From positions 310,001-374,000 of the forward strand of contig NZ_FNZQ01000002.1 of the NCBI RefSeq assembly GCF_900109285.1: DNA of 64,000 nucleotides, written 5' to 3'. Below, piece by piece: positions 1-64,000 of the stretch. The translations under genes were made by a program, and so were the position numbers. The number at the start of each line of letters is the position of its first letter. Position 1 is the stretch's first letter. The notes beneath the pieces are model-generated. The model was given only the letters and a program-made list of their open reading frames with translations, had not been told where the DNA came from and made no database searches. This DNA comes from Jannaschia helgolandensis (GTDB lineage: Bacteria > Pseudomonadota > Alphaproteobacteria > Rhodobacterales > Rhodobacteraceae).

Positions 1-2
1 AC

Positions 3-1028
3 CTGTTACTCTATGGTGAGTTGCCGTCCGCCGAGCAGCTTGAGCTGTTCGAAACCACGGTGACCAAGCACACCATGATCCACGAGCAGATGCACAATTT
101 TTTCCGCGGATTCCGCCGCGACGCGCATCCGATGGCAACGATGGTGGGCGTGGTGGGCGCGATGTCCGCTTTCTATCACGACAGCACCGATATCAACGAC
201 ACATGGCAGCGCGAGGTCGCATCCTTTCGCCTGATCGCGAAGATGCCGACCATCGCGGCAATGGCCTATAAATATTCCATCGGACAGCCTTTCGTCTATC
301 CAAGGAACGATCTGGATTACGCGTCGAACTTCCTGAACATGTGTTTCAGCGTGCCAGCCGAGGATTACGTCGTCGATCCGATCCTTGCCCGCGCCATGGA
401 CCGTATCTTCACCCTGCATGCCGACCACGAACAGAATGCCTCGACTTCGACCGTTCGCTTGGCCTCGTCATCCGGGGCGAACCCGTTTGCCTGCATCGCA
501 GCTGGCATCGCCTGTCTTTGGGGCCCGGCGCATGGGGGTGCCAACCAGGCCTGTCTGGAAATGCTAAACGAGATCGGAACTGTGGACCGCATCCCGGAAT
601 TCATCGCGCGCGCCAAGGACAAGGACGATCCGTTTCGCCTGATGGGCTTCGGACACCGGGTCTACAAGAATTTCGACCCCCGTGCGACCGTAATGAAGCA
701 AAGCGCCGACGAAGTGCTGGAACTTCTGGGCATTCACAACAATCCGATCCTTCAGGTCGCCAAGGAACTTGAGCGAGAGGCGTTGGAAGATCCGTATTTT
801 GCAGAGAAGAAGCTGTTTCCGAATGTCGACTTCTATTCGGGCATAATCCTCGAAGCCATGGGCTTTCCGACCTCGATGTTTACGCCGATCTTCGCGCTGT
901 CACGTACCGTCGGCTGGATCTCGCAGTGGAAGGAACAGTTGTCGGACCCGGACCTCAAGATCGGTCGTCCGCGCCAACTTTATACCGGCGCGACGGCCCG
1001 AGATTACGTGGAAGTCGAAGACCGCTGA
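3..1028 (+). CDS. gltA: Citrate synthase, 5'-truncated by window edge
   Basis: Condenses oxaloacetate and acetyl-CoA to citrate, the entry step of the TCA cycle, in the cytoplasm. The reading frame is already open at base 3 (LLYGELP), so the true start lies upstream of the window and about 80-90 N-terminal residues are missing. Visible signatures are the [10 protein letters not shown] block, GPAHGGANQ with the substrate-binding His, [14 protein letters not shown] with the second catalytic His, and NVDFYSG with the catalytic Asp. The C-terminus reaches the family end (WISQWKEQ, then YTG). A strong hairpin follows the stop codon. Identification is secure. Confidence 0.97.
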
Positions 1029-1043
1029 CTCTGAAATTGTCCT

Positions 1044-1073
1044 AACACGCCGCCTTGTGCCGGGCGGCGTGTT
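1044..1073. terminator. Hairpin terminator between convergent genes
   Basis: AACACGCCGCC (1044-1054) pairs perfectly with GGCGGCGTGTT (1063-1073) around an 8-base loop, and CATTTTCC follows on the + strand. It sits 16 bases after the citrate synthase stop and 24 bases beyond the stop of the opposing DUF6456 gene. It can therefore serve both genes, with the better T-rich tail for the + strand. Confidence 0.75.
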
Positions 1074-1096
1074 CATTTTCCGGCGAGCATGATGAT

Positions 1097-2200
1097 CTAA
1101 CGGTGCAGGCTGTCGTAGTGTCCGGCCAGTCGCTGCAATGCGATCCGCAGGACGATTTTGCCGGACCGCGCGGCCCATCCCATACGCTTTTCAGCTGTTT
1201 CCAGACCTTCCAGAAAACAGCACACCCGCAGCACCACATCAGCCAGACCTGGACCCAGGGCACGCAATGCCTGACTGACCCGTTCGCGTGCATCCCTGGG
1301 GCCTGAACAATTGCTGCCGGGGCCCATCTGTCCGCGCCCCCCCGCGGTTAGGAACCTCTCCCAGTTCTGGCCGACGCGCGGACCCATCTGCGCCCGTTCG
1401 AAATCTTCGCGCAGACGTTCGCCCGCAATGACCAGATCCATGCTCAGGAACGGTTTGCCATCGCGATCCTTCTTGCGGGCCAGGGCCCCCAGCGGAGATT
1501 CCGCCAGATTGATACGCATGACTTCATCGCCGCGCGGGCCAGGAACCGCCCGTTCGCCCATTTCCATATGCTGAGTCAGGAAAGGGCTGGGTGACTCGGC
1601 CATGCCCCGCGCTTCCTGTCGCGCGTTCAGCGTGTCGTTCAGAAGACGCTTCAAAGCGGCGCGCCCGGCCTCGGTGATGCGATAGCGGGTGACGCGACCA
1701 GCCTTGAAACAGCTTACCCAGTCTTTCAGCACGAAGGCCTGGGCCACGGATTTTTGCACCGTCGCGGTGCGAGTCGGCGTCTCGCCATTTTCGCGCAGGA
1801 CGACGGCTTGCGGCATGCCCTGCCCGACCGCAAGGAAGGCATCGCCTTCACACAGGCGTCGCAGGACGCGCCGGGCCTCGCGGTTGAGGGTTTCGTCGTC
1901 GATCAGGGTTGCGCGTTGGGGAATGGCGGACATGGGGGATATATCCTTTGCTGCTGTGGAATCCGTACCGTCAATGGCGGCTTCTGCGAGCCGTTCGATA
2001 ATGTCGTCCACAAGCGGGTCATCCCGGCGTTGCTCGATACGCCGCACCTGCCGCAACACGGTCGATGCCGCACAGCCCGACTCCTCGGCGACGGCACGCA
2101 GAGGGCGCCCCTCAAAGGCATGCGCGACATAGGCGCGGGCCGATCCGGGGACCCAGTCGGGCCACCTTTCCATGGAGCGATCTGCAAGGCGGGACGGCAT
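1097..2200 (-). CDS. DUF6456 domain, helix-turn-helix protein
   Basis: A 367-residue protein of the DUF6456 type found in Rhodobacteraceae. The N-terminal third has a helix-turn-helix-like stretch (residues about 20-50: FEGRPLRAVAEESGCAASTV). The middle contains a winged-helix-like segment (FVLKDWVSCFKAGRVTRYRI), and the C-terminal half carries the conserved ESPLGALARKKDRDGKPFL region. A longer frame extends upstream to 2323. I chose ATG 2200 because a GGAG ribosome site sits seven bases before it and the upstream residues look non-coding. It is divergent from the DUF6477 gene. Probably a transcription factor, but its target is unknown. Confidence 0.8.
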   Translation of the reverse strand: MPSRLADRSMERWPDWVPGSARAYVAHAFEGRPLRAVAEESGCAASTVLRQVRRIEQRRDDPLVDDIIERLAEAAIDGTDSTAAKDISPMSAIPQRATLIDDETLNREARRVLRRLCEGDAFLAVGQGMPQAVVLRENGETPTRTATVQKSVAQAFVLKDWVSCFKAGRVTRYRITEAGRAALKRLLNDTLNARQEARGMAESPSPFLTQHMEMGERAVPGPRGDEVMRINLAESPLGALARKKDRDGKPFLSMDLVIAGERLREDFERAQMGPRVGQNWERFLTAGGRGQMGPGSNCSGPRDARERVSQALRALGPGLADVVLRVCCFLEGLETAEKRMGWAARSGKIVLRIALQRLAGHYDSLHR

Positions 2201-2395
2201 TGAAAACTCCGAAACGGGTCCTGTGGAAAACTTGGCCCAGAACTCGCTCCGATTGGTTACCAAGACGTTAATCATCCACGGCCCGGCCACAATTGTTTCC
2301 AAAGTGTAAACGCAACAACGCATGCGAACGGTGCTTTTGGAAACCGCGCAACAATGCCGTCCGGTGGCGCAGGATCAGGGCAATCGCAACACAAG

Positions 2396-2692
2396 ATGGA
2401 CCTGCCCAAGATGTGCAAGATTTCTTCCGAACTCGCCGCCCTTCGTCGCCCCGGCCTGCTGGTCGATGCCGCCAACCACGGCTCAGCCCGATACGAACGC
2501 CGCCGCGATCTGCGTCGGATGCTACGCGTTGCGATCCCTGCATCGCCCCGCGCGGCGTTGGAAAAACTTCTACCGATCGAGGCCGCACTGGAGCGACGCC
2601 GCCAGACCTCAGACAAAAACTACAGCTTCGTCCGCCACGTCGACATCCTTGTCGCGCTGGTGTCCGAGGCACGGGCCTTCGGACGCGCCTGA
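2396..2692 (+). CDS. DUF6477 family protein
   Basis: A small cytoplasmic protein of 98 residues with the DUF6477 pattern: SSELAALRRPGLLVDAA near the N-terminus, a basic YERRRDLRRML stretch, and a C-terminal YSFVRHVDILVALVSEAR helix. It has no signal peptide or membrane segment. ATG 2396 is the best-fitting start but its ribosome site is weak; ATG 2411 is possible. It lies head-to-head with the DUF6456 regulator about 200 bases away. The function of the family is unknown to me; arginine-rich helices suggest nucleic acid or protein binding, which is a guess. Confidence 0.75.
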   Translation: MDLPKMCKISSELAALRRPGLLVDAANHGSARYERRRDLRRMLRVAIPASPRAALEKLLPIEAALERRRQTSDKNYSFVRHVDILVALVSEARAFGRA

Positions 2693-2705
2693 AGCGGCAC
2701 CGCCA

Positions 2706-4250
2706 TTACATGAAGGCGTCGGGCATCCCGGATTTCTTCTCGGCCACATATGAGATCAGGGCCTCGCGTATTGCGGGGTCCAGAGCAGGTTGCTCATAAG
2801 TCGCTAATAACTTTTCTACCCGGGCCGAGGCCAACGCGCGGGTATCCCGCGACCCCTCGTCCGCCCATGTCTCATAGGGTTTGTAATCCAGTAATTGCGA
2901 CTTCCAGAAGGCTTGTTTGTAGTTCGCCTGGGTATGCGCACAGCCCAGAAAATGCCCGCCGGGGCCTACTTCTCGCAGAGCATCCATCGCTTGCGCGTTC
3001 TCGTCGATCTCAACTCCGCGTGCCAACCCGTGCAAAACGCCCAACTGATCGGCGTCCATCACGAACTTTTCGAAATCGGCGACCAGACCCCCTTCCAGCC
3101 AGCCGCAGGCATGCAGCATGAAATTGACCCCCGACAGCAACCCTGTGTTCAGTGAATTCGCTGTCTCATAGGCCGCCTGTGCGTCCGGCAGTTTTGATCC
3201 GTTGAATGACCCGGCGCTGCGATACGGCAGACCCAGCCGTCGTGCAAGTTGCCCCGCACCATAGGTAATTTGCGCCGCTTCCGGTGTGCCGAACGTCGGC
3301 GCCCCCGAATTCATGTCGATCGACGTAACGAACGCCCCGAAAACCACGGGCGCGCCCGCACGTACCAACTGGCTATAGGCGACACCGGCCATCACTTCAG
3401 CCAGAACCTGCGTCAGTGTGCCTGCAACTGAAACCGGCGCCATCGCCCCGCCCACGATGAAGGGGCTGATTATGACGGCCTGATTGGCCTTCGCATAGAC
3501 TTCCAACGCGCCCATCATGATCGAATCGAAGGTCAGCGGAGAGTTGATGTTGATCAGGCTGATCATCGCGGTGCGGTCGTTCAGGCCCGATCCGGTACCG
3601 TCGTCGAACAGGATGTCGCACATCTCGACCGAATCGGCGGCGCGGCTGGCTTCGGTCACCGAGCCCATGAAGGGTTTATCGGTCAGTGTCATATGCGCGA
3701 GCAACATATCGAAATGTCGTTTGTTGACCGGAATGTCCGTCGGCTCGCAGACCGTGCCGCCCGAATGGTGAAGCCACTTGGACATATGCCCCAGCTTCAC
3801 AAACTTGTGGAAATCCTCCAGCGTGGCATAACGCCGACCGCCCGCATCGCGCACGAAAGGTGGGCCATAGACCGGAGCCAGCACCAGGTTACGTCCGCCG
3901 ATCTCGACATTGCGGTCAGAGTTGCGGGCGATCTGGGTAAACCGAGAGGGTGCGGTGGCGCATAACTTGCGGGCCAATCCCTTGGGAATATGCACCCGGT
4001 CTCCGCGCACATCCGCCCCGGCCTGACGCCATAACTCAAGCGCAGTCTCGTTCTCGGGGAAGGCGACGCCGATTTCTTCCAGTACGACTTCGGCATTGGT
4101 CTCGATGATCTCAAGCGCTTCAGCCGTCAGAATCTCGAAGTCGGGGATGCCGCGGGTGATGTAGGCTGCCTGCTCGACCTTGGTGCTTGTGCGCTCCGCC
4201 CGCCGGGCCGCGCCACCGCCGCCCCGCCGTCCCCTTGCCGCTTCCGCCAT
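2706..4250 (-). CDS. MttB-superfamily (trimethylamine methyltransferase-like) protein
   Basis: A 514-residue cytoplasmic TIM-barrel methyltransferase of the MttB superfamily (COG5598). Archaeal MttB moves a methyl group from trimethylamine to a corrinoid protein and needs pyrrolysine. This homologue has no in-frame amber codon, so it belongs to the non-pyrrolysine branch, some of whose members act on glycine betaine or other quaternary amines. Family landmarks include [17 protein letters not shown] at the N-terminus and [26 protein letters not shown] in the core. Start ATG 4250 has AAGGGG six bases upstream. The N-terminal 20 residues are Gly/Arg/Ala-rich. No corrinoid protein or MtbA gene is adjacent, so the substrate is unknown. 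Confidence 0.85.
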
Positions 4251-4406
4251 GACAAACCCCTTCGGTTCCTTATCCTGAGCCGACTGCTACCCCGCGCCAA
4301 GCCGCCCTCACCCACCGTTTGCGTCCCGGCGGGGCCAAAGGCGACATCGCCTAATAGCGGGGTCCAATACTTGCCCCCCGCCCAGCCCCGGCGTAAGCCG
4401 CGCGGC

Positions 4407-5978
4407 ATGGATATGCCCGATCATCAACGCCTTCTCATCGTGGACTTCGGATCGCAGGTTACGCAGCTTATCGCGCGGCGTCTGCGGGAACTGAATGTCT
4501 ACTGCGAAATCCACCCGTTTCAGAACGTGACGCCCGACTTTCTGCGCGACTTCGCCCCCAGGGCGGTGATCCTGTCGGGCGGTCCGGCCAGCGTGCCCGA
4601 CGCGGATAGCCCCCGTCCGCCTGCGGAAGTCTTCGACCTGGACGTGCCGGTTCTGGGTATTTGCTACGGCCAGCAGGTGATGATGCAGATGCTGGGCGGT
4701 CTGGTCATCCGCGGCGAGGGAACGGCGGAGTTCGGGCGCGCTTTTGTCACTCCATCACAACCGCTGGATCTGCTACAAGGCTGGTTCGACGGCCCCGAAT
4801 CGACGGGCCGCGAACAGGTCTGGATGTCACACGGCGATCACGTCAGCCGCCTTGCCGACGGCTTCGAGGTCTATGCCACCTCGTCCGGCGCACCCTTCGC
4901 CGTGGTCGCCGACACCGACCGCCATTTTTATGGCATGCAGTTCCATCCCGAAGTTCACCACAGCCCCAAGGGCGCCAAGCTCTACGAGAATTTCGTAAGG
5001 CTGGCCGGGTTCACCGGCGACTGGACGATGGCCGGGTATCGCGAGCAGGCCATAACGGCGATCCGCGAACAGGTCGGGACTGACAAGGTAATCTGCGCCC
5101 TGTCCGGCGGCGTCGATTCTTCGGTCGCAGCGGTCCTGTTGCACGAAGCGATCGGCGATCAACTGACCTGCGTCTTCGTCGACCACGGGCTTTTGCGGCA
5201 GGGTGAAGGCGAGGAAGTCGCGAAGATGTTTCGCGACAACTATAACCTTCCCCTGATCCACGCCAATGAAGAGGAGCTGTTTCTGGGTCAGCTCGACGGT
5301 GTGTCCGACCCCGAAACCAAACGCAAGATCATCGGTAAGCTGTTTATCGACGTCTTCCAGAAGCATGCCGACGCAATCGAAGGCGTCAAGTTTCTGGCAC
5401 AGGGCACCCTTTACCCCGATGTCATCGAATCGGTCAGCTTTTCCGGCGGCCCCTCGGTCACCATCAAATCGCATCACAACGTCGGCGGGCTGCCCGAAAA
5501 GATGGGCCTGAAACTGGTCGAACCCCTGCGCGAACTGTTCAAGGACGAGGTGCGCGCCCTGGGTCGCGAACTTGGTTTGCCGCCCAGTTTCATTGGTCGC
5601 CACCCCTTCCCCGGCCCCGGTCTGGCCATTCGGTGTCCCGGTGAAATCACCCGCGAAAAGCTGACGATTCTGCGCCGCGCCGATGCCGTCTACATCGATC
5701 AGATCCGCAAGCACGGTCTGTATGACGATATCTGGCAGGCCTTCGTGGCGATCCTGCCGGTCCGCACGGTCGGCGTCATGGGCGACGGGCGCACATATGA
5801 TTTCGCCTGCGCCCTGCGGGCCGTCACCTCGGTTGATGGCATGACCGCCGATTATTACCCGTTCACCCATGACTTCCTGGGCGAAACCGCAACCCGCATC
5901 ATCAATGAGGTGCCGGGCATCAATCGCGTGACCTACGACATCACGTCCAAGCCTCCGGGTACCATCGAATGGGAATGA
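4407..5978 (+). CDS. guaA: GMP synthase (glutamine-hydrolysing)
   Basis: Converts XMP, ATP and glutamine to GMP in purine biosynthesis. The first 200 residues are a class I glutamine amidotransferase with nucleophile Cys in GICYGQQ and His/Glu in MQFHPEVHH. The ATP pyrophosphatase domain follows, with the P-loop [13 protein letters not shown], then the dimerisation domain with [15 protein letters not shown] and the C-terminal [11 protein letters not shown]. At 523 residues it has the full family length. I chose ATG 4407 because the conserved [10 protein letters not shown] begins a few residues later; ATG 4413 is also possible. It stands alone. Confidence 0.96.
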
Positions 5979-6180
5979 ACCTAGGATGTCTGATTATCCG
6001 CTTAAGTACGAATTGTTTGTTTAGTATATAGTGAAAAACAGTCCGCGCGTTTCATCAAACGCTATGGCGGTATAAGTATTTATATAAGGTGCTAATACAT
6101 AAGCAAAGCTCAAGCGTGACACGCGCCGGATGCAACGTGATCGCAAGGCTTGCCGGTATATGGAAATGGGAATCGTCTGA

Positions 6181-7215
6181 ATGGCCAAACGTTGTCGTGT
6201 CGGAGTCGTCGGATGTGGCTTCTTTTCTCAAAACCATCTCAACTCATGGCATTCCCTACACGCTCAGGGTGTCGACCTTGTGGCCGTTTGCGATTTGTCA
6301 CGGGAGCAGGCCGAAAAAGCCGCGAAGGCCTTTTCAGTTCCCGGCATTCATACCGATATGGCTGCGATGATCGCCGAGGGTGACCTCGACATCGTCGATA
6401 TTGTCACACAGGTGAACTCTCACAGGGCGCTGGTCTCGCAGTCACTTGATGCCGGGATTGCCACCATTGTTCAAAAACCCTTTGGTCGCTCGCTTGCTGA
6501 ATGCGAGGGAATGCTTGCCAAGGCGCAGGCATCGGGACAGTTTCTGGCCGTGCATGAGAACTTTCGCTTTCAGCACCCGCACATGATGATCAGCGACATC
6601 CTGGCATCAGGCAAAATCGGCGATCCCACCTGGGGACGGATCAGTTTTCGAACCGGCTATGACATCTATTCAGGGCAACCCTATCTGAGGGAAGAGGAGC
6701 GGTTCATCCTGACCGACGTGGGCGTGCACGTCCTTGATCTTGCGCGCGTCTTTTTCGGAGAAGTCCACCACCTGTCTGCCGAATTGCAGCGCCGGGATCG
6801 TGACGTAAAGGGAGAAGATACGGCGACGATGATGCTGCGGCACCTGTCCGGCGCGGTCAGCGTGGTAGAGTGCACGTATGCTTCACAGCAGCTACCGGAC
6901 CCCTTCCCCGCCACGCTCATTGAAATCGAAGGCACACGAGGCGCACTCCGCCTCGGTGCCGATATGAGCCTGACGGTCTCGTCCGGCGATCAGTCGACGA
7001 CCATCAATGCCGACGCCGCCGTTCTTAGTTGGGCGGAGCGGCCTTGGCATGTGGTTCAGGACAGCGTGCGCAACACCTGCCAGCACATTTTGAATCGATG
7101 GAAGGAAGGGAAGCCGGCCTCAGTTTCCGCTGTCGACAATATCAAAACCTACGCGCTCTGCGATGCCGCATACGAAGCCGCCGGGAGCGGTAACGCAACG
7201 CGACCAAAGCACTGA
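6181..7215 (+). CDS. Gfo/Idh/MocA family oxidoreductase
   Basis: An NAD(P)-dependent sugar or inositol dehydrogenase-like protein of 344 residues. The N-terminus has a Rossmann motif (VGVVGCGFFSQNHLNSW, residues about 6-22). The family Lys lies in VQKPFGRSL (usually EKP), and the C-terminal substrate-binding half contains LTDVGVHVLDLARVFFG with the conserved Asp/His pair. It reads toward the sugar-catabolic island but is separated from it by a 600-base gap holding a possible transposase scar, so membership in that pathway is only inferred. The substrate cannot be assigned. The start ATG follows directly after GGGAATCGTCTGA. Confidence 0.85.
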   Translation: MAKRCRVGVVGCGFFSQNHLNSWHSLHAQGVDLVAVCDLSREQAEKAAKAFSVPGIHTDMAAMIAEGDLDIVDIVTQVNSHRALVSQSLDAGIATIVQKPFGRSLAECEGMLAKAQASGQFLAVHENFRFQHPHMMISDILASGKIGDPTWGRISFRTGYDIYSGQPYLREEERFILTDVGVHVLDLARVFFGEVHHLSAELQRRDRDVKGEDTATMMLRHLSGAVSVVECTYASQQLPDPFPATLIEIEGTRGALRLGADMSLTVSSGDQSTTINADAAVLSWAERPWHVVQDSVRNTCQHILNRWKEGKPASVSAVDNIKTYALCDAAYEAAGSGNATRPKH

Positions 7216-7827
7216 AGCGCTGCCACCTGTATCCAGGCCCGAGGACATGGCTTCACATTCGGATGCAGGTTCATAAAATGCCTGGCGGAGAATGTCCGCG
7301 CCTGTTGGTTGCGCAATTGTCGTTCGGCACTCGCAGCGAATTCGGCTCGGCGCACATCGCGCCAATAGCAGAGTTGAACTTTCACACGCGCCGTAATTCT
7401 GGCACCGAACAGGATCTCTATCCTGTTGTGCCGTTTGACTTGTTTGATAGGGTCTCCGTCCTTGGTCCGCCCGATCAGCCAAGCACGCTCCCTTTTCAAC
7501 CGCAGTCTGGACGCCGTGCAATGCGCCTGAGGCAGATCACATCCACTGCCCGGGTTCCTGACAGGCTGAAACAGGAAATATCCCAACTGCGACCACTGAA
7601 AACGCGTTCACCCGATCAACTTGCAACAGAACTGACGAAGCGTCGCGATACGCGCTTCCGCTTCAGCCGACCGGAAAACGGACCGGGTCGAACGGCGTGC
7701 CGGTCGATATCCATTAACCTTGGCATGGGACCAGGGGAAAGAACGGCAGAGGGCAGTCGATGGACAATCGCAGGCTACTCCCCCCCACTAACTGCAAGGT
7801 TCCACACCCTGTTACATCCGATGCCGG
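7216..7827. other. Gene-free gap with possible IS scar
   Basis: Long frames cross this stretch on both strands, but none has a ribosome site, conserved motif or plausible protein composition. The only recognisable trace is the transposase-like fragment near 7400. The rest looks like degraded, non-coding DNA. Confidence 0.5.
7300..7500 (-). pseudogene. Possible IS5-type transposase 3' remnant
   Basis: On the minus strand the translation contains VKRHNRIEILFG (about 7403-7440). This resembles the motif before the C-terminus of IS5/IS1182-group DDE transposases (KRRNRIEIMFGRLKDWRR). The similarity stops just after the motif and moves through other frames without a clear continuation. No inverted repeats or target duplications were recognised. 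It would mark an old insertion between the oxidoreductase gene and the sugar regulon. Confidence is low because the match is short. Confidence 0.35.
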
Positions 7828-8679
7828 TCAGATCAGCCGGTATTGTGCCGCCTTGTTACGCAAGAACGGCAGGCCCCGTTCCAGTACGACATCGCGACTC
7901 TCGGCAACCGGGCGCCACACGGCGAGGCCATTGGCAATCTCGGGCGGCATATCAATGAAGCTTTCCATGGCAAGACCACCGCTGAACCCTACTGCCGCCA
8001 GTGCGCCATAGACCTCGTCCCACCGCACGTTGCCCGCACCCGGCGTGCCCCGGTCCGACTCCGACAGGTGGATATAGGCCAGATGGTCCCGTCCCTCCAG
8101 AATGCCCATCGCAATGCCACGCTCCTCGATATTCATGTGATAGGTATCGAGATGCAGGAACATGTTCTCCGCGCCGATCCGCTCGATCATCTCGATGCCT
8201 TGGCGGGCCGTGTTGATCAAATGGCTCTCGTAGCGGTTCACCGGCTCGATGCCGAAGCGCATCCCAAGACGCGCGGCATGGGCTGCGGCACGATCCAACG
8301 TGATGGCGACATGGTCCAGTTCCTCCGTTGTGGGCGGCGTGCCGGTGGTCTCGCCGATACCGCCATATGTCACGCCCGACAGCGCTTCGGCCCCGATCGC
8401 ATGGGCCACGTCGAGCGCGCCCGTCAGGAATGCGACGGCGTCGTCAGGCCCGTGCCGTGACGGCCAGACCGCTTCCGGCAGGCCCAACGAACAGACGGCC
8501 GGCAACTCAGCCGCCTCCAGCAGCTCGCGGGAGGCGGTAGGATCGACCGCATCGGGCGATAGCAGCGCGATCTCGATGAAGTCGAAGCCATGGGTCGTCG
8601 CGGCTGCGACCGCTCGTTCCGACCCCGCCTTGTCCCAGGTCATCGTCCACATGCTCGTGTGGACCCCAAATCCTTTCAT
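7828..8679 (-). CDS. Sugar isomerase/epimerase, AP-endonuclease-2-like TIM barrel
   Basis: A 283-residue cytoplasmic TIM-barrel enzyme of the xylose isomerase-like/ketose 3-epimerase group. It has GVHTSMWTMTW at the N-terminus, metal ligands in GIEPVNRYE, HLDTYHMNIEE and YIHLSESDRGTPG, and a final Glu in LAMESF; this is the usual Glu-Asp-His-Glu metal site of tagatose/psicose 3-epimerases. Its start overlaps the stop of the SorC regulator by four bases (ATGA), so the two are translationally coupled. It should isomerise or epimerise the sugar brought in by the divergent ABC transporter before the FGGY kinase acts. The exact sugar is unknown. Confidence 0.87.
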   Translation of the reverse strand: MKGFGVHTSMWTMTWDKAGSERAVAAATTHGFDFIEIALLSPDAVDPTASRELLEAAELPAVCSLGLPEAVWPSRHGPDDAVAFLTGALDVAHAIGAEALSGVTYGGIGETTGTPPTTEELDHVAITLDRAAAHAARLGMRFGIEPVNRYESHLINTARQGIEMIERIGAENMFLHLDTYHMNIEERGIAMGILEGRDHLAYIHLSESDRGTPGAGNVRWDEVYGALAAVGFSGGLAMESFIDMPPEIANGLAVWRPVAESRDVVLERGLPFLRNKAAQYRLI

Positions 8680-9611
8680 GCTTCATCCTCCTTCAGTATG
8701 ATCGCCAGCGCCTCATCCACCACGATCCGGTCCACCAGACCGGCGCGCAGCAGGGCGCGCGTCGCCCGCGCCTTGGACGTGCCCGCCGCCAGCAGCGTCA
8801 CCTCGGCCCGCTTCATGTCATTCAGCCCGATGGCCGGCGTCCGGTCGTTCAGATCGACGGGGGCAAGGGTTCCATCTGCGCGCAGGAACTTGCCCGTCGT
8901 ATCGGCCACCACTTCCGCCGCCTCCAGCGCGTCCAGATCCGCCGCGTCCAGAACGCCCGATGTGGTCAGCAGCGCGTCGCGCCCACCTTCGCCCACCGAC
9001 ACGATCATATGGGTTGCCGACCGCGCCACTTCCAACGCCTCGCGGACCAGACGCTGGCGCATCAGGACCGCGGCATCCTCGGACGTGTCGGCCAGAAATG
9101 GTGCGGGGAGGAACAGGGCCTGCCCCCTCGCGACGGCGGCGATCCGGGCGCAAACGTCGATCGGCCCTTCGGGGCCGGTTCGCACCATCGCCCCCATCAG
9201 GGAAACGACGCGCAGGTCCGGGTTTTGCAGACCGGTCAGCGCGTCGGCCATCGCCGACAACGTGCGCCCCCAACCGACGCCAACGGTCAGCGCCCCGGTC
9301 GCGGCGACACGGCGAAGCCATCCGGCGGCGACCATCCCGACCGCGTGTCGCGCCGCGCCCTCCGCGCCACCGACGTCCGGAGCGACCAGCGCGTCCTTCA
9401 GTCCGAACCGCAGCCGCAACGCCTCGGCCAATGCCAGCGTTCCGCCACTGCGATGGTCCAGCGACACGACGACCTCGCCTGCCGAGCGCGCGTCCGACAA
9501 CAGGCGTAGCACCTTGAACCGCGACAGCCCCAGCCGCTGTCCCACCTCATCCTGACTCAGCCCACCGACGTGATACAGCCAGGCCGCGCGGATCCGAATA
9601 TCGTCGTCCAT
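8676..9611 (-). CDS. SorC/DeoR-family sugar-binding transcriptional regulator
   Basis: A 311-residue regulator. The N-terminal helix-turn-helix reads IRAAWLYHVGGLSQDEVGQRLG, typical of SorC proteins (LsrR, SorC, EryD group). The remainder is the phospho-sugar-binding domain with GVGWGRTL and the C-terminal LLAAGTSKARATRALLRAGLVDRIVVDE. The upstream frame stays open to 9752, but ATG 9611 is preferred because GGAG lies five bases before it. It is the first gene of a leftward pair with the isomerase and faces the kinase operon. The palindrome at 9672-9687 is its likely operator. The inducer is probably the phosphorylated ketose. Confidence 0.9.
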   Translation of the reverse strand: MDDDIRIRAAWLYHVGGLSQDEVGQRLGLSRFKVLRLLSDARSAGEVVVSLDHRSGGTLALAEALRLRFGLKDALVAPDVGGAEGAARHAVGMVAAGWLRRVAATGALTVGVGWGRTLSAMADALTGLQNPDLRVVSLMGAMVRTGPEGPIDVCARIAAVARGQALFLPAPFLADTSEDAAVLMRQRLVREALEVARSATHMIVSVGEGGRDALLTTSGVLDAADLDALEAAEVVADTTGKFLRADGTLAPVDLNDRTPAIGLNDMKRAEVTLLAAGTSKARATRALLRAGLVDRIVVDEALAIILKEDEA

Positions 9612-9655
9612 GTTCACTCCAAACCCGAACTTGACCCAACGTCCACAGCATTTTA

Positions 9656-9687
9656 CACATGTGCTTGCAGATTGCACAATTGTGCAA
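9656..9687. promoter_or_regulatory. Divergent operator region with 16-bp perfect palindrome
   Basis: TTGCACAATTGTGCAA (9672-9687) is a perfect 16-base palindrome. A weaker partial copy, centred on CACATGTG (9656-9663), lies one and a half helical turns away. Both sit in the 106-base gap between the SorC-type regulator and the FGGY kinase, where an operator controlling both arms is expected. I infer that the regulator binds here, with two sites allowing cooperative binding. Confidence 0.65.
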
Positions 9688-9717
9688 ATCAGCGTGTAAC
9701 GGTGGGAGGGGCGCAAC

Positions 9718-11208
9718 ATGACCACGTACGTCCTCGGCATCGATGGTGGCACCGAAAGCCTTCGGGCGCGAGTGTTCGATCTCTCCGGACGATCACTCGG
9801 CGATCATGCCGCGCCCTATGCGACCGATTTTCCCGCCCCCGGCCATGCCGAGCAGGACCCCGAGGCATGGTGGGCCGCCGCCGGGATTGCCACACGGGGT
9901 GCCATCGTGTCTTCGGGTGTGGACCCGGCGGACATCGCGGCGCTGGCTTGCGACACGACAAGCTGCACCGTCGTGGCGCTTGATGTGGCTGGAACCCCTG
10001 TCCGCCCTTGTCTTTTGTGGATGGACGTCCGCGGCCATCGGCAGGCAGCAGACGTTCTGGCCACCGGCGATCCCGCCCTGCGTATAAACGGCGGCGGTGC
10101 CGGGCCGGTCAGTCCGGAATGGATGCTGCCCAAGGCGCTCTGGATCAAACAGCACCAGCCCGATGTCTGGGCGCGTGCCGCGAAGGTGGGCGAATATCAA
10201 GACTTTCTGACACTGCGTATGACGGGGCGATGGGTCGCCTCGCTCAACAACATGACGATGCGATGGCATTATCAGACGCGCCATGGCGGCTGGCCCGACG
10301 CCCTGCTTGCGCAGATCGACCTGTCAGATCTGCGCGACCGTTGGCCCGCTGAATTTGCCGCTCCGGGCGAAGTGATCGGCCCCCTCACCCGCGAGGCCGC
10401 CGTCCATCTGGGCCTGCCCCAGACCTGTCAGGTCGTGCAAGGCGGGGCCGATGCTTTCATCGGCATGATCGGCCTGGGCGTGACACAGCCTGGCGATCTG
10501 GCGCTGATCACCGGGTCGTCGCACCTGCAACTGGGCGTCGCGATGCGAGAAACCCACGCGGGAGGCGTCTGGGGCACCTATGCGGATTGCGTTTATCCCA
10601 GGCGCCACATCATCGAGGGCGGCCAGACCTCTACCGGTTCAGTCATCGCCTGGTACAAGCGCAATTTCGCTCCCGATACCGCCTACGAGGATCTGAACGC
10701 CGCCGCCGCCGCCCTGCCGCCCGGGGCCGAGGGCTTGCTGGCAGTGGACCATTTCCAAGGCAACCGGACACCTCATACCGACGCGCTGGCCCGCGGGGCC
10801 GTCACCGGCTTGACGCTCAAGCACACCTCCGCACATGTCTATCGCGCGCTGATCGAAGGCATCTGCTTTGGCACCCGCTCCATCATCAGTGCCTTCGGCG
10901 GCGCATTCGAGGCGCGGCGCATCGTGGTTGCAGGCGGGGCCGTTAACGCGCCCTTCTGGCTGCAAACCCACGCCGATACGCTGGGCTTGCCGCTGGAGGT
11001 CACCGAACAGCCCGAGGCACCTTGTCTGGGTGCCGCTATCCTCGCCGCCGTCGGCGCCGGTGCTTATCCCGACATCGACGCGGGTTGCGCCGCCATGGTC
11101 CGCACGTCGCGCGTAATCGTGCCAGACATGGACGCACATGCTGCCTACGCCCCCATCTTTGACCGCTACCAAGCCGCCTTTGGCGCATTGAAGAAACTTC
11201 GTGAATGA
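9718..11208 (+). CDS. FGGY-family carbohydrate kinase
   Basis: A 496-residue ATP-dependent kinase of a ketose or related polyol. The first phosphate motif is VLGIDGGTESLRARVFD. The catalytic Asp lies in QGGADAFIG, and the ADP-binding region has ITGSSH and VVAGGAVNAPFW. It resembles ribulokinase-like FGGY proteins more than glycerol kinase. A strong GGGAGGGG site precedes ATG 9718. Its stop overlaps the E1 alpha start (ATGA), making it the first gene of a long operon. LsrK and RhaK, the kinases of the related AI-2 and rhamnose systems, belong to the same family, but the substrate here is not identifiable by eye. Confidence 0.92.
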   Translation: MTTYVLGIDGGTESLRARVFDLSGRSLGDHAAPYATDFPAPGHAEQDPEAWWAAAGIATRGAIVSSGVDPADIAALACDTTSCTVVALDVAGTPVRPCLLWMDVRGHRQAADVLATGDPALRINGGGAGPVSPEWMLPKALWIKQHQPDVWARAAKVGEYQDFLTLRMTGRWVASLNNMTMRWHYQTRHGGWPDALLAQIDLSDLRDRWPAEFAAPGEVIGPLTREAAVHLGLPQTCQVVQGGADAFIGMIGLGVTQPGDLALITGSSHLQLGVAMRETHAGGVWGTYADCVYPRRHIIEGGQTSTGSVIAWYKRNFAPDTAYEDLNAAAAALPPGAEGLLAVDHFQGNRTPHTDALARGAVTGLTLKHTSAHVYRALIEGICFGTRSIISAFGGAFEARRIVVAGGAVNAPFWLQTHADTLGLPLEVTEQPEAPCLGAAILAAVGAGAYPDIDAGCAAMVRTSRVIVPDMDAHAAYAPIFDRYQAAFGALKKLRE

Positions 11209-12209
11209 CCTTTGCAAACGACGCTCCCCTCGCCCGCTATCGTACGATGCGCCGGATCCGAACCTTCGAGGAGCGGGTGGGGGAATTGTTCCTCAAAGGC
11301 GAATCCGCAGGATCCATGCTGCATCTGTCCATCGGAGAGGAGGCCGTCGTCGGCCTGACTGACCACATGGCCGAAGGCGATACGTTCACCACCCACCACC
11401 GCGGCCACGGCATATTTCTGGCGCGCGGGGCCGATCCGATGCGGATGCTGGCCGAAATCGCTGGACGCGAGGCCGGGTATTGTCGTGGCAAGGGTGGCTC
11501 CATGCATATCGCAGATCGAGGTCTGGGTCATCTGGGCGCGAACGCCATCGTCGGTGGCGGCATCCCGCATGTGGTGGGAGCCGGGATCACAGCGCGCAAC
11601 ACCGGCACGCGGGTCGTATCAGTGGCTTTCTTCGGCGACGGTGGCATGGGTCAGGGTATTCTGTACGAGGCGATGAACATGGCCGCGCTCTGGAAGCTTC
11701 CGGTCGTGTTCTGCTGCATCAACAACCAGTACGGCATGGGAACGCGGGTCGACCGCTCTGCCGGACGACAGGATTTCCCCGCACGGGCCGAGGCGTTCGG
11801 ACTGCGGGCCGCCCGCGCCGACGGATCGGACGTCGAGGCGGTGCATGACGCGGCGCAGGCCATCGTCGAGGGGGCCCGCGACGGACAGCCCGGCTTCATG
11901 GAGATCGACGCCTACCGCTTCCACGGTCATGCACGCATGGACAAATCACCCTATCGCACCCCGGAGGAGGAGGAGGAGGGCCGCGCCCGCGACCCGCTTG
12001 CCACTGCCCGCACGTCTCTGGCCGACGACACCTTGCTCGACACCATCGACGCCGAGGCGGAGGCTGAGATGGATACCGCCATGAAGACCGCCATCGCCGC
12101 CACCCCTCCGGCATCGGACACGATGTTCCAGGACGTCTACGACCCGTCCACCCCCGCGCCGCGTCCGCAGCGCGCCCGCCTCGCCGATGTTCTGGAGGAA
12201 CGAGCATGA
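11205..12209 (+). CDS. Thiamine-dependent 2-oxo acid/acetoin dehydrogenase E1, alpha subunit
   Basis: A 334-residue alpha subunit of a heterotetrameric E1 of the PDH/acetoin dehydrogenase type. It contains the early RTFEERV helix, HRGHGIFLARG, GKGGSMHI and the thiamine diphosphate motif from FFGDGGMGQG to INNQYGMG. It overlaps both neighbours by four bases. In known systems E1 forms the C2-thiamine adduct and reductively acylates lipoamide. No branched-chain or pyruvate enzymes are nearby. The combination with an AcoC-like E2 points to an acetoin-dehydrogenase-type reaction on a hydroxyketone, here probably sugar-derived. Confidence 0.92.
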   Translation: MTFANDAPLARYRTMRRIRTFEERVGELFLKGESAGSMLHLSIGEEAVVGLTDHMAEGDTFTTHHRGHGIFLARGADPMRMLAEIAGREAGYCRGKGGSMHIADRGLGHLGANAIVGGGIPHVVGAGITARNTGTRVVSVAFFGDGGMGQGILYEAMNMAALWKLPVVFCCINNQYGMGTRVDRSAGRQDFPARAEAFGLRAARADGSDVEAVHDAAQAIVEGARDGQPGFMEIDAYRFHGHARMDKSPYRTPEEEEEGRARDPLATARTSLADDTLLDTIDAEAEAEMDTAMKTAIAATPPASDTMFQDVYDPSTPAPRPQRARLADVLEERA

Positions 12210-13198
12210 CCCAGACCACATATCGCGACGCCCTGCTTCAGGCCCTGCTGGATGCGATGGATGCCGACGAGACAGTTATTCTGATGGGCGAGGAGGTCGG
12301 GCTTTACGGCGGGGCTTACGGTGTGACCAAGGGTATGCTCGACCGGTTCGGGGCCAACCGCGTGATCGACACGCCCATTTCCGAGCCTGCAATCGTCGGG
12401 GCTGCCATTGGCGCAGCGATGACCGGGCTGCGCCCCGTGGCCGAGATCATGTACGTGGATTTCGCGGGTATGGTCATGGACCAGCTCGCCAATCAGGCGG
12501 CCAAGTCGCGCTATATGTTCGGCGGTCAGATCGGCGTACCGATGGTTCTGCGCACCCAGGGCGGCACCGGCCGGTCGGCGGCGGCCCAGCACTCCCAGTC
12601 GCTGGAGGCCTGGATGATGCACACCCCCGGATTGCGCCTGTGCATGCCCGGCACGGTGTCGGATGCCTATCACCTTTTGCGCGACGCCATGCGACAGCCG
12701 GACCCGGTGGTCTTCATCGAGCACAAGGGGCTGTATACGATGAAGGGCGAGATCGGGGATGTGCCTGATGCGCCATGGGGCCAACCTGCGATCCGCCGCC
12801 GGGGCGGCGACCTGACCATCGCCAGCTATTCGCGCATGTTGCAGGAAACGCTGACTGCCGCCGAGGCCCTTGCCCCCGAAATCGAGACCGAAGTCGTCGA
12901 TCTTCGCTGCCTCAACCCGCTGGACGACGGCCCCTTGATGGACAGCGTGCGCCGTACCGGACGCTGCCTGATCGTGACCGAAGCCGTGACCACATGCTCC
13001 GTCGCATCCGAGATCGCGGCGCGTGTCAGCGAACAGTGTTTCGACTGGTTGGAAGAGCCGCCCCTGCGTTTGGGCGGCGAGGATATTCCCATCCCCGTCT
13101 CGCCCGCCCTGGAACGCGCCTCGATCCCCGACGCGCGTCTGATCGAAGACGTCGCGCGCTGGCTTGTCGCGCGGGAGGCACCGTCATGGGCCGCGTAA
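12206..13198 (+). CDS. Thiamine-dependent dehydrogenase E1, beta subunit
   Basis: A 330-residue beta subunit pairing with the preceding alpha subunit. It has MGEEVGLYGGAYGVTKG, the ISEPAIVGAAIG segment whose Glu activates thiamine, MYVDFAGMVMDQL and the conserved C-terminal transketolase domain (VVDLRCLNPLDDGP). Length and motifs match AcoB/PdhB proteins, and all expected blocks are present. It overlaps the alpha gene by four bases, and its 3' end overlaps the E2 gene by 13 bases in another frame. The strong coupling indicates stoichiometric synthesis of the complex. Confidence 0.92.
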   Translation: MTQTTYRDALLQALLDAMDADETVILMGEEVGLYGGAYGVTKGMLDRFGANRVIDTPISEPAIVGAAIGAAMTGLRPVAEIMYVDFAGMVMDQLANQAAKSRYMFGGQIGVPMVLRTQGGTGRSAAAQHSQSLEAWMMHTPGLRLCMPGTVSDAYHLLRDAMRQPDPVVFIEHKGLYTMKGEIGDVPDAPWGQPAIRRRGGDLTIASYSRMLQETLTAAEALAPEIETEVVDLRCLNPLDDGPLMDSVRRTGRCLIVTEAVTTCSVASEIAARVSEQCFDWLEEPPLRLGGEDIPIPVSPALERASIPDARLIEDVARWLVAREAPSWAA

Positions 13199-14370
13199 TC
13201 CTCACCCTGCCCCGTCTGGGCGAGACGATGGAGGAGGCGAAGGTCACCGAATGGCTCGTCGTCATCGGCGCAGTCTATGCACGCGGGGACGTCCTGCTGG
13301 AGGTGGAAACCGACAAGACCGTCGTCGAAGTGCCCGCGCTGGCCGCAGGCACTCTGCTGAAACAGCTTGTGGCCCCCGGCGACATGGTTGAACTCGACGC
13401 ACCCATCGCCGAGGTCGAGCAGGAAGGTGATGTTTCGGTCGCCGGTCCCGAGCCTACGGCACCGATTCCGACCGCCGATATGCCGGCCCCGACGAAACCT
13501 GCACCGACGCCGCCGTCCGCACCACGAGACGCCAGCGGCCGCATCGCCGCTTCTCCCGCCGCGCGGGCCGAGGCACGCAGACGCGGGGTGTCGCTTTCAG
13601 GTATGTCCGGCAGCGGGCGGCGCGGGCGCATTACCGCCGATGACGTCGGGGGCGATGATGACGGAACCGTTGTCCTGATCCACGGCCTGTTCGACAATTC
13701 GACCGGCTGGCGCGGCTTGCCGCAGCGCCTGGCGCGACGCGGCCTCGCCTGTATCACGCTTGACCTGCCTGGCCACGGTACCGACACCACGTCTGCCGAC
13801 ACATTTGATCAGGCAGCGGCCCTGCTGGCCGACCGCCTCCCCATTGGTCCTCTGCACCTCGTCGGCCATTCGCTCGGGGCCGCCCTTGCCGCGCGCCTTG
13901 CCACCCGGATCGGTGCGCGTGCGCGGTCCCTGACACTTTTCGCACCTGCCGGTCTAGGGGCTGCGATCTCGGCAGACTTTCTGACAGGTATGGCACAAGC
14001 CAGTTCCGCAGAGGCATTGAAGACAGTGCTGGCCCTTCTGGACGGCGGACCGATCTCCGACGCAGCCATTGCACAGCAACTGCCCCAGCATCTCGCGGGC
14101 CTCGCCGTACGGTCCCGGCTGGCCGAAGCGGTCGCGCGGGATGGCAGGCAACAGATCGACGCCACGGCCGACATTGCAGCCGCGCCCTGCCCCGTCACGG
14201 TCGTCTTCGGAACCGCCGATCGGATCCTTGACTGGCGCGATGTAGCCCATCTGCCGGCCGAGACGCGCATCCACCTCATCCCGAACGCGGGGCACCTGCC
14301 CCATCTTGTTCGGCCCGATCTTGCCGCAGCGCTCATCGCGCCCCGGCATGACCCTGCGGAAACTGCTTGA
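13186..14370 (+). CDS. AcoC-like E2: lipoyl domain, E3-binding domain, alpha/beta hydrolase
   Basis: A 394-residue multidomain protein. Residues 1-80 form a lipoyl domain with the lipoylation Lys at about 44 (VETDKTVVE). A Pro/Ala linker leads to a peripheral subunit-binding domain (about 115-155, [16 protein letters not shown], then GRITADDV). Residues about 160-390 are an alpha/beta hydrolase fold with Ser229 (GHSLGAA), Asp345 and His370. Acetoin dehydrogenase E2 (AcoC) has this design instead of the CAT core of PDH. ATG 13186 lies inside the E1 beta gene. No E3 (dihydrolipoyl dehydrogenase) is encoded nearby, so it must be borrowed from another complex. The acyl group moved may be acetyl or glycolyl. 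Confidence 0.88.
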
Positions 14371-14407
14371 TCGAGCTGCTCCGCTGTTTACCGTGCGTAG
14401 GCATAAC

Positions 14408-14423
14408 CCCGGTTGAGACCGGG
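14408..14423 (+). other. Intercistronic hairpin
   Basis: CCCGGT and ACCGGG pair around the TGAG loop, in the 74-base gap between the E2 gene and the substrate-binding protein gene. There is no T-run, so it is more likely an RNA-stability or processing element than a terminator. Confidence 0.4.
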
Positions 14424-14444
14424 ATAACTTCTGGGAGGAAGACA

Positions 14445-15428
14445 ATGAAACACCTGATCACCACCGCCGCTGCGTTGATGGCGACAACGATGCTGGCCAC
14501 ACCCGTTCTGGCGGACGCCCATAGCAAGCAGATGGCCACCGTCGTCAAGATCGATGGCATCGCCTGGTTCAACCGCATGCGTCTGGGCGTGGATGAGTAC
14601 GCCGCCGAGACCGGCAATAACGCCTATCTGGTAGGTCCGGCCCAGGCCGACCCGCAGCAGCAGGTCGCGCTGATCGAGGACATGATCGCGCAGGGTGTCG
14701 ATGCCCTTCTGGTCGTGCCTATGTCGCCAGAAGCGATCGAGCCTGTGCTGGGCCGTGCGATGGACGCTGGCATCACCGTCATCACCCACGAGGCGGCGAG
14801 CCAGGAAAACACCCTGTATGACATCGAGGCCTTCAAGAACGAGGACTTCGGCGCCAACCTGATGGATCGCATGGCCGCCTGCATGGAGGAGGAGGGCGAA
14901 TATGCCGTATTTGTCGGTTCGCTGGGCAGCCAGACCCACAATCAGTGGGTCGACGGCGCGATCGCCCGACAGCAGGAAGCCTATCCAAACATGACTCTCG
15001 TCGGCGATAAGAACGAGACCGCCGACGATCAGCAGCAGGCCTATGCCAAGGCCCAGGAAGTGCTGCGGGCCTTCCCGAACATCAAGGGCTTGCAAGGATC
15101 TGCCTCGACCGACGTGGCCGGTATCGGCCTCGCCATCGAGGAGCGCGGGATGGAGGACGCGACCTGCGTCTTCGGCACGTCACTGCCGTCCATCGCGGGT
15201 CAGTACATGGAGACGGGAGCCGTCGACGGCATCGGCTTCTGGGATCCCAAGATTGCGGGCATCGCGATGAACAAGGTCGCGATGATGGTGATGAACGGCG
15301 AAGAGATCACCGACGGCATGGACCTCGGGCTTGAAGGCTACGAGGCCGTGACGCTGGAAGGCAAGGTCATAACCGGCAAGGCCTTCGTCGACGTCGATGC
15401 GTCCAATATGGGCGAATACGACTTCTGA
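14445..15428 (+). CDS. Sugar ABC transporter, periplasmic substrate-binding protein
   Basis: A 327-residue secreted binding protein. The first 23 residues are a signal peptide ([17 protein letters not shown], cleavage at VLADA). The mature part is a type I periplasmic sugar-binding fold with [21 protein letters not shown], which resembles LsrB/RhaS proteins. It captures the sugar for the downstream ATPase and permeases. GGGAGG precedes ATG 14445; the frame upstream of it is not conserved. Hairpins flank the gene, as is common where the binding protein must exceed the membrane components. The ligand is unknown. Confidence 0.92.
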
Positions 15429-15449
15429 TCGTCCCGATCCTCTCCTTGG

Positions 15450-15475
15450 CGCGCCCCCCAAATCGTGGGGGCGCG
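15450..15475 (+). other. GC-rich hairpin after the binding-protein gene
   Basis: CGCGCCCCC (15450-15458) pairs with GGGGGCGCG (15467-15475) around an 8-base loop. It lies between the stop of the substrate-binding protein and the start of the ATPase gene, with no T tract. Such elements often protect the upstream mRNA and attenuate downstream expression. Confidence 0.6.
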
Positions 15476-15494
15476 TCCACAACAGGGACGTACC

Positions 15495-16997
15495 ATGGCC
15501 AAGAACCCAGAGACGATGCCGCTCGTGACGCTGGAGTCGGTTACGAAACGCTACGCCGCGATCACCGCGCTGGACGGCGTCGACCTGAACATCCACGCCG
15601 GAGAGGCCGTGTGCCTTGCCGGTGAGAACGGATCGGGCAAATCGACGCTCATCAAGGTGCTGGTGGGGGTGGAACAACCCTCGGCGGGTCGTGTCCTGTT
15701 CGACGGCGTGCCCCAGACCCGGCTGACCCCGACGACCGCGACCTCCGCCGGGGTCCAGGTCATTTTTCAGGATTTCAGCCTGTTCCCGAACCTGTCCGTC
15801 GCCGAGAACATCTCGATGACCGCCGAACGGGCAACCGGCACGCTTATGGTGCGTCGAGCCCGCGCCCGCGCCCGCGCCGCTGAAGTGCTGGCGCGCGTCG
15901 GCGTGGACCTAGACCTCGACGCCCGCGTCGAACGCCTGCCCGTCGCGCACAAGCAACTGGTCGCGATCTGCCGTGCGCTTGCCGCTGATGCGCGCCTCAT
16001 CATCATGGACGAGCCGACGACCGCCCTGACCGAACGCGAGGTCGCGCGCCTGCTGGACCTTATACGCAGGCTCAAGGCCGATGGCGTGGCCGTCCTTTTC
16101 GTGTCCCACAAGCTGGCCGAAGTGCTGGAGGTTTGCGAGACTGTCGTCGTCTTGCGCAACGGGGCCAAGGTCGCCGAAGGACCCGCTGCCGACTTCGACT
16201 CCGCCTCGCTGACGCGGGCGATGACCGGGCGAGACGTGGCTTCCGGCCCGCCGACCCCTCTGGATGCCGCTGCACCACCATTGCTCCGCGTCGATGGGCT
16301 GTGCCGCGCCGGGGCCTTCGAAGACGTTTCGTTATCTTTGCGCGCAGGCGAGGTTCTGGGGGTGGCGGGCCTGCTGGGTTCGGGGCGCACGACGCTGGCC
16401 AAGGCGCTGTTCGGACTGGCCCGACCCGACCGGGGCCAAGTGACATTGAACGGCGCGGCCATTCCGCTGGGCGATCCCATCGCGGCGGCGGCGGCAGGCA
16501 TCGGCTACGTCCCTGAAGACCGCCTGACTGAAGGCCTGTTTCTGGAACAGAGCATCGCCCACAACATCGCCGTCGGTCGTTTCGACGCCCATTCGCACAG
16601 CGGTGTGCTCAACCTGAAAAACCTTTGGGAGGAGGCCACAGTCTGGCTGAAACGCCTGTCGGTCAAGGCCCCCGACCCGACCGCCCCGGTCCGCTCCTTG
16701 TCTGGCGGAAATCAACAGCGCGTGGTGCTGGCCCGCTGGATGGCCCGCAAGCCGCGCGTCCTGATCCTGAACGGTCCCAGCGTCGGCGTCGACGTCGGGT
16801 CCAAGGCGGAAATCCACGGCATCATGGCCGATCTGGCCGCCAAAGGTCTGGGCGTCATCGTCATCTCCGACGACCTGCCCGAGTTGCTGGCCACCTGTCA
16901 CCGCATTCTAGTGATGAAGGACGGCATCATCACCGAAGAAGTTTCGGGCGGTGCAGGCGTCACCGAGTCCGAACTGAGCCACAGGCTCGCGTCATGA
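15495..16997 (+). CDS. Sugar ABC transporter, dual ATPase protein
   Basis: A 500-residue cytoplasmic ATPase with two fused nucleotide-binding domains, the RbsA/LsrA/RhaT architecture. Domain 1 has Walker A GENGSGKST and Walker B LIIMDEPTTAL. Its signature segment reads LPVAHKQLVAICR, as usual in this family. Domain 2 has the degenerate Walker A GLLGSGRTT and the signature LSGGNQQRVVLARW. ATG 15495 (AGGGA upstream) begins a good N-terminus before VTLESVTKRY. Its stop overlaps the first permease start. It powers import of the pathway sugar. Confidence 0.94.
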   Translation: MAKNPETMPLVTLESVTKRYAAITALDGVDLNIHAGEAVCLAGENGSGKSTLIKVLVGVEQPSAGRVLFDGVPQTRLTPTTATSAGVQVIFQDFSLFPNLSVAENISMTAERATGTLMVRRARARARAAEVLARVGVDLDLDARVERLPVAHKQLVAICRALAADARLIIMDEPTTALTEREVARLLDLIRRLKADGVAVLFVSHKLAEVLEVCETVVVLRNGAKVAEGPAADFDSASLTRAMTGRDVASGPPTPLDAAAPPLLRVDGLCRAGAFEDVSLSLRAGEVLGVAGLLGSGRTTLAKALFGLARPDRGQVTLNGAAIPLGDPIAAAAAGIGYVPEDRLTEGLFLEQSIAHNIAVGRFDAHSHSGVLNLKNLWEEATVWLKRLSVKAPDPTAPVRSLSGGNQQRVVLARWMARKPRVLILNGPSVGVDVGSKAEIHGIMADLAAKGLGVIVISDDLPELLATCHRILVMKDGIITEEVSGGAGVTESELSHRLAS

Positions 16998-18037
16998 CGG
17001 TACAGACAGACTTGACCACAGGCGCAACACAACACAGGCGAAACAGGATGAAATCCATCGACTGGGCCCGCAACGAAACCCTCGTCTTCGTCGTTATCGT
17101 CGCGTTCTGTGCGCTGGCGGCCATCAGCGACCCGAACTTCCTGTCGATCCCGACACTGACCGACCTGATGCGCAATTCGATCGTGCTTGGCATCTTTGCC
17201 GTAGGCGCGATGGTTGTGCTGGTATCAGGCGGCATCGACGTCAGCTTCACCGCCGTCGCCGCCTTCGCGATGTATGCCACGACGGTCCTGTTGCGCGACC
17301 TTGCCCCCGACCTGCCCTGGCCGCTGGCGTTTGCGATTGCCACGATGATCGGTGCCGTTCTGGGGTCGATCAACGGCGTGCTTATCGCATTCTGCGGTTT
17401 GCCGACGCTGATCGTTACACTGGGCACGCTGTCGGTGTTCCGTGGGTCCCTGCTGACTTTTGTCGGCACGCTGCAAATCTCGAACCTTCCGCCGGGGATG
17501 CGTGATTTCAGTCGCTGGATGATGGTTCGCGGTACCAATTCGGACGGCTCGTTCTATTCGCTGCCATGGGCCTTCGCGGCGCTGGTCATCATCGTGGCTG
17601 CGACTTGGTTCATCCTGAACCGCACCATGTTGGGCCGTGCGATCTATGCCATTGGGGGCGCGCCCGAAAGCGCGCGACGGATCGGCATAAACGTGCGCCG
17701 GACGCAGTTTTTCATCTATGTCTTCGTCGGTGCGTTGGCAGGCCTTGCAGGCATCATCCACGCATCGATGGCCCGCATCTCGAATCCGTTCGACCTGGTC
17801 GGTCTGGAACTTAGCGTGATCGCCGCCGTCGTGCTGGGTGGCGCGCGTCTGACCGGGGGTGTCGGCACGCTGACCGGTACGTTGCTGGGCGTTGCGCTGA
17901 TCGTGCTTGTGCGCAATTCGCTGATCGTGATCGGCATTCCCTCGACCTGGCAATCGGTCGCGATCGGCGTCCTGATCATTGTCGGCACCGGCCTGCCCGC
18001 GTGGCAGGCGAAACGTGCGGAGGCGCGGGAAACATGA
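16994..18037 (+). CDS. Sugar ABC transporter permease 1
   Basis: A 347-residue inner-membrane permease of the ribose/AI-2/rhamnose type (BPD_transp_2) with about eight to ten hydrophobic segments. Family blocks include GGIDVSFTAVAAFA, CGLPTLIVTLGTLSVFRG and AVVLGGARLTGGVGTLTGTLLG. ATG 16994 overlaps the ATPase stop by four bases. An internal ATG at 17048 begins closer to the first hydrophobic segment and cannot be excluded. Two different permeases in one operon match LsrC/LsrD and RhaP/RhaQ rather than the homodimeric RbsC. Confidence 0.92.
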   Translation: MTVQTDLTTGATQHRRNRMKSIDWARNETLVFVVIVAFCALAAISDPNFLSIPTLTDLMRNSIVLGIFAVGAMVVLVSGGIDVSFTAVAAFAMYATTVLLRDLAPDLPWPLAFAIATMIGAVLGSINGVLIAFCGLPTLIVTLGTLSVFRGSLLTFVGTLQISNLPPGMRDFSRWMMVRGTNSDGSFYSLPWAFAALVIIVAATWFILNRTMLGRAIYAIGGAPESARRIGINVRRTQFFIYVFVGALAGLAGIIHASMARISNPFDLVGLELSVIAAVVLGGARLTGGVGTLTGTLLGVALIVLVRNSLIVIGIPSTWQSVAIGVLIIVGTGLPAWQAKRAEARET

Positions 18038-19008
18038 TGGGCCGCATCCTGCAGTCGACCGAAGGTCGGTTGGCGATCATAACTCTGGTCGTTTTCATCA
18101 CCATGTCGATCCTGGCACCCGAGAGGTTCCTGTCGCCCGCCAACCTGACATCCATGGCCTTCCAATTCCCCGAATTCGCGATCCTGGCGCTGGCCGTCGC
18201 GGTCGCCATGCTGACCGGGGGGATCGACTTGTCCGTCGTCGGCGCCGCCAACCTCTCCGCCGTGGTCGCGGCCTTGTTCATGAGCCAGTTCGCAGGCACG
18301 GTAGCGGATGGCGGCACAGGCACCGGCATCCTGCTGGCGGCCATAGCCTTGTCGCTGGCCGTGGGTCTGGTGACGGGTCTGTTCAACGGTATCCTCGTGG
18401 CGACCTTCGGGCTGCCGCCGATCCTTGCGACTCTGGGCACAGGCCTGATTTACACAGGACTTGCCATCGCCATGACCGGGGGCAGCGCGGTGATGGGCCT
18501 GCCGCCCGCCGTGGCCTGGGTCGGCAACGGCACGCTGCTTGATATCCCGGTGCCGCTGGTCATTTTCTCCGCTCTTGCCATCGCCCTGGGCTGGGTTCTG
18601 AAACGCACTGCCTTCGGGCTCAAGACCCGCATGTTCGGTGCAAACCCCCTTGCCGCGCGCTACGCCGCGATGGACACGGGCCGCGTCCTGCTCAAGGTCT
18701 ATGCCCTGTGTGGCGTGCTGTCGGCCATCGCGGGACTAATCGTCATGTCGCGCGCCAATTCGGCCAAGGCCGATTACGGCAGCAGCTATCTGCTGCTGGC
18801 CGTCCTCATCGCGGTGCTAGGCGGGGTGAATCCTTATGGCGGATACGGTCGGATTGTCGGCGTTGTCCTCGCCGTTCTGTCGATGCAATTCCTGTCTTCG
18901 GGCCTGAACCTGCTGCAAGTCACCAACTTCGCGCGCGAAATGATCTGGGGCGTTTTGCTGATCGGCGTGATGCTTATCAACCTTCTCACCTTCCGGAGGA
19001 AATCATGA
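18034..19008 (+). CDS. Sugar ABC transporter permease 2
   Basis: A 324-residue partner permease of the same family with many membrane segments. Motifs are TGGIDLSVVGAANLSA, FGLPPILATLGTGLIYTG and LLAVLIAVLGGVNPYGGYG. It starts at an ATG overlapping the previous stop, with GCGGAGG upstream. Together with permease 1 it forms the heterodimeric channel. Its last codons overlap the DhaK start. Confidence 0.92.
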   Translation: MMGRILQSTEGRLAIITLVVFITMSILAPERFLSPANLTSMAFQFPEFAILALAVAVAMLTGGIDLSVVGAANLSAVVAALFMSQFAGTVADGGTGTGILLAAIALSLAVGLVTGLFNGILVATFGLPPILATLGTGLIYTGLAIAMTGGSAVMGLPPAVAWVGNGTLLDIPVPLVIFSALAIALGWVLKRTAFGLKTRMFGANPLAARYAAMDTGRVLLKVYALCGVLSAIAGLIVMSRANSAKADYGSSYLLLAVLIAVLGGVNPYGGYGRIVGVVLAVLSMQFLSSGLNLLQVTNFAREMIWGVLLIGVMLINLLTFRRKS

Positions 19009-20006
19009 AAAAGATCCTCAACGATCCCGAGGCCTACGTCGACGAAACTCTCGCCGGCCTTTGCGCTGCGCACCCCGAGACCTATCGTCTTGTGGGCGAA
19101 GAGGGACGCGCCGTCGCCCGCACCACGCCAGGCCGGGACGGCAAGGTCGGCATCGTGTCGGGCGGCGGATCGGGTCACCTGCCGGTCTTCACCGGCTATG
19201 TCGGCGCGGGTTTGCTGGATGCCTGCGCCATCGGCGACGTTTTCGCCTCGCCCACGTCCGAACAGATGGCCGACGCCATCCGTGTCGCCGACCGGGGCGC
19301 GGGGGTGCTGCGGCTGTATGGAAACTACGGCGGCGATGTGATGAATTTCGACATGGCCGGCGATCTGGTCGAGATAGAGGATATCGAGACCACCACCGTC
19401 CTCTTGGCCGACGACGTCGCCTCCGCCCCGCCCGAGGAGGCCGAGAAGCGGCGCGGCGTGGCAGGCATGGTCTATGCATTCAAGATCGCTGGGGCCGCCG
19501 CCGAGGCCGGTCTGGATCTGGCCGGGGTCACACGCGTCGCACAGAAGACCGCCGATGCCTGCCGGTCGGTCGGGGCGGCGCTGTCCTCCTGCACCGTGCC
19601 GCAGGCAGGTAAACCCACCTTCGAGATCGGCGAGGACGAGATGGAGATGGGCATGGGTATCCACGGCGAGCCGGGCGTCTGGCGCGACACGCTGCGCCCC
19701 GCCGATGCCATTGCCGAAGAGATGTTGGACCGCCTGCTGGCCGATATCGAGATCGGTGGTGGCGACCGCGTGTCGGTCCTCGTGAACTCGCTGGGCGCGA
19801 CACCGCATGAGGAGCTGTATATCCTCTACCGCAATGTCCACGCCCGGCTGAAAGCGGCGGGTGCCGAGGTCGTAATGCCGCTGGTCGGACGCTATGCGAC
19901 GTCGATGGAGATGACGGGCGTGTCTTTCACCCTCTGCAAGCTGGACGCGGAATTGGAGGGGTATCTCAAGGCACCCTGCGACTGTGCCTTCTGGATCGTC
20001 AAATGA
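19005..20006 (+). CDS. dhaK: Dihydroxyacetone kinase, DhaK substrate-binding subunit
   Basis: A 333-residue DhaK-type subunit. It binds dihydroxyacetone, or a related short ketose such as erythrulose, through a hemiaminal to His220 in GIHGEPG. The N-terminal half has the conserved VGIVSGGGSGHLPVFTGYVG and GNYGGDVMNFDMA segments. GGAGG lies upstream of ATG 19005. It overlaps the last permease gene and DhaL by four bases, so it belongs to the sugar operon. In this context it probably captures the three-carbon ketone released when the imported sugar is cleaved; an erythrulose-type substrate is the main alternative. Confidence 0.92.
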   Translation: MKKILNDPEAYVDETLAGLCAAHPETYRLVGEEGRAVARTTPGRDGKVGIVSGGGSGHLPVFTGYVGAGLLDACAIGDVFASPTSEQMADAIRVADRGAGVLRLYGNYGGDVMNFDMAGDLVEIEDIETTTVLLADDVASAPPEEAEKRRGVAGMVYAFKIAGAAAEAGLDLAGVTRVAQKTADACRSVGAALSSCTVPQAGKPTFEIGEDEMEMGMGIHGEPGVWRDTLRPADAIAEEMLDRLLADIEIGGGDRVSVLVNSLGATPHEELYILYRNVHARLKAAGAEVVMPLVGRYATSMEMTGVSFTLCKLDAELEGYLKAPCDCAFWIVK

Positions 20007-20599
20007 TTACCGTCGCCGACCTTCGTGCCGCGTCCCTGCGCCTGCGGGATGCGATGGAGGCGGAGGCCGATGCGCTCAACGCCGCAGACGGCGCGTTGGG
20101 TGACGGCGACCTGGGGGTGACGATGCGGCGTGGGTCGCGGGCCGTGGCGGAAAAGGCAGAGGATTTGCCGGAGGATTTCGGCATGGCCCTGATGGCCTGC
20201 GCGCAGGCGTTCACCAAGGTGTCGGCGTCGTCCTATGGCACATTACTGGCGACCGGACTGATGGCGGCGGCGAAAGAGGCCAAGGGGCGCGAGGGCATCG
20301 ACCCTGACGAGCTTCCCGCGCTGCTGGACGCGGCGGTGACCAAGATGATGGCGCGTGGCAAAGCGGAATTACGCGGCAAGACGGTGCTGGATTCGCTGGA
20401 TGCAATGGCGCGGGCGCTGACACGCACGGACGACCCCGCCGCGACGGCGGTGCAGGCCGCCGAGGACGCGCAGGTCGCCTTTCGGAGCAAACCCGCCACT
20501 GTCGGTCGGGCACGCATCTTCGGCGAGAAATCAGTAGGCATGGACGATCCGGGCATGCTCGCCATGACGAAGATCGTGAAAGCGCTGACCGGACGTTAG
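20003..20599 (+). CDS. dhaL: Dihydroxyacetone kinase, DhaL nucleotide-binding subunit
   Basis: A 198-residue all-helical DhaL-type subunit that holds the nucleotide and phosphorylates the substrate on DhaK. The Mg-binding Asp cluster is in LNAADGALGDGDLGVTMRRG, followed by the FTKVSASSYGTLLATGLMAA loop and KTVLDSLDAMARA. No DhaM (PTS donor) gene is adjacent, so it may use ATP directly as DhaKL-type kinases do, or a DhaM encoded elsewhere. It is the last gene of the operon and is convergent with an aldo/keto reductase. Confidence 0.9.
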   Translation: MITVADLRAASLRLRDAMEAEADALNAADGALGDGDLGVTMRRGSRAVAEKAEDLPEDFGMALMACAQAFTKVSASSYGTLLATGLMAAAKEAKGREGIDPDELPALLDAAVTKMMARGKAELRGKTVLDSLDAMARALTRTDDPAATAVQAAEDAQVAFRSKPATVGRARIFGEKSVGMDDPGMLAMTKIVKALTGR

Positions 20600-20626
20600 G
20601 ACCGGCCAGCTTTTCACGAACTTCAA

Positions 20627-21694
20627 CTATGGCTTGTAACCCTCTAGCCCGTCTACCTTTTGCCCTTTGTGAAGCGCCCAGTCCGCCTCAGAGAAACGCG
20701 GCTTGGCGAACTGGTGTTGATGCCAGTGCGGATAAATCAGCGGCGGGCGCGACACTGCATCCAGACGCTGGATTTCCTCGGGTGTCAGCGTCAGATCAAC
20801 CGCGCCGAGCGTCTCGGAAAACTGCGCCTCGGTCCGCCCGCCCACGACCAGAGTCGCCACCGCAGGTCGCTGCAACAACCAGGCCAACGCCACCTGAGCG
20901 ACGGAACGGTCTGCTGCCACTTCGCGCAGCGCATCCACGATATTCCACAACCGGTCCCAGTCTCGGATCGGCGGCTCCGACCAGCCCTGCGCCTGACGCG
21001 AATCCTCGGCGAACCCTTCGCGGGTATGTTTGCCGGTCAGCAATCCGGCAACCAGCGGCGACCAGATCATCACACCAAGGCCCTGATCGACCGAAAGTGG
21101 CAGCAGCTCGTACTCCGCCTCCCGCGCCTCCAGAGTGTAGTGAATCTCCTGCGCTGTGAACCGTTCAAGCCCGCCTGCGCCGCTGGCCATGAGCCCCTTC
21201 ATCACCTGCCAGGCAGACCAGTTGGAACAGCCGAAATACCGGACCTTGCCGTGCTTCACGAGGATATCCAACGCGGCCATGACCTCCTCCATCGGGGTCT
21301 GACCGTCCCATTCGTGCATCAGGTAGATATCGATGTGATCGCGCCCCAGCCGCTTCAGCGAGCGTTCGCATTCGCGGATCAGATGCCAACGGCTAAGCCC
21401 TTCATCGTTGGGCCCATCTCCGATCCGCATCCGCGCTTTGGAACAGATCAATACATCCGGATCGCGATCCTTCATCACAGCGCCGACAATTTCTTCTGAG
21501 AGACCGATGGAATACATATTGGCCGTATCGATCAGGTTAACGCCCCGGTCGAGACAGGTGTCGACCAGACGCGAAGCATCGGCCACGTCTTGCGCGCCAG
21601 TCATGCCGAAATCGCCACGTCCACCGAAGGTGAATGTGCCCATGGTGAGGGCCGAAACCTTTAAGCCGCTCCGTCCAAGATACCTGTACTCCAT
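20627..21694 (-). CDS. Aldo/keto reductase
   Basis: A 355-residue NADPH-dependent oxidoreductase with the AKR barrel. It has YRYLGRSGLKVSALTMGTFTFGG at the N-terminus, the catalytic Asp-Tyr in NLIDTANMYSIGLSEE, a Lys in VLICSKARMR and a His in DIYLMHEWDG. The C-terminal VVGGRTEAQFSETLGA binds the cofactor phosphate. ATG 21694 is preceded by AGGAGG, so I excluded the upstream extension to 21745. It converges on dhaL and has its own promoter, so a role in the sugar pathway (reduction of an aldehyde such as glycolaldehyde) is possible but unproven. Confidence 0.9.
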   Translation of the reverse strand: MEYRYLGRSGLKVSALTMGTFTFGGRGDFGMTGAQDVADASRLVDTCLDRGVNLIDTANMYSIGLSEEIVGAVMKDRDPDVLICSKARMRIGDGPNDEGLSRWHLIRECERSLKRLGRDHIDIYLMHEWDGQTPMEEVMAALDILVKHGKVRYFGCSNWSAWQVMKGLMASGAGGLERFTAQEIHYTLEAREAEYELLPLSVDQGLGVMIWSPLVAGLLTGKHTREGFAEDSRQAQGWSEPPIRDWDRLWNIVDALREVAADRSVAQVALAWLLQRPAVATLVVGGRTEAQFSETLGAVDLTLTPEEIQRLDAVSRPPLIYPHWHQHQFAKPRFSEADWALHKGQKVDGLEGYKP

Positions 21695-21992
21695 CCTGCA
21701 ATCCTCCTGATTTTCACGCTGCCGCGCCAGAACGCCGCTGTCCACAGATGCGTCACTGACAAAATGTTAGTCGAGGCCACGAAGGTGCAGATGACAACAA
21801 ACAACGAGCGCATTTCGAAAGACGTCACTATACCAATCGACGGTCGGACATCTGCGGTGCCTTCATAGAGTGGTTCGGTACGAATGTTAAGTTTCAGGCC
21901 CACTGATTCAACTACAATCGCTTACACTGGACTGATGCACCAAGGAAGTATGGCCCGCCATAAGCTTCACCATACCAAGAACGGGCAAGTTC

Positions 21993-22733
21993 TCATCCGA
22001 TCGTTGCCAAAAATGGAAAGGTGCCCAGCATCCAGTAGGACAAGCGCGACAGCTGCCCGGTCATCACCGCGATGCCCATCAGCACCATGACACCGCCCGC
22101 CCCTTTGTAGAGAATGCGGCCTGATCGTCCGATGCGTCGGGTTCGCGCGGCAATCGCGTCGGTAAAGAGCGCTGCGAGCAGAAACGGAACTGCCAGTCCG
22201 AGCGAATAGATCGACAACAGCCAGATGCCGCTGCTGAGGTTGGCAGAACTGGCACTGAGCGTCAGGATCGCACCCAGGACCGGGCCGATGCAGGGGGTCC
22301 AGCCAAAGGCGAAGGCCAGGCCAAGCGCATAAGCCCCCAGCGGACGTCCGCCCGGTATATCAAGGTTGAACCGGCTGTCTCGGGTCATGATATCAAGCCG
22401 GAATAGTCCCATCATCACGAGACCGAACAATACTATGATGGCCCCGCCGATCAGGTTCAGCTCGGTCCGCCAGGACAAAAGCAGCGATCCCAACATGCTG
22501 GCCCCGGCACCCATCGCCACAAATACCGATGAAAAGCCCAGAATGAAGCAAGTGCTTAGCCCCAGTGCTCCAAGGCGCGCGCGAATTCCGACGCGGCGCT
22601 TGCGCATCAGGTTCGGCTGACCTGCGATGTAGGACACATAGCCAGGCACCAGCGGTAAAACGCAGGGCGAGAGGAACGAGATCGCGCCGGCCAGAAACGC
22701 GGCAAGAATGCCGATGCCCGAGATATCCGGCAT
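21993..22733 (-). CDS. ccdA: CcdA-type thiol-disulfide transporter
   Basis: A 246-residue inner-membrane protein with six hydrophobic helices. It moves reducing equivalents from cytoplasmic thioredoxin to periplasmic thioredoxin-like proteins. The first redox Cys is in ISFLSPCVLPLVPGYVSYIAG and the second in AFAFGWTPCIGPVLGAIL, both with the CcdA Pro context. It is the most distal gene of a leftward run with SCO, TlpA and DsbE-like proteins. The natural reading is that CcdA keeps those periplasmic CxxC proteins reduced for copper and cytochrome assembly. Confidence 0.93.
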   Translation of the reverse strand: MPDISGIGILAAFLAGAISFLSPCVLPLVPGYVSYIAGQPNLMRKRRVGIRARLGALGLSTCFILGFSSVFVAMGAGASMLGSLLLSWRTELNLIGGAIIVLFGLVMMGLFRLDIMTRDSRFNLDIPGGRPLGAYALGLAFAFGWTPCIGPVLGAILTLSASSANLSSGIWLLSIYSLGLAVPFLLAALFTDAIAARTRRIGRSGRILYKGAGGVMVLMGIAVMTGQLSRLSYWMLGTFPFLATIG

Positions 22734-22827
22734 CAGCGATGCCCCTCTGGCCGGGCAAGGGTCAAGATCGACAAACAGTCTTGAATATACGGATATCGGT
22801 TTGAATCACCCAAAGCACCCTTCCCGT

Positions 22828-23520
22828 TCATCTAAACATGTCCACAGCCCGAACCCAGAGCCCGCGCGGACTGGCATTATGCGGCTTGCCATAATCGTTG
22901 ACCAAAGCGTTGACAAATAACACCATGTTGACTGAATCGAATTCGAGTCCGTAGAAATTCCCGCGCCAGCGTCCCGTCTTGTCGATCACGTGGGTCACGA
23001 CGCCGTGGGTCTGTGTTCCGTCCTGCGCGACTGCAAACTTGTGGCCGAAGTCCTGCGCCAGATCGCGAGTTGTTTCCGGGGGCTGACCGGGTGCGATGGT
23101 CAGAAAGGCCCAGTTCGCCGGATCCATTCCATGGATCGCTCCGTAGTCCCGCAGCACTACAGGCGTATCATTCTCAGGGTCGGAGGTGATCGAGACAAAT
23201 TGCACGCGGTCTTTCATCTGCGTCTGATTGATCCGAGCCTGCACATCGGCCAGCTTTTCTGTGTGAAGCGGGCAGGCATCGGGACATTGGGTATAGACGA
23301 AATGCAAGATGACAACCTTGCCCGCAAAGTCTGCTAACCTGAACAGCGTGCCATCGGCATCGCTCAGCAAAAAGTCGGGCGCATCCTTGTCGAGCGCCTG
23401 AAAATAAGGCTCTTTGCTGCCGAACTCCTGTTCGAGTTCCTGCACCGAGTGGGCGCGGAGCGGCGTTGCGGCCAGAGCCAGCATCCCGGTCAGTGCCGCG
23501 CGTCTGTTTACAACAGTCAT
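22828..23520 (-). CDS. SCO1/SenC family copper chaperone
   Basis: A 230-residue periplasmic thioredoxin-fold protein that helps load copper into the CuA site of cytochrome c oxidase. The N-terminus has a Tat-like signal (NRRAALTGMLALAATPLRA). The copper ligands are Cys-x3-Cys in FVYTQCPDACPLHTEKL and a distal His in THGVVTHVIDKTG. AGGAGAGA precedes ATG 23520. It lies just downstream of a Met-rich peptide gene and upstream of ccdA, in line with a copper-delivery operon. Confidence 0.93.
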   Translation of the reverse strand: MTVVNRRAALTGMLALAATPLRAHSVQELEQEFGSKEPYFQALDKDAPDFLLSDADGTLFRLADFAGKVVILHFVYTQCPDACPLHTEKLADVQARINQTQMKDRVQFVSITSDPENDTPVVLRDYGAIHGMDPANWAFLTIAPGQPPETTRDLAQDFGHKFAVAQDGTQTHGVVTHVIDKTGRWRGNFYGLEFDSVNMVLFVNALVNDYGKPHNASPRGLWVRAVDMFR

Positions 23521-23595
23521 CCGATCTCTCCTGTCGGCACCATCCGCGCCCTCTTATGGAAGCGGGACGTGCATGCCTTAGCCCTTGTTTTCGGG

Positions 23596-23682
23596 CTAAA
23601 CCGGCATGGTGCCGCTTTCATCCATCGGCATCGTGCCGTTATTCATCGCGGTCATCATCTGGTTCATCTGCGCCAATTTCAT
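23596..23682 (-). CDS. 28-residue Met-rich peptide
   Basis: A very short gene starting MKLAQMNQMMTAMNNG and ending ESGTMPV. It is preceded by a near-perfect ribosome site (AAGGAG, seven bases before ATG 23682). Nine of 28 residues are Met, in MxxM-like spacing typical of Cu(I)-binding peptides. It lies between a small membrane protein gene and SCO on the same strand. A 7-bp hairpin (TTAGCCC/GGGCTAA, 23578-23599) overlaps the stop codon. I know no named family. A copper-binding or regulatory peptide is inferred from composition and position only. Confidence 0.6.
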   Translation of the reverse strand: MKLAQMNQMMTAMNNGTMPMDESGTMPV

Positions 23683-23730
23683 GGCCGTTCTCCTTGGGTC
23701 GTCGTCATTAATATTTCCGGTCGCCAGGTC

Positions 23731-24015
23731 TTAACTTCTCGTGCCATCATCTTTGGCACAGGTCTTTCCCGCTCCACCTTTCATGCAAAGTCCAAGCCCG
23801 CACATTACCGCGCAGGGTGCCAGTGCAAGGATCAGGGGGGCCGCCCCGACAGCCGCCAGCCAACCCCAATTAAGCGCCATGCCGCCGCCGATCAGCATCA
23901 TCGCGCCCAGTATCAAAAGTCGCCGCCGCGTGAACCAAACCGTCAGCGCGGATAGCGACGCGCGAGTTTCGGGCAGTGTTGTGGATGTAGTGGATGTAGT
24001 GGATGTGTCTGACAT
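23731..24015 (-). CDS. Small membrane protein with Cys-rich C-terminus
   Basis: A 94-residue protein I cannot assign to a family. Residues 1-20 contain a (STT)-type repeat encoded by three 9-bp tandem repeats. Two hydrophobic helices follow (LLILGAMMLIGGGMALNWGW and a second ending in APCAVMCGLGLC). The C-terminal part has four Cys residues in all, two of which fall in the second helix, and is otherwise basic and Gly-rich. It lies in the copper/thiol operon, between TlpA-like and Met-rich peptide genes. Metal or thiol handling at the membrane is inferred. Confidence 0.6.
   Translation of the reverse strand: MSDTSTTSTTSTTLPETRASLSALTVWFTRRRLLILGAMMLIGGGMALNWGWLAAVGAAPLILALAPCAVMCGLGLCMKGGAGKTCAKDDGTRS
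23981..24007. repeat. Three 9-bp tandem repeats in a coding start
   Basis: GTGGATGTA is repeated at 23981 and 23990, with a one-base variant at 23999. The unit is a multiple of three and encodes Thr-Ser-Thr on the minus strand, so gain or loss would change the length of the protein's N-terminus without a frameshift. Confidence 0.8.
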
Positions 24016-24073
24016 TTTTCTCTTTCGTTGCAGAGCGTTATAATATTCAGATGCAAAGCTGGATCACGGGAAG

Positions 24074-24586
24074 TTACTTCACGTATTGCCTCAGAAAGGC
24101 GATCATCTCCGGGTCGTCCCATTCTGCCGGACCGACCAGCCGACCGATTTCACGACCATTCCGGTCGATCAGCAGCGTTGTAGGTAACCCGAAAGCGCGC
24201 AGCGCCGTTGCCGACAGCATGGTGGTATCGACATACATTTTCAGTTTGCTGATACCGATCTCATCATAGAACCGCTGAACCACGCCTGCGCCTGCCCGGT
24301 CGATCGACAGCGCCAGAACCTCGAATCCCGGCCCGCCAAGCTCTGCCTGAAGTGCATCAAGCGTCGGCATCTCCTCGCGGCAGGGAACGCACCAGGTCGC
24401 CCATATATTCAGAAGAACGACCCGACCCTGGAAATCCTCCAGATCCATGCGGCTTCCGTCCCTGGTAACGAAGCGGACATTGGGCACAATTTGCGGAGTG
24501 TCATGGATAGCGAAACCCTGTGGAACGGCGGCTGCGGCCATCGCGGAAAACAACCACGCCGCGAACGCCAGAATTGTCTGTTTCAT
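24074..24586 (-). CDS. TlpA-like periplasmic thiol-disulfide reductase
   Basis: A 170-residue secreted thioredoxin-fold protein. The signal peptide covers about residues 1-20 (ILAFAAWLFSAMAAAAVP). The redox motif is WCVPC in NIWATWCVPCREEMPTL, and the cis-Pro region is FGLPTTLLIDRNG. Family members reduce SCO or apocytochrome Cys pairs. Its start overlaps the stop of the DsbE-like gene by four bases. Likely electron source CcdA; likely client the SCO protein in the same operon. Confidence 0.9.
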   Translation of the reverse strand: MKQTILAFAAWLFSAMAAAAVPQGFAIHDTPQIVPNVRFVTRDGSRMDLEDFQGRVVLLNIWATWCVPCREEMPTLDALQAELGGPGFEVLALSIDRAGAGVVQRFYDEIGISKLKMYVDTTMLSATALRAFGLPTTLLIDRNGREIGRLVGPAEWDDPEMIAFLRQYVK

Positions 24587-25200
24587 TGCGTCATACTCCC
24601 TGAATTTTCCGCATTCAGACGCCGCACGACCGGCATCACCTGATTTTCAAGGATCGGTCGCGTCAGCTGCCCGATCACTTTGTAGGCAATGGTACCATCC
24701 GCCGCGACGACAAAGGTTTCGGGAATCCCGTAGACCCCCCAGTCGATCGCTACCCGTCCGTTCAGGTCGGCGCCGACCCGAGTATAAGGATTGCCGAGTT
24801 CTTCGAGCCAGGCTTCGGCCTCGTCGGGCAGGTCCTTGTAGTTGATCCCGTAAAGCTTCACCTCGCCGCTCTGAGCGAGTTCCATGAACAGCGGGTGTTC
24901 CGCCCGGCAGGGCACGCACCATGAAGCGAAGAAATTCACCAGCGACACCTGCCCCCGCAGGTCAGCGGTTGCCAGACCGTCGGTCTGACCCTGAACCGGC
25001 GCCAGTGCAAATTCGGGCACTGGCTTGTCGATCAGCGGGGACGGCAGATCCCTGCTGCTAAAGAACAGACCCCAGCCAAACAGACCCATCAGCGCGAAGG
25101 CGATCAGCGGCGCAATCATCAGCGCAAAACCTCGGCGCGGTTTGGCTGCCATCGCCTCAGAATTGTCGACAGTCGTACTGTTTTCCCCGTCAGGCGTCAT
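24583..25200 (-). CDS. DsbE/CcmG-family thiol:disulfide interchange protein
   Basis: A 205-residue membrane-anchored periplasmic thioredoxin-like protein. A basic N-terminus and one anchor helix (ALMGLFGWGLFFSS) precede the DsbE-specific DKPVPEFALAPVQG. The active site is WCVPC in FFASWCVPCRAEHPLF, followed by the CcmG Glu/GIN region (LYGINYKDLPDEA) and GIPETFVVAADG. I chose ATG 25200, whose ATGA overlaps the stop of the upstream small membrane gene; the longer frame to 25311 is not conserved. Normally reduces apocytochrome c for haem attachment. A copper-specific variant is possible here because no other ccm genes are present. Confidence 0.9.
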   Translation of the reverse strand: MTPDGENSTTVDNSEAMAAKPRRGFALMIAPLIAFALMGLFGWGLFFSSRDLPSPLIDKPVPEFALAPVQGQTDGLATADLRGQVSLVNFFASWCVPCRAEHPLFMELAQSGEVKLYGINYKDLPDEAEAWLEELGNPYTRVGADLNGRVAIDWGVYGIPETFVVAADGTIAYKVIGQLTRPILENQVMPVVRRLNAENSGSMTQ

Positions 25201-25325
25201 GTGCCATTGTCCGATCTGAGATATTTCAGCAATGCCATTGCGGCCAATACCAACACAACGATCACGAGAAGCCAGACCAGTCCCGCCACTGCCATCATGC
25301 CGCCGCCGCACAGTTCAAACATCAT
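25197..25325 (-). CDS. Small single-helix membrane peptide
   Basis: A 42-residue peptide starting MMFELCGGGMMAVAG, followed by one long hydrophobic helix (VWLLVIVVLVLAAMALL) and a basic end. ATG 25325 has AAAGG eight bases upstream; ATGs at 25331 and 25334 would add up to three residues. The stop overlaps the DsbE-like start in an ATGA, a strong sign of real, coupled translation. Similar short membrane genes occur in copper clusters, but I cannot name a family. Confidence 0.65.
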   Translation of the reverse strand: MMFELCGGGMMAVAGLVWLLVIVVLVLAAMALLKYLRSDNGT

Positions 25326-25392
25326 ACTCATCATCCTTTCATATGTATTTCTCCGGTCCGGCGGCTCCCATCCGCCGGACCGGAGACGTCGT

Positions 25393-25878
25393 TCACTCGA
25401 CGGCGTAAACCGTCGGTGTTTGCCCTGCTTCGACCGCATAGACCTTCAGTGGCTCCATCTTCTCGCCACCCATGCCCGGCGACCCCATCGGCATGCCCGG
25501 CACGGTCAGCCCGATCATCTCCGGACGTTCGGTCAGGAACTTGGTCAGGGTCGCCAGCGGAATATGACCGCTGAAGGCATAATCGCCGATGTTGAAGATG
25601 TGGCAGCCGGCAAAGTCAGCCGGGATCTCGGCATCGGCAGTTATCTGCTCCAGATCGTCGGTCGGGATGACCTCGACCTCGAAACCGTTTGCCGTGAGGA
25701 ATTCAGCATAGCCCTGGCAACATCCGCAATACGGATCCTTGTAGAGCGTCACCTTTTCGGCGGTGACAGATGGTGAAAGGGACGTCTGTGCGTATCCGGG
25801 CGCGGCGGCAAATCCGGCAATCACCGTCGCCGCCCCGGCAAGCAGTGTTCTGCGCGTAAATGAGTTGATCGTTTTCAT
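25393..25878 (-). CDS. DUF411 family periplasmic metal-binding protein
   Basis: A 161-residue exported protein of the DUF411 family, often found in copper-resistance clusters. It has a Tat-like signal (FTRRTLLAGAATVIAG) and the hallmark DPYCGCCQGYAEFL redox/metal motif. AGCHIFNIGDYAFSGHIP supplies a Cys and His, and VPGMPMGSPGM is a Met-rich loop. I chose ATG 25878 with AGGA upstream. It is the first gene of the leftward copper/thiol operon. Probably binds Cu(I) in the periplasm. Confidence 0.9.
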   Translation of the reverse strand: MKTINSFTRRTLLAGAATVIAGFAAAPGYAQTSLSPSVTAEKVTLYKDPYCGCCQGYAEFLTANGFEVEVIPTDDLEQITADAEIPADFAGCHIFNIGDYAFSGHIPLATLTKFLTERPEMIGLTVPGMPMGSPGMGGEKMEPLKVYAVEAGQTPTVYAVE

Positions 25879-26091
25879 GTTCGAAGTCCTAGGATGATAG
25901 ATGTCAGGATATGAAATCGGCACCGCTGACACTGAGTTCCCAAGGGCGGATACCGATAGAAACGACGCCTTCGGGCGCAGTCTTCAAGAGTCGGAATAAA
26001 GTCGGTGGGAATGTCATGCAGTTGCCTTGATCTGATAATCCGGTGTGGAAAAATCAGCGTCGGCTGCAGTCCCGAACTGGGATCACGCCGT

Positions 26092-26460
26092 TCAGGCCAC
26101 CCATCGCGGAGGCGAGAGATCGGGCGGCGGACCCACACCCGCCAGAAAGCTTGCATCCGCAAAACTGGGCGCCAGCGAAACCCGCAATGACCAGTTCACT
26201 GCCGCTGCCGCGGGCATGACCGCAGACCCGATAGAAAAAGCGCAAGGCACAGGGCATCCGCCTTCGCAGGCAAGAACGTCACGTTCGGTCTGGTCCATGC
26301 AATCCGGGCAGTCCGTATCACCAACTATCGAGGAAATTGCCGCCATCTCCGTTACCGAAGCGGCACCAAGCGTCGGAACAGCATCGGTAACATCCGCGAC
26401 CGACACGGAAGTTCCGAATGATAGAGCTGCCACGAAGGCTATAATCAGGGCTTTGATCAT
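26092..26460 (-). CDS. Exported Cys-rich hypothetical protein
   Basis: A 122-residue protein with an N-terminal signal or anchor (IKALIIAFVAALSFGTSVS) and a cluster of Cys residues (DTDCPDCMDQTE, then CEGGCPVPCAF). A weakly hydrophobic segment follows, and it ends with PPPDLSPPRWVA. The layout resembles DUF2946-like small proteins of copper clusters, though I cannot confirm the family. It is divergent from the CtaG gene and next to the DUF411 operon. Periplasmic metal binding is an inference from the Cys pattern. Confidence 0.55.
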   Translation of the reverse strand: MIKALIIAFVAALSFGTSVSVADVTDAVPTLGAASVTEMAAISSIVGDTDCPDCMDQTERDVLACEGGCPVPCAFSIGSAVMPAAAAVNWSLRVSLAPSFADASFLAGVGPPPDLSPPRWVA

Positions 26461-26511
26461 GGCACCATTTACGACCCTGTCCTGGGGATAAGGTCAATAG
26501 CTGTCACATCA

Positions 26512-26534
26512 CCTTGCGGTGACATTGCGCCGCA
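26512..26534. promoter_or_regulatory. Inverted repeat between divergent copper genes
   Basis: TGTCAC (26512-26517) and GTGACA (26529-26534) form a perfect inverted repeat with an 11-base spacer. It sits in the 190-base gap between the Cys-rich exported protein and the CtaG gene, so it could be an operator serving both. The binding protein is unknown. Confidence 0.4.
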
Positions 26535-26650
26535 TGTGGAAGTCAGCTTGAATCCTCGACGAAGCAAGGCAGTCCCCGTGCTGCGACAAAGTGCTCCTCC
26601 CGCGGTTCGCGGTCTGGAATTCGACGGATCGTCCAGATAGCCAGCGCCGC

Positions 26651-27751
26651 ATGAACATACGAAACGTTTCAGTCAAAGTCGGATTGGTCGCGTCATATTC
26701 GGCACTTGCCTTCCTGATGTCTGCACCACGAACAATGGCTCATGGCGGAGAGGGCCTGACCGAGGAAACTGTCTGGTCGGCCTGGAATTTCACTCCCGAG
26801 GTAAGCGGTCTCATCGTCTTTGCGCTTGTGATCTATCTGCGCGGCGCGGTGCGGCGGCGAACCAGCTCTGGACCGCAACGCCCGCTGCGACATCTGATGT
26901 TCATTGCCGGGACCCTGACTCTGTTTCTGGCGCTGCAATCCCCGATTGATGCGATGGCGGAACGCATGTTCCTGGCGCACCAGATCCAGCACATACTTTT
27001 GCGCATGGTCGGGCCGATGCTGATCGTGTTGTCCTATCCCGAAGCAGTACTGATCGCAGGTCTGCCACGACAGGTTCGAAAGCGGCTAATTGCACCGGTT
27101 TTGACGAACCGGAGACTATCGACCGTTTTTTCGACACTCACCCGGCCTTGGGCCGCGTTCTGGCTGTTCATACTATCGCTTTATGTCTGGCAGATACCTT
27201 CAGTTCACAACGCCGCTTTGACGAATTCGGCGATCCACTATGCGATGCACATCACCATGTTGATCGCGGGATTTCTTTTCTTTGCCATGATCTTTTCCCG
27301 ACGTGACACCAAGGCCAGTCATGGCCACGGACTTCGGATTTTTCTGTTATTTGCAACGATTGTTTCAAACATTCTTCTGGGCGCCCTTACGACACTGAAG
27401 GAAGTTGTGCTCTACACTGCCTACGATATCGAGGGGCGGCTTTTTGGCATCTTGCCGCTGGTCGACGAAACTGGCGGCGGCTACATTATCTGGGTACCCT
27501 CCAGCATGATGATCATAATAGCGATCATCGCGACGTTTCGCGGCTGGAATGCCGCCGAAGAGAGACGCTTCGCACGGCGCTATGAATGGACCGGGTCCAA
27601 CAGCGCCGCGCTCGAATTCCCCGAAACAGCGGCAGAGTTGCGAATTAAGGTTGCTGGTCCGAACCGGCGAATGGGGCAAAGTCTGGCTCTGGGCAGTTTG
27701 GCGCTGTTCAGTATCGTCATGGCAACCGCGATCACCGTTCTGCAGTTGTAG
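26651..27751 (+). CDS. ctaG: CtaG (caa3-type) cytochrome c oxidase assembly protein
   Basis: A 366-residue polytopic membrane protein of the Caa3_CtaG family, which is distinct from the Cox11-type CtaG. After a signal-like first helix (ending APRTMAHGGEG) it has at least seven hydrophobic segments. Conserved residues lie in MAERMFLAHQIQHILLRMVGPMLIV and NSAIHYAMHITMLIAGFLFF, which supply His/Met residues often linked to copper. I chose ATG 26651; the frame upstream lacks conservation. At 366 residues it is somewhat longer than typical, with an extra C-terminal helix. It fits the SCO/PCuAC oxidase-copper theme of the island. Confidence 0.85.
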   Translation: MNIRNVSVKVGLVASYSALAFLMSAPRTMAHGGEGLTEETVWSAWNFTPEVSGLIVFALVIYLRGAVRRRTSSGPQRPLRHLMFIAGTLTLFLALQSPIDAMAERMFLAHQIQHILLRMVGPMLIVLSYPEAVLIAGLPRQVRKRLIAPVLTNRRLSTVFSTLTRPWAAFWLFILSLYVWQIPSVHNAALTNSAIHYAMHITMLIAGFLFFAMIFSRRDTKASHGHGLRIFLLFATIVSNILLGALTTLKEVVLYTAYDIEGRLFGILPLVDETGGGYIIWVPSSMMIIIAIIATFRGWNAAEERRFARRYEWTGSNSAALEFPETAAELRIKVAGPNRRMGQSLALGSLALFSIVMATAITVLQL

Positions 27752-27784
27752 CGACCCGACTGCGTCGCACGCACCCATCAGTCA

Positions 27785-28699
27785 TCACCCGTGACCGTAG
27801 CGCTTGGCATCTTCATGCGCCAGATCGGATCTTTCGAATTCCAGTGTCGAATGGTTGATTCCGAAGACATCCTTCAGCTCCGACTTTATCGTGCGCTTTA
27901 TCTCTTCCAGGTCACCCCAGCGGGCGACGTCGATCACGACATGGGTATCCAGCGCGGCAGCGTGTTCCTCCATCTGCCAGAAATGCGCGTGATGCACGCC
28001 GACGACGCCATCGATTTCCGCAACCGCGTCCAGAACCTCGTCGGTGTCGATGTCCGGCGGACTGCCCAGCATCAGGGTGCGGATCGTGCCGCCGATCTCG
28101 GTAAAGGCAAGGTAAAGGATATAGACCGCAATTAGGATTGTGATTGCCGGATCGACCCATCGAATATCATACAGCAGGATCAGCACACCGCCGACGATTA
28201 CCGCGACCGAAGCCAGTGCGTCGGACAAGTTGTGAATGAACAAGGCCCTGATATTCACGCTGCCCTTCTGCATCGAATAGGTCAACAGCGCGGTCGCGGT
28301 ATCCACGACCAGCGCAACTCCACCCAGCCAGACCACCCACCAGCCCTTGACCTCGGGCGGGTCGATCATCCGCATCCCGCCTTCATAAATCAGGTAAAGT
28401 CCGATCACGATCAGCGTCGTGTAGTTTATCAGGGCTGCCACGATCTCAATCCGGCCGTAACCGAATGTCATCCGTGCGTCGGCCGGGCGGCGGGCAATCT
28501 TGCGCGCTCCAAAGGCGATCACCAGCGACGCCATGTCGGAAAAGTTGTGCAGCGCATCGGCGATGAGTGCGAGGCTGCCAGCAAAGATTCCGCCGGCAAT
28601 CTGGGCCACAGTCAGGATGCCATTCGCCCAGATAGCGATGCCGACGCGTCGGTCGCCGGCGTCAGGGTCCAGATGGGCATGGTCGTGATTGTGTGGCAT
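27785..28699 (-). CDS. Cation diffusion facilitator (Zn/Co/Cd efflux)
   Basis: A 304-residue CDF transporter exporting Zn(II) or similar ions by proton antiport. It has a His-rich start (HNHDHAHLD), six helices and the metal sites ALIADALHNFSD and FIHNLSDALASV with paired His/Asp. A cytoplasmic ferredoxin-like domain contains VVGVHHAHFWQME and ends in EFERSDLAHEDAKRYGHG. AAGGGG lies before ATG 28699. It lies 11 bases after a shorter CDF-like gene and is the last gene of the run that begins with merR. Confidence 0.92.
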   Translation of the reverse strand: MPHNHDHAHLDPDAGDRRVGIAIWANGILTVAQIAGGIFAGSLALIADALHNFSDMASLVIAFGARKIARRPADARMTFGYGRIEIVAALINYTTLIVIGLYLIYEGGMRMIDPPEVKGWWVVWLGGVALVVDTATALLTYSMQKGSVNIRALFIHNLSDALASVAVIVGGVLILLYDIRWVDPAITILIAVYILYLAFTEIGGTIRTLMLGSPPDIDTDEVLDAVAEIDGVVGVHHAHFWQMEEHAAALDTHVVIDVARWGDLEEIKRTIKSELKDVFGINHSTLEFERSDLAHEDAKRYGHG

Positions 28700-28710
28700 C
28701 CGTTTCCCCT

Positions 28711-29319
28711 TCAGGATCGCGCGTCAGGGCCATCGTGAACAGCCAGATGATGTTCGCGGTGTGCATCCCGCAAAATGTTGATCCCTCCCCATACCGCTAT
28801 GCCCGCAACTGCAATTCCGACCGCCAGATCGGGCCAGCTTGTTCCAAGCCACCAGACCAGTCCGCCCGCCACAAGGATGCCACCGTTCGAAGCAAAATCA
28901 TTGATGCTGAAGGTATTCGCCGCCCGGATGTTCACGTCCGGGTCCTTGATCCTTGCAAGAAGCCAGACGCAGACGAGATTCACCACAGCCGCAATCAATG
29001 CCATTGTAATCATCAGAGGTCCCAGCGGCTCGGAGCCTGCGTAGTAGCGTCGTACAGCGTCGATCACGATGCCGATTGCAAACAGAAGAAGCACCGTTCC
29101 CGATACATTTGCCGCGATGCGCTGCCATTTGTCGGATCGGGTCATGGCAAACAGGCTGATTGCGTAGACCATGCTGTCGGATGTGTTATCGAGCCCGTTC
29201 GCGATCAGCGCACTGGAATCACCGAGTGCGCCAGTCGCAAAGAAGCCAAGTGATATGGCAACATTGAGCAGGAGTACGATCCATAGCGTTTTGCGTTGTT
29301 GGCTCTGCATTTCGGTCAT
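28711..29319 (-). CDS. Short CDF-like cation transporter lacking the C-terminal domain
   Basis: A 202-residue membrane protein with the six helices of the CDF transmembrane domain but no cytoplasmic ferredoxin-like domain. The metal-site equivalents are LIANGLDNTSDSMVY and FSINDFASNGG, so both His positions of classic Zn transporters are replaced by Asp or Asn. That suggests altered specificity. Its start forms an ATGA with the end of the ZIP remnant upstream and it is followed closely by a full-length CDF. It may work alone or as a heterodimer partner. Confidence 0.8.
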   Translation of the reverse strand: MTEMQSQQRKTLWIVLLLNVAISLGFFATGALGDSSALIANGLDNTSDSMVYAISLFAMTRSDKWQRIAANVSGTVLLLFAIGIVIDAVRRYYAGSEPLGPLMITMALIAAVVNLVCVWLLARIKDPDVNIRAANTFSINDFASNGGILVAGGLVWWLGTSWPDLAVGIAVAGIAVWGGINILRDAHREHHLAVHDGPDARS

Positions 29320-29585
29320 TCGATTATTTCCTCAAACAGCAACAGCAGCACAAAACCGACATAGAAAATTGCCGCGACACAGGGTTGTGTCTGGCATTTC
29401 GCGAGCCTCGACCAATAATTCTTTGGTCACGAGATACAGCAATGCGACAAGACCGAACGCCAGAAAACCCGTGATGACTGGGTCGCACTTACCCACATCG
29501 GGCCGGGATGGGCACTGACGGCGATCCATGAAGCGATCACTGCCAGAATGGCGGGCGCTGATGTGTAAATCCAGGGTGAGGTCAC
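29316..29585 (-). pseudogene. ZIP-family metal transporter, internally deleted and frameshifted
   Basis: Reading from a GTG at 29585, one frame gives PWIYTSAPAILAVIASWIA and HPGPMWVSATQ, similar to the first helix of ZIP transporters. Without the middle of the protein, a second frame gives ITGFLAFGLVALLYLVTKEL and LVEAREMPDTT, the conserved ZIP C-terminal helix. A third frame then gives AAIFYVGFVLLLLFEEIIE. It ends at TGA 29316-29318, which overlaps the start of the short CDF gene. About two thirds of the gene is missing, so it cannot be functional. It once stood between merR and the CDF genes. Confidence 0.8.
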
Positions 29586-29652
29586 ACCGTTCCGTTCTTA
29601 ACTGTTCCCGCTCAAACGACCCGGACGGTAGAAGGGTTCCCGTAACTTGCGG

Positions 29653-30081
29653 TCAAGATCCGATATCGTCATGCGCGGTCAGGCATTCGGAGTGATCCCG
29701 CAACACTTCCAGCACACGACAATCTGCCACCTGGCCGCCGCTGCATTCAACAATCATCCGCTTCAGTTCTTTTTGTAGGGCCTGAAGCCGTAAAAGCCGC
29801 TGTTCAACCTGTTTCAGCTGGCGTCGGGCAATCGAATCCGCATCCGCACAGGATTGCTGCGGATGATCCGATAATTCCAGCAATTCGCGGATCGCATCGA
29901 GTGAAAAACCAAGTTGCCGCGCGTGGCGGATAAATGCGAGCCGGTCCAGGTCGGCTTCTTCATATCGGCGCTGGCCGCCTTCGGTGCGACCCGGTTCACG
30001 CAACAGGCCGATCTGCTCGTAATACCGCACGGTCTGGACCTTGGTTCCGGTCTTGCGCGATAGTGTTCCGATGGTCAGCAT
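29653..30081 (-). CDS. MerR-family metal-responsive regulator (CadR/PbrR/ZntR-like)
   Basis: A 142-residue dimeric transcription activator. The winged helix-turn-helix is at the N-terminus (MLTIGTLSRKTGTKVQTVRYYE, residues 1-22), followed by a long dimerisation helix and a C-terminal metal loop. Cys78, Cys113 and Cys121 (CSGGQVADC) match the three Cys ligands of CadR/PbrR/ZntR, not the CueR pattern, so Zn, Cd or Pb is the likely inducer. ATG 30081 follows GAGG; the long upstream frame to 30228 is rejected. A matching operator lies directly upstream, and related promoters occur at 30189, 35825 and 37022. Confidence 0.92.
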   Translation of the reverse strand: MLTIGTLSRKTGTKVQTVRYYEQIGLLREPGRTEGGQRRYEEADLDRLAFIRHARQLGFSLDAIRELLELSDHPQQSCADADSIARRQLKQVEQRLLRLQALQKELKRMIVECSGGQVADCRVLEVLRDHSECLTAHDDIGS

Positions 30082-30092
30082 CTTGTCCTCGT

Positions 30093-30109
30093 CTCTACAA
30101 TGACTAGAG
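30093..30109. promoter_or_regulatory. MerR-type operator upstream of merR
   Basis: CTCTA (30093-30097) and TAGAG (30105-30109) form a dyad. On the minus strand the sequence CTCTAGTCATTGTAG matches 13 of 15 bases of the zntA operator. It lies 11 bases before the merR start, which suggests autoregulation. Good -35 and -10 hexamers around it are not evident. Confidence 0.6.
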
Positions 30110-30188
30110 TAATATAGGCGCGGTGCAGACAGTTCGAGCGTCTGCGTCAAAGAAGTTCGCGTAACATCCCGGTACCAGAAGATTTCGC

Positions 30189-30219
30189 TTGAAGCTCTAG
30201 CAGCTGAAGCTTGTAAAGC
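30189..30219 (+). promoter_or_regulatory. MerR-type promoter of the PCuAC gene
   Basis: TTGAAG (30189-30194), then a 19-base spacer starting CTCTAG, then TAAAGC (30214-30219). The over-long spacer is the hallmark of MerR-activated promoters. The first 12 bases are identical to those of the zntA and L,D-transpeptidase promoters in this window. The coding start of PCuAC is 60 bases downstream. Confidence 0.65.
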
Positions 30220-30278
30220 GTCCGTCAATCGTCATTTGCGGCAAGACCTTGCCACATATCGTAAATAAAGGCACCACA

Positions 30279-30752
30279 ATGAAGCGAAGGTTTGCACAAG
30301 GCGCCCTGATCCTGCAACTGGCACTCTGGCCTTTGGCGGCGCTGTCGCAGCAGGCGACCGGGGATGGCGATATAATCGTCGAGAAACTCTGGGCCCGCGC
30401 CACGACGCCGGGCAACAAGGCTGCAGCCGTATATCTCACCATCAGAAATACCGGACAGAACCAGATCGACCTGATCGGTGTGCGCACTGACCGGGCTTCC
30501 ATCGAGACCCTGCATAAAACTACGACAGACGCGCAGGGTTCGGTCCGTATGAGTGCTCTGGCGAATTTATGGATCGCTCCGGGTGAGTCTGTCACCTTAG
30601 AACCCGGAGGTCTGCATGTCATGCTCCTTGACCTGGATACACCTCTCATCGAAGGCGAAACCCTGCCCTTGCGGCTCAAGTTCTACGATGGCGACGATCT
30701 GACCGTCATTGTGCCGATCCTTCCATCCGATACGACCGGACCACAGCCATGA
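30279..30752 (+). CDS. Periplasmic copper chaperone PCu(A)C
   Basis: A 157-residue secreted protein. A signal peptide (RRFAQGALILQLALWPLAALS) precedes the cupredoxin-like PCuAC fold. The Cu(I) motif is present as His in ETLHKTT, Met in VRMSAL and the final HVM in GGLHVMLLDL. Such proteins deliver copper with SCO to the CuA or CuB site of terminal oxidases. ATG 30279 has AAAGG upstream. Its stop overlaps the start of the broken lspA. A MerR-type promoter precedes it, which would tie it to Zn/Cd stress as well as copper supply. Confidence 0.9.
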   Translation: MKRRFAQGALILQLALWPLAALSQQATGDGDIIVEKLWARATTPGNKAAAVYLTIRNTGQNQIDLIGVRTDRASIETLHKTTTDAQGSVRMSALANLWIAPGESVTLEPGGLHVMLLDLDTPLIEGETLPLRLKFYDGDDLTVIVPILPSDTTGPQP

Positions 30753-31233
30753 CCCGGCCAAAATCGCTAGGCGTTCTCTGTATCGCGTTTGCGTATGCAG
30801 CTGATCAGATCAGCAAGTCTGTAGCCACAGCCTACAGCGACATATTGGCGGATGGCATTCCGGTCGTGCCTGGCTTCAGGCCTGATTTTTCTGCGAAATG
30901 ATGGAGTCACCTTCGGCATGCTTGGCGGTGTGACATGGTGGGTATTGTCCGGGCTGGCACTTGTTATCACTGTCTGGCTGGCGGTCATGCTGGCGCGGTC
31001 AGCATATGGTTTGGATGCCGCCGCCTACGGCCTTATCATCGGTGGCGCACTCGGTAATGTGGCGGACCGTATGCGCTTTGGGGCGGTGACGGATTTTCTA
31101 GATGTCTATATAGGCAGGCTGGCACTGGCCGGCCTTCAACCTGGCCGATGTCGCCGTAGTGTGCGGGGTTATCCTGTTACTATACTCCGAGGTTCTGACA
31201 TCACGCAAACCGCGCAACAGCCGTAGTTACTGA
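30749..31233 (+). pseudogene. lspA: Signal peptidase II (lspA), two frameshifts
   Basis: Frame 1 from ATG 30749 gives the N-terminus with ADQISKSVATAY. The protein then continues in another frame as LIFLRNDGVTFGMLGG, through GGALGNVADRMRFGAVTDFLDVY, and in a third frame as GWHWPAFNLADVAVVCGVIL to a stop at 31233. The GNVADR and FNLADV blocks hold the two catalytic Asp residues, so the gene was once complete. Shifts fall near 30885 and 31110. Extra lspA copies are known beside MerR and CDF genes in lead/cadmium islands. Sequencing error is possible but two separate shifts make real decay more likely. Confidence 0.85.
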
Positions 31234-31385
31234 CCGGCCGAGCCGTGGCTAGGTTGGAGGGTCAGCGCCATCGCCTCAGCTTTTACAGCGTGCTTGGTCC
31301 TGGCGCGTCCATGACGAACGTAACGCATGATGCTTCCTTCCATTCATGAGAAAGGGGCGCGCCATCAAAACATCTGATCAAACAC

Positions 31386-31817
31386 CTAGCGGTGCCCTGC
31401 CGGCAACGAAAGGATGCAAAATGTAATGGCAAAAATAGAAAGGCCCATAAAATACTCTCCCACTCCGATAATAATGCCAATTGCCGTAACCGCCCAGATC
31501 CCCGCAGCTGTCGTCACGCCACGCACGACTTCACCGGCTTTCCAGATGATCCCGCTCCCCAAAAAGCCTACGCCGGTGAGAATACCCTGGATAACCCGTC
31601 CAGTATCCGCTGGAAAACGGTCGAGCGAGACACTTGTGAATGCGGTAGCTGCAACAGCGATGATAGCGTGGGTCCGATATCCGGCAACGCTCCCGTTTCT
31701 TAGACGCTGCCACCCGATGATCGCAGCAAGGAATGCGGCCAGCAAGATACGTTGAATAAACACTATCTCCTGAGCGTTTGCACCCGTGAGACTCGCGATC
31801 TGATCGACAAAGTTCAT
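31386..31817 (-). CDS. MgtC/SapB family membrane protein
   Basis: A 143-residue protein with four to five hydrophobic helices. The conserved MgtC N-domain blocks are RILLAAFLAAIIGWQRLRNG, AGYRTHAIIAVAATAF and GVGFLGSGIIWKAGEVVRGVTTAA. It ends after the transmembrane domain and lacks the C-terminal cytoplasmic domain of Salmonella MgtC. AGGAG lies before ATG 31817. Family members act in low-magnesium adaptation and F-ATPase modulation; the role here is unknown. It is downstream of a CDF gene on the same strand. Confidence 0.9.
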   Translation of the reverse strand: MNFVDQIASLTGANAQEIVFIQRILLAAFLAAIIGWQRLRNGSVAGYRTHAIIAVAATAFTSVSLDRFPADTGRVIQGILTGVGFLGSGIIWKAGEVVRGVTTAAGIWAVTAIGIIIGVGEYFMGLSIFAITFCILSLPAGHR

Positions 31818-32045
31818 CCCAAGGTGCTCCTGTCATGCAATTCAGACGAAGTTATCGGCGACGTCGAGAATTGCAATCGGCTTGGCGGCATGACTGACCT
31901 TATGGGGCGTTTTCATATGCCAGCACACCCCAGCGCCAGATGGGGTCTTGCGGTGGACTGGGCATCTGACGGGTGGCCGGCACATGAAGCGACAAATAAC
32001 CCATGGCAGGGCGCGATATGGGCCCGCAGCGGGGCCGAGCGGCCT

Positions 32046-32960
32046 TCAATGCGTCTCGCCTTCGGCTGCGCGCAGCGCCGCGTCTTCTATCTGGATCGTG
32101 CAATGGGTGATTCCGAAGTCCTGCTGCATCGCCGTTTGCGCGGCCTGCAACACTCCGCGGCTGCGCGCCATATCATCGACGACAAGATGACAGCTCATTG
32201 AATCGAAGCCCGACGTCAGGGTCCAGACGTGCAGATCATGCACCGCCGTTACCCCCGGCAGGTCCAGCAAACCACGCTCCAGCAGACCGATATCGACCTC
32301 TGGTGGTGTGCCTTCCATCAGGATGATGACCGCGCTTTTCAACAAGATCCACGTGCGCGGCACAATGAACAACCCGATGCCAGCACCGATGATCGGATCG
32401 GCCAGTGCCCAGCCGGTGAACATGATCACCAACGCCGCCAGTATCACCCCGACCGAACCCAGCATGTCGGCCAGCACTTCGAAATAGGCGCCCTTCAGGT
32501 TCAGGCTTTCCTTCGATCCGGCATGCAGCAGCCGCATCGACACCAGATTGACAGCAAGGCCCACGACCGCAACCACCAGCATCGGCCCGCTGAGGATTTC
32601 CGGTGGGGCGAGGAACCGCTGCCAGGCCTCGTAGAGAATGTAGACCGTCAGCAGCAGCAGTACGACCGCATTGGCCAGCGCCGAAAGCACCTCCATCCGC
32701 ACATAGCCAAATGTCTTTTGCGGCGTCGCCGGCCGGGCGGCGAAGCGGATCGCCACCAGTGCCAGAAAAAGCCCGCCGACATCGGTCAGCATATGCGCCG
32801 CATCAGCCAGAAGGGCCAGGCTGCCGGTCCAGAGCCCGCCGATAACCTCGACCACCAGAAAGGTCGAGGTCATCGCCAGCGCCCATTTCAGGCCGCCGCT
32901 GTGGCGCCCCGCTGCGGTGTCGGTTGCCCCGGCGGTCCCTGCACCATGTCCTGCGCCCAT
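32046..32960 (-). CDS. CzcD-type cation diffusion facilitator
   Basis: A 304-residue CDF exporter. It starts with a Gly/His-rich stretch (MGAGHGAGTAGA). Metal site one is LLADAAHMLTDVGG and the second is YFEVLADMLGSVGV, which has the Asp pair but not the usual His. The cytoplasmic domain has VTAVHDLHVWTLTSGFDSMSCHLVV and ends with a His-containing tail. ATG 32960 has AGGGG seven bases upstream, better than the longer frame to 33032. It lies 78 bases after the zinc-ribbon gene in the zntA run and is likely co-regulated by the MerR protein. Confidence 0.9.
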   Translation of the reverse strand: MGAGHGAGTAGATDTAAGRHSGGLKWALAMTSTFLVVEVIGGLWTGSLALLADAAHMLTDVGGLFLALVAIRFAARPATPQKTFGYVRMEVLSALANAVVLLLLTVYILYEAWQRFLAPPEILSGPMLVVAVVGLAVNLVSMRLLHAGSKESLNLKGAYFEVLADMLGSVGVILAALVIMFTGWALADPIIGAGIGLFIVPRTWILLKSAVIILMEGTPPEVDIGLLERGLLDLPGVTAVHDLHVWTLTSGFDSMSCHLVVDDMARSRGVLQAAQTAMQQDFGITHCTIQIEDAALRAAEGETH

Positions 32961-33038
32961 TGTCGGCCCCTGCCGTTTTGGGGCGGACACCGAAGTCCGG
33001 TGCCCGCCCGCGATTGCGTTGCCTACATGCAACCTTGT

Positions 33039-33383
33039 CTAGTCGAAGATTTCCGACAGCCAGGACTTGCGGCGATAGCCGCCATGTTTGCCATAGCCGC
33101 CGTGTTTGCTGCCATGGCCGCGATACCTGTCGTCGTCATCATAGCCGCGCGGCTGCGGTTCAGGGGCGCGCGGCGCCAGATCGGCGGCGCTACGCTCGAT
33201 GATCTTGTCCAACTCGCCCCGGTCGAGCCAGACGCCGCGGCACTGGGGGCAATAGTCGATCTCGACGCCTTGCCGATCCGACATGGTCAGCGCCACCTTG
33301 CACACCGGACAAAGCATCGAGGATGTCTTGTCGGCGGATGTCCGTTCCGGCTCGCGTCCGGGTTCCTTGAGTTCAATGACCAT
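33039..33383 (-). CDS. TFIIB-type zinc-ribbon protein
   Basis: A 114-residue cytoplasmic protein. A zf-TFIIB-like ribbon occupies residues about 24-60 (CPVCKVALTMSDRQGVEIDYCPQC followed by RGVWLDRGELDKII), with four Cys ligands. The C-terminal half is rich in Gly, His, Tyr and Lys (GHGSKHGGYGKHGGYRR) and may bind metal. ATG 33383 has AAGGAG upstream, and the gene overlaps the end of zntA by 11 bases. A zinc-handling or zinc-sensing role is inferred from position. Confidence 0.87.
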   Translation of the reverse strand: MVIELKEPGREPERTSADKTSSMLCPVCKVALTMSDRQGVEIDYCPQCRGVWLDRGELDKIIERSAADLAPRAPEPQPRGYDDDDRYRGHGSKHGGYGKHGGYRRKSWLSEIFD

Positions 33384-35760
33384 GTGCCAGTGCTCCTTTT
33401 GCCATGTTTTCGCCAACGCGCTCGCCGCCTTTCGGTGCCGCCGGCCCCTGCCCCTTGGCGCGCAACAGGCGCAGTGCGTTGGCAACCACGATCAGCGATA
33501 CGCCGACATCGGCGGCGATTGCCCCCCACATAGTGGCCATGCCGAAGGCGGTTAAGCCCACGAAGGCGGCTTTGGTCGCAAGTGACAAACCTATGTTCTG
33601 GCGAATGATCCACATCGTGCGCCGCGAATGGCCCACCAGCCACGGCACTTTGCCGATATCGTCGGTCATCAACGCGATATCCGCCGTCTCAATCGCCGCA
33701 TCCGACCCCACGGCCCCCATCGCGATGGCAAAATGCGCCCGCGCCATTGCAGGGGCGTCATTCACCCCGTCACCGATCATCGCCACCATATCGTGGGTCG
33801 CGACCAGTTCCTCGATCGCCGTCACCTTGTCTTCGGGCAGAAGCTCGGCGCGCACCTCGTCGATACCAACCTCGGCGGCCACAGCACGCGCAGTGCGTTC
33901 ATTATCGCCGGTCAGCATGACAATGGTGTTCACGCCCTGCGCATGCAGCTTGGCGACAATGCCTTTGGCGTCAGGACGGATCCGGTCGCGCAGCTCGATC
34001 AGGCCCAGAAGGCCCTTGTCATCGCCGACCGCGACCAGCGTACTGCCCGCGCCCTCGATCCGGTCCACGACGTTGCGGGGCATTGCGGCGCCCATGTCCT
34101 TCTCGGTGGCAAAGCGGTCGGACCCAAGCCAGATCGCGCGGCCAGCATGCAGACCTTCGACGCCGCGCCCCGGCACGGTACGGGTGTCCTCGGCGGGCGT
34201 GGCCTTGATGCCGTCGCGTTCGGCGCGTGCCAGAATTGCGCGGGCCAGAGGATGCGACGAGCGCGCTTCGAGCGCCGCCGCCGCCGCGATCAGATCGCGC
34301 TCCGAGGTGTCGCCCAGCGGATGCAGGCTCGCCACCTCGGGTTCGCCCATGGTGATCGTTCCGGTCTTGTCCATCGCCAAGGCGGTCAGCCGCGCCGGGG
34401 CCTCGACATAGGCACCGCCCTTGATCAGCACGCCGTTGCGCGCCGACGAGGCCAGCGCCGCGACGATGGAAACCGGCGTCGAGATCACCAGCGCACAGGG
34501 GCAGGCAATAACCAGCAGCACCAGCGCATTATAGATCCAGAAGGCCCAGGCACCGCCAAAGGCAAGCGGCGGCACAAAGGCGATCAGGATCGCCAGCACC
34601 ATCACGATAGGGGTATAGATGCGGGCGAATTTGGCCACCCATTGTTCGACATCGGCACGGCGCGAATGCGCGTCGCCGACCATGCGGATGATCTTCGAAA
34701 GCACCGTGTCGCTGGCCAGTTTGGTCGCACGCACCGTCAATGTGCCTTCGCCATTGATCGTGCCGGCATAGACCTCGTCGCCCGGCTCTTTCGACACAAG
34801 CGCGCTTTCGCCGGTGATCGGGGCCTGATCGACGCCCCCCGCACCTGCGACAACTTCGCCGTCCAGCGCGATCCGGTCGCCGCCGCGCACGATGAACTTG
34901 TCGCCGACAACGACCTTTGCCGCGGGCACATCCGCCTCGGTGCCGTCATCACGGATGACCCGCGCGGTCGGAGGTGCCAGATCAAGCAGTGCCGCTACGG
35001 CGTTGCGGGCGCGCCCGACGCTCCAGCTTTCCAGATAGAGCGACAGCGAGAAGAAGAAGGCCACCGTCGCCGCCTCGAAATAGGCCCCAAGGCCGATGGC
35101 TCCGACCACCGCGATGATCATCAGAAGGTTCATGTCTGGCGACAGTCGCCGCGCCGAAGACCAGGCCTTGGGGGCCACCAGCCAGGCACCAAACACGATC
35201 GCCAGCAGAAACGACGTGATCTCGACTACGGGCATCGCCGTTGCCCCGTGATCAGAAAAAATCTGCACCGCTCCTGCCGGGCCGCTTTCCACCGCGTGAT
35301 ATAGAAAACCGCCGGCCCAGAACCCGCCCGAAAGGGCGGTAAAGAATTTCTGCCGTTTCAGATGCGCCGCGCGGTCGACCTCGGCGCGTCCTGAATCGAA
35401 GACTGAAGCGGTCATGCCGGTTTTGCCGATCAGGGCGATTATCCGGTCGTCGGGCAAGGGCGTGGCGGTGTCCAGAACTGTCATCCTGCCGTTGATCACA
35501 TCGAAGGCCAGATGCTCGGTTCCGCCGACCGCCGGTCCAAGTGCCTTGTTCAGGATCGAAACTTCTTCAGCGCAATCCAGTCCGTTGACCAGAAAGCTGC
35601 GCCCCGCCGCATCTACATTGCCGACTGGACCTATATCCCCGCACATCGCATCACTGTCCGACCCGCAGCAGGATGAATCTGCGCCATGCACGTGCTTTTG
35701 ATGATCATGCTTGTGATCTTTGTCGCGTGAATGGTCATGGTCTTGTTTGGGGGCGGCCAT
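33373..35760 (-). CDS. zntA: Zn/Cd/Pb-transporting P-type ATPase
   Basis: A 795-residue P1B-type ATPase exporting divalent metals. The N-terminus is His/Asp-rich (DHDHSRDKDHKHDHQKH) with SSCCGS, followed by a degenerate metal-binding domain containing GLDCAEEV. The membrane metal motif is CPCALVISTPVSI, typical of the Zn/Cd/Pb group. The phosphorylation site is DKTGTITMGEPE, and the hinge reads [13 protein letters not shown]. It heads a run with the zinc-ribbon and CzcD genes. A MerR-type promoter with 19-base spacer sits 35-65 bases upstream. Confidence 0.94.
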   Translation of the reverse strand: MAAPKQDHDHSRDKDHKHDHQKHVHGADSSCCGSDSDAMCGDIGPVGNVDAAGRSFLVNGLDCAEEVSILNKALGPAVGGTEHLAFDVINGRMTVLDTATPLPDDRIIALIGKTGMTASVFDSGRAEVDRAAHLKRQKFFTALSGGFWAGGFLYHAVESGPAGAVQIFSDHGATAMPVVEITSFLLAIVFGAWLVAPKAWSSARRLSPDMNLLMIIAVVGAIGLGAYFEAATVAFFFSLSLYLESWSVGRARNAVAALLDLAPPTARVIRDDGTEADVPAAKVVVGDKFIVRGGDRIALDGEVVAGAGGVDQAPITGESALVSKEPGDEVYAGTINGEGTLTVRATKLASDTVLSKIIRMVGDAHSRRADVEQWVAKFARIYTPIVMVLAILIAFVPPLAFGGAWAFWIYNALVLLVIACPCALVISTPVSIVAALASSARNGVLIKGGAYVEAPARLTALAMDKTGTITMGEPEVASLHPLGDTSERDLIAAAAALEARSSHPLARAILARAERDGIKATPAEDTRTVPGRGVEGLHAGRAIWLGSDRFATEKDMGAAMPRNVVDRIEGAGSTLVAVGDDKGLLGLIELRDRIRPDAKGIVAKLHAQGVNTIVMLTGDNERTARAVAAEVGIDEVRAELLPEDKVTAIEELVATHDMVAMIGDGVNDAPAMARAHFAIAMGAVGSDAAIETADIALMTDDIGKVPWLVGHSRRTMWIIRQNIGLSLATKAAFVGLTAFGMATMWGAIAADVGVSLIVVANALRLLRAKGQGPAAPKGGERVGENMAKGALAHGH

Positions 35761-35794
35761 AGGTTTTCTCCAGGCGAATCATAACTTCAGGCCG

Positions 35795-35825
35795 AAGATA
35801 GGAGCTACAGTTACTAGAGCTTCAA
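35795..35825 (-). promoter_or_regulatory. MerR-type promoter of zntA
   Basis: Minus strand: TTGAAG (35825-35820), a 19-base spacer starting CTCTAGTAACTGTAG, then TATCTT (35800-35795). Imperfect dyad symmetry (AGCTCTAG/CTGTAGCT) fills the spacer. This is the best MerR-type promoter in the window and drives the Zn/Cd ATPase operon. Confidence 0.8.
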
Positions 35826-35950
35826 GAGGCATGTCACACTTAATGAACCGGGTCGGTGTGAACGCTCGTCCAAGACGAAACATTGCAAGTTGCAGCCAGC
35901 GTCACCGGATGCAACGCTAGCGCCGGAGAATCGAAATTGATGAGGACGAT

Positions 35951-36232
35951 ATGTGGGTACGCAGTAAAACAGTGATGGTAATGTCATCTGTGCTTTTCAC
36001 GGCGGGTTGCGCCGCATCGGCCATCACTCCCTCTGGACGAGAAGCGGCCCGAGACGCCGAGCGGGCTGCAGCCATCGCCGCCCTGGCCGCGCCTGGACAG
36101 AACGTCGCATCTGCGCGCCTTCTGCCACAGGACAACTGCTACTGGTATGAACATACCGGACCTGTGGAAACGACATTGCTGCCGCTCGTGAACGTCGACG
36201 GACAACCTATCTGCCTTCAAAGCAAGACATGA
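35951..36232 (+). CDS. Small putative lipoprotein
   Basis: A 93-residue exported protein with a lipobox: basic start, hydrophobic VMVMSSVLF, then TAGC with the lipid-bearing Cys at about residue 20. The mature part has an Ala/Arg-rich helix (REAARDAERAAAIAALAAPG) and then QDNCYWYEHTGPVETTLLPLV and PICLQSKT, with two Cys likely to form a disulfide. GAGGACGAT precedes the ATG. I do not recognise a family. It lies between zntA and the L,D-transpeptidase, so an envelope role is plausible. Confidence 0.65.
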   Translation: MWVRSKTVMVMSSVLFTAGCAASAITPSGREAARDAERAAAIAALAAPGQNVASARLLPQDNCYWYEHTGPVETTLLPLVNVDGQPICLQSKT

Positions 36233-36284
36233 CCGATCATCCGTCGATTGAGTTAGAAGCCTTTGCGATAACCGCAGGTGCGAC

Positions 36285-36950
36285 TCAGCTTCGGGCTGTC
36301 ACGGCATCTTCAGCAGGGTAAAGGACAGCGGTCGATTCCATAGCAACAGTCGGGTAGAGATCGTTGATATGAGCCATCACCATGCGGACGCAGCCGGAAC
36401 TCGCCCGGCTGCCGATGGAGCGCGGAGACGGGGTGCCGTGGATCCGTAGATAGGTGTCTCGGTTGCCGACATACAGATAGAGAGCACGCGAACCGAGTGC
36501 ATTCTCGGGGCCAGGCTCCATCCCTTTCGCATACTTCGCATAGACTTCGGGTTCACGCTTGATCATGTTCTGCGTCGGGGTCCAGTGGGGCCACTCTACC
36601 TTACGCCGGATCTTGTAGGTGCCCGGCTCATACAAATCGCCACGGCCAATGGCGACACCGTAGCGCATGGCCGTTCCGCCCGGTTCGATGTGATAAAGAT
36701 ATCTCGCAACGGCATCGACGTGAATATCGCCCGGTGTGAGCGTGTCATTGGCTTCCACCCGCGTAGGCATGAAACGTGGATGCAAGCCCCACGGATTCGA
36801 GACAGCAGGATCATAGTTCGGAGGCGTTATCTGAGCATCCCACTCCGCCTTCTGCGCGTCACTCGGCCATGTGCTGGCAAACGCCGGGCGGGTAAGCGCA
36901 ACCGAGAACAACGCTGCGGATGTCGATATGAAATGTCTTCTTTTCAGCAT
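36285..36950 (-). CDS. L,D-transpeptidase (ErfK/YbiS/YcfS/YnhG)
   Basis: A 221-residue periplasmic enzyme that forms 3-3 peptidoglycan cross-links or attaches lipoproteins. It has a Tat-like signal (KRRHFISTSAALFSVALTRPAFA). The YkuD catalytic domain contains YLRIHGTPSPRSIGSRASSGCVRM, with the His and the nucleophilic Cys in SSGCVRM. Length fits short family members. Its promoter region carries a MerR-type element almost identical to that of zntA, so it may be induced by metal stress, which is unusual for this family. Confidence 0.92.
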   Translation of the reverse strand: MLKRRHFISTSAALFSVALTRPAFASTWPSDAQKAEWDAQITPPNYDPAVSNPWGLHPRFMPTRVEANDTLTPGDIHVDAVARYLYHIEPGGTAMRYGVAIGRGDLYEPGTYKIRRKVEWPHWTPTQNMIKREPEVYAKYAKGMEPGPENALGSRALYLYVGNRDTYLRIHGTPSPRSIGSRASSGCVRMVMAHINDLYPTVAMESTAVLYPAEDAVTARS

Positions 36951-36991
36951 GTTATTCAGGTCCCTTGAGAAAGATTTGTCCGTTCGCCTAT

Positions 36992-37022
36992 CAAATAGCT
37001 TCTATTGAAACTAGAGCTTCAA
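36992..37022 (-). promoter_or_regulatory. MerR-type promoter of the L,D-transpeptidase gene
   Basis: Minus strand: TTGAAG (37022-37017), a 19-base spacer beginning CTCTAGTTTCAATAG, then TATTTG (36997-36992), 42 bases before the ATG. The first 12 bases are identical to the zntA and PCuAC promoters. Confidence 0.68.
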
Positions 37023-37503
37023 GCGTTTGTTTCAACTGTCGCAGCTGCATGCAACCAGGAGAATGTTTCAGAGACCTTTCCGCACCAACTTCTCAATCCT
37101 TCGAGAAACATGGTCGGTCTTGCCCCCAAGCGTGCGCGCCAAAGCATCTATGCGGCGCGACGATTACCTACACCGACTTCAGTCAGAAACTATAATAACA
37201 GATTGGTGTGCGAGAAAAATGCGGGCGAACTCTTGCCGGGTCTGACGGCAAACGTTCATTCCTGTCGCTGAACGACCGGTCCAACCTGGCGATATAGTAC
37301 GCCGGGCCCATCCACAGACTTACACATTTGCCGGATCATCTTCCGCCGCGTGGTTCCTGCAGTCGGACCACAACAGACGTCCATTCCAGATTTCTTGCGC
37401 TGATCCTGTAACGGATTCGCACTGCCAACGTCCTCATAACGATCCCGCGGAAACGTGGATTTGATCGTCGTTGCGCGACCTCGCGCTTTGAGGAGAGGCC
37501 AAA
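37023..37503. other. Gene-free intergenic region
   Basis: Only short frames without conserved motifs are present. The last bases contain GAGGAGAGG, the ribosome site for the DUF5676 gene. No FNR-type palindrome or terminator was recognised here, although the following operon must have its promoter in this stretch. Confidence 0.5.
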
Positions 37504-37773
37504 ATGTCAGATACCAAATCCATCCGCATCTATCCGGTCGGCATGTCGCTGGGCATCCTGCTGGCGTTCAGCTTCGCACTCTGCGTGCTGTTCGGGCTCC
37601 TGTTTCCTTGGGCAACGATGTATCAGGCGTGGCTACCTTTGCTGCCCGGCGTAAGCTGGATCAGCTGGCCAAGCGCGCTTCTGGGCCTCGTCGAAAGCTT
37701 TGCTTACGGCTGGTACATCGCCGTGATCTTCGTGCCCGCCTGGAACTTCTTCTCAAGAAGGGCCATGGCATGA
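37504..37773 (+). CDS. DUF5676 family small membrane protein
   Basis: An 89-residue inner-membrane protein with two hydrophobic segments (MSLGILLAFSFALCVLFGLL and a second near SFAYGWYIAVIFVPAWNFF) joined by an aromatic loop, matching DUF5676. GAGGAG lies upstream of ATG 37504. Its stop overlaps the start of the DUF3141 gene (ATGA). The family is often found near metal ATPases and DUF2933 proteins; its function is unknown. Confidence 0.82.
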   Translation: MSDTKSIRIYPVGMSLGILLAFSFALCVLFGLLFPWATMYQAWLPLLPGVSWISWPSALLGLVESFAYGWYIAVIFVPAWNFFSRRAMA

Positions 37774-39524
37774 ACATCGTCACGCCGATGAAACCGCTGA
37801 TCGCCGCAAATACAGAAGCCGCTAGTGAGCGGGTTGTCAGCACGCACGCCCCACCCGATCCGCTTGCCTACGGGCGCGATCTTTGGGAACGCTCGGTGCT
37901 GTTTCTGGATACGCTGCGCCAACGGGCCGACAATATGATCGCCCATGACCGGGCGGGCATGCCGCCGTTGCTGGATTTCAAATACGAAACCCTGCTGGAT
38001 GCGCGGCAGTTCGAGCGTCCGGCCAATTACGCCCTGCTGAGGGTCACCGAAGTCGACGGAAACTGCTGGGACGATTGTGTCGATGCAGCAAAACCGCCTG
38101 TCATCGTCGTCGATCCCCGTGCGGGCCATGGGCCGGGCATCGGCGGGTTCAAACGTGACAGCGAGGTCGGCATGGCGATGGCCGAGGGGCATCCGGTCTA
38201 TTTCGTCATCTTCTTTCCGGAACCTGAACCCGATCAAACGCTGGAGGCTGTGCTGTTCGCCCTGCGCCGTTTTGTAGAAGAGGTTGCGGCGCGTCACGAT
38301 GACACGGCCCCGGTTCTCTATGGCAATTGTCAGGCTGGCTGGGCGGTCGTTCTGCTGGCGGCGCATTGTGAAGGACTAGCCGGGCCGGTCGTGCTGAACG
38401 GGTCGCCGCTGTCCTATTGGGCGGGCGAGGAAGGCGTGAACCCGATGCGCATCTCTGGCGGCTTGCTGGGCGGTGCGTGGCTGGCCCACCTGACCGCCGA
38501 TCTGGGCGACGGGCGCTTTGACGGGGCCTGGCTGGCGCAGAATTTCGAAAGCCTAAAACCAGAAAAAGCGATCTGGGAAAAATACGCAAATCTGCTGGAA
38601 AACGTGGATACCGAGCGCGACCGCTTTCTCGAGTTCGAACGGTGGTGGAACGGGTTCTACACTCTCAGCCGCCCGGAAATTCTGTCAATCACCCAGAACC
38701 TGTTCATTGGCAACCGGCTGGAAAGCGGCGAGATGCCGATCGGCGATCATTGCGTGGCCGATCTGCGCAAGATCAAAAGCCCGGTGATCGTCTTCGCCTC
38801 CTACGGCGACAATATAACGCCGCCCGCGCAGGCCCTGGGATGGATCCCGGTGGTCTACAAGGACACCGCCGACCTCAAGGCGGCGGGACAGCGCATCGTC
38901 TATCTGACAAACGATCATGTTGGACATCTGGGCATCTTCGTATCGGCCTCGGTGGCAAAGCTTGAACACCGCGCCATTCTGGAAAGCCTGGGCAGGATCG
39001 AAAAGCTGAAGCCCGGTCTCTACGAAATGAAAATCGACAATCCGTCAGGCGATCCCGACTGCCACGCGCCACACTACAAAGTGCGGTTCGAGCCGCGCAA
39101 AATAAGTGACCTTGACGCCTATGCGCCGGACAGGGGTTTCGATGCTGCGCGGCGCGCGTCGGAAATCAACGAGGCATTCTATGCGACATTCGTCAGCCCC
39201 TGGGTGCAGCTGATGACAACCCCGGCCAGCGCCGAGATGATGAAATGGATGCACCCCATGCGCACAAGCCGCCTGATGTTTTCCGAACGGTTCAATCCGT
39301 GGATGCGTCTGGTCCGACAGGCCGCGGACAACATTTCCGGGACGCGCGAACCGCTCGACCCGAACGATCCGATGATCCTGCGGGAGCGGGCGGCCATCAA
39401 GGCAATCGGCAAGGCCATCGAACGGGCGCGCATCGACCGCGACGCCAAGTACGAACGCGCTTTCAAAACGCTCTATGGCGGCGAAACGTCTGACATCGAA
39501 AATGATCCCCACATGCCCGTCTGA
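37770..39524 (+). CDS. DUF3141 protein, PhaC-like alpha/beta hydrolase
   Basis: A 584-residue cytoplasmic protein of the DUF3141 family. It resembles polyhydroxyalkanoate synthases: the nucleophile elbow is GNCQAG with Cys187, the acid is Asp347 (ASYGDNITPP) and the base His386 (DHVGHLGIF), giving a Cys-Asp-His triad as in PhaC. The N-terminal about 100 residues and the C-terminal about 180 residues are family-specific helices. The start overlaps the DUF5676 stop; the extension upstream to 37455 only covers that gene in another frame. It is followed by acetate kinase, phosphotransacetylase and FabI, so an acyl-thioester or polyester reaction is likely. True PHA synthesis is unproven. Confidence 0.87.
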   Translation: MNIVTPMKPLIAANTEAASERVVSTHAPPDPLAYGRDLWERSVLFLDTLRQRADNMIAHDRAGMPPLLDFKYETLLDARQFERPANYALLRVTEVDGNCWDDCVDAAKPPVIVVDPRAGHGPGIGGFKRDSEVGMAMAEGHPVYFVIFFPEPEPDQTLEAVLFALRRFVEEVAARHDDTAPVLYGNCQAGWAVVLLAAHCEGLAGPVVLNGSPLSYWAGEEGVNPMRISGGLLGGAWLAHLTADLGDGRFDGAWLAQNFESLKPEKAIWEKYANLLENVDTERDRFLEFERWWNGFYTLSRPEILSITQNLFIGNRLESGEMPIGDHCVADLRKIKSPVIVFASYGDNITPPAQALGWIPVVYKDTADLKAAGQRIVYLTNDHVGHLGIFVSASVAKLEHRAILESLGRIEKLKPGLYEMKIDNPSGDPDCHAPHYKVRFEPRKISDLDAYAPDRGFDAARRASEINEAFYATFVSPWVQLMTTPASAEMMKWMHPMRTSRLMFSERFNPWMRLVRQAADNISGTREPLDPNDPMILRERAAIKAIGKAIERARIDRDAKYERAFKTLYGGETSDIENDPHMPV

Positions 39525-39542
39525 TCGGGGAGGAGACTGCAA

Positions 39543-39728
39543 ATGCAATGGGTTGCCGAAAATTGGCTGCTGCTGGCCGTGGGCGGCGGAATGATCGCCA
39601 TGCATCTTTTTGGCCACGGCCATGGGCACAAGGGCGGGGACAAATCCACACATCCTGGCCCGACCGAAAAGTCAGAAGCATCTGGCATGGAAAAAACTGA
39701 CCAATCGGATGAAAGAAGGCATCAATGA
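39543..39728 (+). CDS. DUF2933 family small membrane protein
   Basis: A 61-residue protein: one N-terminal hydrophobic helix (WLLLAVGGGMIAMHLF) followed by the His/Gly motif GHGHGHKGGDK and a charged tail. This fits DUF2933, a small protein often beside copper or other metal transporters. GGGGAGGAG precedes ATG 39543 and the stop forms an ATGA with acetate kinase, so it is a real member of the operon. The His cluster may bind metal. Confidence 0.8.
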   Translation: MQWVAENWLLLAVGGGMIAMHLFGHGHGHKGGDKSTHPGPTEKSEASGMEKTDQSDERRHQ

Positions 39729-40933
39729 CTGAACAAGTCATCCTGACCCTCAATGCGGGATCTTCGTCACTCAAATTCGCGCTGTTCACTGCGGCCAGCC
39801 AGCCAAAACGGCTCTGGTCGGGGGCGATCGACCGGATCGGGATGCCCAATACCCATTACCAGCTCAGCGATGCGCGCCATACCGTCGTCGTCGATGAACC
39901 GGGCCATCTGGGTGACCACGATATGGCGCTCACCCGGTTGCTAGGCGCCATCGAAAGTCTGCCGGGGGGGCTGGACCTGGTGGCCGTCGGCCACCGGGTC
40001 GTGCATGGCGGGCCGGACTGCGACTGCCCAAAGCGCGTCACGCCGGCCCTTCTGGCCCGGTTGCGTCGGCTGACTCCGCTTGCCCCGCTGCATATGCCAC
40101 CCAATCTGGCGGGAATCGATGCGGTTCGCAAAACCCGTCCCGACCTGCTGCAGGTGACCTGTTTCGATACCTCCTTTCACCACGATCTGCCCCATCTGGC
40201 CCGGATGACGCCCCTGCCCCGCGCCTATGCCGATGACGGCATCCGGCGTTACGGCTTTCATGGTCTGTCCTATGAATACATCACGGAGACCCTTCGTCAG
40301 GACGGCGTGGATACCGATGCAGAACGCATTATCATCGCCCATCTGGGCAATGGCGCGTCGATGGCCGCGCTCCGGGGTGGTGAACCTGTCGAGACCAGCA
40401 TGGGGTTCTCTACACTTGCCGGTCTGCCGATGGGCACGCGCACCGGTGACCTTGATCCCGGTATAATCCTTTTCCTCATGCAGGAAAAAGGCATGTCAGT
40501 CGATGACATCGCCGATCTGCTTTATCATCAGAGCGGGCTTCTCGGGGTTTCGGGTCTGAGCCGCAACATGCAGGATCTTCTGAGCAGCCATGAAGCCCCG
40601 GCAGCGGAAGCCGTCGACTATTTCTGTTATCAGGCCAAGCTCCAGCTGGCGCGACTGACCGGTGCGCTTGGCGGGCTCAACCGTCTCGTGTTCACCGGCG
40701 GTATCGGCGAGAACTCGGCCGAGATACGCGGACGTATCTGCGCCGGTCTTGGCTATCTCGGGATCGAGGTGGAAAGCGGCGCGAACAAGGCGGGCCAGAC
40801 GGTGATCTCGAAATCGGGAGCGCGCGTGATCGTCGAAGCGCGCGCGACGGACGAAGAAAAGATGATCGCCCGGCATGTCGCGGCGCAACTGGCCTTCCAT
40901 CCGGTGTCACATCGAACCGGCACGGAGGGTTGA
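39725..40933 (+). CDS. ackA: Acetate kinase
   Basis: A 402-residue ASKHA-fold kinase that interconverts acetate (or propionate) plus ATP and acetyl phosphate. Motifs are NAGSSSLKFALF, the family VGHRVVHGG, CFDTSFHHDLP, YGFHGLSYEYI with a substrate-site His, and LGNGASMAALRGG, then ETSMGFSTLAGLPMGTRTGD. The C-terminal FTGGIGENSAEIR is intact. It overlaps DUF2933 and is three bases from the phosphotransacetylase gene. With that partner it can make ATP from acetyl-CoA under low oxygen or activate acetate. Confidence 0.95.
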   Translation: MTEQVILTLNAGSSSLKFALFTAASQPKRLWSGAIDRIGMPNTHYQLSDARHTVVVDEPGHLGDHDMALTRLLGAIESLPGGLDLVAVGHRVVHGGPDCDCPKRVTPALLARLRRLTPLAPLHMPPNLAGIDAVRKTRPDLLQVTCFDTSFHHDLPHLARMTPLPRAYADDGIRRYGFHGLSYEYITETLRQDGVDTDAERIIIAHLGNGASMAALRGGEPVETSMGFSTLAGLPMGTRTGDLDPGIILFLMQEKGMSVDDIADLLYHQSGLLGVSGLSRNMQDLLSSHEAPAAEAVDYFCYQAKLQLARLTGALGGLNRLVFTGGIGENSAEIRGRICAGLGYLGIEVESGANKAGQTVISKSGARVIVEARATDEEKMIARHVAAQLAFHPVSHRTGTEG

Positions 40934-40936
40934 TCC

Positions 40937-41965
40937 ATGACCGTGCACCCTGAAAAACTGCAACATCTGATCGACAGGGCAATCGGTCAGGAACCCGTGC
41001 GCGTCGCTGTCGTCGATGCCGCGCAATCCGTGGTTCTGGAAACCCTGCGGGACGCCACGCGTGCCGGTCTCGCCGAACCGCGGCTGATTGGCGACCCTGA
41101 GGCGACGCTGCGCCTGTGTCGCGCCCTGGACTGGACCCCTGATCCCGACTGGTTCATCGCCGCCCGGTCGGATGCCGAAGCCGCAGTGATCGGAGTGAAG
41201 CTGGTGCGCAGCGGCGATGCCGATCTTCTGATGAAGGGCAACATTCACACCGATATCCTGATGCGGGCCGTTCTGGACGGCGCGACCGGACTACGTTTGC
41301 CTGATCGTCGGTGCAGTCACGTCTTCGTGGTCGATATTCCAGAGCATGACCGGCTGATCGGGATTACCGATGCGGCCATCAATATTACCCCCGATCTCGC
41401 CGCCAAGGGCGAGATTTGCCAGAATGCCGTCGATCTGTTTCACATGCTCGGTGTGGCCGAACCGCGCGTCGCGGTCCTTTCGGCGGTCGAGACGGTGACA
41501 GCCAGCATCGCCTCGACGCTCGATGCGGCCTGCCTGACGCTGATGGGGCGGCGCGGTCAGATCACCGGCGCATATTTCGACGGGCCGCTGGCCTTCGACA
41601 ACGCAATTTCGCAACGCGCCGCCGCCGAGAAAGGCATTCTGTCGGAGGTGGCAGGCCAGGCCGACATCCTGCTGGTGCCAGATCTGGTGTCGGGCAACAT
41701 TCTTGCCAAGGCGCTGGAATATCTCGGCGGCGCAGTCGCAGCCGGTGTCGCCTTGGGCCTTTCGGCCCCAGTGGTGCTGACGTCGCGCGCCGATCCCGCC
41801 CCTGCGCGGATGGCGTCGCTGGCGATTGCGGCGCTGATGTTGCGTCACAGCAAGGTGCAGAAGATGCCGCGCCCGTCAGCAGAGACAAGCGTCGCCGCCG
41901 CCCCCCAACACAATCCTGCCTGTTGCGCGCCCGGCCTGACAGCAAACCAAGCAAAGTTGGCATGA
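40937..41965 (+). CDS. Phosphate acetyl/butyryltransferase
   Basis: A 342-residue enzyme of the PTA/PTB family that exchanges CoA and phosphate on short acyl groups. Landmarks are LLMKGNIHTDILMRAVL, HVFVVDIPEHDRLIGITDAAINI, GPLAFDNAISQRAAAEKG and LLVPDLVSGNILAKALEYLGGA. It matches the domain found alone or fused to MaoC-type hydratases; here the hydratase part is absent. The C-terminal about 30 residues (HNPACCAPGLTANQAKLA) are extra, with a Cys pair. Whether it prefers acetyl- or butyryl-CoA cannot be read. It overlaps fabI by four bases. Confidence 0.92.
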   Translation: MTVHPEKLQHLIDRAIGQEPVRVAVVDAAQSVVLETLRDATRAGLAEPRLIGDPEATLRLCRALDWTPDPDWFIAARSDAEAAVIGVKLVRSGDADLLMKGNIHTDILMRAVLDGATGLRLPDRRCSHVFVVDIPEHDRLIGITDAAINITPDLAAKGEICQNAVDLFHMLGVAEPRVAVLSAVETVTASIASTLDAACLTLMGRRGQITGAYFDGPLAFDNAISQRAAAEKGILSEVAGQADILLVPDLVSGNILAKALEYLGGAVAAGVALGLSAPVVLTSRADPAPARMASLAIAALMLRHSKVQKMPRPSAETSVAAAPQHNPACCAPGLTANQAKLA

Positions 41966-42777
41966 TGACGGTTTCAATCCCTTCACCTGACCCCGGCAAG
42001 TTGCTCGACATGACGGGCAGGAAAGGCCTTGTCGTTGGCATCGCCAACGAAAGCAGCCTGGCCTGGGCGTCTGCGCGCAATTGTCATGCCGCGGGCGCGG
42101 AGCTTGCGGTAACCTATCTCAATGACAAGGCGCGGCGGTTTGTGGAACCCCTCGCGAAGTCCATAAATGCGCCGATTCTGTTGCCCTGCGACGTGACTCA
42201 AGAAGGCCAGCTGGAGGCAGTGTTCGATACTATCACCAAGACCTGGGGTCAGCTCGATTTTCTTGTTCATGCCATCGCCTGGGCTCCCATGGGCGACCTG
42301 CACGGACGGCTCACGGATTGTTCGGCAACTGGCTTTGCGCAGGCGATGCAGGTGTCGTGCCATTCCTTCATTCGTATGGCCCGGCTCGCGGAGCCGCTGA
42401 TGACGCGGGGCGGCAGCCTGACGACGCTCAGCTTTCTCGGGGCCGAAAAGGTCGTGGATCACTACAACCTGATGGGGCCGGTGAAGGCCGCGCTGGAAAC
42501 GTCCGTGCGCTATCTGGCACATGAACTGGGTCCGAGTGGCATCCGCGTCAACGCGATCTCCGCCGGGGCGGTCAAGACCCGCGCGGCCTCGGGAATTGAA
42601 CATTTCGACGAGCTGATCCGCGAGACGGAAACCAAATCACCGCTGCGCCGCACCGTGACCGCTGACGAGGTGGGACGCGCCGCCCTTCTTCTGGCCAGCG
42701 ACCATACAACCGGCATCACCGGAGAAATCCTGCATGTCGATGCCGGATTCCACGTCGATGGCATGATCTTTCACTGA
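41962..42777 (+). CDS. fabI: Enoyl-[acyl-carrier-protein] reductase I, paralogue
   Basis: A 271-residue NADH-dependent SDR enzyme that reduces enoyl-ACP or enoyl-CoA. It has the FabI-type nucleotide motif GLVVGIANESSLAWASAR, HAIAWAPMGDL and the active-site block SFLGAEKVVDHYNLMGPVKAALE. The catalytic Tyr and Lys of YxxMxxxK are present, while the first of the two conserved Tyr residues of E. coli FabI (Tyr146) is Phe. Placement with ack, pta and a PhaC-like hydrolase suggests a specialised copy rather than the housekeeping enzyme. Either ATG 41962 or 41965 may be used. Confidence 0.9.
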   Translation: MMTVSIPSPDPGKLLDMTGRKGLVVGIANESSLAWASARNCHAAGAELAVTYLNDKARRFVEPLAKSINAPILLPCDVTQEGQLEAVFDTITKTWGQLDFLVHAIAWAPMGDLHGRLTDCSATGFAQAMQVSCHSFIRMARLAEPLMTRGGSLTTLSFLGAEKVVDHYNLMGPVKAALETSVRYLAHELGPSGIRVNAISAGAVKTRAASGIEHFDELIRETETKSPLRRTVTADEVGRAALLLASDHTTGITGEILHVDAGFHVDGMIFH

Positions 42778-42825
42778 ACACAGACCTGCGTCACGGGCGC
42801 GGAACAAGGACCGGAAGGACACAAG

Positions 42826-45261
42826 ATGAACATCAACAAAGGCAGTTTGGCAAAAGCCAACGACGCCCATGACAATTACGATACCGTTCCGGAGGGGTAT
42901 TCTGGCACCGTTTATACCTGTTCGATGCACCCCGAGGTGCGCAGCACCGAAGAAGGATCTTGCCCGAAATGCGGTATGTTCCTGACGCCCGAGGGCGAAG
43001 CCGCGGATCATGGGCATCACGGTCATGCTGACCACGATCATTCCAGCCACGACCACTCCAACCATGGTCATGCACATGGTGCGGGGAAGGCGGATGCGAA
43101 GGGCGGCGAATACGACACCGTGCCCGACGGGTACAATGGCACGATCTATACCTGCCCGATGCACGCGCAGGTGCGCCATCCCGGCCCCGGGTCCTGTCCA
43201 ATCTGCGGCATGGGGCTGGAGCCTGAAACAATCAGCCTGGAGGAAGACGGTCCGAACCCGGAACTGGTCGATTTTACCCGACGCATGTGGGTCGGCGTCG
43301 CACTGACGATACCGCTGCTGATTATCACTATGCCAATCTATTTGGGCTATCCGCAAATCCGTGAATTCTTTGGCGAACAGACTTCGCTCTGGATTGAGGT
43401 GTTGTTGTCCACGCCGGTCATTCTGTGGTCTGGCTGGCCGTTTTTCACCCGTGGTTACAATTCGTTCCGCACGATGAACCTGAACATGTTCAGCCTCATC
43501 AGCATGGGTGTCGGCGCGGCCTTTATTTTTTCGATGGTCGCTGTTCTCATACCCGGCATATTTCCTGACGGATTCCGCGATCCGGAAACCGGCGCAGTGG
43601 GCGTCTATTTCGAGGCCGCCGCCGTCATCGTCACGCTGGTCCTGCTGGGCCAGGTGATGGAGCTGCGCGCCCGCGAAGGCACCGGCAAGGCGATCCGGGC
43701 TTTGCTCGACATGGCCGCCAAGACGGCGCGGGTGATCCGCCCCGACGGCACCGAAGAGGAAGTCGAGATGGACCAGGTGCAGTTGGGCGATCACCTGCGG
43801 GTGCGGCCCGGTGACAAGGTGCCGGTCGACGGCGTCGTGGTCGAAGGCCGCTCGTCGGTGGACGAGTCGATGATCTCGGGTGAGCCGATCCCGGTCGAAA
43901 AAACCGAGGGAGACAAGCTGACCGGTGCCACGATCAACGGCACCGGCAGTCTGGTGATGGAGGCCACGCGCATCGGCGCCGACACCATGCTGAGCCAGAT
44001 CGTGCAGATGGTCGCCAACGCGCAGCGCAGCCGTGCACCGATCCAGAAATACGCCGACAAGGTCGCGGGTCTGTTCGTGCCGGTGGTCATCGGTGTCGCC
44101 ATCCTATCGTTCATCATTTGGGCTATCTGGGGGCCGGAACCTGCGCTGGCCTATGGCCTTGTCTCGGCGGTTGCCGTCCTGATCATCGCCTGCCCCTGTG
44201 CGCTTGGCCTGGCCACGCCGATGTCGATCATGACCGCGACGGGGACCGGGGCGCAGATGGGCGTCCTGATCAAGAACGCCGAAGCTCTGGAGCGGTTCGA
44301 GAAGATCGACACGCTGATCGTCGACAAAACTGGCACGCTGACCGAAGGTAAGCCGAAACTGGTCGCGGTGCTGCCCGACAAGGGCCATGACGAGGCCGAA
44401 GTGCTGCGTCTTGCCGCATCACTGGAACGCGGGTCGGAACACCCGCTGGCCGAGGCCATCGTGCGCGGCGCCGAAGAGCGCGGCGTCGAGTTGGTCAAGG
44501 CCGAAGATTTCGAGGCTATCACCGGCAAGGGCGTCAAGGGCATCGTTGACGGCAAGGCCGTCGCGTTGGGCAATGCCGCGCTGATCAGGGACATGGGGCT
44601 GGACAGCGGCGCGTTGGTGGGCACCGCAAATGCGCGGCGCGACGAAGGCGAAACGGTGATGTTCATCGTGCTGGACGGGGCCATCGCCGGGCTGGTCAGT
44701 GTTGCCGACCCGGTCAAGGAGACCACGCCAGCCGCGCTCAAGGCGCTGCACGAACTGGGCTTTCGGATCATCATGGCGACCGGCGACAACGAACGCACCG
44801 CGCAGGCCGTCGCCAGCCGCCTGGGCATCGACGAGATCCGGGCCGACGTGCTGCCTGAAGACAAGGCGCGCATCATCCGCGAGTTGCAGGATCAGGGCAG
44901 GAAGGTCGCCATGGCCGGAGACGGCGTGAACGACGCCCCTGCCCTTGCGCAGGCCGATGTCGGCATCGCCATGGGGACCGGCGCGGATGTGGCGATCGAA
45001 AGCGCGGGGTTCACATTGGTAAAAGGCAACCTCGACGGGATCGTGCGGGCACGAAAGTTGAGTCTTGCGACCATGGGCAACATACGGCAGAATCTGTTTT
45101 TCGCGCTGATCTACAATGCGTCCGGTGTTCCGATTGCGGCCGGTATCCTGTTTCCGTTTTTCGGCATCCTGATCGGCCCGATCTTTGCCGCGTTCGCGAT
45201 GAGCGCATCGTCGCTGTCGGTGGTTCTCAATGCGCTACGGCTGCGACGGTTGAAGTTTTGA
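42826..45261 (+). CDS. Copper-translocating P-type ATPase with two HMBD repeats
   Basis: An 811-residue P1B ATPase of the CopB/SilP-like group. The N-terminus carries two copies of the YHS-like heavy-metal-binding domain ([22 protein letters not shown] and [22 protein letters not shown]) joined by a His-rich linker ([20 protein letters not shown]). Membrane motif [14 protein letters not shown], phosphorylation site [11 protein letters not shown] and hinge [13 protein letters not shown] are all intact. It follows the ack-pta-fabI genes by 48 bases with AAGGACAC upstream. Exports Cu(I) or Ag(I) to the periplasm. Confidence 0.93.
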
Positions 45262-45276
45262 ACTGGAGTTTGTTCG

Positions 45277-45888
45277 ATGAGGAAACCTGAATCTATGCGC
45301 CCGATCCGCAGTGCTGTGGGCGGGGTGCTGGCGACCTTTCTTTTCGCCACGATGCCGATTGCCGGTGCGCAGGCGCATAGCTTTTCGCTGGGCGTTTCAG
45401 CGGATGGATCAGACCTGCCAACAGCTCTCGACTCCGCGATCAAGGGCATCTTGCTGGCCACTCGGGAGCGGGACAGCCACGCGAACGAAACTTCGGACGG
45501 CCACCTCGGCGGGCTTGATGTTTTCCTTGTTCCCCTGCCGACCGAGGCCGCGGCAGACATTGATGGACTCCGGGACGTCAATCGACGACCCATCGACATC
45601 GCGGTCCTGCTCGGCCCCGGTTCCGGGGACGATCAGGATCTGTCGCAGCTTGACCCGCAAACTGTCGTCGTCCGGCCTGGCAGGATCGTCAGTGAACCGA
45701 CGGAGGCCGGCCGCGACTTTGAGACCCGGTTTATGACGGCTTATGGTCTGCGCCCAAATCGAGCGGCGATCGAAGGCTATAACGCAGCGCGACGGGTCGA
45801 CCTGGCATTGCGCTCGACGAATGGCGTTGCCGACCGTCCGGCGTTAATCGACGCGCTGACAGCCACAGCAGACGGGATCGAATGGTGA
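45277..45888 (+). CDS. Exported protein with C-terminal similarity to periplasmic binding proteins
   Basis: A 203-residue protein with a signal peptide (AVGGVLATFLFATMPIAGAQA). The last about 60 residues (FETRFMTAYGLRPNRAAIEGYNAARRVDLAL) resemble the end of branched-chain amino-acid-type binding proteins. The protein is only half the normal length and lacks the first ligand lobe, so it may be a truncated relic or a small adapted protein. It lies 15 bases after the copper ATPase and may be co-transcribed. No partner transporter is nearby. Confidence 0.55.
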   Translation: MRKPESMRPIRSAVGGVLATFLFATMPIAGAQAHSFSLGVSADGSDLPTALDSAIKGILLATRERDSHANETSDGHLGGLDVFLVPLPTEAAADIDGLRDVNRRPIDIAVLLGPGSGDDQDLSQLDPQTVVVRPGRIVSEPTEAGRDFETRFMTAYGLRPNRAAIEGYNAARRVDLALRSTNGVADRPALIDALTATADGIEW

Positions 45889-46203
45889 ATTCGAAAACTC
45901 TGCATGGCAAAATCCAGAGCATCAAGATCACGCCGCCAAGGACGCTTGCACAATACGTTGGAAACCGCGCTTCGGACTGATTGCCGACCCGCTTTCCCGA
46001 CATCAACTGGGGAACCGCGGTGTCTCGGTTCGCCAATTTCCCGGTTGCAATCGTATTCCTCAAGCGATGGCTCTACCAATGATGCCGCACGTCATCATGG
46101 GGCCAAGCGCACTGAAGGCCGCGACAGGCATAAGGCGGCGCGAACGGCCTCGCTCGCAGTAATCCAGCTCGCAATAATCAGGTGCCGACAGATGGGCAAA
46201 TAT
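45889..46203. other. Gene-free stretch
   Basis: I see no conserved coding potential in the 315 bases between the two convergent genes, only short frames. No clear terminator hairpin was found. Confidence 0.5.
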
Positions 46204-47529
46204 TCAGTGATCGCTTTCGGAATTTGGCGCGATCCAGCGTGACAGAAAAAACCGCTCGTAGACAAAAACCGTTGTAATCCCAACCACTGCATAAAGCACG
46301 ATCATAGGATCCGATCCCAGCTTCATCGCCGTGAATGCGATCAGGACAATTGCGTCGAACGCTATTGCGGACAGCAGGATCGCTGCGTTTGCACCAACCT
46401 CTTGTCGTAAATATCGCAACACGCCCCAATGCACCAACATATCCATGATCAGATAGAAGAACACGCCAAGCGAGGCGATCCGACTGAGATCGAAAAACAC
46501 CGCCAGCAGTGAAGCAAGGACGACAGTATAGACCAGCATGTGGGTGAGGATCGGGCCGGACATTCCAAAATGGCGGTGCGGTATCATCTTCATGTCCGTC
46601 AGCATTGCCAGCATTCGCGACACGGCAAAAACGCTGGCCAACACTCCGGAGACTGTGGCCACCGCCGCCAGAACGACGGTGAAATAGAATCCGAACTGTC
46701 CAAGTGCCGGCGCCGCCGCCTCGGCAAGCGAATAGTCCTTGGCAGCGATAATCTGGTCGATGGACAGGTTCGACCCGACGGCCAGCGCGACCAGCAGGTA
46801 TATTACGACGCAGATCGCGATCGAGATCACGATGGTCAGCCCGACATTCCGGTGCGGATTGGTGATTTCCCCGCCACTGTTGGTAATCGTCGTGAACCCC
46901 TTGAACGCCAGGATCGACAGCGCCACCGAGGCGACAAAGCCGGTAATACTAAACCCGTCAGCGTTGTTGCTGGCCTCTGGAAAGCCGAACCCACCCGACC
47001 ACAGAGCGACGATGCCGAACAATGCGATGCCTCCGATCTTGATTGCCGCCATGACGATGGAAAGAAGTCCGACGGACCGGTTGCCTGAAACGTTCACGAG
47101 AAATGCAAACAGGATCACCGCAACCGCCAGTATCGGCACCAACGGTCCACTCGTGATCTCGAACGGGCGAAGGACATAGGTGGCAAACGTCCGTGCCACG
47201 AGGCTTTCGGATATCACCATCGACAGCGCCATCAAAAGTGACGCGGCAGCGGCAATCGCGCCCGGACCATAGGCCTTTTGCAGGATCATTGCGATTCCGC
47301 CCGAAGACGGCCAGGCATTCGACATCTTGACGTAAGTGTAGGCGCTGAAAGACGTAACAATGGCCCCAAACACGAATGACAAGGCGAAATATGAACCAGC
47401 GAGCTGCGCGATCTGGCCGGTCAACGCAAAGATCCCCGCGCCGATCATTACACCCGTGCCCATACCGACCGCGCCACTCAGGCTGATGGAGCCCTTTTGC
47501 ATCGCATCGTCGCCGCTGGAATGTGTCAT
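46204..47529 (-). CDS. APC-superfamily amino acid/polyamine permease
   Basis: A 441-residue inner-membrane transporter with about 12 helices. The first helix has the APC signature GTGVMIGAGIFALTGQIAQLAG, and the sixth-helix region FKGFTTITNSGGEITNPHRNVG is also typical. It ends in a hydrophobic helix and a short charged tail. ATG 47529 has GAGG seven bases upstream; the frame up to 47619 is rejected. The substrate is unknown. It is the distal gene of a leftward group with DUF302 and cytochrome c. Confidence 0.88.
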   Translation of the reverse strand: MTHSSGDDAMQKGSISLSGAVGMGTGVMIGAGIFALTGQIAQLAGSYFALSFVFGAIVTSFSAYTYVKMSNAWPSSGGIAMILQKAYGPGAIAAAASLLMALSMVISESLVARTFATYVLRPFEITSGPLVPILAVAVILFAFLVNVSGNRSVGLLSIVMAAIKIGGIALFGIVALWSGGFGFPEASNNADGFSITGFVASVALSILAFKGFTTITNSGGEITNPHRNVGLTIVISIAICVVIYLLVALAVGSNLSIDQIIAAKDYSLAEAAAPALGQFGFYFTVVLAAVATVSGVLASVFAVSRMLAMLTDMKMIPHRHFGMSGPILTHMLVYTVVLASLLAVFFDLSRIASLGVFFYLIMDMLVHWGVLRYLRQEVGANAAILLSAIAFDAIVLIAFTAMKLGSDPMIVLYAVVGITTVFVYERFFLSRWIAPNSESDH

Positions 47530-47681
47530 ATGTCTGCCTCGGTTGATCTGTTCTGCGTCTGAGTATCGGATTCTCGTACCGCAGAAAATCTGATTGTCCG
47601 GCCGAACTGCGCACACCAAACAAACGCCTTCATACCGGGAAGCGGATTGCTACCCGGTACGCTTTGGTGAACTATGATAAA

Positions 47682-48068
47682 TCAGATCGCCTGAACCACG
47701 CTGCGCAACATATCGCGAACTTGTCCAGCCACATGCTGCAATTGGTCATTGTCGATTCCGGCCATCGACGCTTGCGGATCGACTGCCGAAATTTCGACCC
47801 CGGACGGAATCTCTCGCAGGATGACATTACATGGTAACATCGCGCCCACGCGTGGCTCCAAACCGATCGCTTGCCATGCCATGTCGGGATTACAGGCGCC
47901 GAGGATCAGGTATCCCGGCATGTCCTTGCCGATTTTCTTCTTCATCGTGGCCTTGACGTCGATTTCGGTCAGAACGCCAAAACCCGCATCGGCAAGCGCA
48001 CTTCGGACACGGCGCTCGACATCATAGAGGGAAGCATCATGGATGGTGCGGTTGATCGTATAGCTCAT
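47682..48068 (-). CDS. DUF302 domain protein
   Basis: A 128-residue protein of the DUF302 family with VERRVRSALADAGFGVLTEIDVKATMKKKIG and LGACNPDMAWQAIGLEPRVGAMLPCNV; the CNP and LPC Cys residues are characteristic. No signal peptide is visible. Family members occur widely in microaerobic and metal-linked clusters with unknown role. It lies between a cytochrome c and an APC permease on the same strand. Confidence 0.9.
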   Translation of the reverse strand: MSYTINRTIHDASLYDVERRVRSALADAGFGVLTEIDVKATMKKKIGKDMPGYLILGACNPDMAWQAIGLEPRVGAMLPCNVILREIPSGVEISAVDPQASMAGIDNDQLQHVAGQVRDMLRSVVQAI

Positions 48069-48257
48069 AGATTTTTCCTCATTTTCGCAGATACTTGACC
48101 AATACAGCTACACCAAGACAACGAGAAACAGGATCTACAGCATCCATAAACTGCCAAGACCCACACCAAAACCTGGCATACTACGGCTCCTTTCTAACTT
48201 TCAGAAGGCAACCACAGGCCCTGATCTGGTCGCAGAAGCCAAATGTTTTATACCGGA

Positions 48258-48743
48258 CTAATCATGCCCCTCCTCATCCGCGTCCTTGTCTTCTACATGA
48301 ACCATCATCGCTTCAATTTCTTCAGGGATATCCGCTTCGGAAAATTTTGCCTGTTCTTCTGCGTCGTGAACAAATGCAATGATCGCGGCCAGTTCTTCGC
48401 CGGTCAGGTCGATCACGTCGCCAAGCTCATCCCGCTGCAATTCGACCATCGCCTCTGCACCGCGCCACATGCGTGCTGTAAATTCGAAGGGGTTCATTGG
48501 GGAGTCCATGAATTCTGCGTCCAGCATCGGCGCATCGACCCCACCGACCCCGTTGATTGAATGGCAGACAACGCAACCCTTCGACGCGAACAGTTCGCGG
48601 CCTTCCTCTGCGTTCATCTCAGGCAATATCAATCCCGATGCCATCATTTCCATATTGGCACCATGAATATCGGCAAAAGATGGCCCCGCGAATACCGCAA
48701 ACAGAACAGCAACAGGGAGCGATTTACGAATTGTAACAATCAT
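48258..48743 (-). CDS. Periplasmic c-type cytochrome
   Basis: A 161-residue secreted cytochrome. The signal peptide is TIRKSLPVAVLFAVFAGPSFA. The haem site is CVVCH in ELFASKGCVVCHSINGVGG, with a candidate axial Met in MWRGAEAM or MNPFEFTARM. The C-terminus is very acidic (EVEDKD/ADEEGHD-like), unusual for the family. ATG 48743 follows AAAGGAAG at good spacing. It probably passes electrons to an oxidase; the partner is not known. Confidence 0.88.
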   Translation of the reverse strand: MIVTIRKSLPVAVLFAVFAGPSFADIHGANMEMMASGLILPEMNAEEGRELFASKGCVVCHSINGVGGVDAPMLDAEFMDSPMNPFEFTARMWRGAEAMVELQRDELGDVIDLTGEELAAIIAFVHDAEEQAKFSEADIPEEIEAMMVHVEDKDADEEGHD

Positions 48744-48884
48744 TATAAAACTTCCTTTCATACATGGTTCCCAGGATCAGGGACTTGCCAGAATATCGTT
48801 GAACTGCCATTCACGTGGCAATATGCTTTCACATTCTAGCGCGAAAAAGCAATAATTACGCATCCAATACTGCTCGAAAGAACA

Positions 48885-49259
48885 TCATTGCACAGCCACT
48901 ATCTCATGTCCTTCGCCTTCAATCGGAAAATCTCCTACAGGTGTCAGTGTTGCCTCATCAATGATCCAGACCTTCGATTCGGCTCGTGACGAGACATAGA
49001 ATGTGCAGGTTCCAGGAATGGTGGTCAGATGATATGGCTCCGAAGATAAGGGAGCAGTTGTCACATCACCCGTCGAAAGTGCCACTGCCGCAATCTTGTC
49101 CTCGCCTCGACCGGCAACGTATAGGCTCATTCGATGATCCGACAGGTCCATCCCGTGCAACTCGCCACCAATGGCAAAGCTGCGCGGAACCGAACCATCA
49201 TTCAGAAGCAGCTCCATCACATTGCCCTCGTCCGCATCGATGGCATAGAGGATGCATGG
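48885..49259 (-). pseudogene. 3' fragment of a beta-propeller (YncE-like) protein
   Basis: The reading frame contains about 125 residues: CILYAIDADEGNVMELLL, LYVAGRGEDKIAAVALSTG and FYVSSRAESKVWIIDEATL. These are repeated blades like those of YncE/YVTN-type seven-bladed propellers. Only two or three blades remain. Upstream of about 49259 the sequence turns AT-rich and stops similarity abruptly, so the 5' part was deleted or replaced. A start at 49220 would be possible but would not give a complete fold. Confidence 0.65.
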
Positions 49260-49344
49260 TTGGTTTTGTTTTACCTCAACATTTTACACCTTCATTATGG
49301 ACTTTTGGTCTCTCAAAACATAAGGCTCTATGCGTCGTCCACTC

Positions 49345-49953
49345 TCAGGCTGGAATTCTATTTCCTAAGGAGCCTTTCAGGGAATGATCAGAGCCACACT
49401 GCATAAACTTGCCGGCGCCGCAAAGAGGGCAGATTTCGGTTATGCGTTTCTTCAATTCCGCCCTGGCACGATGGACGCGCACGCGCAAAGCATTCTGACT
49501 GACCGCAAGGTCAGCGGCGATCGCAATACGAGGTTCCTCCTGCAGATCCAGTCGTGTCAGCAATTCGATCTGCGCAGGCTCCAATTCTTTCAAGGCCACT
49601 GAAATGCATCTGCAAACAGTATCATCTACACCCTCGGTTTCCGGTTCCGTTAGTTTGGCCTCGTTCGCATAGGCGTCCGCCCATGCTTTTCGCGTTGCCT
49701 GTCGCCGGTAGTGATCGGTCAGGGTGTGCCGCAAGGTGATACCCAGCCAGGCATCCAGCCGCTCGCCGTTCTTGATAGAGGCGTGATTACGAAGAACTTT
49801 GAGACAGAAATCCTGAAAAACGTCCTCGGCATCCTGCGGGTTTCTCAGGCGCTTGCGAAGGAACCCCAGGAATTTGTTGCGGCATTCGACAAGCTTTGCC
49901 TCAGCGTCACGGCGCGAAACGTTCGCTGATCGGTGCTTCTGTTCAATGAACAT
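49345..49953 (-). CDS. ECF-type sigma factor with Cys-containing C-terminal tail
   Basis: A 202-residue sigma-70 family factor. Region 2 covers KLVECRNKFLGFLRKRLRN with DAEDVFQDFCLKVLRN, and region 4 covers ELEPAQIELLTRLDLQEEP with IAADLAVSQNALRVRVHRAR. The tail ITEICPLCGAGKFMQCGSDH contains CxxC plus a third Cys and a His. No anti-sigma gene is adjacent. ECF factors of the CorE group use a C-terminal Cys-rich domain to sense copper directly; this tail may act similarly, but it is shorter. AGGAG precedes ATG 49953. Confidence 0.88.
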   Translation of the reverse strand: MFIEQKHRSANVSRRDAEAKLVECRNKFLGFLRKRLRNPQDAEDVFQDFCLKVLRNHASIKNGERLDAWLGITLRHTLTDHYRRQATRKAWADAYANEAKLTEPETEGVDDTVCRCISVALKELEPAQIELLTRLDLQEEPRIAIAADLAVSQNALRVRVHRARAELKKRITEICPLCGAGKFMQCGSDHSLKGSLGNRIPA

Positions 49954-50562
49954 TCTTCACTCCTATTACGTGATTTCGTGCCGCGCCGAAAAACCGATGC
50001 CGACGGTCATCCCTGAGAAAAGTAAGGCAGACAGAAAAGCCGAACGCGCGCCTTGATGGTCGGTAGGCTCTTAAGAAAAGTGGGCAGGAAGGTTTTCGAA
50101 ACCTGCCAGAGTCCTTCCGCCGACCGGCAATCGCGACGCTGAGGCTACGGCCCTGATGGCATTTCGTGTCCGGTGCGGGCGAAACGGCACCGTCATCGGC
50201 GAAGACCCTGTTTGCGACGAAAAGACGGGCGGTTGCAGGGGCAGAACACGATGATCCGTAACGGGGCGCCGTCGCAAATGCAGAGATGGCACACGCCGGG
50301 ACCGGGCCTGCTCCCGCTGGCACTGCGAAACCCCGATCTGTCTGCGCGAATCTGAACATGCGTCCATACTTTCCTGTGCTGCATGCAGATTTAGGCCCTA
50401 GGTCGGTGCCAGGCTTTGATTTGAGTCAATCTTCAAACCCATCAAAAGCCAGAGGGGGCACGCAGGCCTCGCCCACTGCCACGTGACTGTTCACAGCGGG
50501 ACTTTCAGGATAAGGCCACTGTGTTCCCTATCTTGTTCTGCATTGAAAACATCAGGTTCCAT
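49954..50562. other. Gene-free intergenic region
   Basis: No frame here has conserved features. The stretch separates the divergent sigma factor and membrane-protein genes and contains a good FNR/FixK-type box near its right end. Confidence 0.5.
50416..50429. promoter_or_regulatory. FNR/FixK-type binding site
   Basis: TTGATTTGAGTCAA matches the TTGA-N6-TCAA core of FNR/FixK/FnrL sites perfectly. It lies 134 bases before the membrane-protein start, consistent with low-oxygen activation of that gene and perhaps the CBS gene behind it. Confidence 0.6.
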
Positions 50563-51045
50563 ATGCCCGCACCCGTAGCGCTTCCCCGCCGTCTGCCGCC
50601 AGAGCTCGACTTCCTTGTCCTGTCATTCCTGGGGCATTTCGCTTGGGAAATATTACAGTCCCCGCTGTTCGCGAGTCTCAGCCAGGTCGATCATTTCAGC
50701 GGCATCGCCATATGCCTGAAGGCAACGCTGGGCGATCTGGCCATTGCGCTGGCGGCTTTCTGGAGCGCCGCGCTTGTAAGCAAAGACCGAAATTGGGTTG
50801 CGAACGCTGGCAGTACCGCAATTGTCGTTTTTTTCGCGACCGGGTTGCTGGCAACCGTTGGTCTCGAATACCTCAACACCGAAGTGTTGGGCCGTTGGTC
50901 CTATGACGGAGTGATGCCGACCCTCCCGGTCCTTGGCACCGGGTTGTCTCCGATCCTGCAATGGATTTTTGTGCCCCTCTTGGTGCTATGGTACATGCGT
51001 CGACTGGCGGTCGGGACTGTCGATCTTGGCCACCATGCGCGCTGA
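50563..51045 (+). CDS. Conserved hypothetical membrane protein
   Basis: A 160-residue protein with about four hydrophobic helices (LDFLVLSFLGHFAWEILQS, TLGDLAIALAAFWSAALV, GSTAIVVFFATGLLATVG and LQWIFVPLLVLWYM). Polar motifs HFAWE and LNTEVLGRWSY lie near the membrane. I do not recognise the family by name. ATG 50563 has AGG at suitable distance; a GTG at 50521 is possible but less likely. It is preceded by an FNR/FixK box, so it may be induced at low oxygen. Confidence 0.65.
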   Translation: MPAPVALPRRLPPELDFLVLSFLGHFAWEILQSPLFASLSQVDHFSGIAICLKATLGDLAIALAAFWSAALVSKDRNWVANAGSTAIVVFFATGLLATVGLEYLNTEVLGRWSYDGVMPTLPVLGTGLSPILQWIFVPLLVLWYMRRLAVGTVDLGHHAR

Positions 51046-51162
51046 CGCTTTGTGCCGAACCGGTAATGTTTCATGGCTTGGCGCGTCTTCTGATCAATAG
51101 CCCCGGATACAGCAGTTGACTGTACTGAAGTCGAAAAGTAGCGCGCAAAAGGCGAAACAAGC

Positions 51163-51855
51163 ATGAACGCATCAGATATCATGACGAAAACGGTCATAAG
51201 CGGAAGGCCGGACACAACCGTTGGACAAGCCGTCGAACTGATGTCGCAACACCACATCAGCGCCATTCCCGTCCTCGACGACAAGAAACGGGTCGTGGGC
51301 ATCGTGAGTGAAGGTGATTTGATGCCCCGCGTTGAAGGAGAAAAAGGCCAGAGCCGGTCTTGGTGGCTGTCACTTTTTTCCGTGTCCCAGGCAAATGCCA
51401 AGAGCTTCGTATTAAAGCACGGTCAGCACCTCAGGGACATCATGACCACATAAGTCATTACCGTGTCGTCCGATACACCCGTTGGAAAGATTGCCCGATT
51501 GCTTGAAAAACGGCATATCAAGCGTGTGCCGGTAATAGACGATGGCGAGTTGGTGGGCATCGTAAGTCGCGCCAATCTGCTGCAGGCAATCGCAGCACAT
51601 CCCGTTGTGCACATCCGTGCAGATGCGGACTTGGATGAAAAGCGTAACGTCGTTTTGGGTGCACTGGCCCAGGTGCCAGGATTGAACCCGGTTCATCTGA
51701 ACGTCATCGTGGCAGACAATCGCGTTGACGTCTGGGGCATCGTGAATTCCAAAGACGAAGAAGATGCGGCCAGAGTTGCGCTGGAAGCGATTGACGGAAT
51801 TGGAGAAGTGTCTATCAATTTGGGTCGAGTACCCGGCTACGCCTGGGGCATTTAA
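51163..51855 (+). pseudogene. CBS-pair/BON domain protein interrupted by a nonsense codon
   Basis: One frame runs through both halves without a shift. The first half has MTKTVISGRPDTTVGQAVEL and VVGIVSEGDLMPRVEG (CBS 1). Then a TAA at 51451-51453 interrupts IMTT-stop-VITVSSDTPVG, where relatives have Lys. CBS 2 follows (KRHIKRVPVIDDGELVGIVS), and a C-terminal BON-like domain reads NVIVADNRVDVWGIVNS. A single AAA or AAG to TAA change explains the break. The first 96 residues could still be made alone. Intact homologues sense adenylates or bind nucleic acid. Confidence 0.85.
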
Positions 51856-52067
51856 GGTCCCGGACCACATTGGAAATTCCGGGACTTGCGCTGTCGAGGC
51901 TGCGCGCCGAAGCCTGATTTACCAGACCTGGGCGATAAGGTGGCTACGGTTAACGTCAACTGCACGATCTGCCCGTTCGATAAAACACTGAAACCTGCGA
52001 TCCGAGCAAGGATCGACTGCCTTCTAAAGAGCCGTGCTTCCCAGAATGGTCACGCAGTTTGGCTGCA

Positions 52068-52304
52068 TCAGCGGCGATTTGCTGCCTTTTCACGCCGTTC
52101 GTAGACAGATTTTGCAACCTCGCCCATTGCACCGACAAGCATAAGGGTCGAACCCAGCACAAACATCCAGACTGCCAACGTCTGCCATGACGAAAACACT
52201 TGAAAAAACAATACCGATCCCAGCAAAAACAGCGTGTTGCCAGTAACCGCTATCGTCAGGTGCCAATGGCGGTATTCCCGCACGATAAGTTCAATTCCTG
52301 TCAT
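52068..52304 (-). CDS. YrhK family membrane protein
   Basis: A 78-residue protein with two helices (HLTIAVTGNTLFLLGSVLFF and LAVWMFVLGSTLMLVGAMGEV), matching the YrhK domain, and a basic C-terminus. It starts seven bases after the stop of the DUF2474 peptide, so it is the last gene of the cytochrome bd operon. Its role is unknown; membrane association with the oxidase is plausible. Confidence 0.82.
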   Translation of the reverse strand: MTGIELIVREYRHWHLTIAVTGNTLFLLGSVLFFQVFSSWQTLAVWMFVLGSTLMLVGAMGEVAKSVYERREKAANRR

Positions 52305-52311
52305 TCCACCC

Positions 52312-52428
52312 TCATGCTATCCAGAGCCGCAGACCATAGGCGACCCCGGCCACGGCCACGACGCCCGCCGCCCAGAGCAGGATGAACCACAAAAGGCGAT
52401 ACCAGAACGGGCGTTCGGACGCAGCCAT
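52312..52428 (-). CDS. DUF2474 (CydX-like) small subunit of cytochrome bd
   Basis: A 38-residue peptide, MAASERPFWYRLLWFILL followed by WAAGVVAVAGVAYGLRLWIA: one transmembrane helix with an N-terminal FWYRLLWF motif. This matches the DUF2474 family that sits at the end of cydAB operons in alphaproteobacteria and probably fills the role of CydX. The ATG overlaps the last bases of cydB (ATGA), indicating coupled translation. Confidence 0.85.
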   Translation of the reverse strand: MAASERPFWYRLLWFILLWAAGVVAVAGVAYGLRLWIA

Positions 52429-53438
52429 CAGTGATACCCTGCATCAATATCAATCTTGCCGCGGAACACCCAGTAGGCATAGGCCGTATAGGCCAGAATG
52501 ATCGGGATCAGGATCGACACGCCCACAAGGATGAATCTCTGGCTGATTTCGGGGGCCGCCGCCTGATAAATCGTGATCGCGCCGGGCACGATAAAGGGGA
52601 AGATCGAAACGCCCAGCCCCACGAAGCAAAGCCCGAACAGAGTCAGCATCAGCACGAATGGCCATCCGTCCCGGCGCGCCGCCAGCATTCTGAACAGCAG
52701 GATCGCGACGCCCACAACGGCAAGCGGCACAGGAGCGACCAGCAGGATACGCGGCCAGGCAAACCAGTTCTGCCAATAGGCCCCCTCCAGAAAGGGCGTG
52801 ACCGCGCTGACAAGGGCGATCGCCCCCAGCGTCGCGATGACCAGGCCGGGTGCCAGTGCATAGGCGCGGTCCCGAAGGTCGCCCGTCGTCTTCAGGATCA
52901 ACCATGTCGCGCCCAATGCCGCATACCCCACGACCACAGCCGCCCCCGTGAGCATCGTGAAGGGCGTGAGCCAATCCCACCAGCCCCCGGCATAGGCCCG
53001 ACCCTCGACCGTAATGCCCTGCAACACTGTCCCCAGGGCGATCCCCTGCCCCAGAGCGGCGACAAGCGAACCGCCGGTGAAAGCTATGTCCCACAGGAAT
53101 TGGCCCCGTTTCGTACGCCAGCGAAATTCGAAAGCCACGCCCCTGAATACCAGCCCCAGCAGCATCGCGATGATCGGAGCATAAAGCGCAGGCATCAGAA
53201 CGGCATAGGCCAACGGAAACGCCGCGAAGACCGCACCGCCGCCCAGCACCAGCCAGGTCTCATTGCCATCCCAGACCGGGGCGACCGTGTTCATGATGAC
53301 GTCGCGGTCCTGTGGTTTCGGAAAAAACGGAAACAATAACGCCACGCCCAGGTCGAAACCGTCCATCACCACATAGAGGAAGATCGCAAAGGCGATGACG
53401 AAGGCCAATATGGTCGCCAGGTCGGGTATAAGTGTCAT
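52428..53438 (-). CDS. cydB: Cytochrome bd-type ubiquinol oxidase subunit II
   Basis: A 336-residue polytopic membrane protein with about nine helices. Family segments are FAIFLYVVMDGFDLGVALLFPF, VAPVWDGNETWLVLGGGAVFAAFP and RGVAFEFRWRTK. Together with CydA it forms the high-affinity, cyanide-tolerant quinol oxidase. I preferred ATG 53438, with AGGAG seven bases upstream, over the GTG two codons earlier. It follows cydA by ten bases. Confidence 0.95.
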   Translation of the reverse strand: MTLIPDLATILAFVIAFAIFLYVVMDGFDLGVALLFPFFPKPQDRDVIMNTVAPVWDGNETWLVLGGGAVFAAFPLAYAVLMPALYAPIIAMLLGLVFRGVAFEFRWRTKRGQFLWDIAFTGGSLVAALGQGIALGTVLQGITVEGRAYAGGWWDWLTPFTMLTGAAVVVGYAALGATWLILKTTGDLRDRAYALAPGLVIATLGAIALVSAVTPFLEGAYWQNWFAWPRILLVAPVPLAVVGVAILLFRMLAARRDGWPFVLMLTLFGLCFVGLGVSIFPFIVPGAITIYQAAAPEISQRFILVGVSILIPIILAYTAYAYWVFRGKIDIDAGYH

Positions 53439-53448
53439 CGTCACGCTC

Positions 53449-54867
53449 CTATTCTTCCTGCGAAATCATCTGGTCGGGATTGACGGCGGAGGCGGGCGTT
53501 ATCCCCGCGGCCCGCACCGGCTGCCCACTGGTCAGTCCGGGTTCATGAGGCTTCGGCGCGACATTCATCAGCCGCAGCAGATAGAAAGAGCCCGCCGCGA
53601 ACACGATGCCGTAGACGACGATGAATGCCACGAGCGACGCGCCGACCGCCGGGGCCGCAAGCGGTGAGACGCTATCGGTCGTGCGCAACGCGCCATAGAC
53701 TGTGAACGGCTGCCGCCCGACCTCGGTCGTGACCCATCCGGCCAGCACGGCGACGAAGCCGGTAGGCCCCATCACCAGCGCCAGATAATGCAGACCCCGC
53801 CAGTCATGCAGACGCCCCCGCCAGCGGGCCAGCAGACTGAGCAGCCCAAGGCCCAGCATTGCAAAGCCCAAGGATACCATGATCCGGAACGACCAGAACA
53901 CGATCGGCACCGGCGGCCAATCTTCCCGTGGAATGCTGTCCAATCCGTTCAGCGGCGCATTCAGGTCTCTCTTCAGGATCAGCGAAGACAGCTTGGGAAT
54001 CTCCAGCGCGTAATCCACGGTCCCGGTCTCCATGTTGGGCCATCCGAACAGGATCAGGGGGGCGCCATCGGGATAGCTCTGGAAATGCCCTTCCATCGCC
54101 ATGACCTTGGCGGGCTGATATTCCATTGTATTCAGCCCGTGTTCGTCACCCGCCAGAATCTGAAGCGGCGTAACCAAGACCAGCATCCACATCGCCATCG
54201 AGAACATCTTGCGGGTTTCCGCCCCCGCACGCCCGCGCAGATAATGCCACGCCGCTACCCCGCCCACGACCAGTGCAGTCGTGAGATACGCGGCGAGAAC
54301 CATGTGAACCAGCCGGTAGGGGAACGACGGATTGAAGATCACATCCAGCCAGTCCAGTGGCACGAACTGCCCGTCGGCATTGGTGGTGAAGCCTGTGGGC
54401 GTCTGCATCCAGCTGTTGACCGACAAAATCCAGAACGCGGACATCAGCGTGCCCACCGCGACCATCAGCGTGGCGAAGAAATGCAAACCGCGCCCGACCT
54501 TCTTCATGCCGAACAGCATCACGCCCAGAAAACCGGCTTCGAGGAAGAATGCCGACAGTACCTCATATGCCATCAGCGGCCCGACGACCGGACCCGCCTT
54601 GTCGGAAAAGACCGACCAGTTGGTTCCGAACTGGTAGGACATCACGATGCCCGACACGACGCCCATTCCGAAGGCGACGGCGAAAATCTTGATCCAGTAT
54701 TTGAACAGGTTCAGATAGACGTCCTTTCCGGTCTTGAGCCACAGTCCCTCGAGCACGGCGAGATAGCTGGCCAAGCCGATGGAAAACGCCGGAAAAATGA
54801 TGTGGAAAGACATCGTGAACGCGAACTGCATTCGCGCCAGCAAGACAGGGTCGGCAAAAGAAAACAT
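53449..54867 (-). CDS. cydA: Cytochrome bd-type ubiquinol oxidase subunit I
   Basis: A 472-residue subunit with haems b558, b595 and d. It begins MFSFADPVLLARMQFAFTM with an axial His in the next helix (FHIIFPAFSIG). The quinol loop includes the GRQPFTVYGALRTTDSVSP motif. The length fits the short Q-loop (CIO-like) type. ATG 54867 has GGAG eight bases upstream. No cydDC genes are next to it. The operon is cydA-cydB-DUF2474-yrhK. An FNR-like box lies about 210 bases upstream. Confidence 0.95.
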   Translation of the reverse strand: MFSFADPVLLARMQFAFTMSFHIIFPAFSIGLASYLAVLEGLWLKTGKDVYLNLFKYWIKIFAVAFGMGVVSGIVMSYQFGTNWSVFSDKAGPVVGPLMAYEVLSAFFLEAGFLGVMLFGMKKVGRGLHFFATLMVAVGTLMSAFWILSVNSWMQTPTGFTTNADGQFVPLDWLDVIFNPSFPYRLVHMVLAAYLTTALVVGGVAAWHYLRGRAGAETRKMFSMAMWMLVLVTPLQILAGDEHGLNTMEYQPAKVMAMEGHFQSYPDGAPLILFGWPNMETGTVDYALEIPKLSSLILKRDLNAPLNGLDSIPREDWPPVPIVFWSFRIMVSLGFAMLGLGLLSLLARWRGRLHDWRGLHYLALVMGPTGFVAVLAGWVTTEVGRQPFTVYGALRTTDSVSPLAAPAVGASLVAFIVVYGIVFAAGSFYLLRLMNVAPKPHEPGLTSGQPVRAAGITPASAVNPDQMISQEE

Positions 54868-55685
54868 CAGGCACACTCCAGTTTTCGGGCGGAGGCAGGT
54901 GTGATCGGATCGGCCCCGATGCGACAACGGCTCCCTGCGGAAAAAGGGTCGTCTCCGGGGTATGTCTTTTCCGCAGCACAGACATAGGCAACAGGTCAAG
55001 CAAGCGGTATGCGACAAAATCGTTCAGGATAACCGTGTGATCATCCCTGCTGCGGCATGCCATGACGGACCGCCCGCGCTGATCAATGTCAAACCGCTCC
55101 CTTTCATGCTGGGGAATTGCGGCTCCTCCAGAAACACAGACGGTCGGGACCGTTCGCCCAGCCTACATGAAACAGCCCAAGCATTGCATAGTTTTCCGAA
55201 GCACTGGGTTCGGTCGATAAGCGACCCGGCCCCGCCATTCCGCCTCCGGTCTTTCTGTCAGGTATTCTGACAGGTGCCTGACATCTCGTTTCCTTCCGTG
55301 CTGCAGGGAAATGACTGCATCCGCCATTTCGATAACATGCCGCGATCAGTGGAAGATGTTCATCGCCGGTCTGTGCCTGGCACCGGCCAGCCTCGCTTTC
55401 GGCGCGCTGATCGCAGAGGATATGTCCGGCGGCGTGATCGGGGTGGCCCAGGTCGGTGCGCCACCTCGCAGCATGCACGACAGGCCAATGACGACCCGAC
55501 AGGCGAAATACCGGACCGCAAGGACAATGGCGCGCGGATGAACACCCGGTGGGTGGCGGTATTTCCGCATGCGATGTTGATCGTTCGGTCCGTCTGCGGT
55601 CTTATGTCCATCACGTCAGTAAAGCGCGCGTCATGACCCGAATGATCTGTCACACCCCAGCGATTCAGAGAAACGGGGCGTGTCG
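54868..55685. other. Gene-free region upstream of cydA and cls
   Basis: About 800 bases with no convincing gene. A short hydrophobic stretch (MFIAGLCLAPASLAFGALIAE at about 55355) has no ribosome site or continuation. An FNR-like box lies at 55079-55092. The divergent promoters for cydA and cls must lie here. Confidence 0.5.
55079..55092. promoter_or_regulatory. Imperfect FNR/FixK-type box
   Basis: On the minus strand TTGACATTGATCAG matches TTGA-N6-TCAA at seven of eight positions. It lies about 210 bases before cydA, a gene often controlled by FNR-type regulators, so it is a plausible but distant site. Confidence 0.4.
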
Positions 55686-57032
55686 ATGACCTGGCTGGCT
55701 TCATACGGGCTGATCATCCTTCTGGTTATTGCGACCGGGATTGCCATGATCTTCGTGTTGCAACAACGGCGTACGCCGCAATCCGCATCGGCCTGGGTAC
55801 TGTTCATCCTTCTGCTTCCCTATGCCGCGATCCCGCTTTTCCTGGCACTCGGATTTCGCAAACAGGGATCGAGATTTCCGCCGATCCGCTTCAATAGCGT
55901 CACATCATCCGTCACCGACGCGCACCCTGTGGCGCAGACATTCTGCCAGTTCGGCATTCCCGGTCCGTCCGATGGAAACGCCATTGCGTTGAATATCGAT
56001 TCAGCCACCGCCAGAGCAACGCTGTTCGAGACGATAGAAGCAGCGACGGTTCGGCTCGATATCATCTTCTATCTTCTGGCCAATGATGCGACGGCGCACG
56101 ATTTTATCGCGGCGCTGACACGAAAGGTCCGGCGCGGCGTTGCGGTGCATCTGGTCCTTGACCGGTTGGGCACGTTGCGTGCGCCTCGGGCAGCGTTGGA
56201 CGAACTCACTGCGGCAGGGGGTGAGGTCCGGTATTTTTCGCCCTTTCTGCATCCGCCTGACAATGGACACATGAACCTGCGCAACCACCGCAAGATGGTG
56301 ATCGCTGACCGTGAACGGGTCTGGGCGGGCGGGCGCAACATCGGCGACGAATATCTGACTGATCGGAAGATCTGGATCGACATGGGGTACGTTCTGCGCG
56401 GACCAGCCGTGCAGACGTTTCTGGATGTCTTCACCTCGGACTGGGATGTGACCGGCAAGACCATCGAGCCTCTGATCTGTCAGTGTGCGCCTATGGGCCC
56501 GGCCACGGTGCAACTTGTTCCGTCGGGACCGGATACACCGCTGGATGCGCTGCACGATACGTTGGTGAACGCGATCCATCGGGCGCGGCAGAATGTCTGG
56601 ATCGCGACCCCCTATTTCCTGCCGACCGACGCGCTGGGCCAGGCACTGGCCACGGCCGCCCGGCGCGGGCTCGATGTGCGGATCATGCTGCCCGAGCGAT
56701 CGAACCAATGGACGGCCGATCTGGCGCGCGGGGCCTATCTGCGCGACCTTGACGGCGCGGGCTGCCGTATCCTGCGCTTCACCCCAGGAATGCTGCATGC
56801 CAAGGTCGGGGTGATCGACGACATGGCATGGGTCGGCTCGGCGAATTTCGATGTGCGCTCCATGCTGTTGAATTTTGAAGCCGTACTGATGATCTATGAC
56901 ACAGACACGGTGTGCGGGGTGCGCGACTGGTTCGAGGCAGTGGCCTCCGATTGCACGGCGGGCATTGTCCGACCGGGCCTGCTCCGGCGCATCGCCGAGG
57001 GCGTATTCCGGCTGGGGGCGCCGATCCTGTGA
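55686..57032 (+). CDS. cls: Cardiolipin synthase
   Basis: A 448-residue phospholipase D-family enzyme that joins two phosphatidylglycerol molecules into cardiolipin in the membrane. Two N-terminal helices (IILLVIATGIAMIFVL and VLFILLLPYAAIPLFLAL) anchor it. The two HKD motifs are HRKMVIADRERVWAGGRNIGDEY and HAKVGVIDDMAWVGSANFDVRS. ATG 55686 or the GTG at 55680 may be the start. Its stop overlaps the start of an endonuclease/phosphatase-like gene (GTGA), a common pairing. Confidence 0.93.
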   Translation: MTWLASYGLIILLVIATGIAMIFVLQQRRTPQSASAWVLFILLLPYAAIPLFLALGFRKQGSRFPPIRFNSVTSSVTDAHPVAQTFCQFGIPGPSDGNAIALNIDSATARATLFETIEAATVRLDIIFYLLANDATAHDFIAALTRKVRRGVAVHLVLDRLGTLRAPRAALDELTAAGGEVRYFSPFLHPPDNGHMNLRNHRKMVIADRERVWAGGRNIGDEYLTDRKIWIDMGYVLRGPAVQTFLDVFTSDWDVTGKTIEPLICQCAPMGPATVQLVPSGPDTPLDALHDTLVNAIHRARQNVWIATPYFLPTDALGQALATAARRGLDVRIMLPERSNQWTADLARGAYLRDLDGAGCRILRFTPGMLHAKVGVIDDMAWVGSANFDVRSMLLNFEAVLMIYDTDTVCGVRDWFEAVASDCTAGIVRPGLLRRIAEGVFRLGAPIL

Positions 57033-57730
57033 CCGACATGACCTTACGCATCGCCACCTACAACATCCGCAAGTGCCTTGGCACCGACCGGCGCCGTGAT
57101 GCCCAGCGCACGCTTCGTGTGATCGAAAGACTCGATGCCGATATCGTCATGCTGCAGGAGGCCGACATGCGACTGGGCCATCGCCCACCCGCATTCTCGC
57201 CGCACCTGTTGCAGGCGCACGGGCTGCGCCATGTCGCCTTCGACCATGGCCGGGACAGTCTGGGCTGGCACGGCAATGCCATTCTGATCCGCGACGAGAT
57301 CGAGGTGCTGTCCACTGACCACGCGGACCTTCCGGGGTTCGAGCCACGCGGCGCCGTACTGGCCGAACTTCGGTATAAAGGGCGAGATATTCGCGCAATC
57401 GGCGTCCATCTGGGCCTGCTGCGCCGATCACGTCGCGCGCAACTGACGGCATTACAGCAATTCTCGCGGCATGATGATGCCAAGCCGACCGTTCTTGCAG
57501 GTGATTTCAATGAATGGTTCGGCGCGGCGCATCTGACGGCGATGGGTACGGCGCTCCGGTTGCTGCCCGCGCCGCCCACGTTCCACGCCCGGCGACCCGT
57601 GGTGGCCCTCGATCGGATCGCCGTCACCCATCACTTCGAGTCTCACGGTGTCGCCGCGGCCCTGACCCACGATACCCGACGGGCCTCCGATCATCTGCCG
57701 CTTGTTGCCACGCTTGATCTGAAGGATTGA
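57029..57730 (+). CDS. Endonuclease/exonuclease/phosphatase (EEP) family protein
   Basis: A 233-residue metal-dependent hydrolase. The blocks are LRIATYNIRKCLGTD, IVMLQEAD (catalytic Glu), VHLGLLRRSRRAQL, VLAGDFNEW (Asp/Asn) and RRASDHLPLVATL (Asp/His). I favour GTG 57029, which overlaps the cls stop and has GGGGG ten bases before it; ATG 57038 is an alternative. Co-location with cls suggests a role in phospholipid turnover, but EEP proteins are diverse. Confidence 0.88.
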   Translation: MTDMTLRIATYNIRKCLGTDRRRDAQRTLRVIERLDADIVMLQEADMRLGHRPPAFSPHLLQAHGLRHVAFDHGRDSLGWHGNAILIRDEIEVLSTDHADLPGFEPRGAVLAELRYKGRDIRAIGVHLGLLRRSRRAQLTALQQFSRHDDAKPTVLAGDFNEWFGAAHLTAMGTALRLLPAPPTFHARRPVVALDRIAVTHHFESHGVAAALTHDTRRASDHLPLVATLDLKD

Positions 57731-58233
57731 CATGGATGCCCCTTTCCCCGGCCGAAAAATGCACCACCCTCGTGCCCGTTGTGCGGCGGCGCCCGAACTG
57801 TCGGCCCCCAACACATCATGGCTTAGGGGTCTGGCGCAGGACGACGGTCGACTTTCCTGCCCGGACTCTGAACCTTGGCTTTGCAGTTGCCCTGGCAAGA
57901 CGATGACCTGAGTTGTCGCGATCGTGCATTTCGAAATTCAGGCAGATCATTTTCACGCGCCGATTTTCAGGGCGGTAACTTCGCCATGGATCATGGAGGG
58001 AACCCGGATGGCGGTGGTCTTGTTGAGGTTGTCATGTTCATACACGCAAGTCAGACCAATCTGGTCTGTACCATTCTGGTTGACCGTGCCGGTCTGGCCG
58101 TCATTCGCCACTTTACGAAGAACCTGAATCCGGCAGAGATATGGTCCCTGCGTAAGGATACTTCGGGCCAGACGGTTGGATGTCTGTCGCCCGATCAACA
58201 AAGTCTGCCACCCCGCAGTCAAAGGAGAATACC
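57731..58233. other. Gene-free intergenic region
   Basis: Apart from the strong AAAGGAG ribosome site of the next gene at its right end, I see no conserved frame, terminator or operator here. Confidence 0.5.
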
Positions 58234-59016
58234 ATGAACCTCAACGGAAAAGTCTGCATCATCACCGGCTCTGCCAGCGGCATCGGCAAGGCGATTGCAG
58301 AACGCTATGTCGCGGATGGTGCCAAGGTTGCCATTGCCGACCTGCGTCTCGACGCGGCCAAGGCGACCGCAGAAGAACTGACCAAGAACGGCAAGGGCGA
58401 AGCCATCGGTGTCGAGATGAACGTGACTGATGAGGCGCAGGTGAACGCCGCTGTGCAGCAGGTCGTCGATCATTGGGGCGGCGTCGATGTGCTGGTGTCG
58501 AACGCCGGCATCCAGATCGTCCACAAGCTGGAAAACTTTCCCTATGACGACTGGAAAAAGCTGCTTTCGATTCATCTGGATGGCGCGTTCCTGACTTCCA
58601 AGGCGGTATTGCCGCATATGTACAAGGCAGGGTCCGGCTCGGTGATCCTCATGGGGTCGGTCCACTCCAAGGAAGCTTCGCCGCTGAAATCGGCCTATGT
58701 GACCGCCAAGCACGGCCTGCTGGGCCTCGCCCGCGTCATCGCAAAGGAGGGCGCGGAACATGGCGTGCGCGCCAATGTGATCTGTCCCGGCTTTGTGAAA
58801 ACTCCGCTGGTGGAAAAGCAAATTCCAGAACAGGCAAAGGATTTGGGCATCACCGAGGAGGAGGTGATCAACGACATCATGCTGGGCGGCACCGTCGACA
58901 AGGAATTCACCACCGTCGAGGATGTAGCCGAAATCGCGCATGTCTTCGCCGCCTTCCCGACAAATGCCCTGACCGGCCAGTCGATGATCGTCAGCCACGG
59001 CTGGTTCATGGAGTAA
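58234..59016 (+). CDS. bdhA: 3-hydroxybutyrate dehydrogenase
   Basis: A 260-residue SDR enzyme that oxidises (R)-3-hydroxybutyrate to acetoacetate with NAD, the last step of polyhydroxybutyrate breakdown. Motifs are [13 protein letters not shown] (cofactor), [11 protein letters not shown], Ser in [16 protein letters not shown] and Tyr-Lys in YVTAKHG. The [13 protein letters not shown] and C-terminal [13 protein letters not shown] segments fit BdhA well. AAAGGAG before ATG 58234 fixes the start. It stands alone between lipid-related genes. Confidence 0.92.
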
Positions 59017-59235
59017 CCGGCTTCGGCGGGCCGCCACCCTGTCAGAATGTCAGCGGCGAATGGAACGCTGTCACCTTCGCGTCCATGGCATCCGCCTTTT
59101 TCGGATGTGTCAGACTGATCACTGTTAACGTTCTGTGATGGCCCGCCATATCCCTTAGACCTGTCCGGCTAACCTTGCGGGACAGTGCGACATATTCGTG
59201 GAGGTTGACCTGTGTTTCCAGTGATCTCTATGCCA

Positions 59236-59865
59236 TCAAGGATCGGATGGCATGTCTGACGTCCTGCGTCGGCGCAGACGAAGATATCCGAAGATCAGAG
59301 CGCCGATCAGAAGTGGCACGACAATCGCCACCAGCACCCCGATGTGCCGACCGATGTAGGGCAGGATCGTGACCGACTGTCCAAGCCTGTAAGCCAGTAT
59401 CGCCCAGAATCCGACCCAAAGCGCAGCACCGAGCATGTTGGACAGAAGGAACGTCAGCCAATGCATGCGCGCGCTTCCCGCGACCAGCCCGTTCAGTTGA
59501 CGCAGCAGCACGACAAAACGCGCAACGATGACCATCAGCGGACCATAACGCGCGGTAATCGCCTCGACCTTGGCGAAACGACTTTCGGTGATGCCGAAGC
59601 GGGCACCGTATGTCAGCAAGACCTGCCGCCCGTATCTGCGCCCAAGAAAATAGCCTATGTTGTCCCCCAGAACGGCGCCCAGCCAGGCCGCGATCACCAC
59701 CTGCCAGATGCTGATCTGTCCGGTGCCCGCGATTGCGGACGACAGGATAAGCGCGCTTTCCCCCGGCACGGGAAGGCCCAGCGTTTCCAGGGTCAGCGAC
59801 AAGAACAGAACGATCGGGCCGTATTGGTCGACCAGGGTCATTATACTGTCGCGTATCCAGATCAA
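59236..59865 (-). CDS. DedA family membrane protein
   Basis: A 209-residue polytopic protein of the DedA/VTT family, thought to flip or translocate phospholipids such as undecaprenyl phosphate or PE. Family motifs are FLSLTLETLGLPVPGESALIL with the conserved Glu, WLGAVLGDNIGYFLGRRYG and ARFVVLLRQLNGLVAGSARM with the functional Arg residues. It ends in a basic tail (LRLRRRRTSDMPSDP). It is divergent from the following region. Confidence 0.93.
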   Translation of the reverse strand: MIWIRDSIMTLVDQYGPIVLFLSLTLETLGLPVPGESALILSSAIAGTGQISIWQVVIAAWLGAVLGDNIGYFLGRRYGRQVLLTYGARFGITESRFAKVEAITARYGPLMVIVARFVVLLRQLNGLVAGSARMHWLTFLLSNMLGAALWVGFWAILAYRLGQSVTILPYIGRHIGVLVAIVVPLLIGALIFGYLRLRRRRTSDMPSDP

Positions 59866-60177
59866 GGGCTTGATCTCCCCTGTGGAAACCGCTCCACTGT
59901 TTTGCCCATTCCCGCAATGCCTTGGAGCATTACTGGCAATCTGGCACGGTCAGACATTCTCTTACTCCCTCATTCTTGGAACATATGGCGGACGATGACC
60001 TGTCAGGGCGAAGGTTGCAAATACCCAGCGGGGCAAACCGACAATACTCAACCGATAGCAGCGTCATAACGCAACGAGCGCTCGTCTTTGGCCCAGATCT
60101 TACCTAGCGACGCGGACGGTCGGAGCATTGCCGCAAACTGCACGGATCGAGATACATAGGATAGCAGAGTGACGCCA
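59866..60177. other. Gene-free intergenic region
   Basis: No conserved frame or clear signal is visible between the divergent dedA and the broken MprF-type gene. Confidence 0.5.
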
Positions 60178-60712
60178 ATGGTCACCCCGACCGACCTGAC
60201 TGTCTGGAGCAGGATCATACCGCTCCTTCCCTATGTCATGACGACCGTATTGTTCGCCACGTGTTTATTGCGGTCAATAAATTGCTCACCCCTGTCGGTC
60301 CGGTGCAGATAATACGGCAGGTCCGGGGCACACCCGGTGACATATCATCGCGCTGGCCCTGCTGTGTGTGGCGGGGGCTTATGCCCCACTGATCGGCTAT
60401 GACTGGTCCGCGCTTCGCCATATCGGCAAGAGCGTCCCGTTTTCCGCCGTCACGACGGGCGGTTTTCTGGGATATGCCATCGGCAATACCGTCGGTGCAG
60501 GCCCGGTGACGGGCGGAGCGGTGCGGTATCGCATCTATTCTGCGCTTGGCCTGTCGGGCTATGACATCGCAGCAATCGTCCTGTTCGGATCGCTGGCGTT
60601 CGGGCTGGGCGCAACGATCATCGGCTTCGGTGCGCTGGTCTGGCATCCCTATGCGCTCGTTCCGCTGGTGCCAATAAACCCGCACGGGGTCGGCGGGAAA
60701 GCCAGTCGGTAG
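60178..60712 (+). pseudogene. MprF-type phosphatidylglycerol flippase domain, frameshifted and truncated
   Basis: From ATG 60178 the first frame gives LPYVMTTVLFATC. The similarity continues in a second frame (VNKLLTPVGPVQIIRQVRGTPGD) and a third (HIIALALLCVAGAYAPLIGYDW, RHIGKSVPFSAVTTGGFLGYAIGNT, GGAVRYRIYSALGLSG). These are the first three or four helices of MprF/UPF0104 flippases. Two frameshifts fall near 60270 and 60348, and everything after about residue 160 is missing, including the synthase domain. It is not functional. Confidence 0.8.
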
Positions 60713-60812
60713 AAAGACCTGCGGTCCGTCGACATGGGGCAGGCCTTGACCATCCCGTCGGGGCTGTGTTTCCCCCTTCCGTCCGGTTTGCCCCACCTGA
60801 TATGCTTGGCGC

Positions 60813-61724
60813 ATGGACCACAGAACCTTCCTCACAACCATTCCGCCCGCCGAACGGACCCGTCTTACGGCCCTGTCCGACCGCGCCGGACTTACGCATC
60901 TGTCGGGCCACCTCGCCCTGATCGGACTGCTGGCCGGTGCCGTTTTCGTCAAGGTGCCTGGCTGGCCGGTTCTGATGCTGCCGCTGGGCATCGTGCTGAT
61001 TTTCCTGTTCACGCTGCAGCACGAAACCACACATCAGACGCCGTTTCGCAATCGCGCGCTGAACGAATGGGTTGGACGGTTTTGCGGGCTGATCCTGCTG
61101 CTGCCGCCGACGTGGTTCCGCCTGTTCCATCTTGCGCATCACCGCCATACGCAGGACCTGGCGAACGACCCGGAACTGGCCACGCCCAAACCGAAAACGC
61201 GGGCGCAATACATACTGCACATAAGCGGCCTGCCGGTCTGGCGGACGATGATCGGGACGTTACTCCGCAATGCGACGGGGCGCGCCGAATATGCGTATGT
61301 ACAGCCCTCCCGTCTTGCGCACGTCCGGGACGAGGCGCGTTTGATGCTGGGTCTCTATGCATTCGCCCTGACCGCCAGTCTTGCCGAAGGCAGCTTCATT
61401 CTGCTCTGGGTCTGGATCATGCCGATGCTGCTGGGACAGCCGTTCCTGCGCCTGTATCTGCTGGCAGAACACGGGCGATGTGCCACGGTTGCGAACATGT
61501 TGGAAAATACCCGGACGACACTGACCAATCGTGCGGTGCGCTGGATCGCGTGGAACATGCCATATCACACCGAACACCACGTCTGGCCAACCGTCCCGTT
61601 TCACCGCCTGCCCGAATTGCACCGCCTGATGCACCCGCATCTGGCTGAGGTCACGCCGGGCTACGTCCCCTTTCATCGCGAGTTGATCCGAGAATTATCC
61701 ACCGGAGTCCCAGATGCACATTGA
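60813..61724 (+). CDS. Fatty acid desaturase
   Basis: A 303-residue membrane di-iron desaturase. The three His boxes are HETTH, HLAHHRH and HTEHH (AWNMPYHTEHHVWPTVPFHRL). Hydrophobic pairs flank them (LALIGLLAGAVFV; PVLMLPLGIVLIFLF; a later pair near LYAFALTASLAEGSFILLW). Introduces a double bond into a membrane lipid or related acyl chain; the substrate is unclear. Its stop lies inside the next gene's first codons (11-base overlap), so the two are an operon. Confidence 0.9.
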   Translation: MDHRTFLTTIPPAERTRLTALSDRAGLTHLSGHLALIGLLAGAVFVKVPGWPVLMLPLGIVLIFLFTLQHETTHQTPFRNRALNEWVGRFCGLILLLPPTWFRLFHLAHHRHTQDLANDPELATPKPKTRAQYILHISGLPVWRTMIGTLLRNATGRAEYAYVQPSRLAHVRDEARLMLGLYAFALTASLAEGSFILLWVWIMPMLLGQPFLRLYLLAEHGRCATVANMLENTRTTLTNRAVRWIAWNMPYHTEHHVWPTVPFHRLPELHRLMHPHLAEVTPGYVPFHRELIRELSTGVPDAH

Positions 61725-62862
61725 TCCTTTCGGCGTCGAGATGTGGATGAACGCGCATGAAAACGACTGTGACCACAACCTTGCGGAAACCTGCGTCACC
61801 AGCCTGACGCTGGAGGAACTTCTGCATCTGTCGGGACGGAATGCGACGGCCCTGTCTCAGCTTTTGCCGCTCAAGCTGACCTATGGCGCGATCGAGGGGT
61901 CGGACGGACTGCGGGATGCCATTGCCGGGCTTTACGCTGCAAAAACGCGCAACGATATCCTTGTGACCCACGGCACCGCCGGAGCGAATGCGCTGGTATG
62001 GGCAGCGCTGGTCGGGCCGGATGATCCTGTCGTAAGCCTTGTGCCAACCTATCAGCAACACATTTCGATCCCAGAAAGTCTGGGCGCCAAGGTCACGAAG
62101 GTTCAACTGAGCGCCGCTGACCGTTGGTTGCCGGACATGGAAGCGCTCGCCGCCGCCGTGACGCCAGCCACCCTGGTCATCGCTCTGACCAACCCGAACA
62201 ACCCAACCGGATCGCTGATCGACCGCGCAGGATTGGAGAAGATCGCCGAAATCGCGCGCATCGGTCAGGGTGGAGCGGGTGCGTGGGTTCTGGTGGATGA
62301 AGTCTATCGAGGATCGGCGCAGGACGATGACGGCATGGGTCCGTCCATCGCCGATCTCTATGATCGCGGCATTTCGACGGCCGGAATGTCGAAAGTATTC
62401 TCGCTGGCCGGCCTGCGCCTGGGCTGGATCTGCGCCCCCGCTGATGTGTTGCAGGCGGTGTCGCATCACCGCGACTACAATACGATCTCGGTCGGCATGA
62501 TCGACGACCATCTGGCCACGCTGGCGCTTGGCGCGAGAGATCGCATTCTGGCCCGATCCCGCGAAATCACGCGCGGAAATCTTACGCTTTTGTCCGGTTG
62601 GATGGCGTCTGAACCGGCCCTGAACTGGGTGCGCCCCACTGCGGGCACGACCGCGCTGATCCGATATGATTTGGACATCCCATCCGAACAGCTCTGCCTC
62701 GATCTGCTGGCTGAAGAAGGCGTGCTGTTCACGCCCGGCGCGGTCATGGGGGTCGAGGGCACGGTGCGGATCGGCTTTGCCAACGACCCGGCGGCAATGC
62801 GCGGCGGTTTGCCCAAGGTGTCGGCCTTCCTGCGGCGCAGACGGTCCATGACCCAGACTTAA
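61714..62862 (+). CDS. PLP-dependent aminotransferase, class I/II
   Basis: A 382-residue fold-type I PLP enzyme. Recognisable parts are THGTAGANALVWAAL, NPNNPTGSLID, the substrate/PLP region VLVDEVYRG and the PLP Lys in STAGMSKVFSLAGLRLGW, with Arg in VRIGFAND near the end. It resembles capreomycidine-synthase-like class I/II enzymes as much as standard aminotransferases. It overlaps the desaturase gene by 11 bases. Donor and acceptor cannot be predicted; the pairing with a desaturase hints at an amino-lipid or other modified amino acid. Confidence 0.87.
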   Translation: MHIDPFGVEMWMNAHENDCDHNLAETCVTSLTLEELLHLSGRNATALSQLLPLKLTYGAIEGSDGLRDAIAGLYAAKTRNDILVTHGTAGANALVWAALVGPDDPVVSLVPTYQQHISIPESLGAKVTKVQLSAADRWLPDMEALAAAVTPATLVIALTNPNNPTGSLIDRAGLEKIAEIARIGQGGAGAWVLVDEVYRGSAQDDDGMGPSIADLYDRGISTAGMSKVFSLAGLRLGWICAPADVLQAVSHHRDYNTISVGMIDDHLATLALGARDRILARSREITRGNLTLLSGWMASEPALNWVRPTAGTTALIRYDLDIPSEQLCLDLLAEEGVLFTPGAVMGVEGTVRIGFANDPAAMRGGLPKVSAFLRRRRSMTQT

Positions 62863-63083
62863 ATCCGATGGAAACCGACGGCTTTGTCACAACATCTCCC
62901 GCTGCACGACTGCGCGGCACGACCGGGTGACTCCATCGTGTGATTGGTCCCGACAACGGACCCTGTTGATCCGAACAGGCCCCAGCCAGTTCAAGATCGG
63001 ACCCCCCGTGCGCGATTGAACAAGCCCGGAAATTCGCTGATCGTCGGACAGCGAAGCAACAGCAAGACCAAGCAAAGGGGATT

Positions 63084-63737
63084 TTGTTGAGAATTATTTG
63101 CGTCCTTGTCGGAAGCATTTTGGCCAGCTCGCTGCTGACGGCCCTGCTCGTGCAGAGCGGGCTGGACTGGAGATATTTCGTCTGGATACAGAATAGCCGT
63201 GCCGTGGGGCTTCTGCCATTGGCGGATCGGGTCGGATATGTTGCCCCGGTTCTGGTGTCTCTGGGTCTGGCTGCGGTCGCAACCGTCGCGCCGCGGCGGG
63301 GCGCTTGGTCGCTGACTGGGGCGTCGGTTGCCGCCGCTTTGGGCGGTCTTGCGGTGTCTATGGCACTAAAATCGGTTACCGGTCGGATGTCACCGCCCCA
63401 TCATGCCTTCGGTGCCGGTCTTGCAGGGGCCGACAACAGTGCGGCCTTTCAGTTCGGGTTCCTCAATCAACCGCTTATCGGCGGCTGGCCATCGTCCCAT
63501 GCAACGGTCGCCTTCGCCGTCCTTGTTGCGCTGGTGCTTCTTGCCCGGCGGAGAACTTATGTGGTGATCTTCGGAACGCCGCTTGCACTTTTCATCGGTC
63601 TGGGGGTCAGCTTTGGCTATCACTGGCTGTCCGAGTTCGCGTCGGGCATCCTGATTGGCAGCGCGGTGGGATATGCTGTGGCGCAAGGCCTGGGCGGACC
63701 GGACTTTCGCACCGACGAATCGACGGATCAGACATAG
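63084..63737 (+). CDS. PAP2-like membrane phosphatase with altered motifs
   Basis: A 217-residue protein with about five or six helices. The three PAP2 regions are visible: KSVTGRMSPP, PSSHATVAFA and GYHWLSEFASG. However, the Arg of the KX6RP motif is replaced, the Ser-Arg of the third motif is missing, and its Asp is Glu. The middle PSxH motif is conserved. It may be a divergent or inactive lipid phosphatase. Start TTG 63084 is preceded by AAAGGGG. It follows the aminotransferase gene by about 220 bases. Confidence 0.75.
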   Translation: MLRIICVLVGSILASSLLTALLVQSGLDWRYFVWIQNSRAVGLLPLADRVGYVAPVLVSLGLAAVATVAPRRGAWSLTGASVAAALGGLAVSMALKSVTGRMSPPHHAFGAGLAGADNSAAFQFGFLNQPLIGGWPSSHATVAFAVLVALVLLARRRTYVVIFGTPLALFIGLGVSFGYHWLSEFASGILIGSAVGYAVAQGLGGPDFRTDESTDQT

Positions 63738-63792
63738 TCTGAGACCGTCAACAACGGCTTGCAAAACTGGCGAGTTTCTGCCAGCATGCCGA

Positions 63793-64000
63793 ATGGTTGG
63801 GCGGTTTTTATCTCTTGTAATACTGTCTGCGTTGCTTCTCTCGGGGTACGGCGCAACACGCATGGCTCTGGCAATGCGGACCGGGCCAGTCGCCTTGATC
63901 TCCGACAGCACAGTCAACGACGTCTCGTCATCGGCGGTTTCTCTACTCGAAACCCAGGTGTGTCCGATGATGACCAAGTCTACGTCCTGCAGCACCGCCG
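63793..64000 (+). CDS. Possible exported protein, 3'-truncated by window edge
   Basis: A frame starting at ATG 63793 encodes a typical signal peptide (GRFLSLVILSALLLSGYGAT) and runs open to the window end, with Cys residues near the end (CPMMTKSTSCSTA). A frame on the other strand is also open here, so this is tentative. No family is recognised. Confidence 0.35.
   Translation, partial: MVGRFLSLVILSALLLSGYGATRMALAMRTGPVALISDSTVNDVSSSAVSLLETQVCPMMTKSTSCSTA

Follow-up and report, generated by a model that had tools for sequence, protein, structure and literature searches.

Known ways of splitting phosphorylated sugars use aldolases, transketolases or phosphoketolases. E1 enzymes have an active site that lies between two chains, and those of the acetoin type use it to cleave methyl ketols. 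The substrates of DXR-II enzymes are sugar phosphates. In the non-oxidative branch of the D-apiose pathway, an FGGY kinase works with the AptAB transketolase (PMC13001218). The operon considered here suggests an undescribed cleavage, where a phosphorylated sugar would give a CoA ester and a smaller sugar phosphate.

The operon lies in the window, which is the whole 64,000-nucleotide stretch of DNA from the marine bacterium Jannaschia helgolandensis that was analysed. Here, an epimerase and a SorC regulator diverge as a pair from genes for an FGGY kinase, E1-alpha, E1-beta, E2, a RhaS/LsrB-type importer, DhaK and DhaL (Table 1). The genes from the kinase through E1-alpha and E1-beta to E2 overlap consecutively, end to start, as do those for DhaK and DhaL. 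Every gene named in a first-pass annotation of this DNA is present where it was placed, including an importer of the LsrACDB/RhaSTPQ type (one binding protein, one double ATPase, two permeases). What had been called an isomerase is also there, and is more exactly a relative of the ketose 3-epimerases, with PDB entry 7dz2 as its best match (395 bits, whole length).

Table 1. Features of the kinase-E1-E2 locus, with positions in the window.
Feature	Position	Strand	Evidence
Ketose 3-epimerase (D-tagatose/D-allulose 3-epimerase family)	7828..8679	-	PF01261 108 bits; xylose-isomerase-like TIM barrel
SorC-family regulator	8676..9611	-	PF04198 (Sugar-bind) 178 bits; LsrR model 104 bits vs cut-off 486
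Perfect 16-base palindrome TTGCACAATTGTGCAA, candidate SorC operator	9672..9687	.	divergent promoter
FGGY carbohydrate kinase	9718..11208	+	FGGY_N 115 bits, FGGY_C 129 bits
E1-alpha, acetoin-dehydrogenase-like complex, Arg244 loop clade	11205..12209	+	PF00676 211 bits
E1-beta	12206..13198	+	PF02779 + PF02780; DTPISE motif, AQHSQ His129
E2	13186..14370	+	Biotin_lipoyl, E3_binding, Abhydrolase_6 (query from 13198); ETDK, GHSLG, GHLP motifs
Periplasmic sugar-binding protein	14445..15428	+	PF13407 210 bits; best PDB 5bra 272 bits
ABC importer ATPase, two ABC domains	15495..16997	+	ABC_tran, 2 stretches, 189 bits
ABC importer permease 1	16994..18037	+	open frame (start by eye); homologue in related loci
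ABC importer permease 2	18037..19008	+	open frame (start by eye); homologue in related loci
DhaK, dihydroxyacetone-kinase-family subunit	19005..20006	+	PF02733 398 bits
DhaL, nucleotide-binding kinase subunit	20003..20599	+	PF02734 115 bits

The epimerase is a full-length relative of solved ketose 3-epimerases and carries their conserved motifs (GIEPVNRYE, HLDTYHMN, YIHLSE, AMESF); it falls below the NCBIfam D-psicose 3-epimerase equivalog cut-off (138 of 300 bits). Members of this epimerase family in Chelatococcus and Ruegeria lie next to genes for an FGGY kinase and for a class II aldolase, which likewise cleaves carbon-carbon bonds. Even when as many as two mismatches are tolerated, the genome contains no second copy of the palindrome. 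Its 12-base core, GCACAATTGTGC, is kept in 6 of the 30 loci scanned (L002-L006, L093), and thus in five relatives, since L005 and L093 are one contig. The rest have a weaker match or none, and the same scan gave no match to the core at L007, which has lost sorC.

The kinase scores 271 bits against XylB and 267 bits against the ribulokinase model, both below cut-off, and in alignment its TTSCT motif resembles the TACT of ribulokinase 3qdk. The models that score highest for the binding protein, RhaS (117 bits) and LsrB (111 bits), fall far short of their cut-offs, and its best PDB match, 5bra, bears a generic name that points to no ligand. The genome has a single Dak1 match, DhaK, which reaches 378.5 of 406.25 bits for the TIGR02363 equivalog, and DhaL reaches 89 of 138.3 bits for TIGR02365; Pfam Dak1 and Dak2 accept them.

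The E2 of the complex joins lipoyl, E3-binding and alpha/beta-hydrolase domains, which is the domain make-up of the AcoABC type, and scores 267.2 bits against the 307 of the AcoC model NF011457 (the query lacked the first four residues). E1-alpha is under the cut-offs of TIGR03182 (296 of 394 bits) and TIGR03181 (191 of 411 bits); E1-beta, with 334 bits, exceeds the 321-bit cut-off of NF006667, a model for a broad subfamily. Two E3 genes in the genome exceed their cut-off, both away from the operon.

Is the kinase truly tied to the complex? The kinase stands with both E1 subunits at 28 of 28 related loci, an association beyond chance, and DhaK is present at 18; L005, L082, L109, L152 and L153 duplicate the window or another locus and were set aside from this count. 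Because the loci were gathered by similarity, they were split by which protein's search had fetched them. The kinase is present in 13 of 13 fetched through E1-beta (L093-L101, L129) or through E2 (L084-L086, three of the 40 rows listed for that search). Conversely, E1-alpha accompanies 15 of the 19 kinases at least 59% identical, among the 80 kept. Two of the four exceptions are at a contig edge (L011, L023), L017 has another context, and L007 represents a loss: E1, E2 and SorC are gone, while kinase, epimerase, importer and DhaKL are retained. Since the L007 genome keeps these genes with no close E1-beta (its best match is 46%), the complex is not always needed. Members of the kinase subfamily with no E1 in view occur at L017, L087 and L088, and E. 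coli genomes, when searched at the DNA level with the kinase, gave no match.

Across the 28 loci, the variable neighbours are the importer, DhaKL, the epimerase (15 of 28; some of the 13 loci that lack it are cut short) and the SDRs. Kinase, E1 and E2 travel as a block. At L096 and L097, for example, a second type of this block is found with the epimerase, the first-type importer and DhaK. The second-type binding protein resembles ribose-type and other sugar-binding chains weakly (88 bits at best). Searches of the locus DNA gave no DhaK at ten of the 28 loci, among which L009, L012 and L018 are cut short; at seven (L020, L084, L085, L086, L098, L099, L101) a short contig does not explain the absence of DhaKL. 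The first-pass annotation had the cleavage release a compound that DhaKL must phosphorylate. These seven loci speak against it, as does L007, which keeps DhaKL despite losing the complex.

The E1-alphas of these loci form one clade in the tree (29 rows including the window, support 100/100), separate from the pyruvate dehydrogenases and from six acetoin-type rows. Invariant within it are H64, H109, R181 and R244 of alpha (29 of 29 rows) and Y83, Q118 and R123 of beta (28 of 28). These are missing from the groups that the comparison covered, namely 8 DXR-II-linked, 6 acetoin-type and 18 pyruvate dehydrogenase rows, the tree's 11 other rows lying outside it. The clade-specific residues are extra basic or polar ones, and Arg244 sits in an active-site loop, two residues past the histidine that aligns to H271-alpha, which PMC2663715 assigns to the outer active-site loop. 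Wherever arginine holds this position, a kinase is a neighbour (28 of 28 loci). Tyr83 of beta stands where the acetoin and DXR-II-linked groups have phenylalanine; as the numbering suggests, this is the F82-beta site, beside the catalytic H128-beta (PMC2663715). The acyloin-type HRGHG motif takes the place of the YRxHG of pyruvate dehydrogenases (the window has HHRGHG and GHARMD), and both the AcoA loop GHFEGD and the pyruvate dehydrogenase loop GHSMSD are replaced. At this site, the window clade is more polar than each of the three groups set against it, which form acetyl units or are presumed to. This argument draws on one clade and an alignment, and what it says of function is to be read accordingly as inferred.

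The core of the first-pass annotation finds support: one regulon joins a sugar kinase to a complex that resembles acetoin dehydrogenase. As the simplest reading we infer, as it did, the oxidative cleavage of a ketose phosphate to an acyl-CoA, together with the individual reactions, the phosphorylated state of the substrate and the acyl group. In the reading we prefer, with evenly balanced confidence, the complex would cut a kinase-made ketose phosphate between C2 and C3 to give an acyl-CoA, NADH and an aldose phosphate, the acyl-CoA being preferably glycolyl-CoA. Here, the importer would bring in a ketose, the epimerase would invert C3 where needed, and the FGGY kinase would phosphorylate the far end. 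The thiamine diphosphate of E1 alpha-beta would then attack the ketose phosphate at its C2 carbonyl and break the C2-C3 bond. An aldose phosphate would leave (glyceraldehyde 3-phosphate, if the substrate were a pentulose 5-phosphate), and the two-carbon unit remaining on thiamine would be oxidised onto the lipoyl group of E2 and depart as acyl-CoA, with NADH formed through a shared E3 encoded elsewhere. An ordinary ketose, with its hydroxyl at C1, is favoured, and would yield glycolyl-CoA. The preference for glycolyl over acetyl follows from Tyr83 of beta in place of phenylalanine at the putative F82-beta site. DhaKL may be an accessory kinase that acts on a triose or a short ketose taken up by the same importer. 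Against this reading, no glycolyl-CoA-using enzyme was found in the window operon. Because class II aldolase-like genes lie close to the operons of L008, L014 and L129, an aldolase route may run alongside.

The want of a glycolyl-CoA-using enzyme would not matter with a 1-deoxyketose, such as 1-deoxy-D-xylulose or its C3 epimer, whose DXP-like phosphate would be cut to acetyl-CoA and glyceraldehyde 3-phosphate; no further acyl-CoA enzyme would be necessary. This would be the exact analogue of acetoin cleavage, a methyl ketol suits an acetoin-type E1, and the chemistry of a 1-deoxyketose bars it from the pentose phosphate pathway and from DHAP aldolase. In other operons, DXR-II adjoins acetoin-like E1 and E2, in Priestia and L118 together with a kinase. 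The window operon, however, has no DXR-II, and its site is the more polar one, so that we hold this substrate possible and rather doubtful. Still less can be said for an acetoin or pyruvate dehydrogenase of the usual kind whose genes happen to lie in a sugar operon. The domains of the complex equal those of AcoABC and the best models of its E1 are those of pyruvate dehydrogenase; nevertheless, the place of E1-alpha in the tree, the replaced loops, the constancy of the kinase as a partner and the absence of the acoX, sigma-54 activator and butanediol dehydrogenase genes that the Paracoccus acetoin cluster has make this improbable.

Apulose, or apulose 4-phosphate, cleaved to glycolyl-CoA and dihydroxyacetone (phosphate) in place of the apulose 4-phosphate transketolase step, is likewise a poor candidate. 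The E. coli D-apiose cluster does share the second-type plan (SorC, CUT2 importer, FGGY kinase, two SDRs), its transketolase subunits occupy the place of E1 and E2, and the dihydroxyacetone released could feed DhaKL. The E. coli SDRs, however, match the second-type SDRs at 32-40%, and the four loci with SDRs and an AhpD-like protein show no DhaKL. Orthology of the kinases was rejected, as they are 22-23% identical and differ in signature (SNQRET vs DTTSCT). Further, apulose carries no hydrogen at C3, and the epimerase family depends on one there. The apulose substrate and the dihydroxyacetone that the first-pass annotation drew from it are therefore disfavoured by the kinase, by C3 and by the seven loci without DhaKL. 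A pathway like that for autoinducer-2 (Lsr) would account for the SorC regulator, the FGGY kinase and the LsrB/RhaS-type importer, all as in lsr. It was rejected as extremely unlikely: LsrK (166 of 528 bits), LsrB (111 of 384), LsrR (104 of 486) and LsrA (375 of 586) all stay under cut-off, and no LsrF or LsrG model appears in the matches listed for the ten operon proteins scanned. At K35, D116, D166 and Q167, which we take to be the positions where LsrB binds its ligand, the alignment keeps K35, while D116 becomes E and D166/Q167 become T/H.

A second E1 group has lysine at the Arg244 position (8 of 8) and DXR-II adjoining in 8 of 8 loci, which counts in favour of the preferred reading as well. 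This DXR-II is a relative of 3upl (685 bits in L118, 368 bits in Priestia), with K191, K193, T229, H250 and R320 conserved 8 of 8. The Priestia operon holds an FGGY kinase of the window subfamily (42% identical) and that of L118 a PfkB kinase. Because these are the only two of the eight loci with a kinase of these families in view (FGGY by model, PfkB by similarity), lysine is linked to DXR-II rather than to kinases: a basic residue in this loop marks a neighbouring kinase when it is arginine, and does not when it is lysine. A Shinella E1/E2 cluster with a transaldolase and a phosphoglycolate phosphatase was rejected as a third case, its loop position having no basic residue.

Tentatively, and with the chances leaning against it, acetoin-type E1/E2 may have given rise to a class of CoA-linked ketose-phosphate dehydrogenase complexes that is so far undescribed and has two or more branches. 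If so, the FGGY-kinase branch of the window would convert an unusual ketose to glycolyl-CoA or acetyl-CoA, and the DXR-II branch would reverse the first isoprenoid steps, from methylerythritol phosphate through DXP to acetyl-CoA and glyceraldehyde 3-phosphate. Some DXR-II enzymes would then serve catabolism rather than isoprenoid synthesis. The oxidative, lipoyl-dependent split itself, if real, would add a type of cleavage, one yielding acyl-CoA and NADH, to central sugar metabolism. It would account for E1 genes annotated as pyruvate dehydrogenase, and offer a tool for glycolyl-CoA production. The first-pass annotation had called a CoA-linked dehydrogenase in the place of a transketolase new; no prior description of one, and no account of such a cluster, was found in the open-licence literature (listings and abstracts).

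Set beside known systems, the window operon resembles AcoABC in its E1-alpha/E1-beta type, HRGHG motif and lipoyl/alpha-beta-hydrolase E2, and the second-type regulon shares an AhpD-like (carboxymuconolactone decarboxylase family) partner with the Paracoccus acetoin cluster. It differs in its own E1 clade, with the Arg244 loop and extra polar residues, in the FGGY kinase of every locus counted, and in lacking acoX, acoR and butanediol dehydrogenase. With lsr, it has in common the SorC regulator, FGGY kinase and importer family, whereas its proteins stay under the LsrK, LsrB, LsrR and LsrA cut-offs. The DXR-II (DRL) operons, found in Alphaproteobacteria genomes and on a Priestia plasmid, resemble it in their acetoin-like E1/E2, in having a basic residue where the window has Arg244 and, in Priestia, in the kinase subfamily; they differ in having another E1 group, lysine for arginine, DXR-II and, in Priestia, an E2 of the catalytic acyltransferase type. 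The D-apiose system shares SorC, the CUT2 importer, an FGGY kinase, a two-subunit thiamine-dependent enzyme and, with the second-type regulon, two SDRs. Here, the kinases diverge, the first-type regulon adds an epimerase and DhaKL, and E1-alpha and E1-beta are the only thiamine-enzyme genes of the window operon, AptA/AptB being absent, so that a lipoyl-E2 dehydrogenase complex stands in place of the transketolase.

The constant core of this system is the FGGY kinase together with the E1 of the acetoin-dehydrogenase-like complex. Among 28 loci counted besides the window, with copies excluded, the kinase, E1-alpha and E1-beta are found in all 28, the SorC regulator in 27, and E2 in 26. Other genes follow at lower counts: DhaK with DhaL in 18, the epimerase in 15, the binding protein of the first, window-like regulon type in 14, that of a second type in five, and an SDR with an AhpD-like protein in four. 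These lower counts are minima, because contig ends cut several loci. The two loci without E2 are L018, which stops at a contig edge, and L020, from Trueperaceae (Deinococcota), which has a short E2-like frame of a different type after E1-beta.

This kinase-E1/E2 system is rare. A kinase search of genome contigs gave 317 encoding stretches, and the best 80 of these 317 were retained. Within those 80, the kinase is at least 59% identical in 19 loci, and E1-alpha is also present in 15 of the 19. Of the other four, two stop at a contig edge and one (L017) has a different context. The last, L007, has the kinase and lacks E1, E2 and SorC; its genome holds no close E1-beta (best 46%). E1-beta searches at an E-value of 1e-110 found relatives in 10/292 genomes of the order and 2/385 genomes of the class, own genome counted in both. 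With E1-alpha as query across the phylum (249 genomes), nothing better than 3e-76 was returned beyond the own genome.

In a maximum-likelihood tree of 72 E1-alpha rows, all kinase-linked sequences (window plus 28 loci) form a single clade of 29, with support of 100/100. Placed apart from it are 18 rows of pyruvate type, 6 of acetoin type, 9 that include the 8 linked to DXR-II, and 10 more; the deeper branching order is unsure because of long branches and a midpoint root. The row nearest the window (G154) is from the same genus, and other Rhodobacterales come next.

The clade carries the acyloin-type HRGHG at the site that reads YRxHG in pyruvate dehydrogenase. Compared with the 18 pyruvate, 6 acetoin and 8 DXR-II-linked rows (the other 11 rows stand outside the comparison), it is distinguished at 19 positions in E1-alpha and 13 in E1-beta, including alpha H64, H109, R181 and R244, and beta Y83, Q118 and R123. 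R244 lies two residues past a conserved loop histidine that alignment matches to H271-alpha, in the outer active-site loop of the G. stearothermophilus enzyme (PMC2663715). At the R244-equivalent position, all 18 pyruvate enzymes have Met, all eight DXR-II-linked enzymes have Lys, and the acetoin-type enzymes have Glu (5/6) or Ser (1/6). That paper places the substrate-contacting H128-beta among F82-beta and F85-beta; on our own mapping, by spacing and with an offset of one residue, Y83 of E1-beta would match F82-beta. The simplest reading of this one clade and its alignment is that the substrate of the kinase-linked E1 would be phosphorylated and polar.

The genome that contains the window totals 3.56 Mb and is split over 14 contigs. 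Gene calls in the window agree with the gene content and layout described in the first-pass annotation. The enzyme genes of the operon overlap by a few bases. The palindrome in the divergent promoter (see table) has no second copy anywhere in the genome with up to two mismatches allowed, the surroundings of the aldo/keto reductase and Gfo/Idh/MocA-type genes included. Its 12-base core is conserved in 6 of 30 scanned loci, representing five distinct close relatives; in more distant loci of the scan the match is weaker or absent, and L007, where sorC is lost, gave no match. Given a palindrome unique in the genome and this pattern of core retention, the stretch from 7828 to 20599 looks like one small regulon, with the pathway expected to be mostly encoded inside it.

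Features of the window and of related loci (L handles) in other genomes
Feature	Location	Description
Window regulon	window 7828-20599	ketose 3-epimerase and SorC regulator divergent from operon
Operon gene order		FGGY kinase, E1-alpha, E1-beta, E2, binding protein, ATPase, two permeases, DhaK, DhaL
Perfect palindrome	window 9672-9687	TTGCACAATTGTGCAA, in divergent promoter
Aldo/keto reductase	window 20627-21745 (-)	adjoins operon; present also in several close relatives
Gfo/Idh/MocA-type oxidoreductase	window 6181-7215 (+)	upstream of regulon
Reductase/dehydrogenase-like gene	L101:6153-7025	similar to 2-hydroxy-3-oxopropionate reductase as well as L-threonate dehydrogenase, scoring under the cut-off for each; adjoins second-type core with importer of yet another kind
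DhaK/DhaL clusters	L103:3244-13609; L104:3147-12621	SorC-DhaK fusion regulators, DhaK/DhaL genes, binding protein 52-53% identical to window's
Epimerase/aldolase clusters	L105:4407-12008; L106:4454-12011	consecutive importer, epimerase (65-68% identical), different FGGY kinase, class II aldolase
Second kinase and aldolase	L129:1754-12063	second FGGY-like kinase and class II aldolase directly adjoin DhaKL, SorC, kinase, E1/E2
Unexplained sugar-phosphate cluster, Shinella sp. H4-D48 plasmid p1	L151:9369-17909 with L090:32-16925	E1-alpha, E1-beta, transaldolase-family protein, AcoC-like E2, E3, phosphoglycolate phosphatase, triose-phosphate isomerase; nearby aldolase, lipoyl synthase, glycerol-1-phosphate dehydrogenase, kinases
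DXR-II with acetoin-like E1	L118:7796-12440; L114, L115, L117, L119, L120, L122; L092:1967-12633	candidate methylerythritol operons

Plasmid searches with E2 and kinase reached the second-type regulon, found in Nitratireductor, Tritonibacter and Sinorhizobium. It contains SorC, an importer, E1-alpha, E1-beta, E2, an AhpD-like protein, the kinase (in Nitratireductor, 56% identical to that of the window) and one or two SDRs. Two loci (L096 and L097) combine the second-type core with the epimerase, the first-type importer and DhaK. L020 joins a second-type binding protein (63%) to kinase and E1, and has a glycerol-1-phosphate-dehydrogenase-like gene as well.

In Chelatococcus and Ruegeria, the epimerase family of the window is also found next to a class II aldolase and a different kind of FGGY kinase; the gene row of L105 and L106 reads as a related ketose pathway, with the aldolase where E1/E2 would stand. 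Binding proteins 52-53% identical to that of the window accompany DhaK/DhaL genes and a SorC-DhaK fusion in Labrenzia and Ponticoccus, and L103 and L104 are probable short-ketose regulons. From this separate occurrence, the window regulon looks assembled from three parts: a short-ketose importer with DhaKL, the epimerase, and the kinase-E1-E2 core. Class II aldolase-like genes also lie close to the operon in L008, L014 and L129; together with the epimerase-family clusters, they suggest that an aldolase route may run alongside the complex.

A parallel is offered by E1 proteins with Lys at the R244-equivalent position, which adjoin DXR-II in 8/8 loci. Against structure 3upl (Brucella DXR-II), the L118 protein scores 685 bits and the Priestia protein 368 bits. 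K191, K193, T229, H250 and R320, which PMC3847144 treats under substrate binding, dimer interface or functional divergence, are conserved in all eight DXR-II proteins. Two of the operons also carry a kinase. In Priestia it is an FGGY kinase from the subfamily of the window kinase, accompanied by E2, E3, a transporter and SorC regulators; in L118 it is a PfkB kinase, and SorC and an ABC importer are present too. The stretches examined at the other six loci show neither an FGGY nor a PfkB kinase. We infer that these candidate operons for methylerythritol catabolism convert methylerythritol phosphate to DXP, and DXP to acetyl-CoA and glyceraldehyde 3-phosphate.

DXP splitting of this kind would support the action of acetoin-type complexes on ketose phosphates. 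The outline of the first-pass interpretation, in which a ketose phosphate is cleaved oxidatively and yields an acyl-CoA, is retained here as the probable mechanism; with glycolyl-CoA as its favoured product, it has about an even chance of being right. The same machinery might deliver acetyl-CoA instead, which we consider rather unlikely; the DXR-II operons do leave room for a 1-deoxyketose as the window substrate.

Two further elements of that interpretation, apulose as the substrate and dihydroxyacetone freed for DhaKL, are not favoured. DhaKL was not seen in seven uncut loci with kinase and complex (L020, L084-L086, L098, L099, L101; the cut-short L009, L012 and L018 are kept apart), so an obligatory role as the next step is unlikely. 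Apulose has no hydrogen at C3, and is no substrate for a C3 epimerase.

A search of the open-licence literature, with subscription papers (the original D-apiose work among them) outside it, found no description of the kinase-E1/E2 cluster. E. coli SE15 carries a D-apiose cluster (PMC13001218). The plan of this cluster is similar to that of the second-type regulon, and its SDRs (32-40% identical) and binding protein (25% or less) show only family-level likeness to the second-type ones. Its FGGY kinase, whose gene we take to be that called apulose kinase, is different: it has 22-23% identity to the window kinase and another signature, which argues against apulose.
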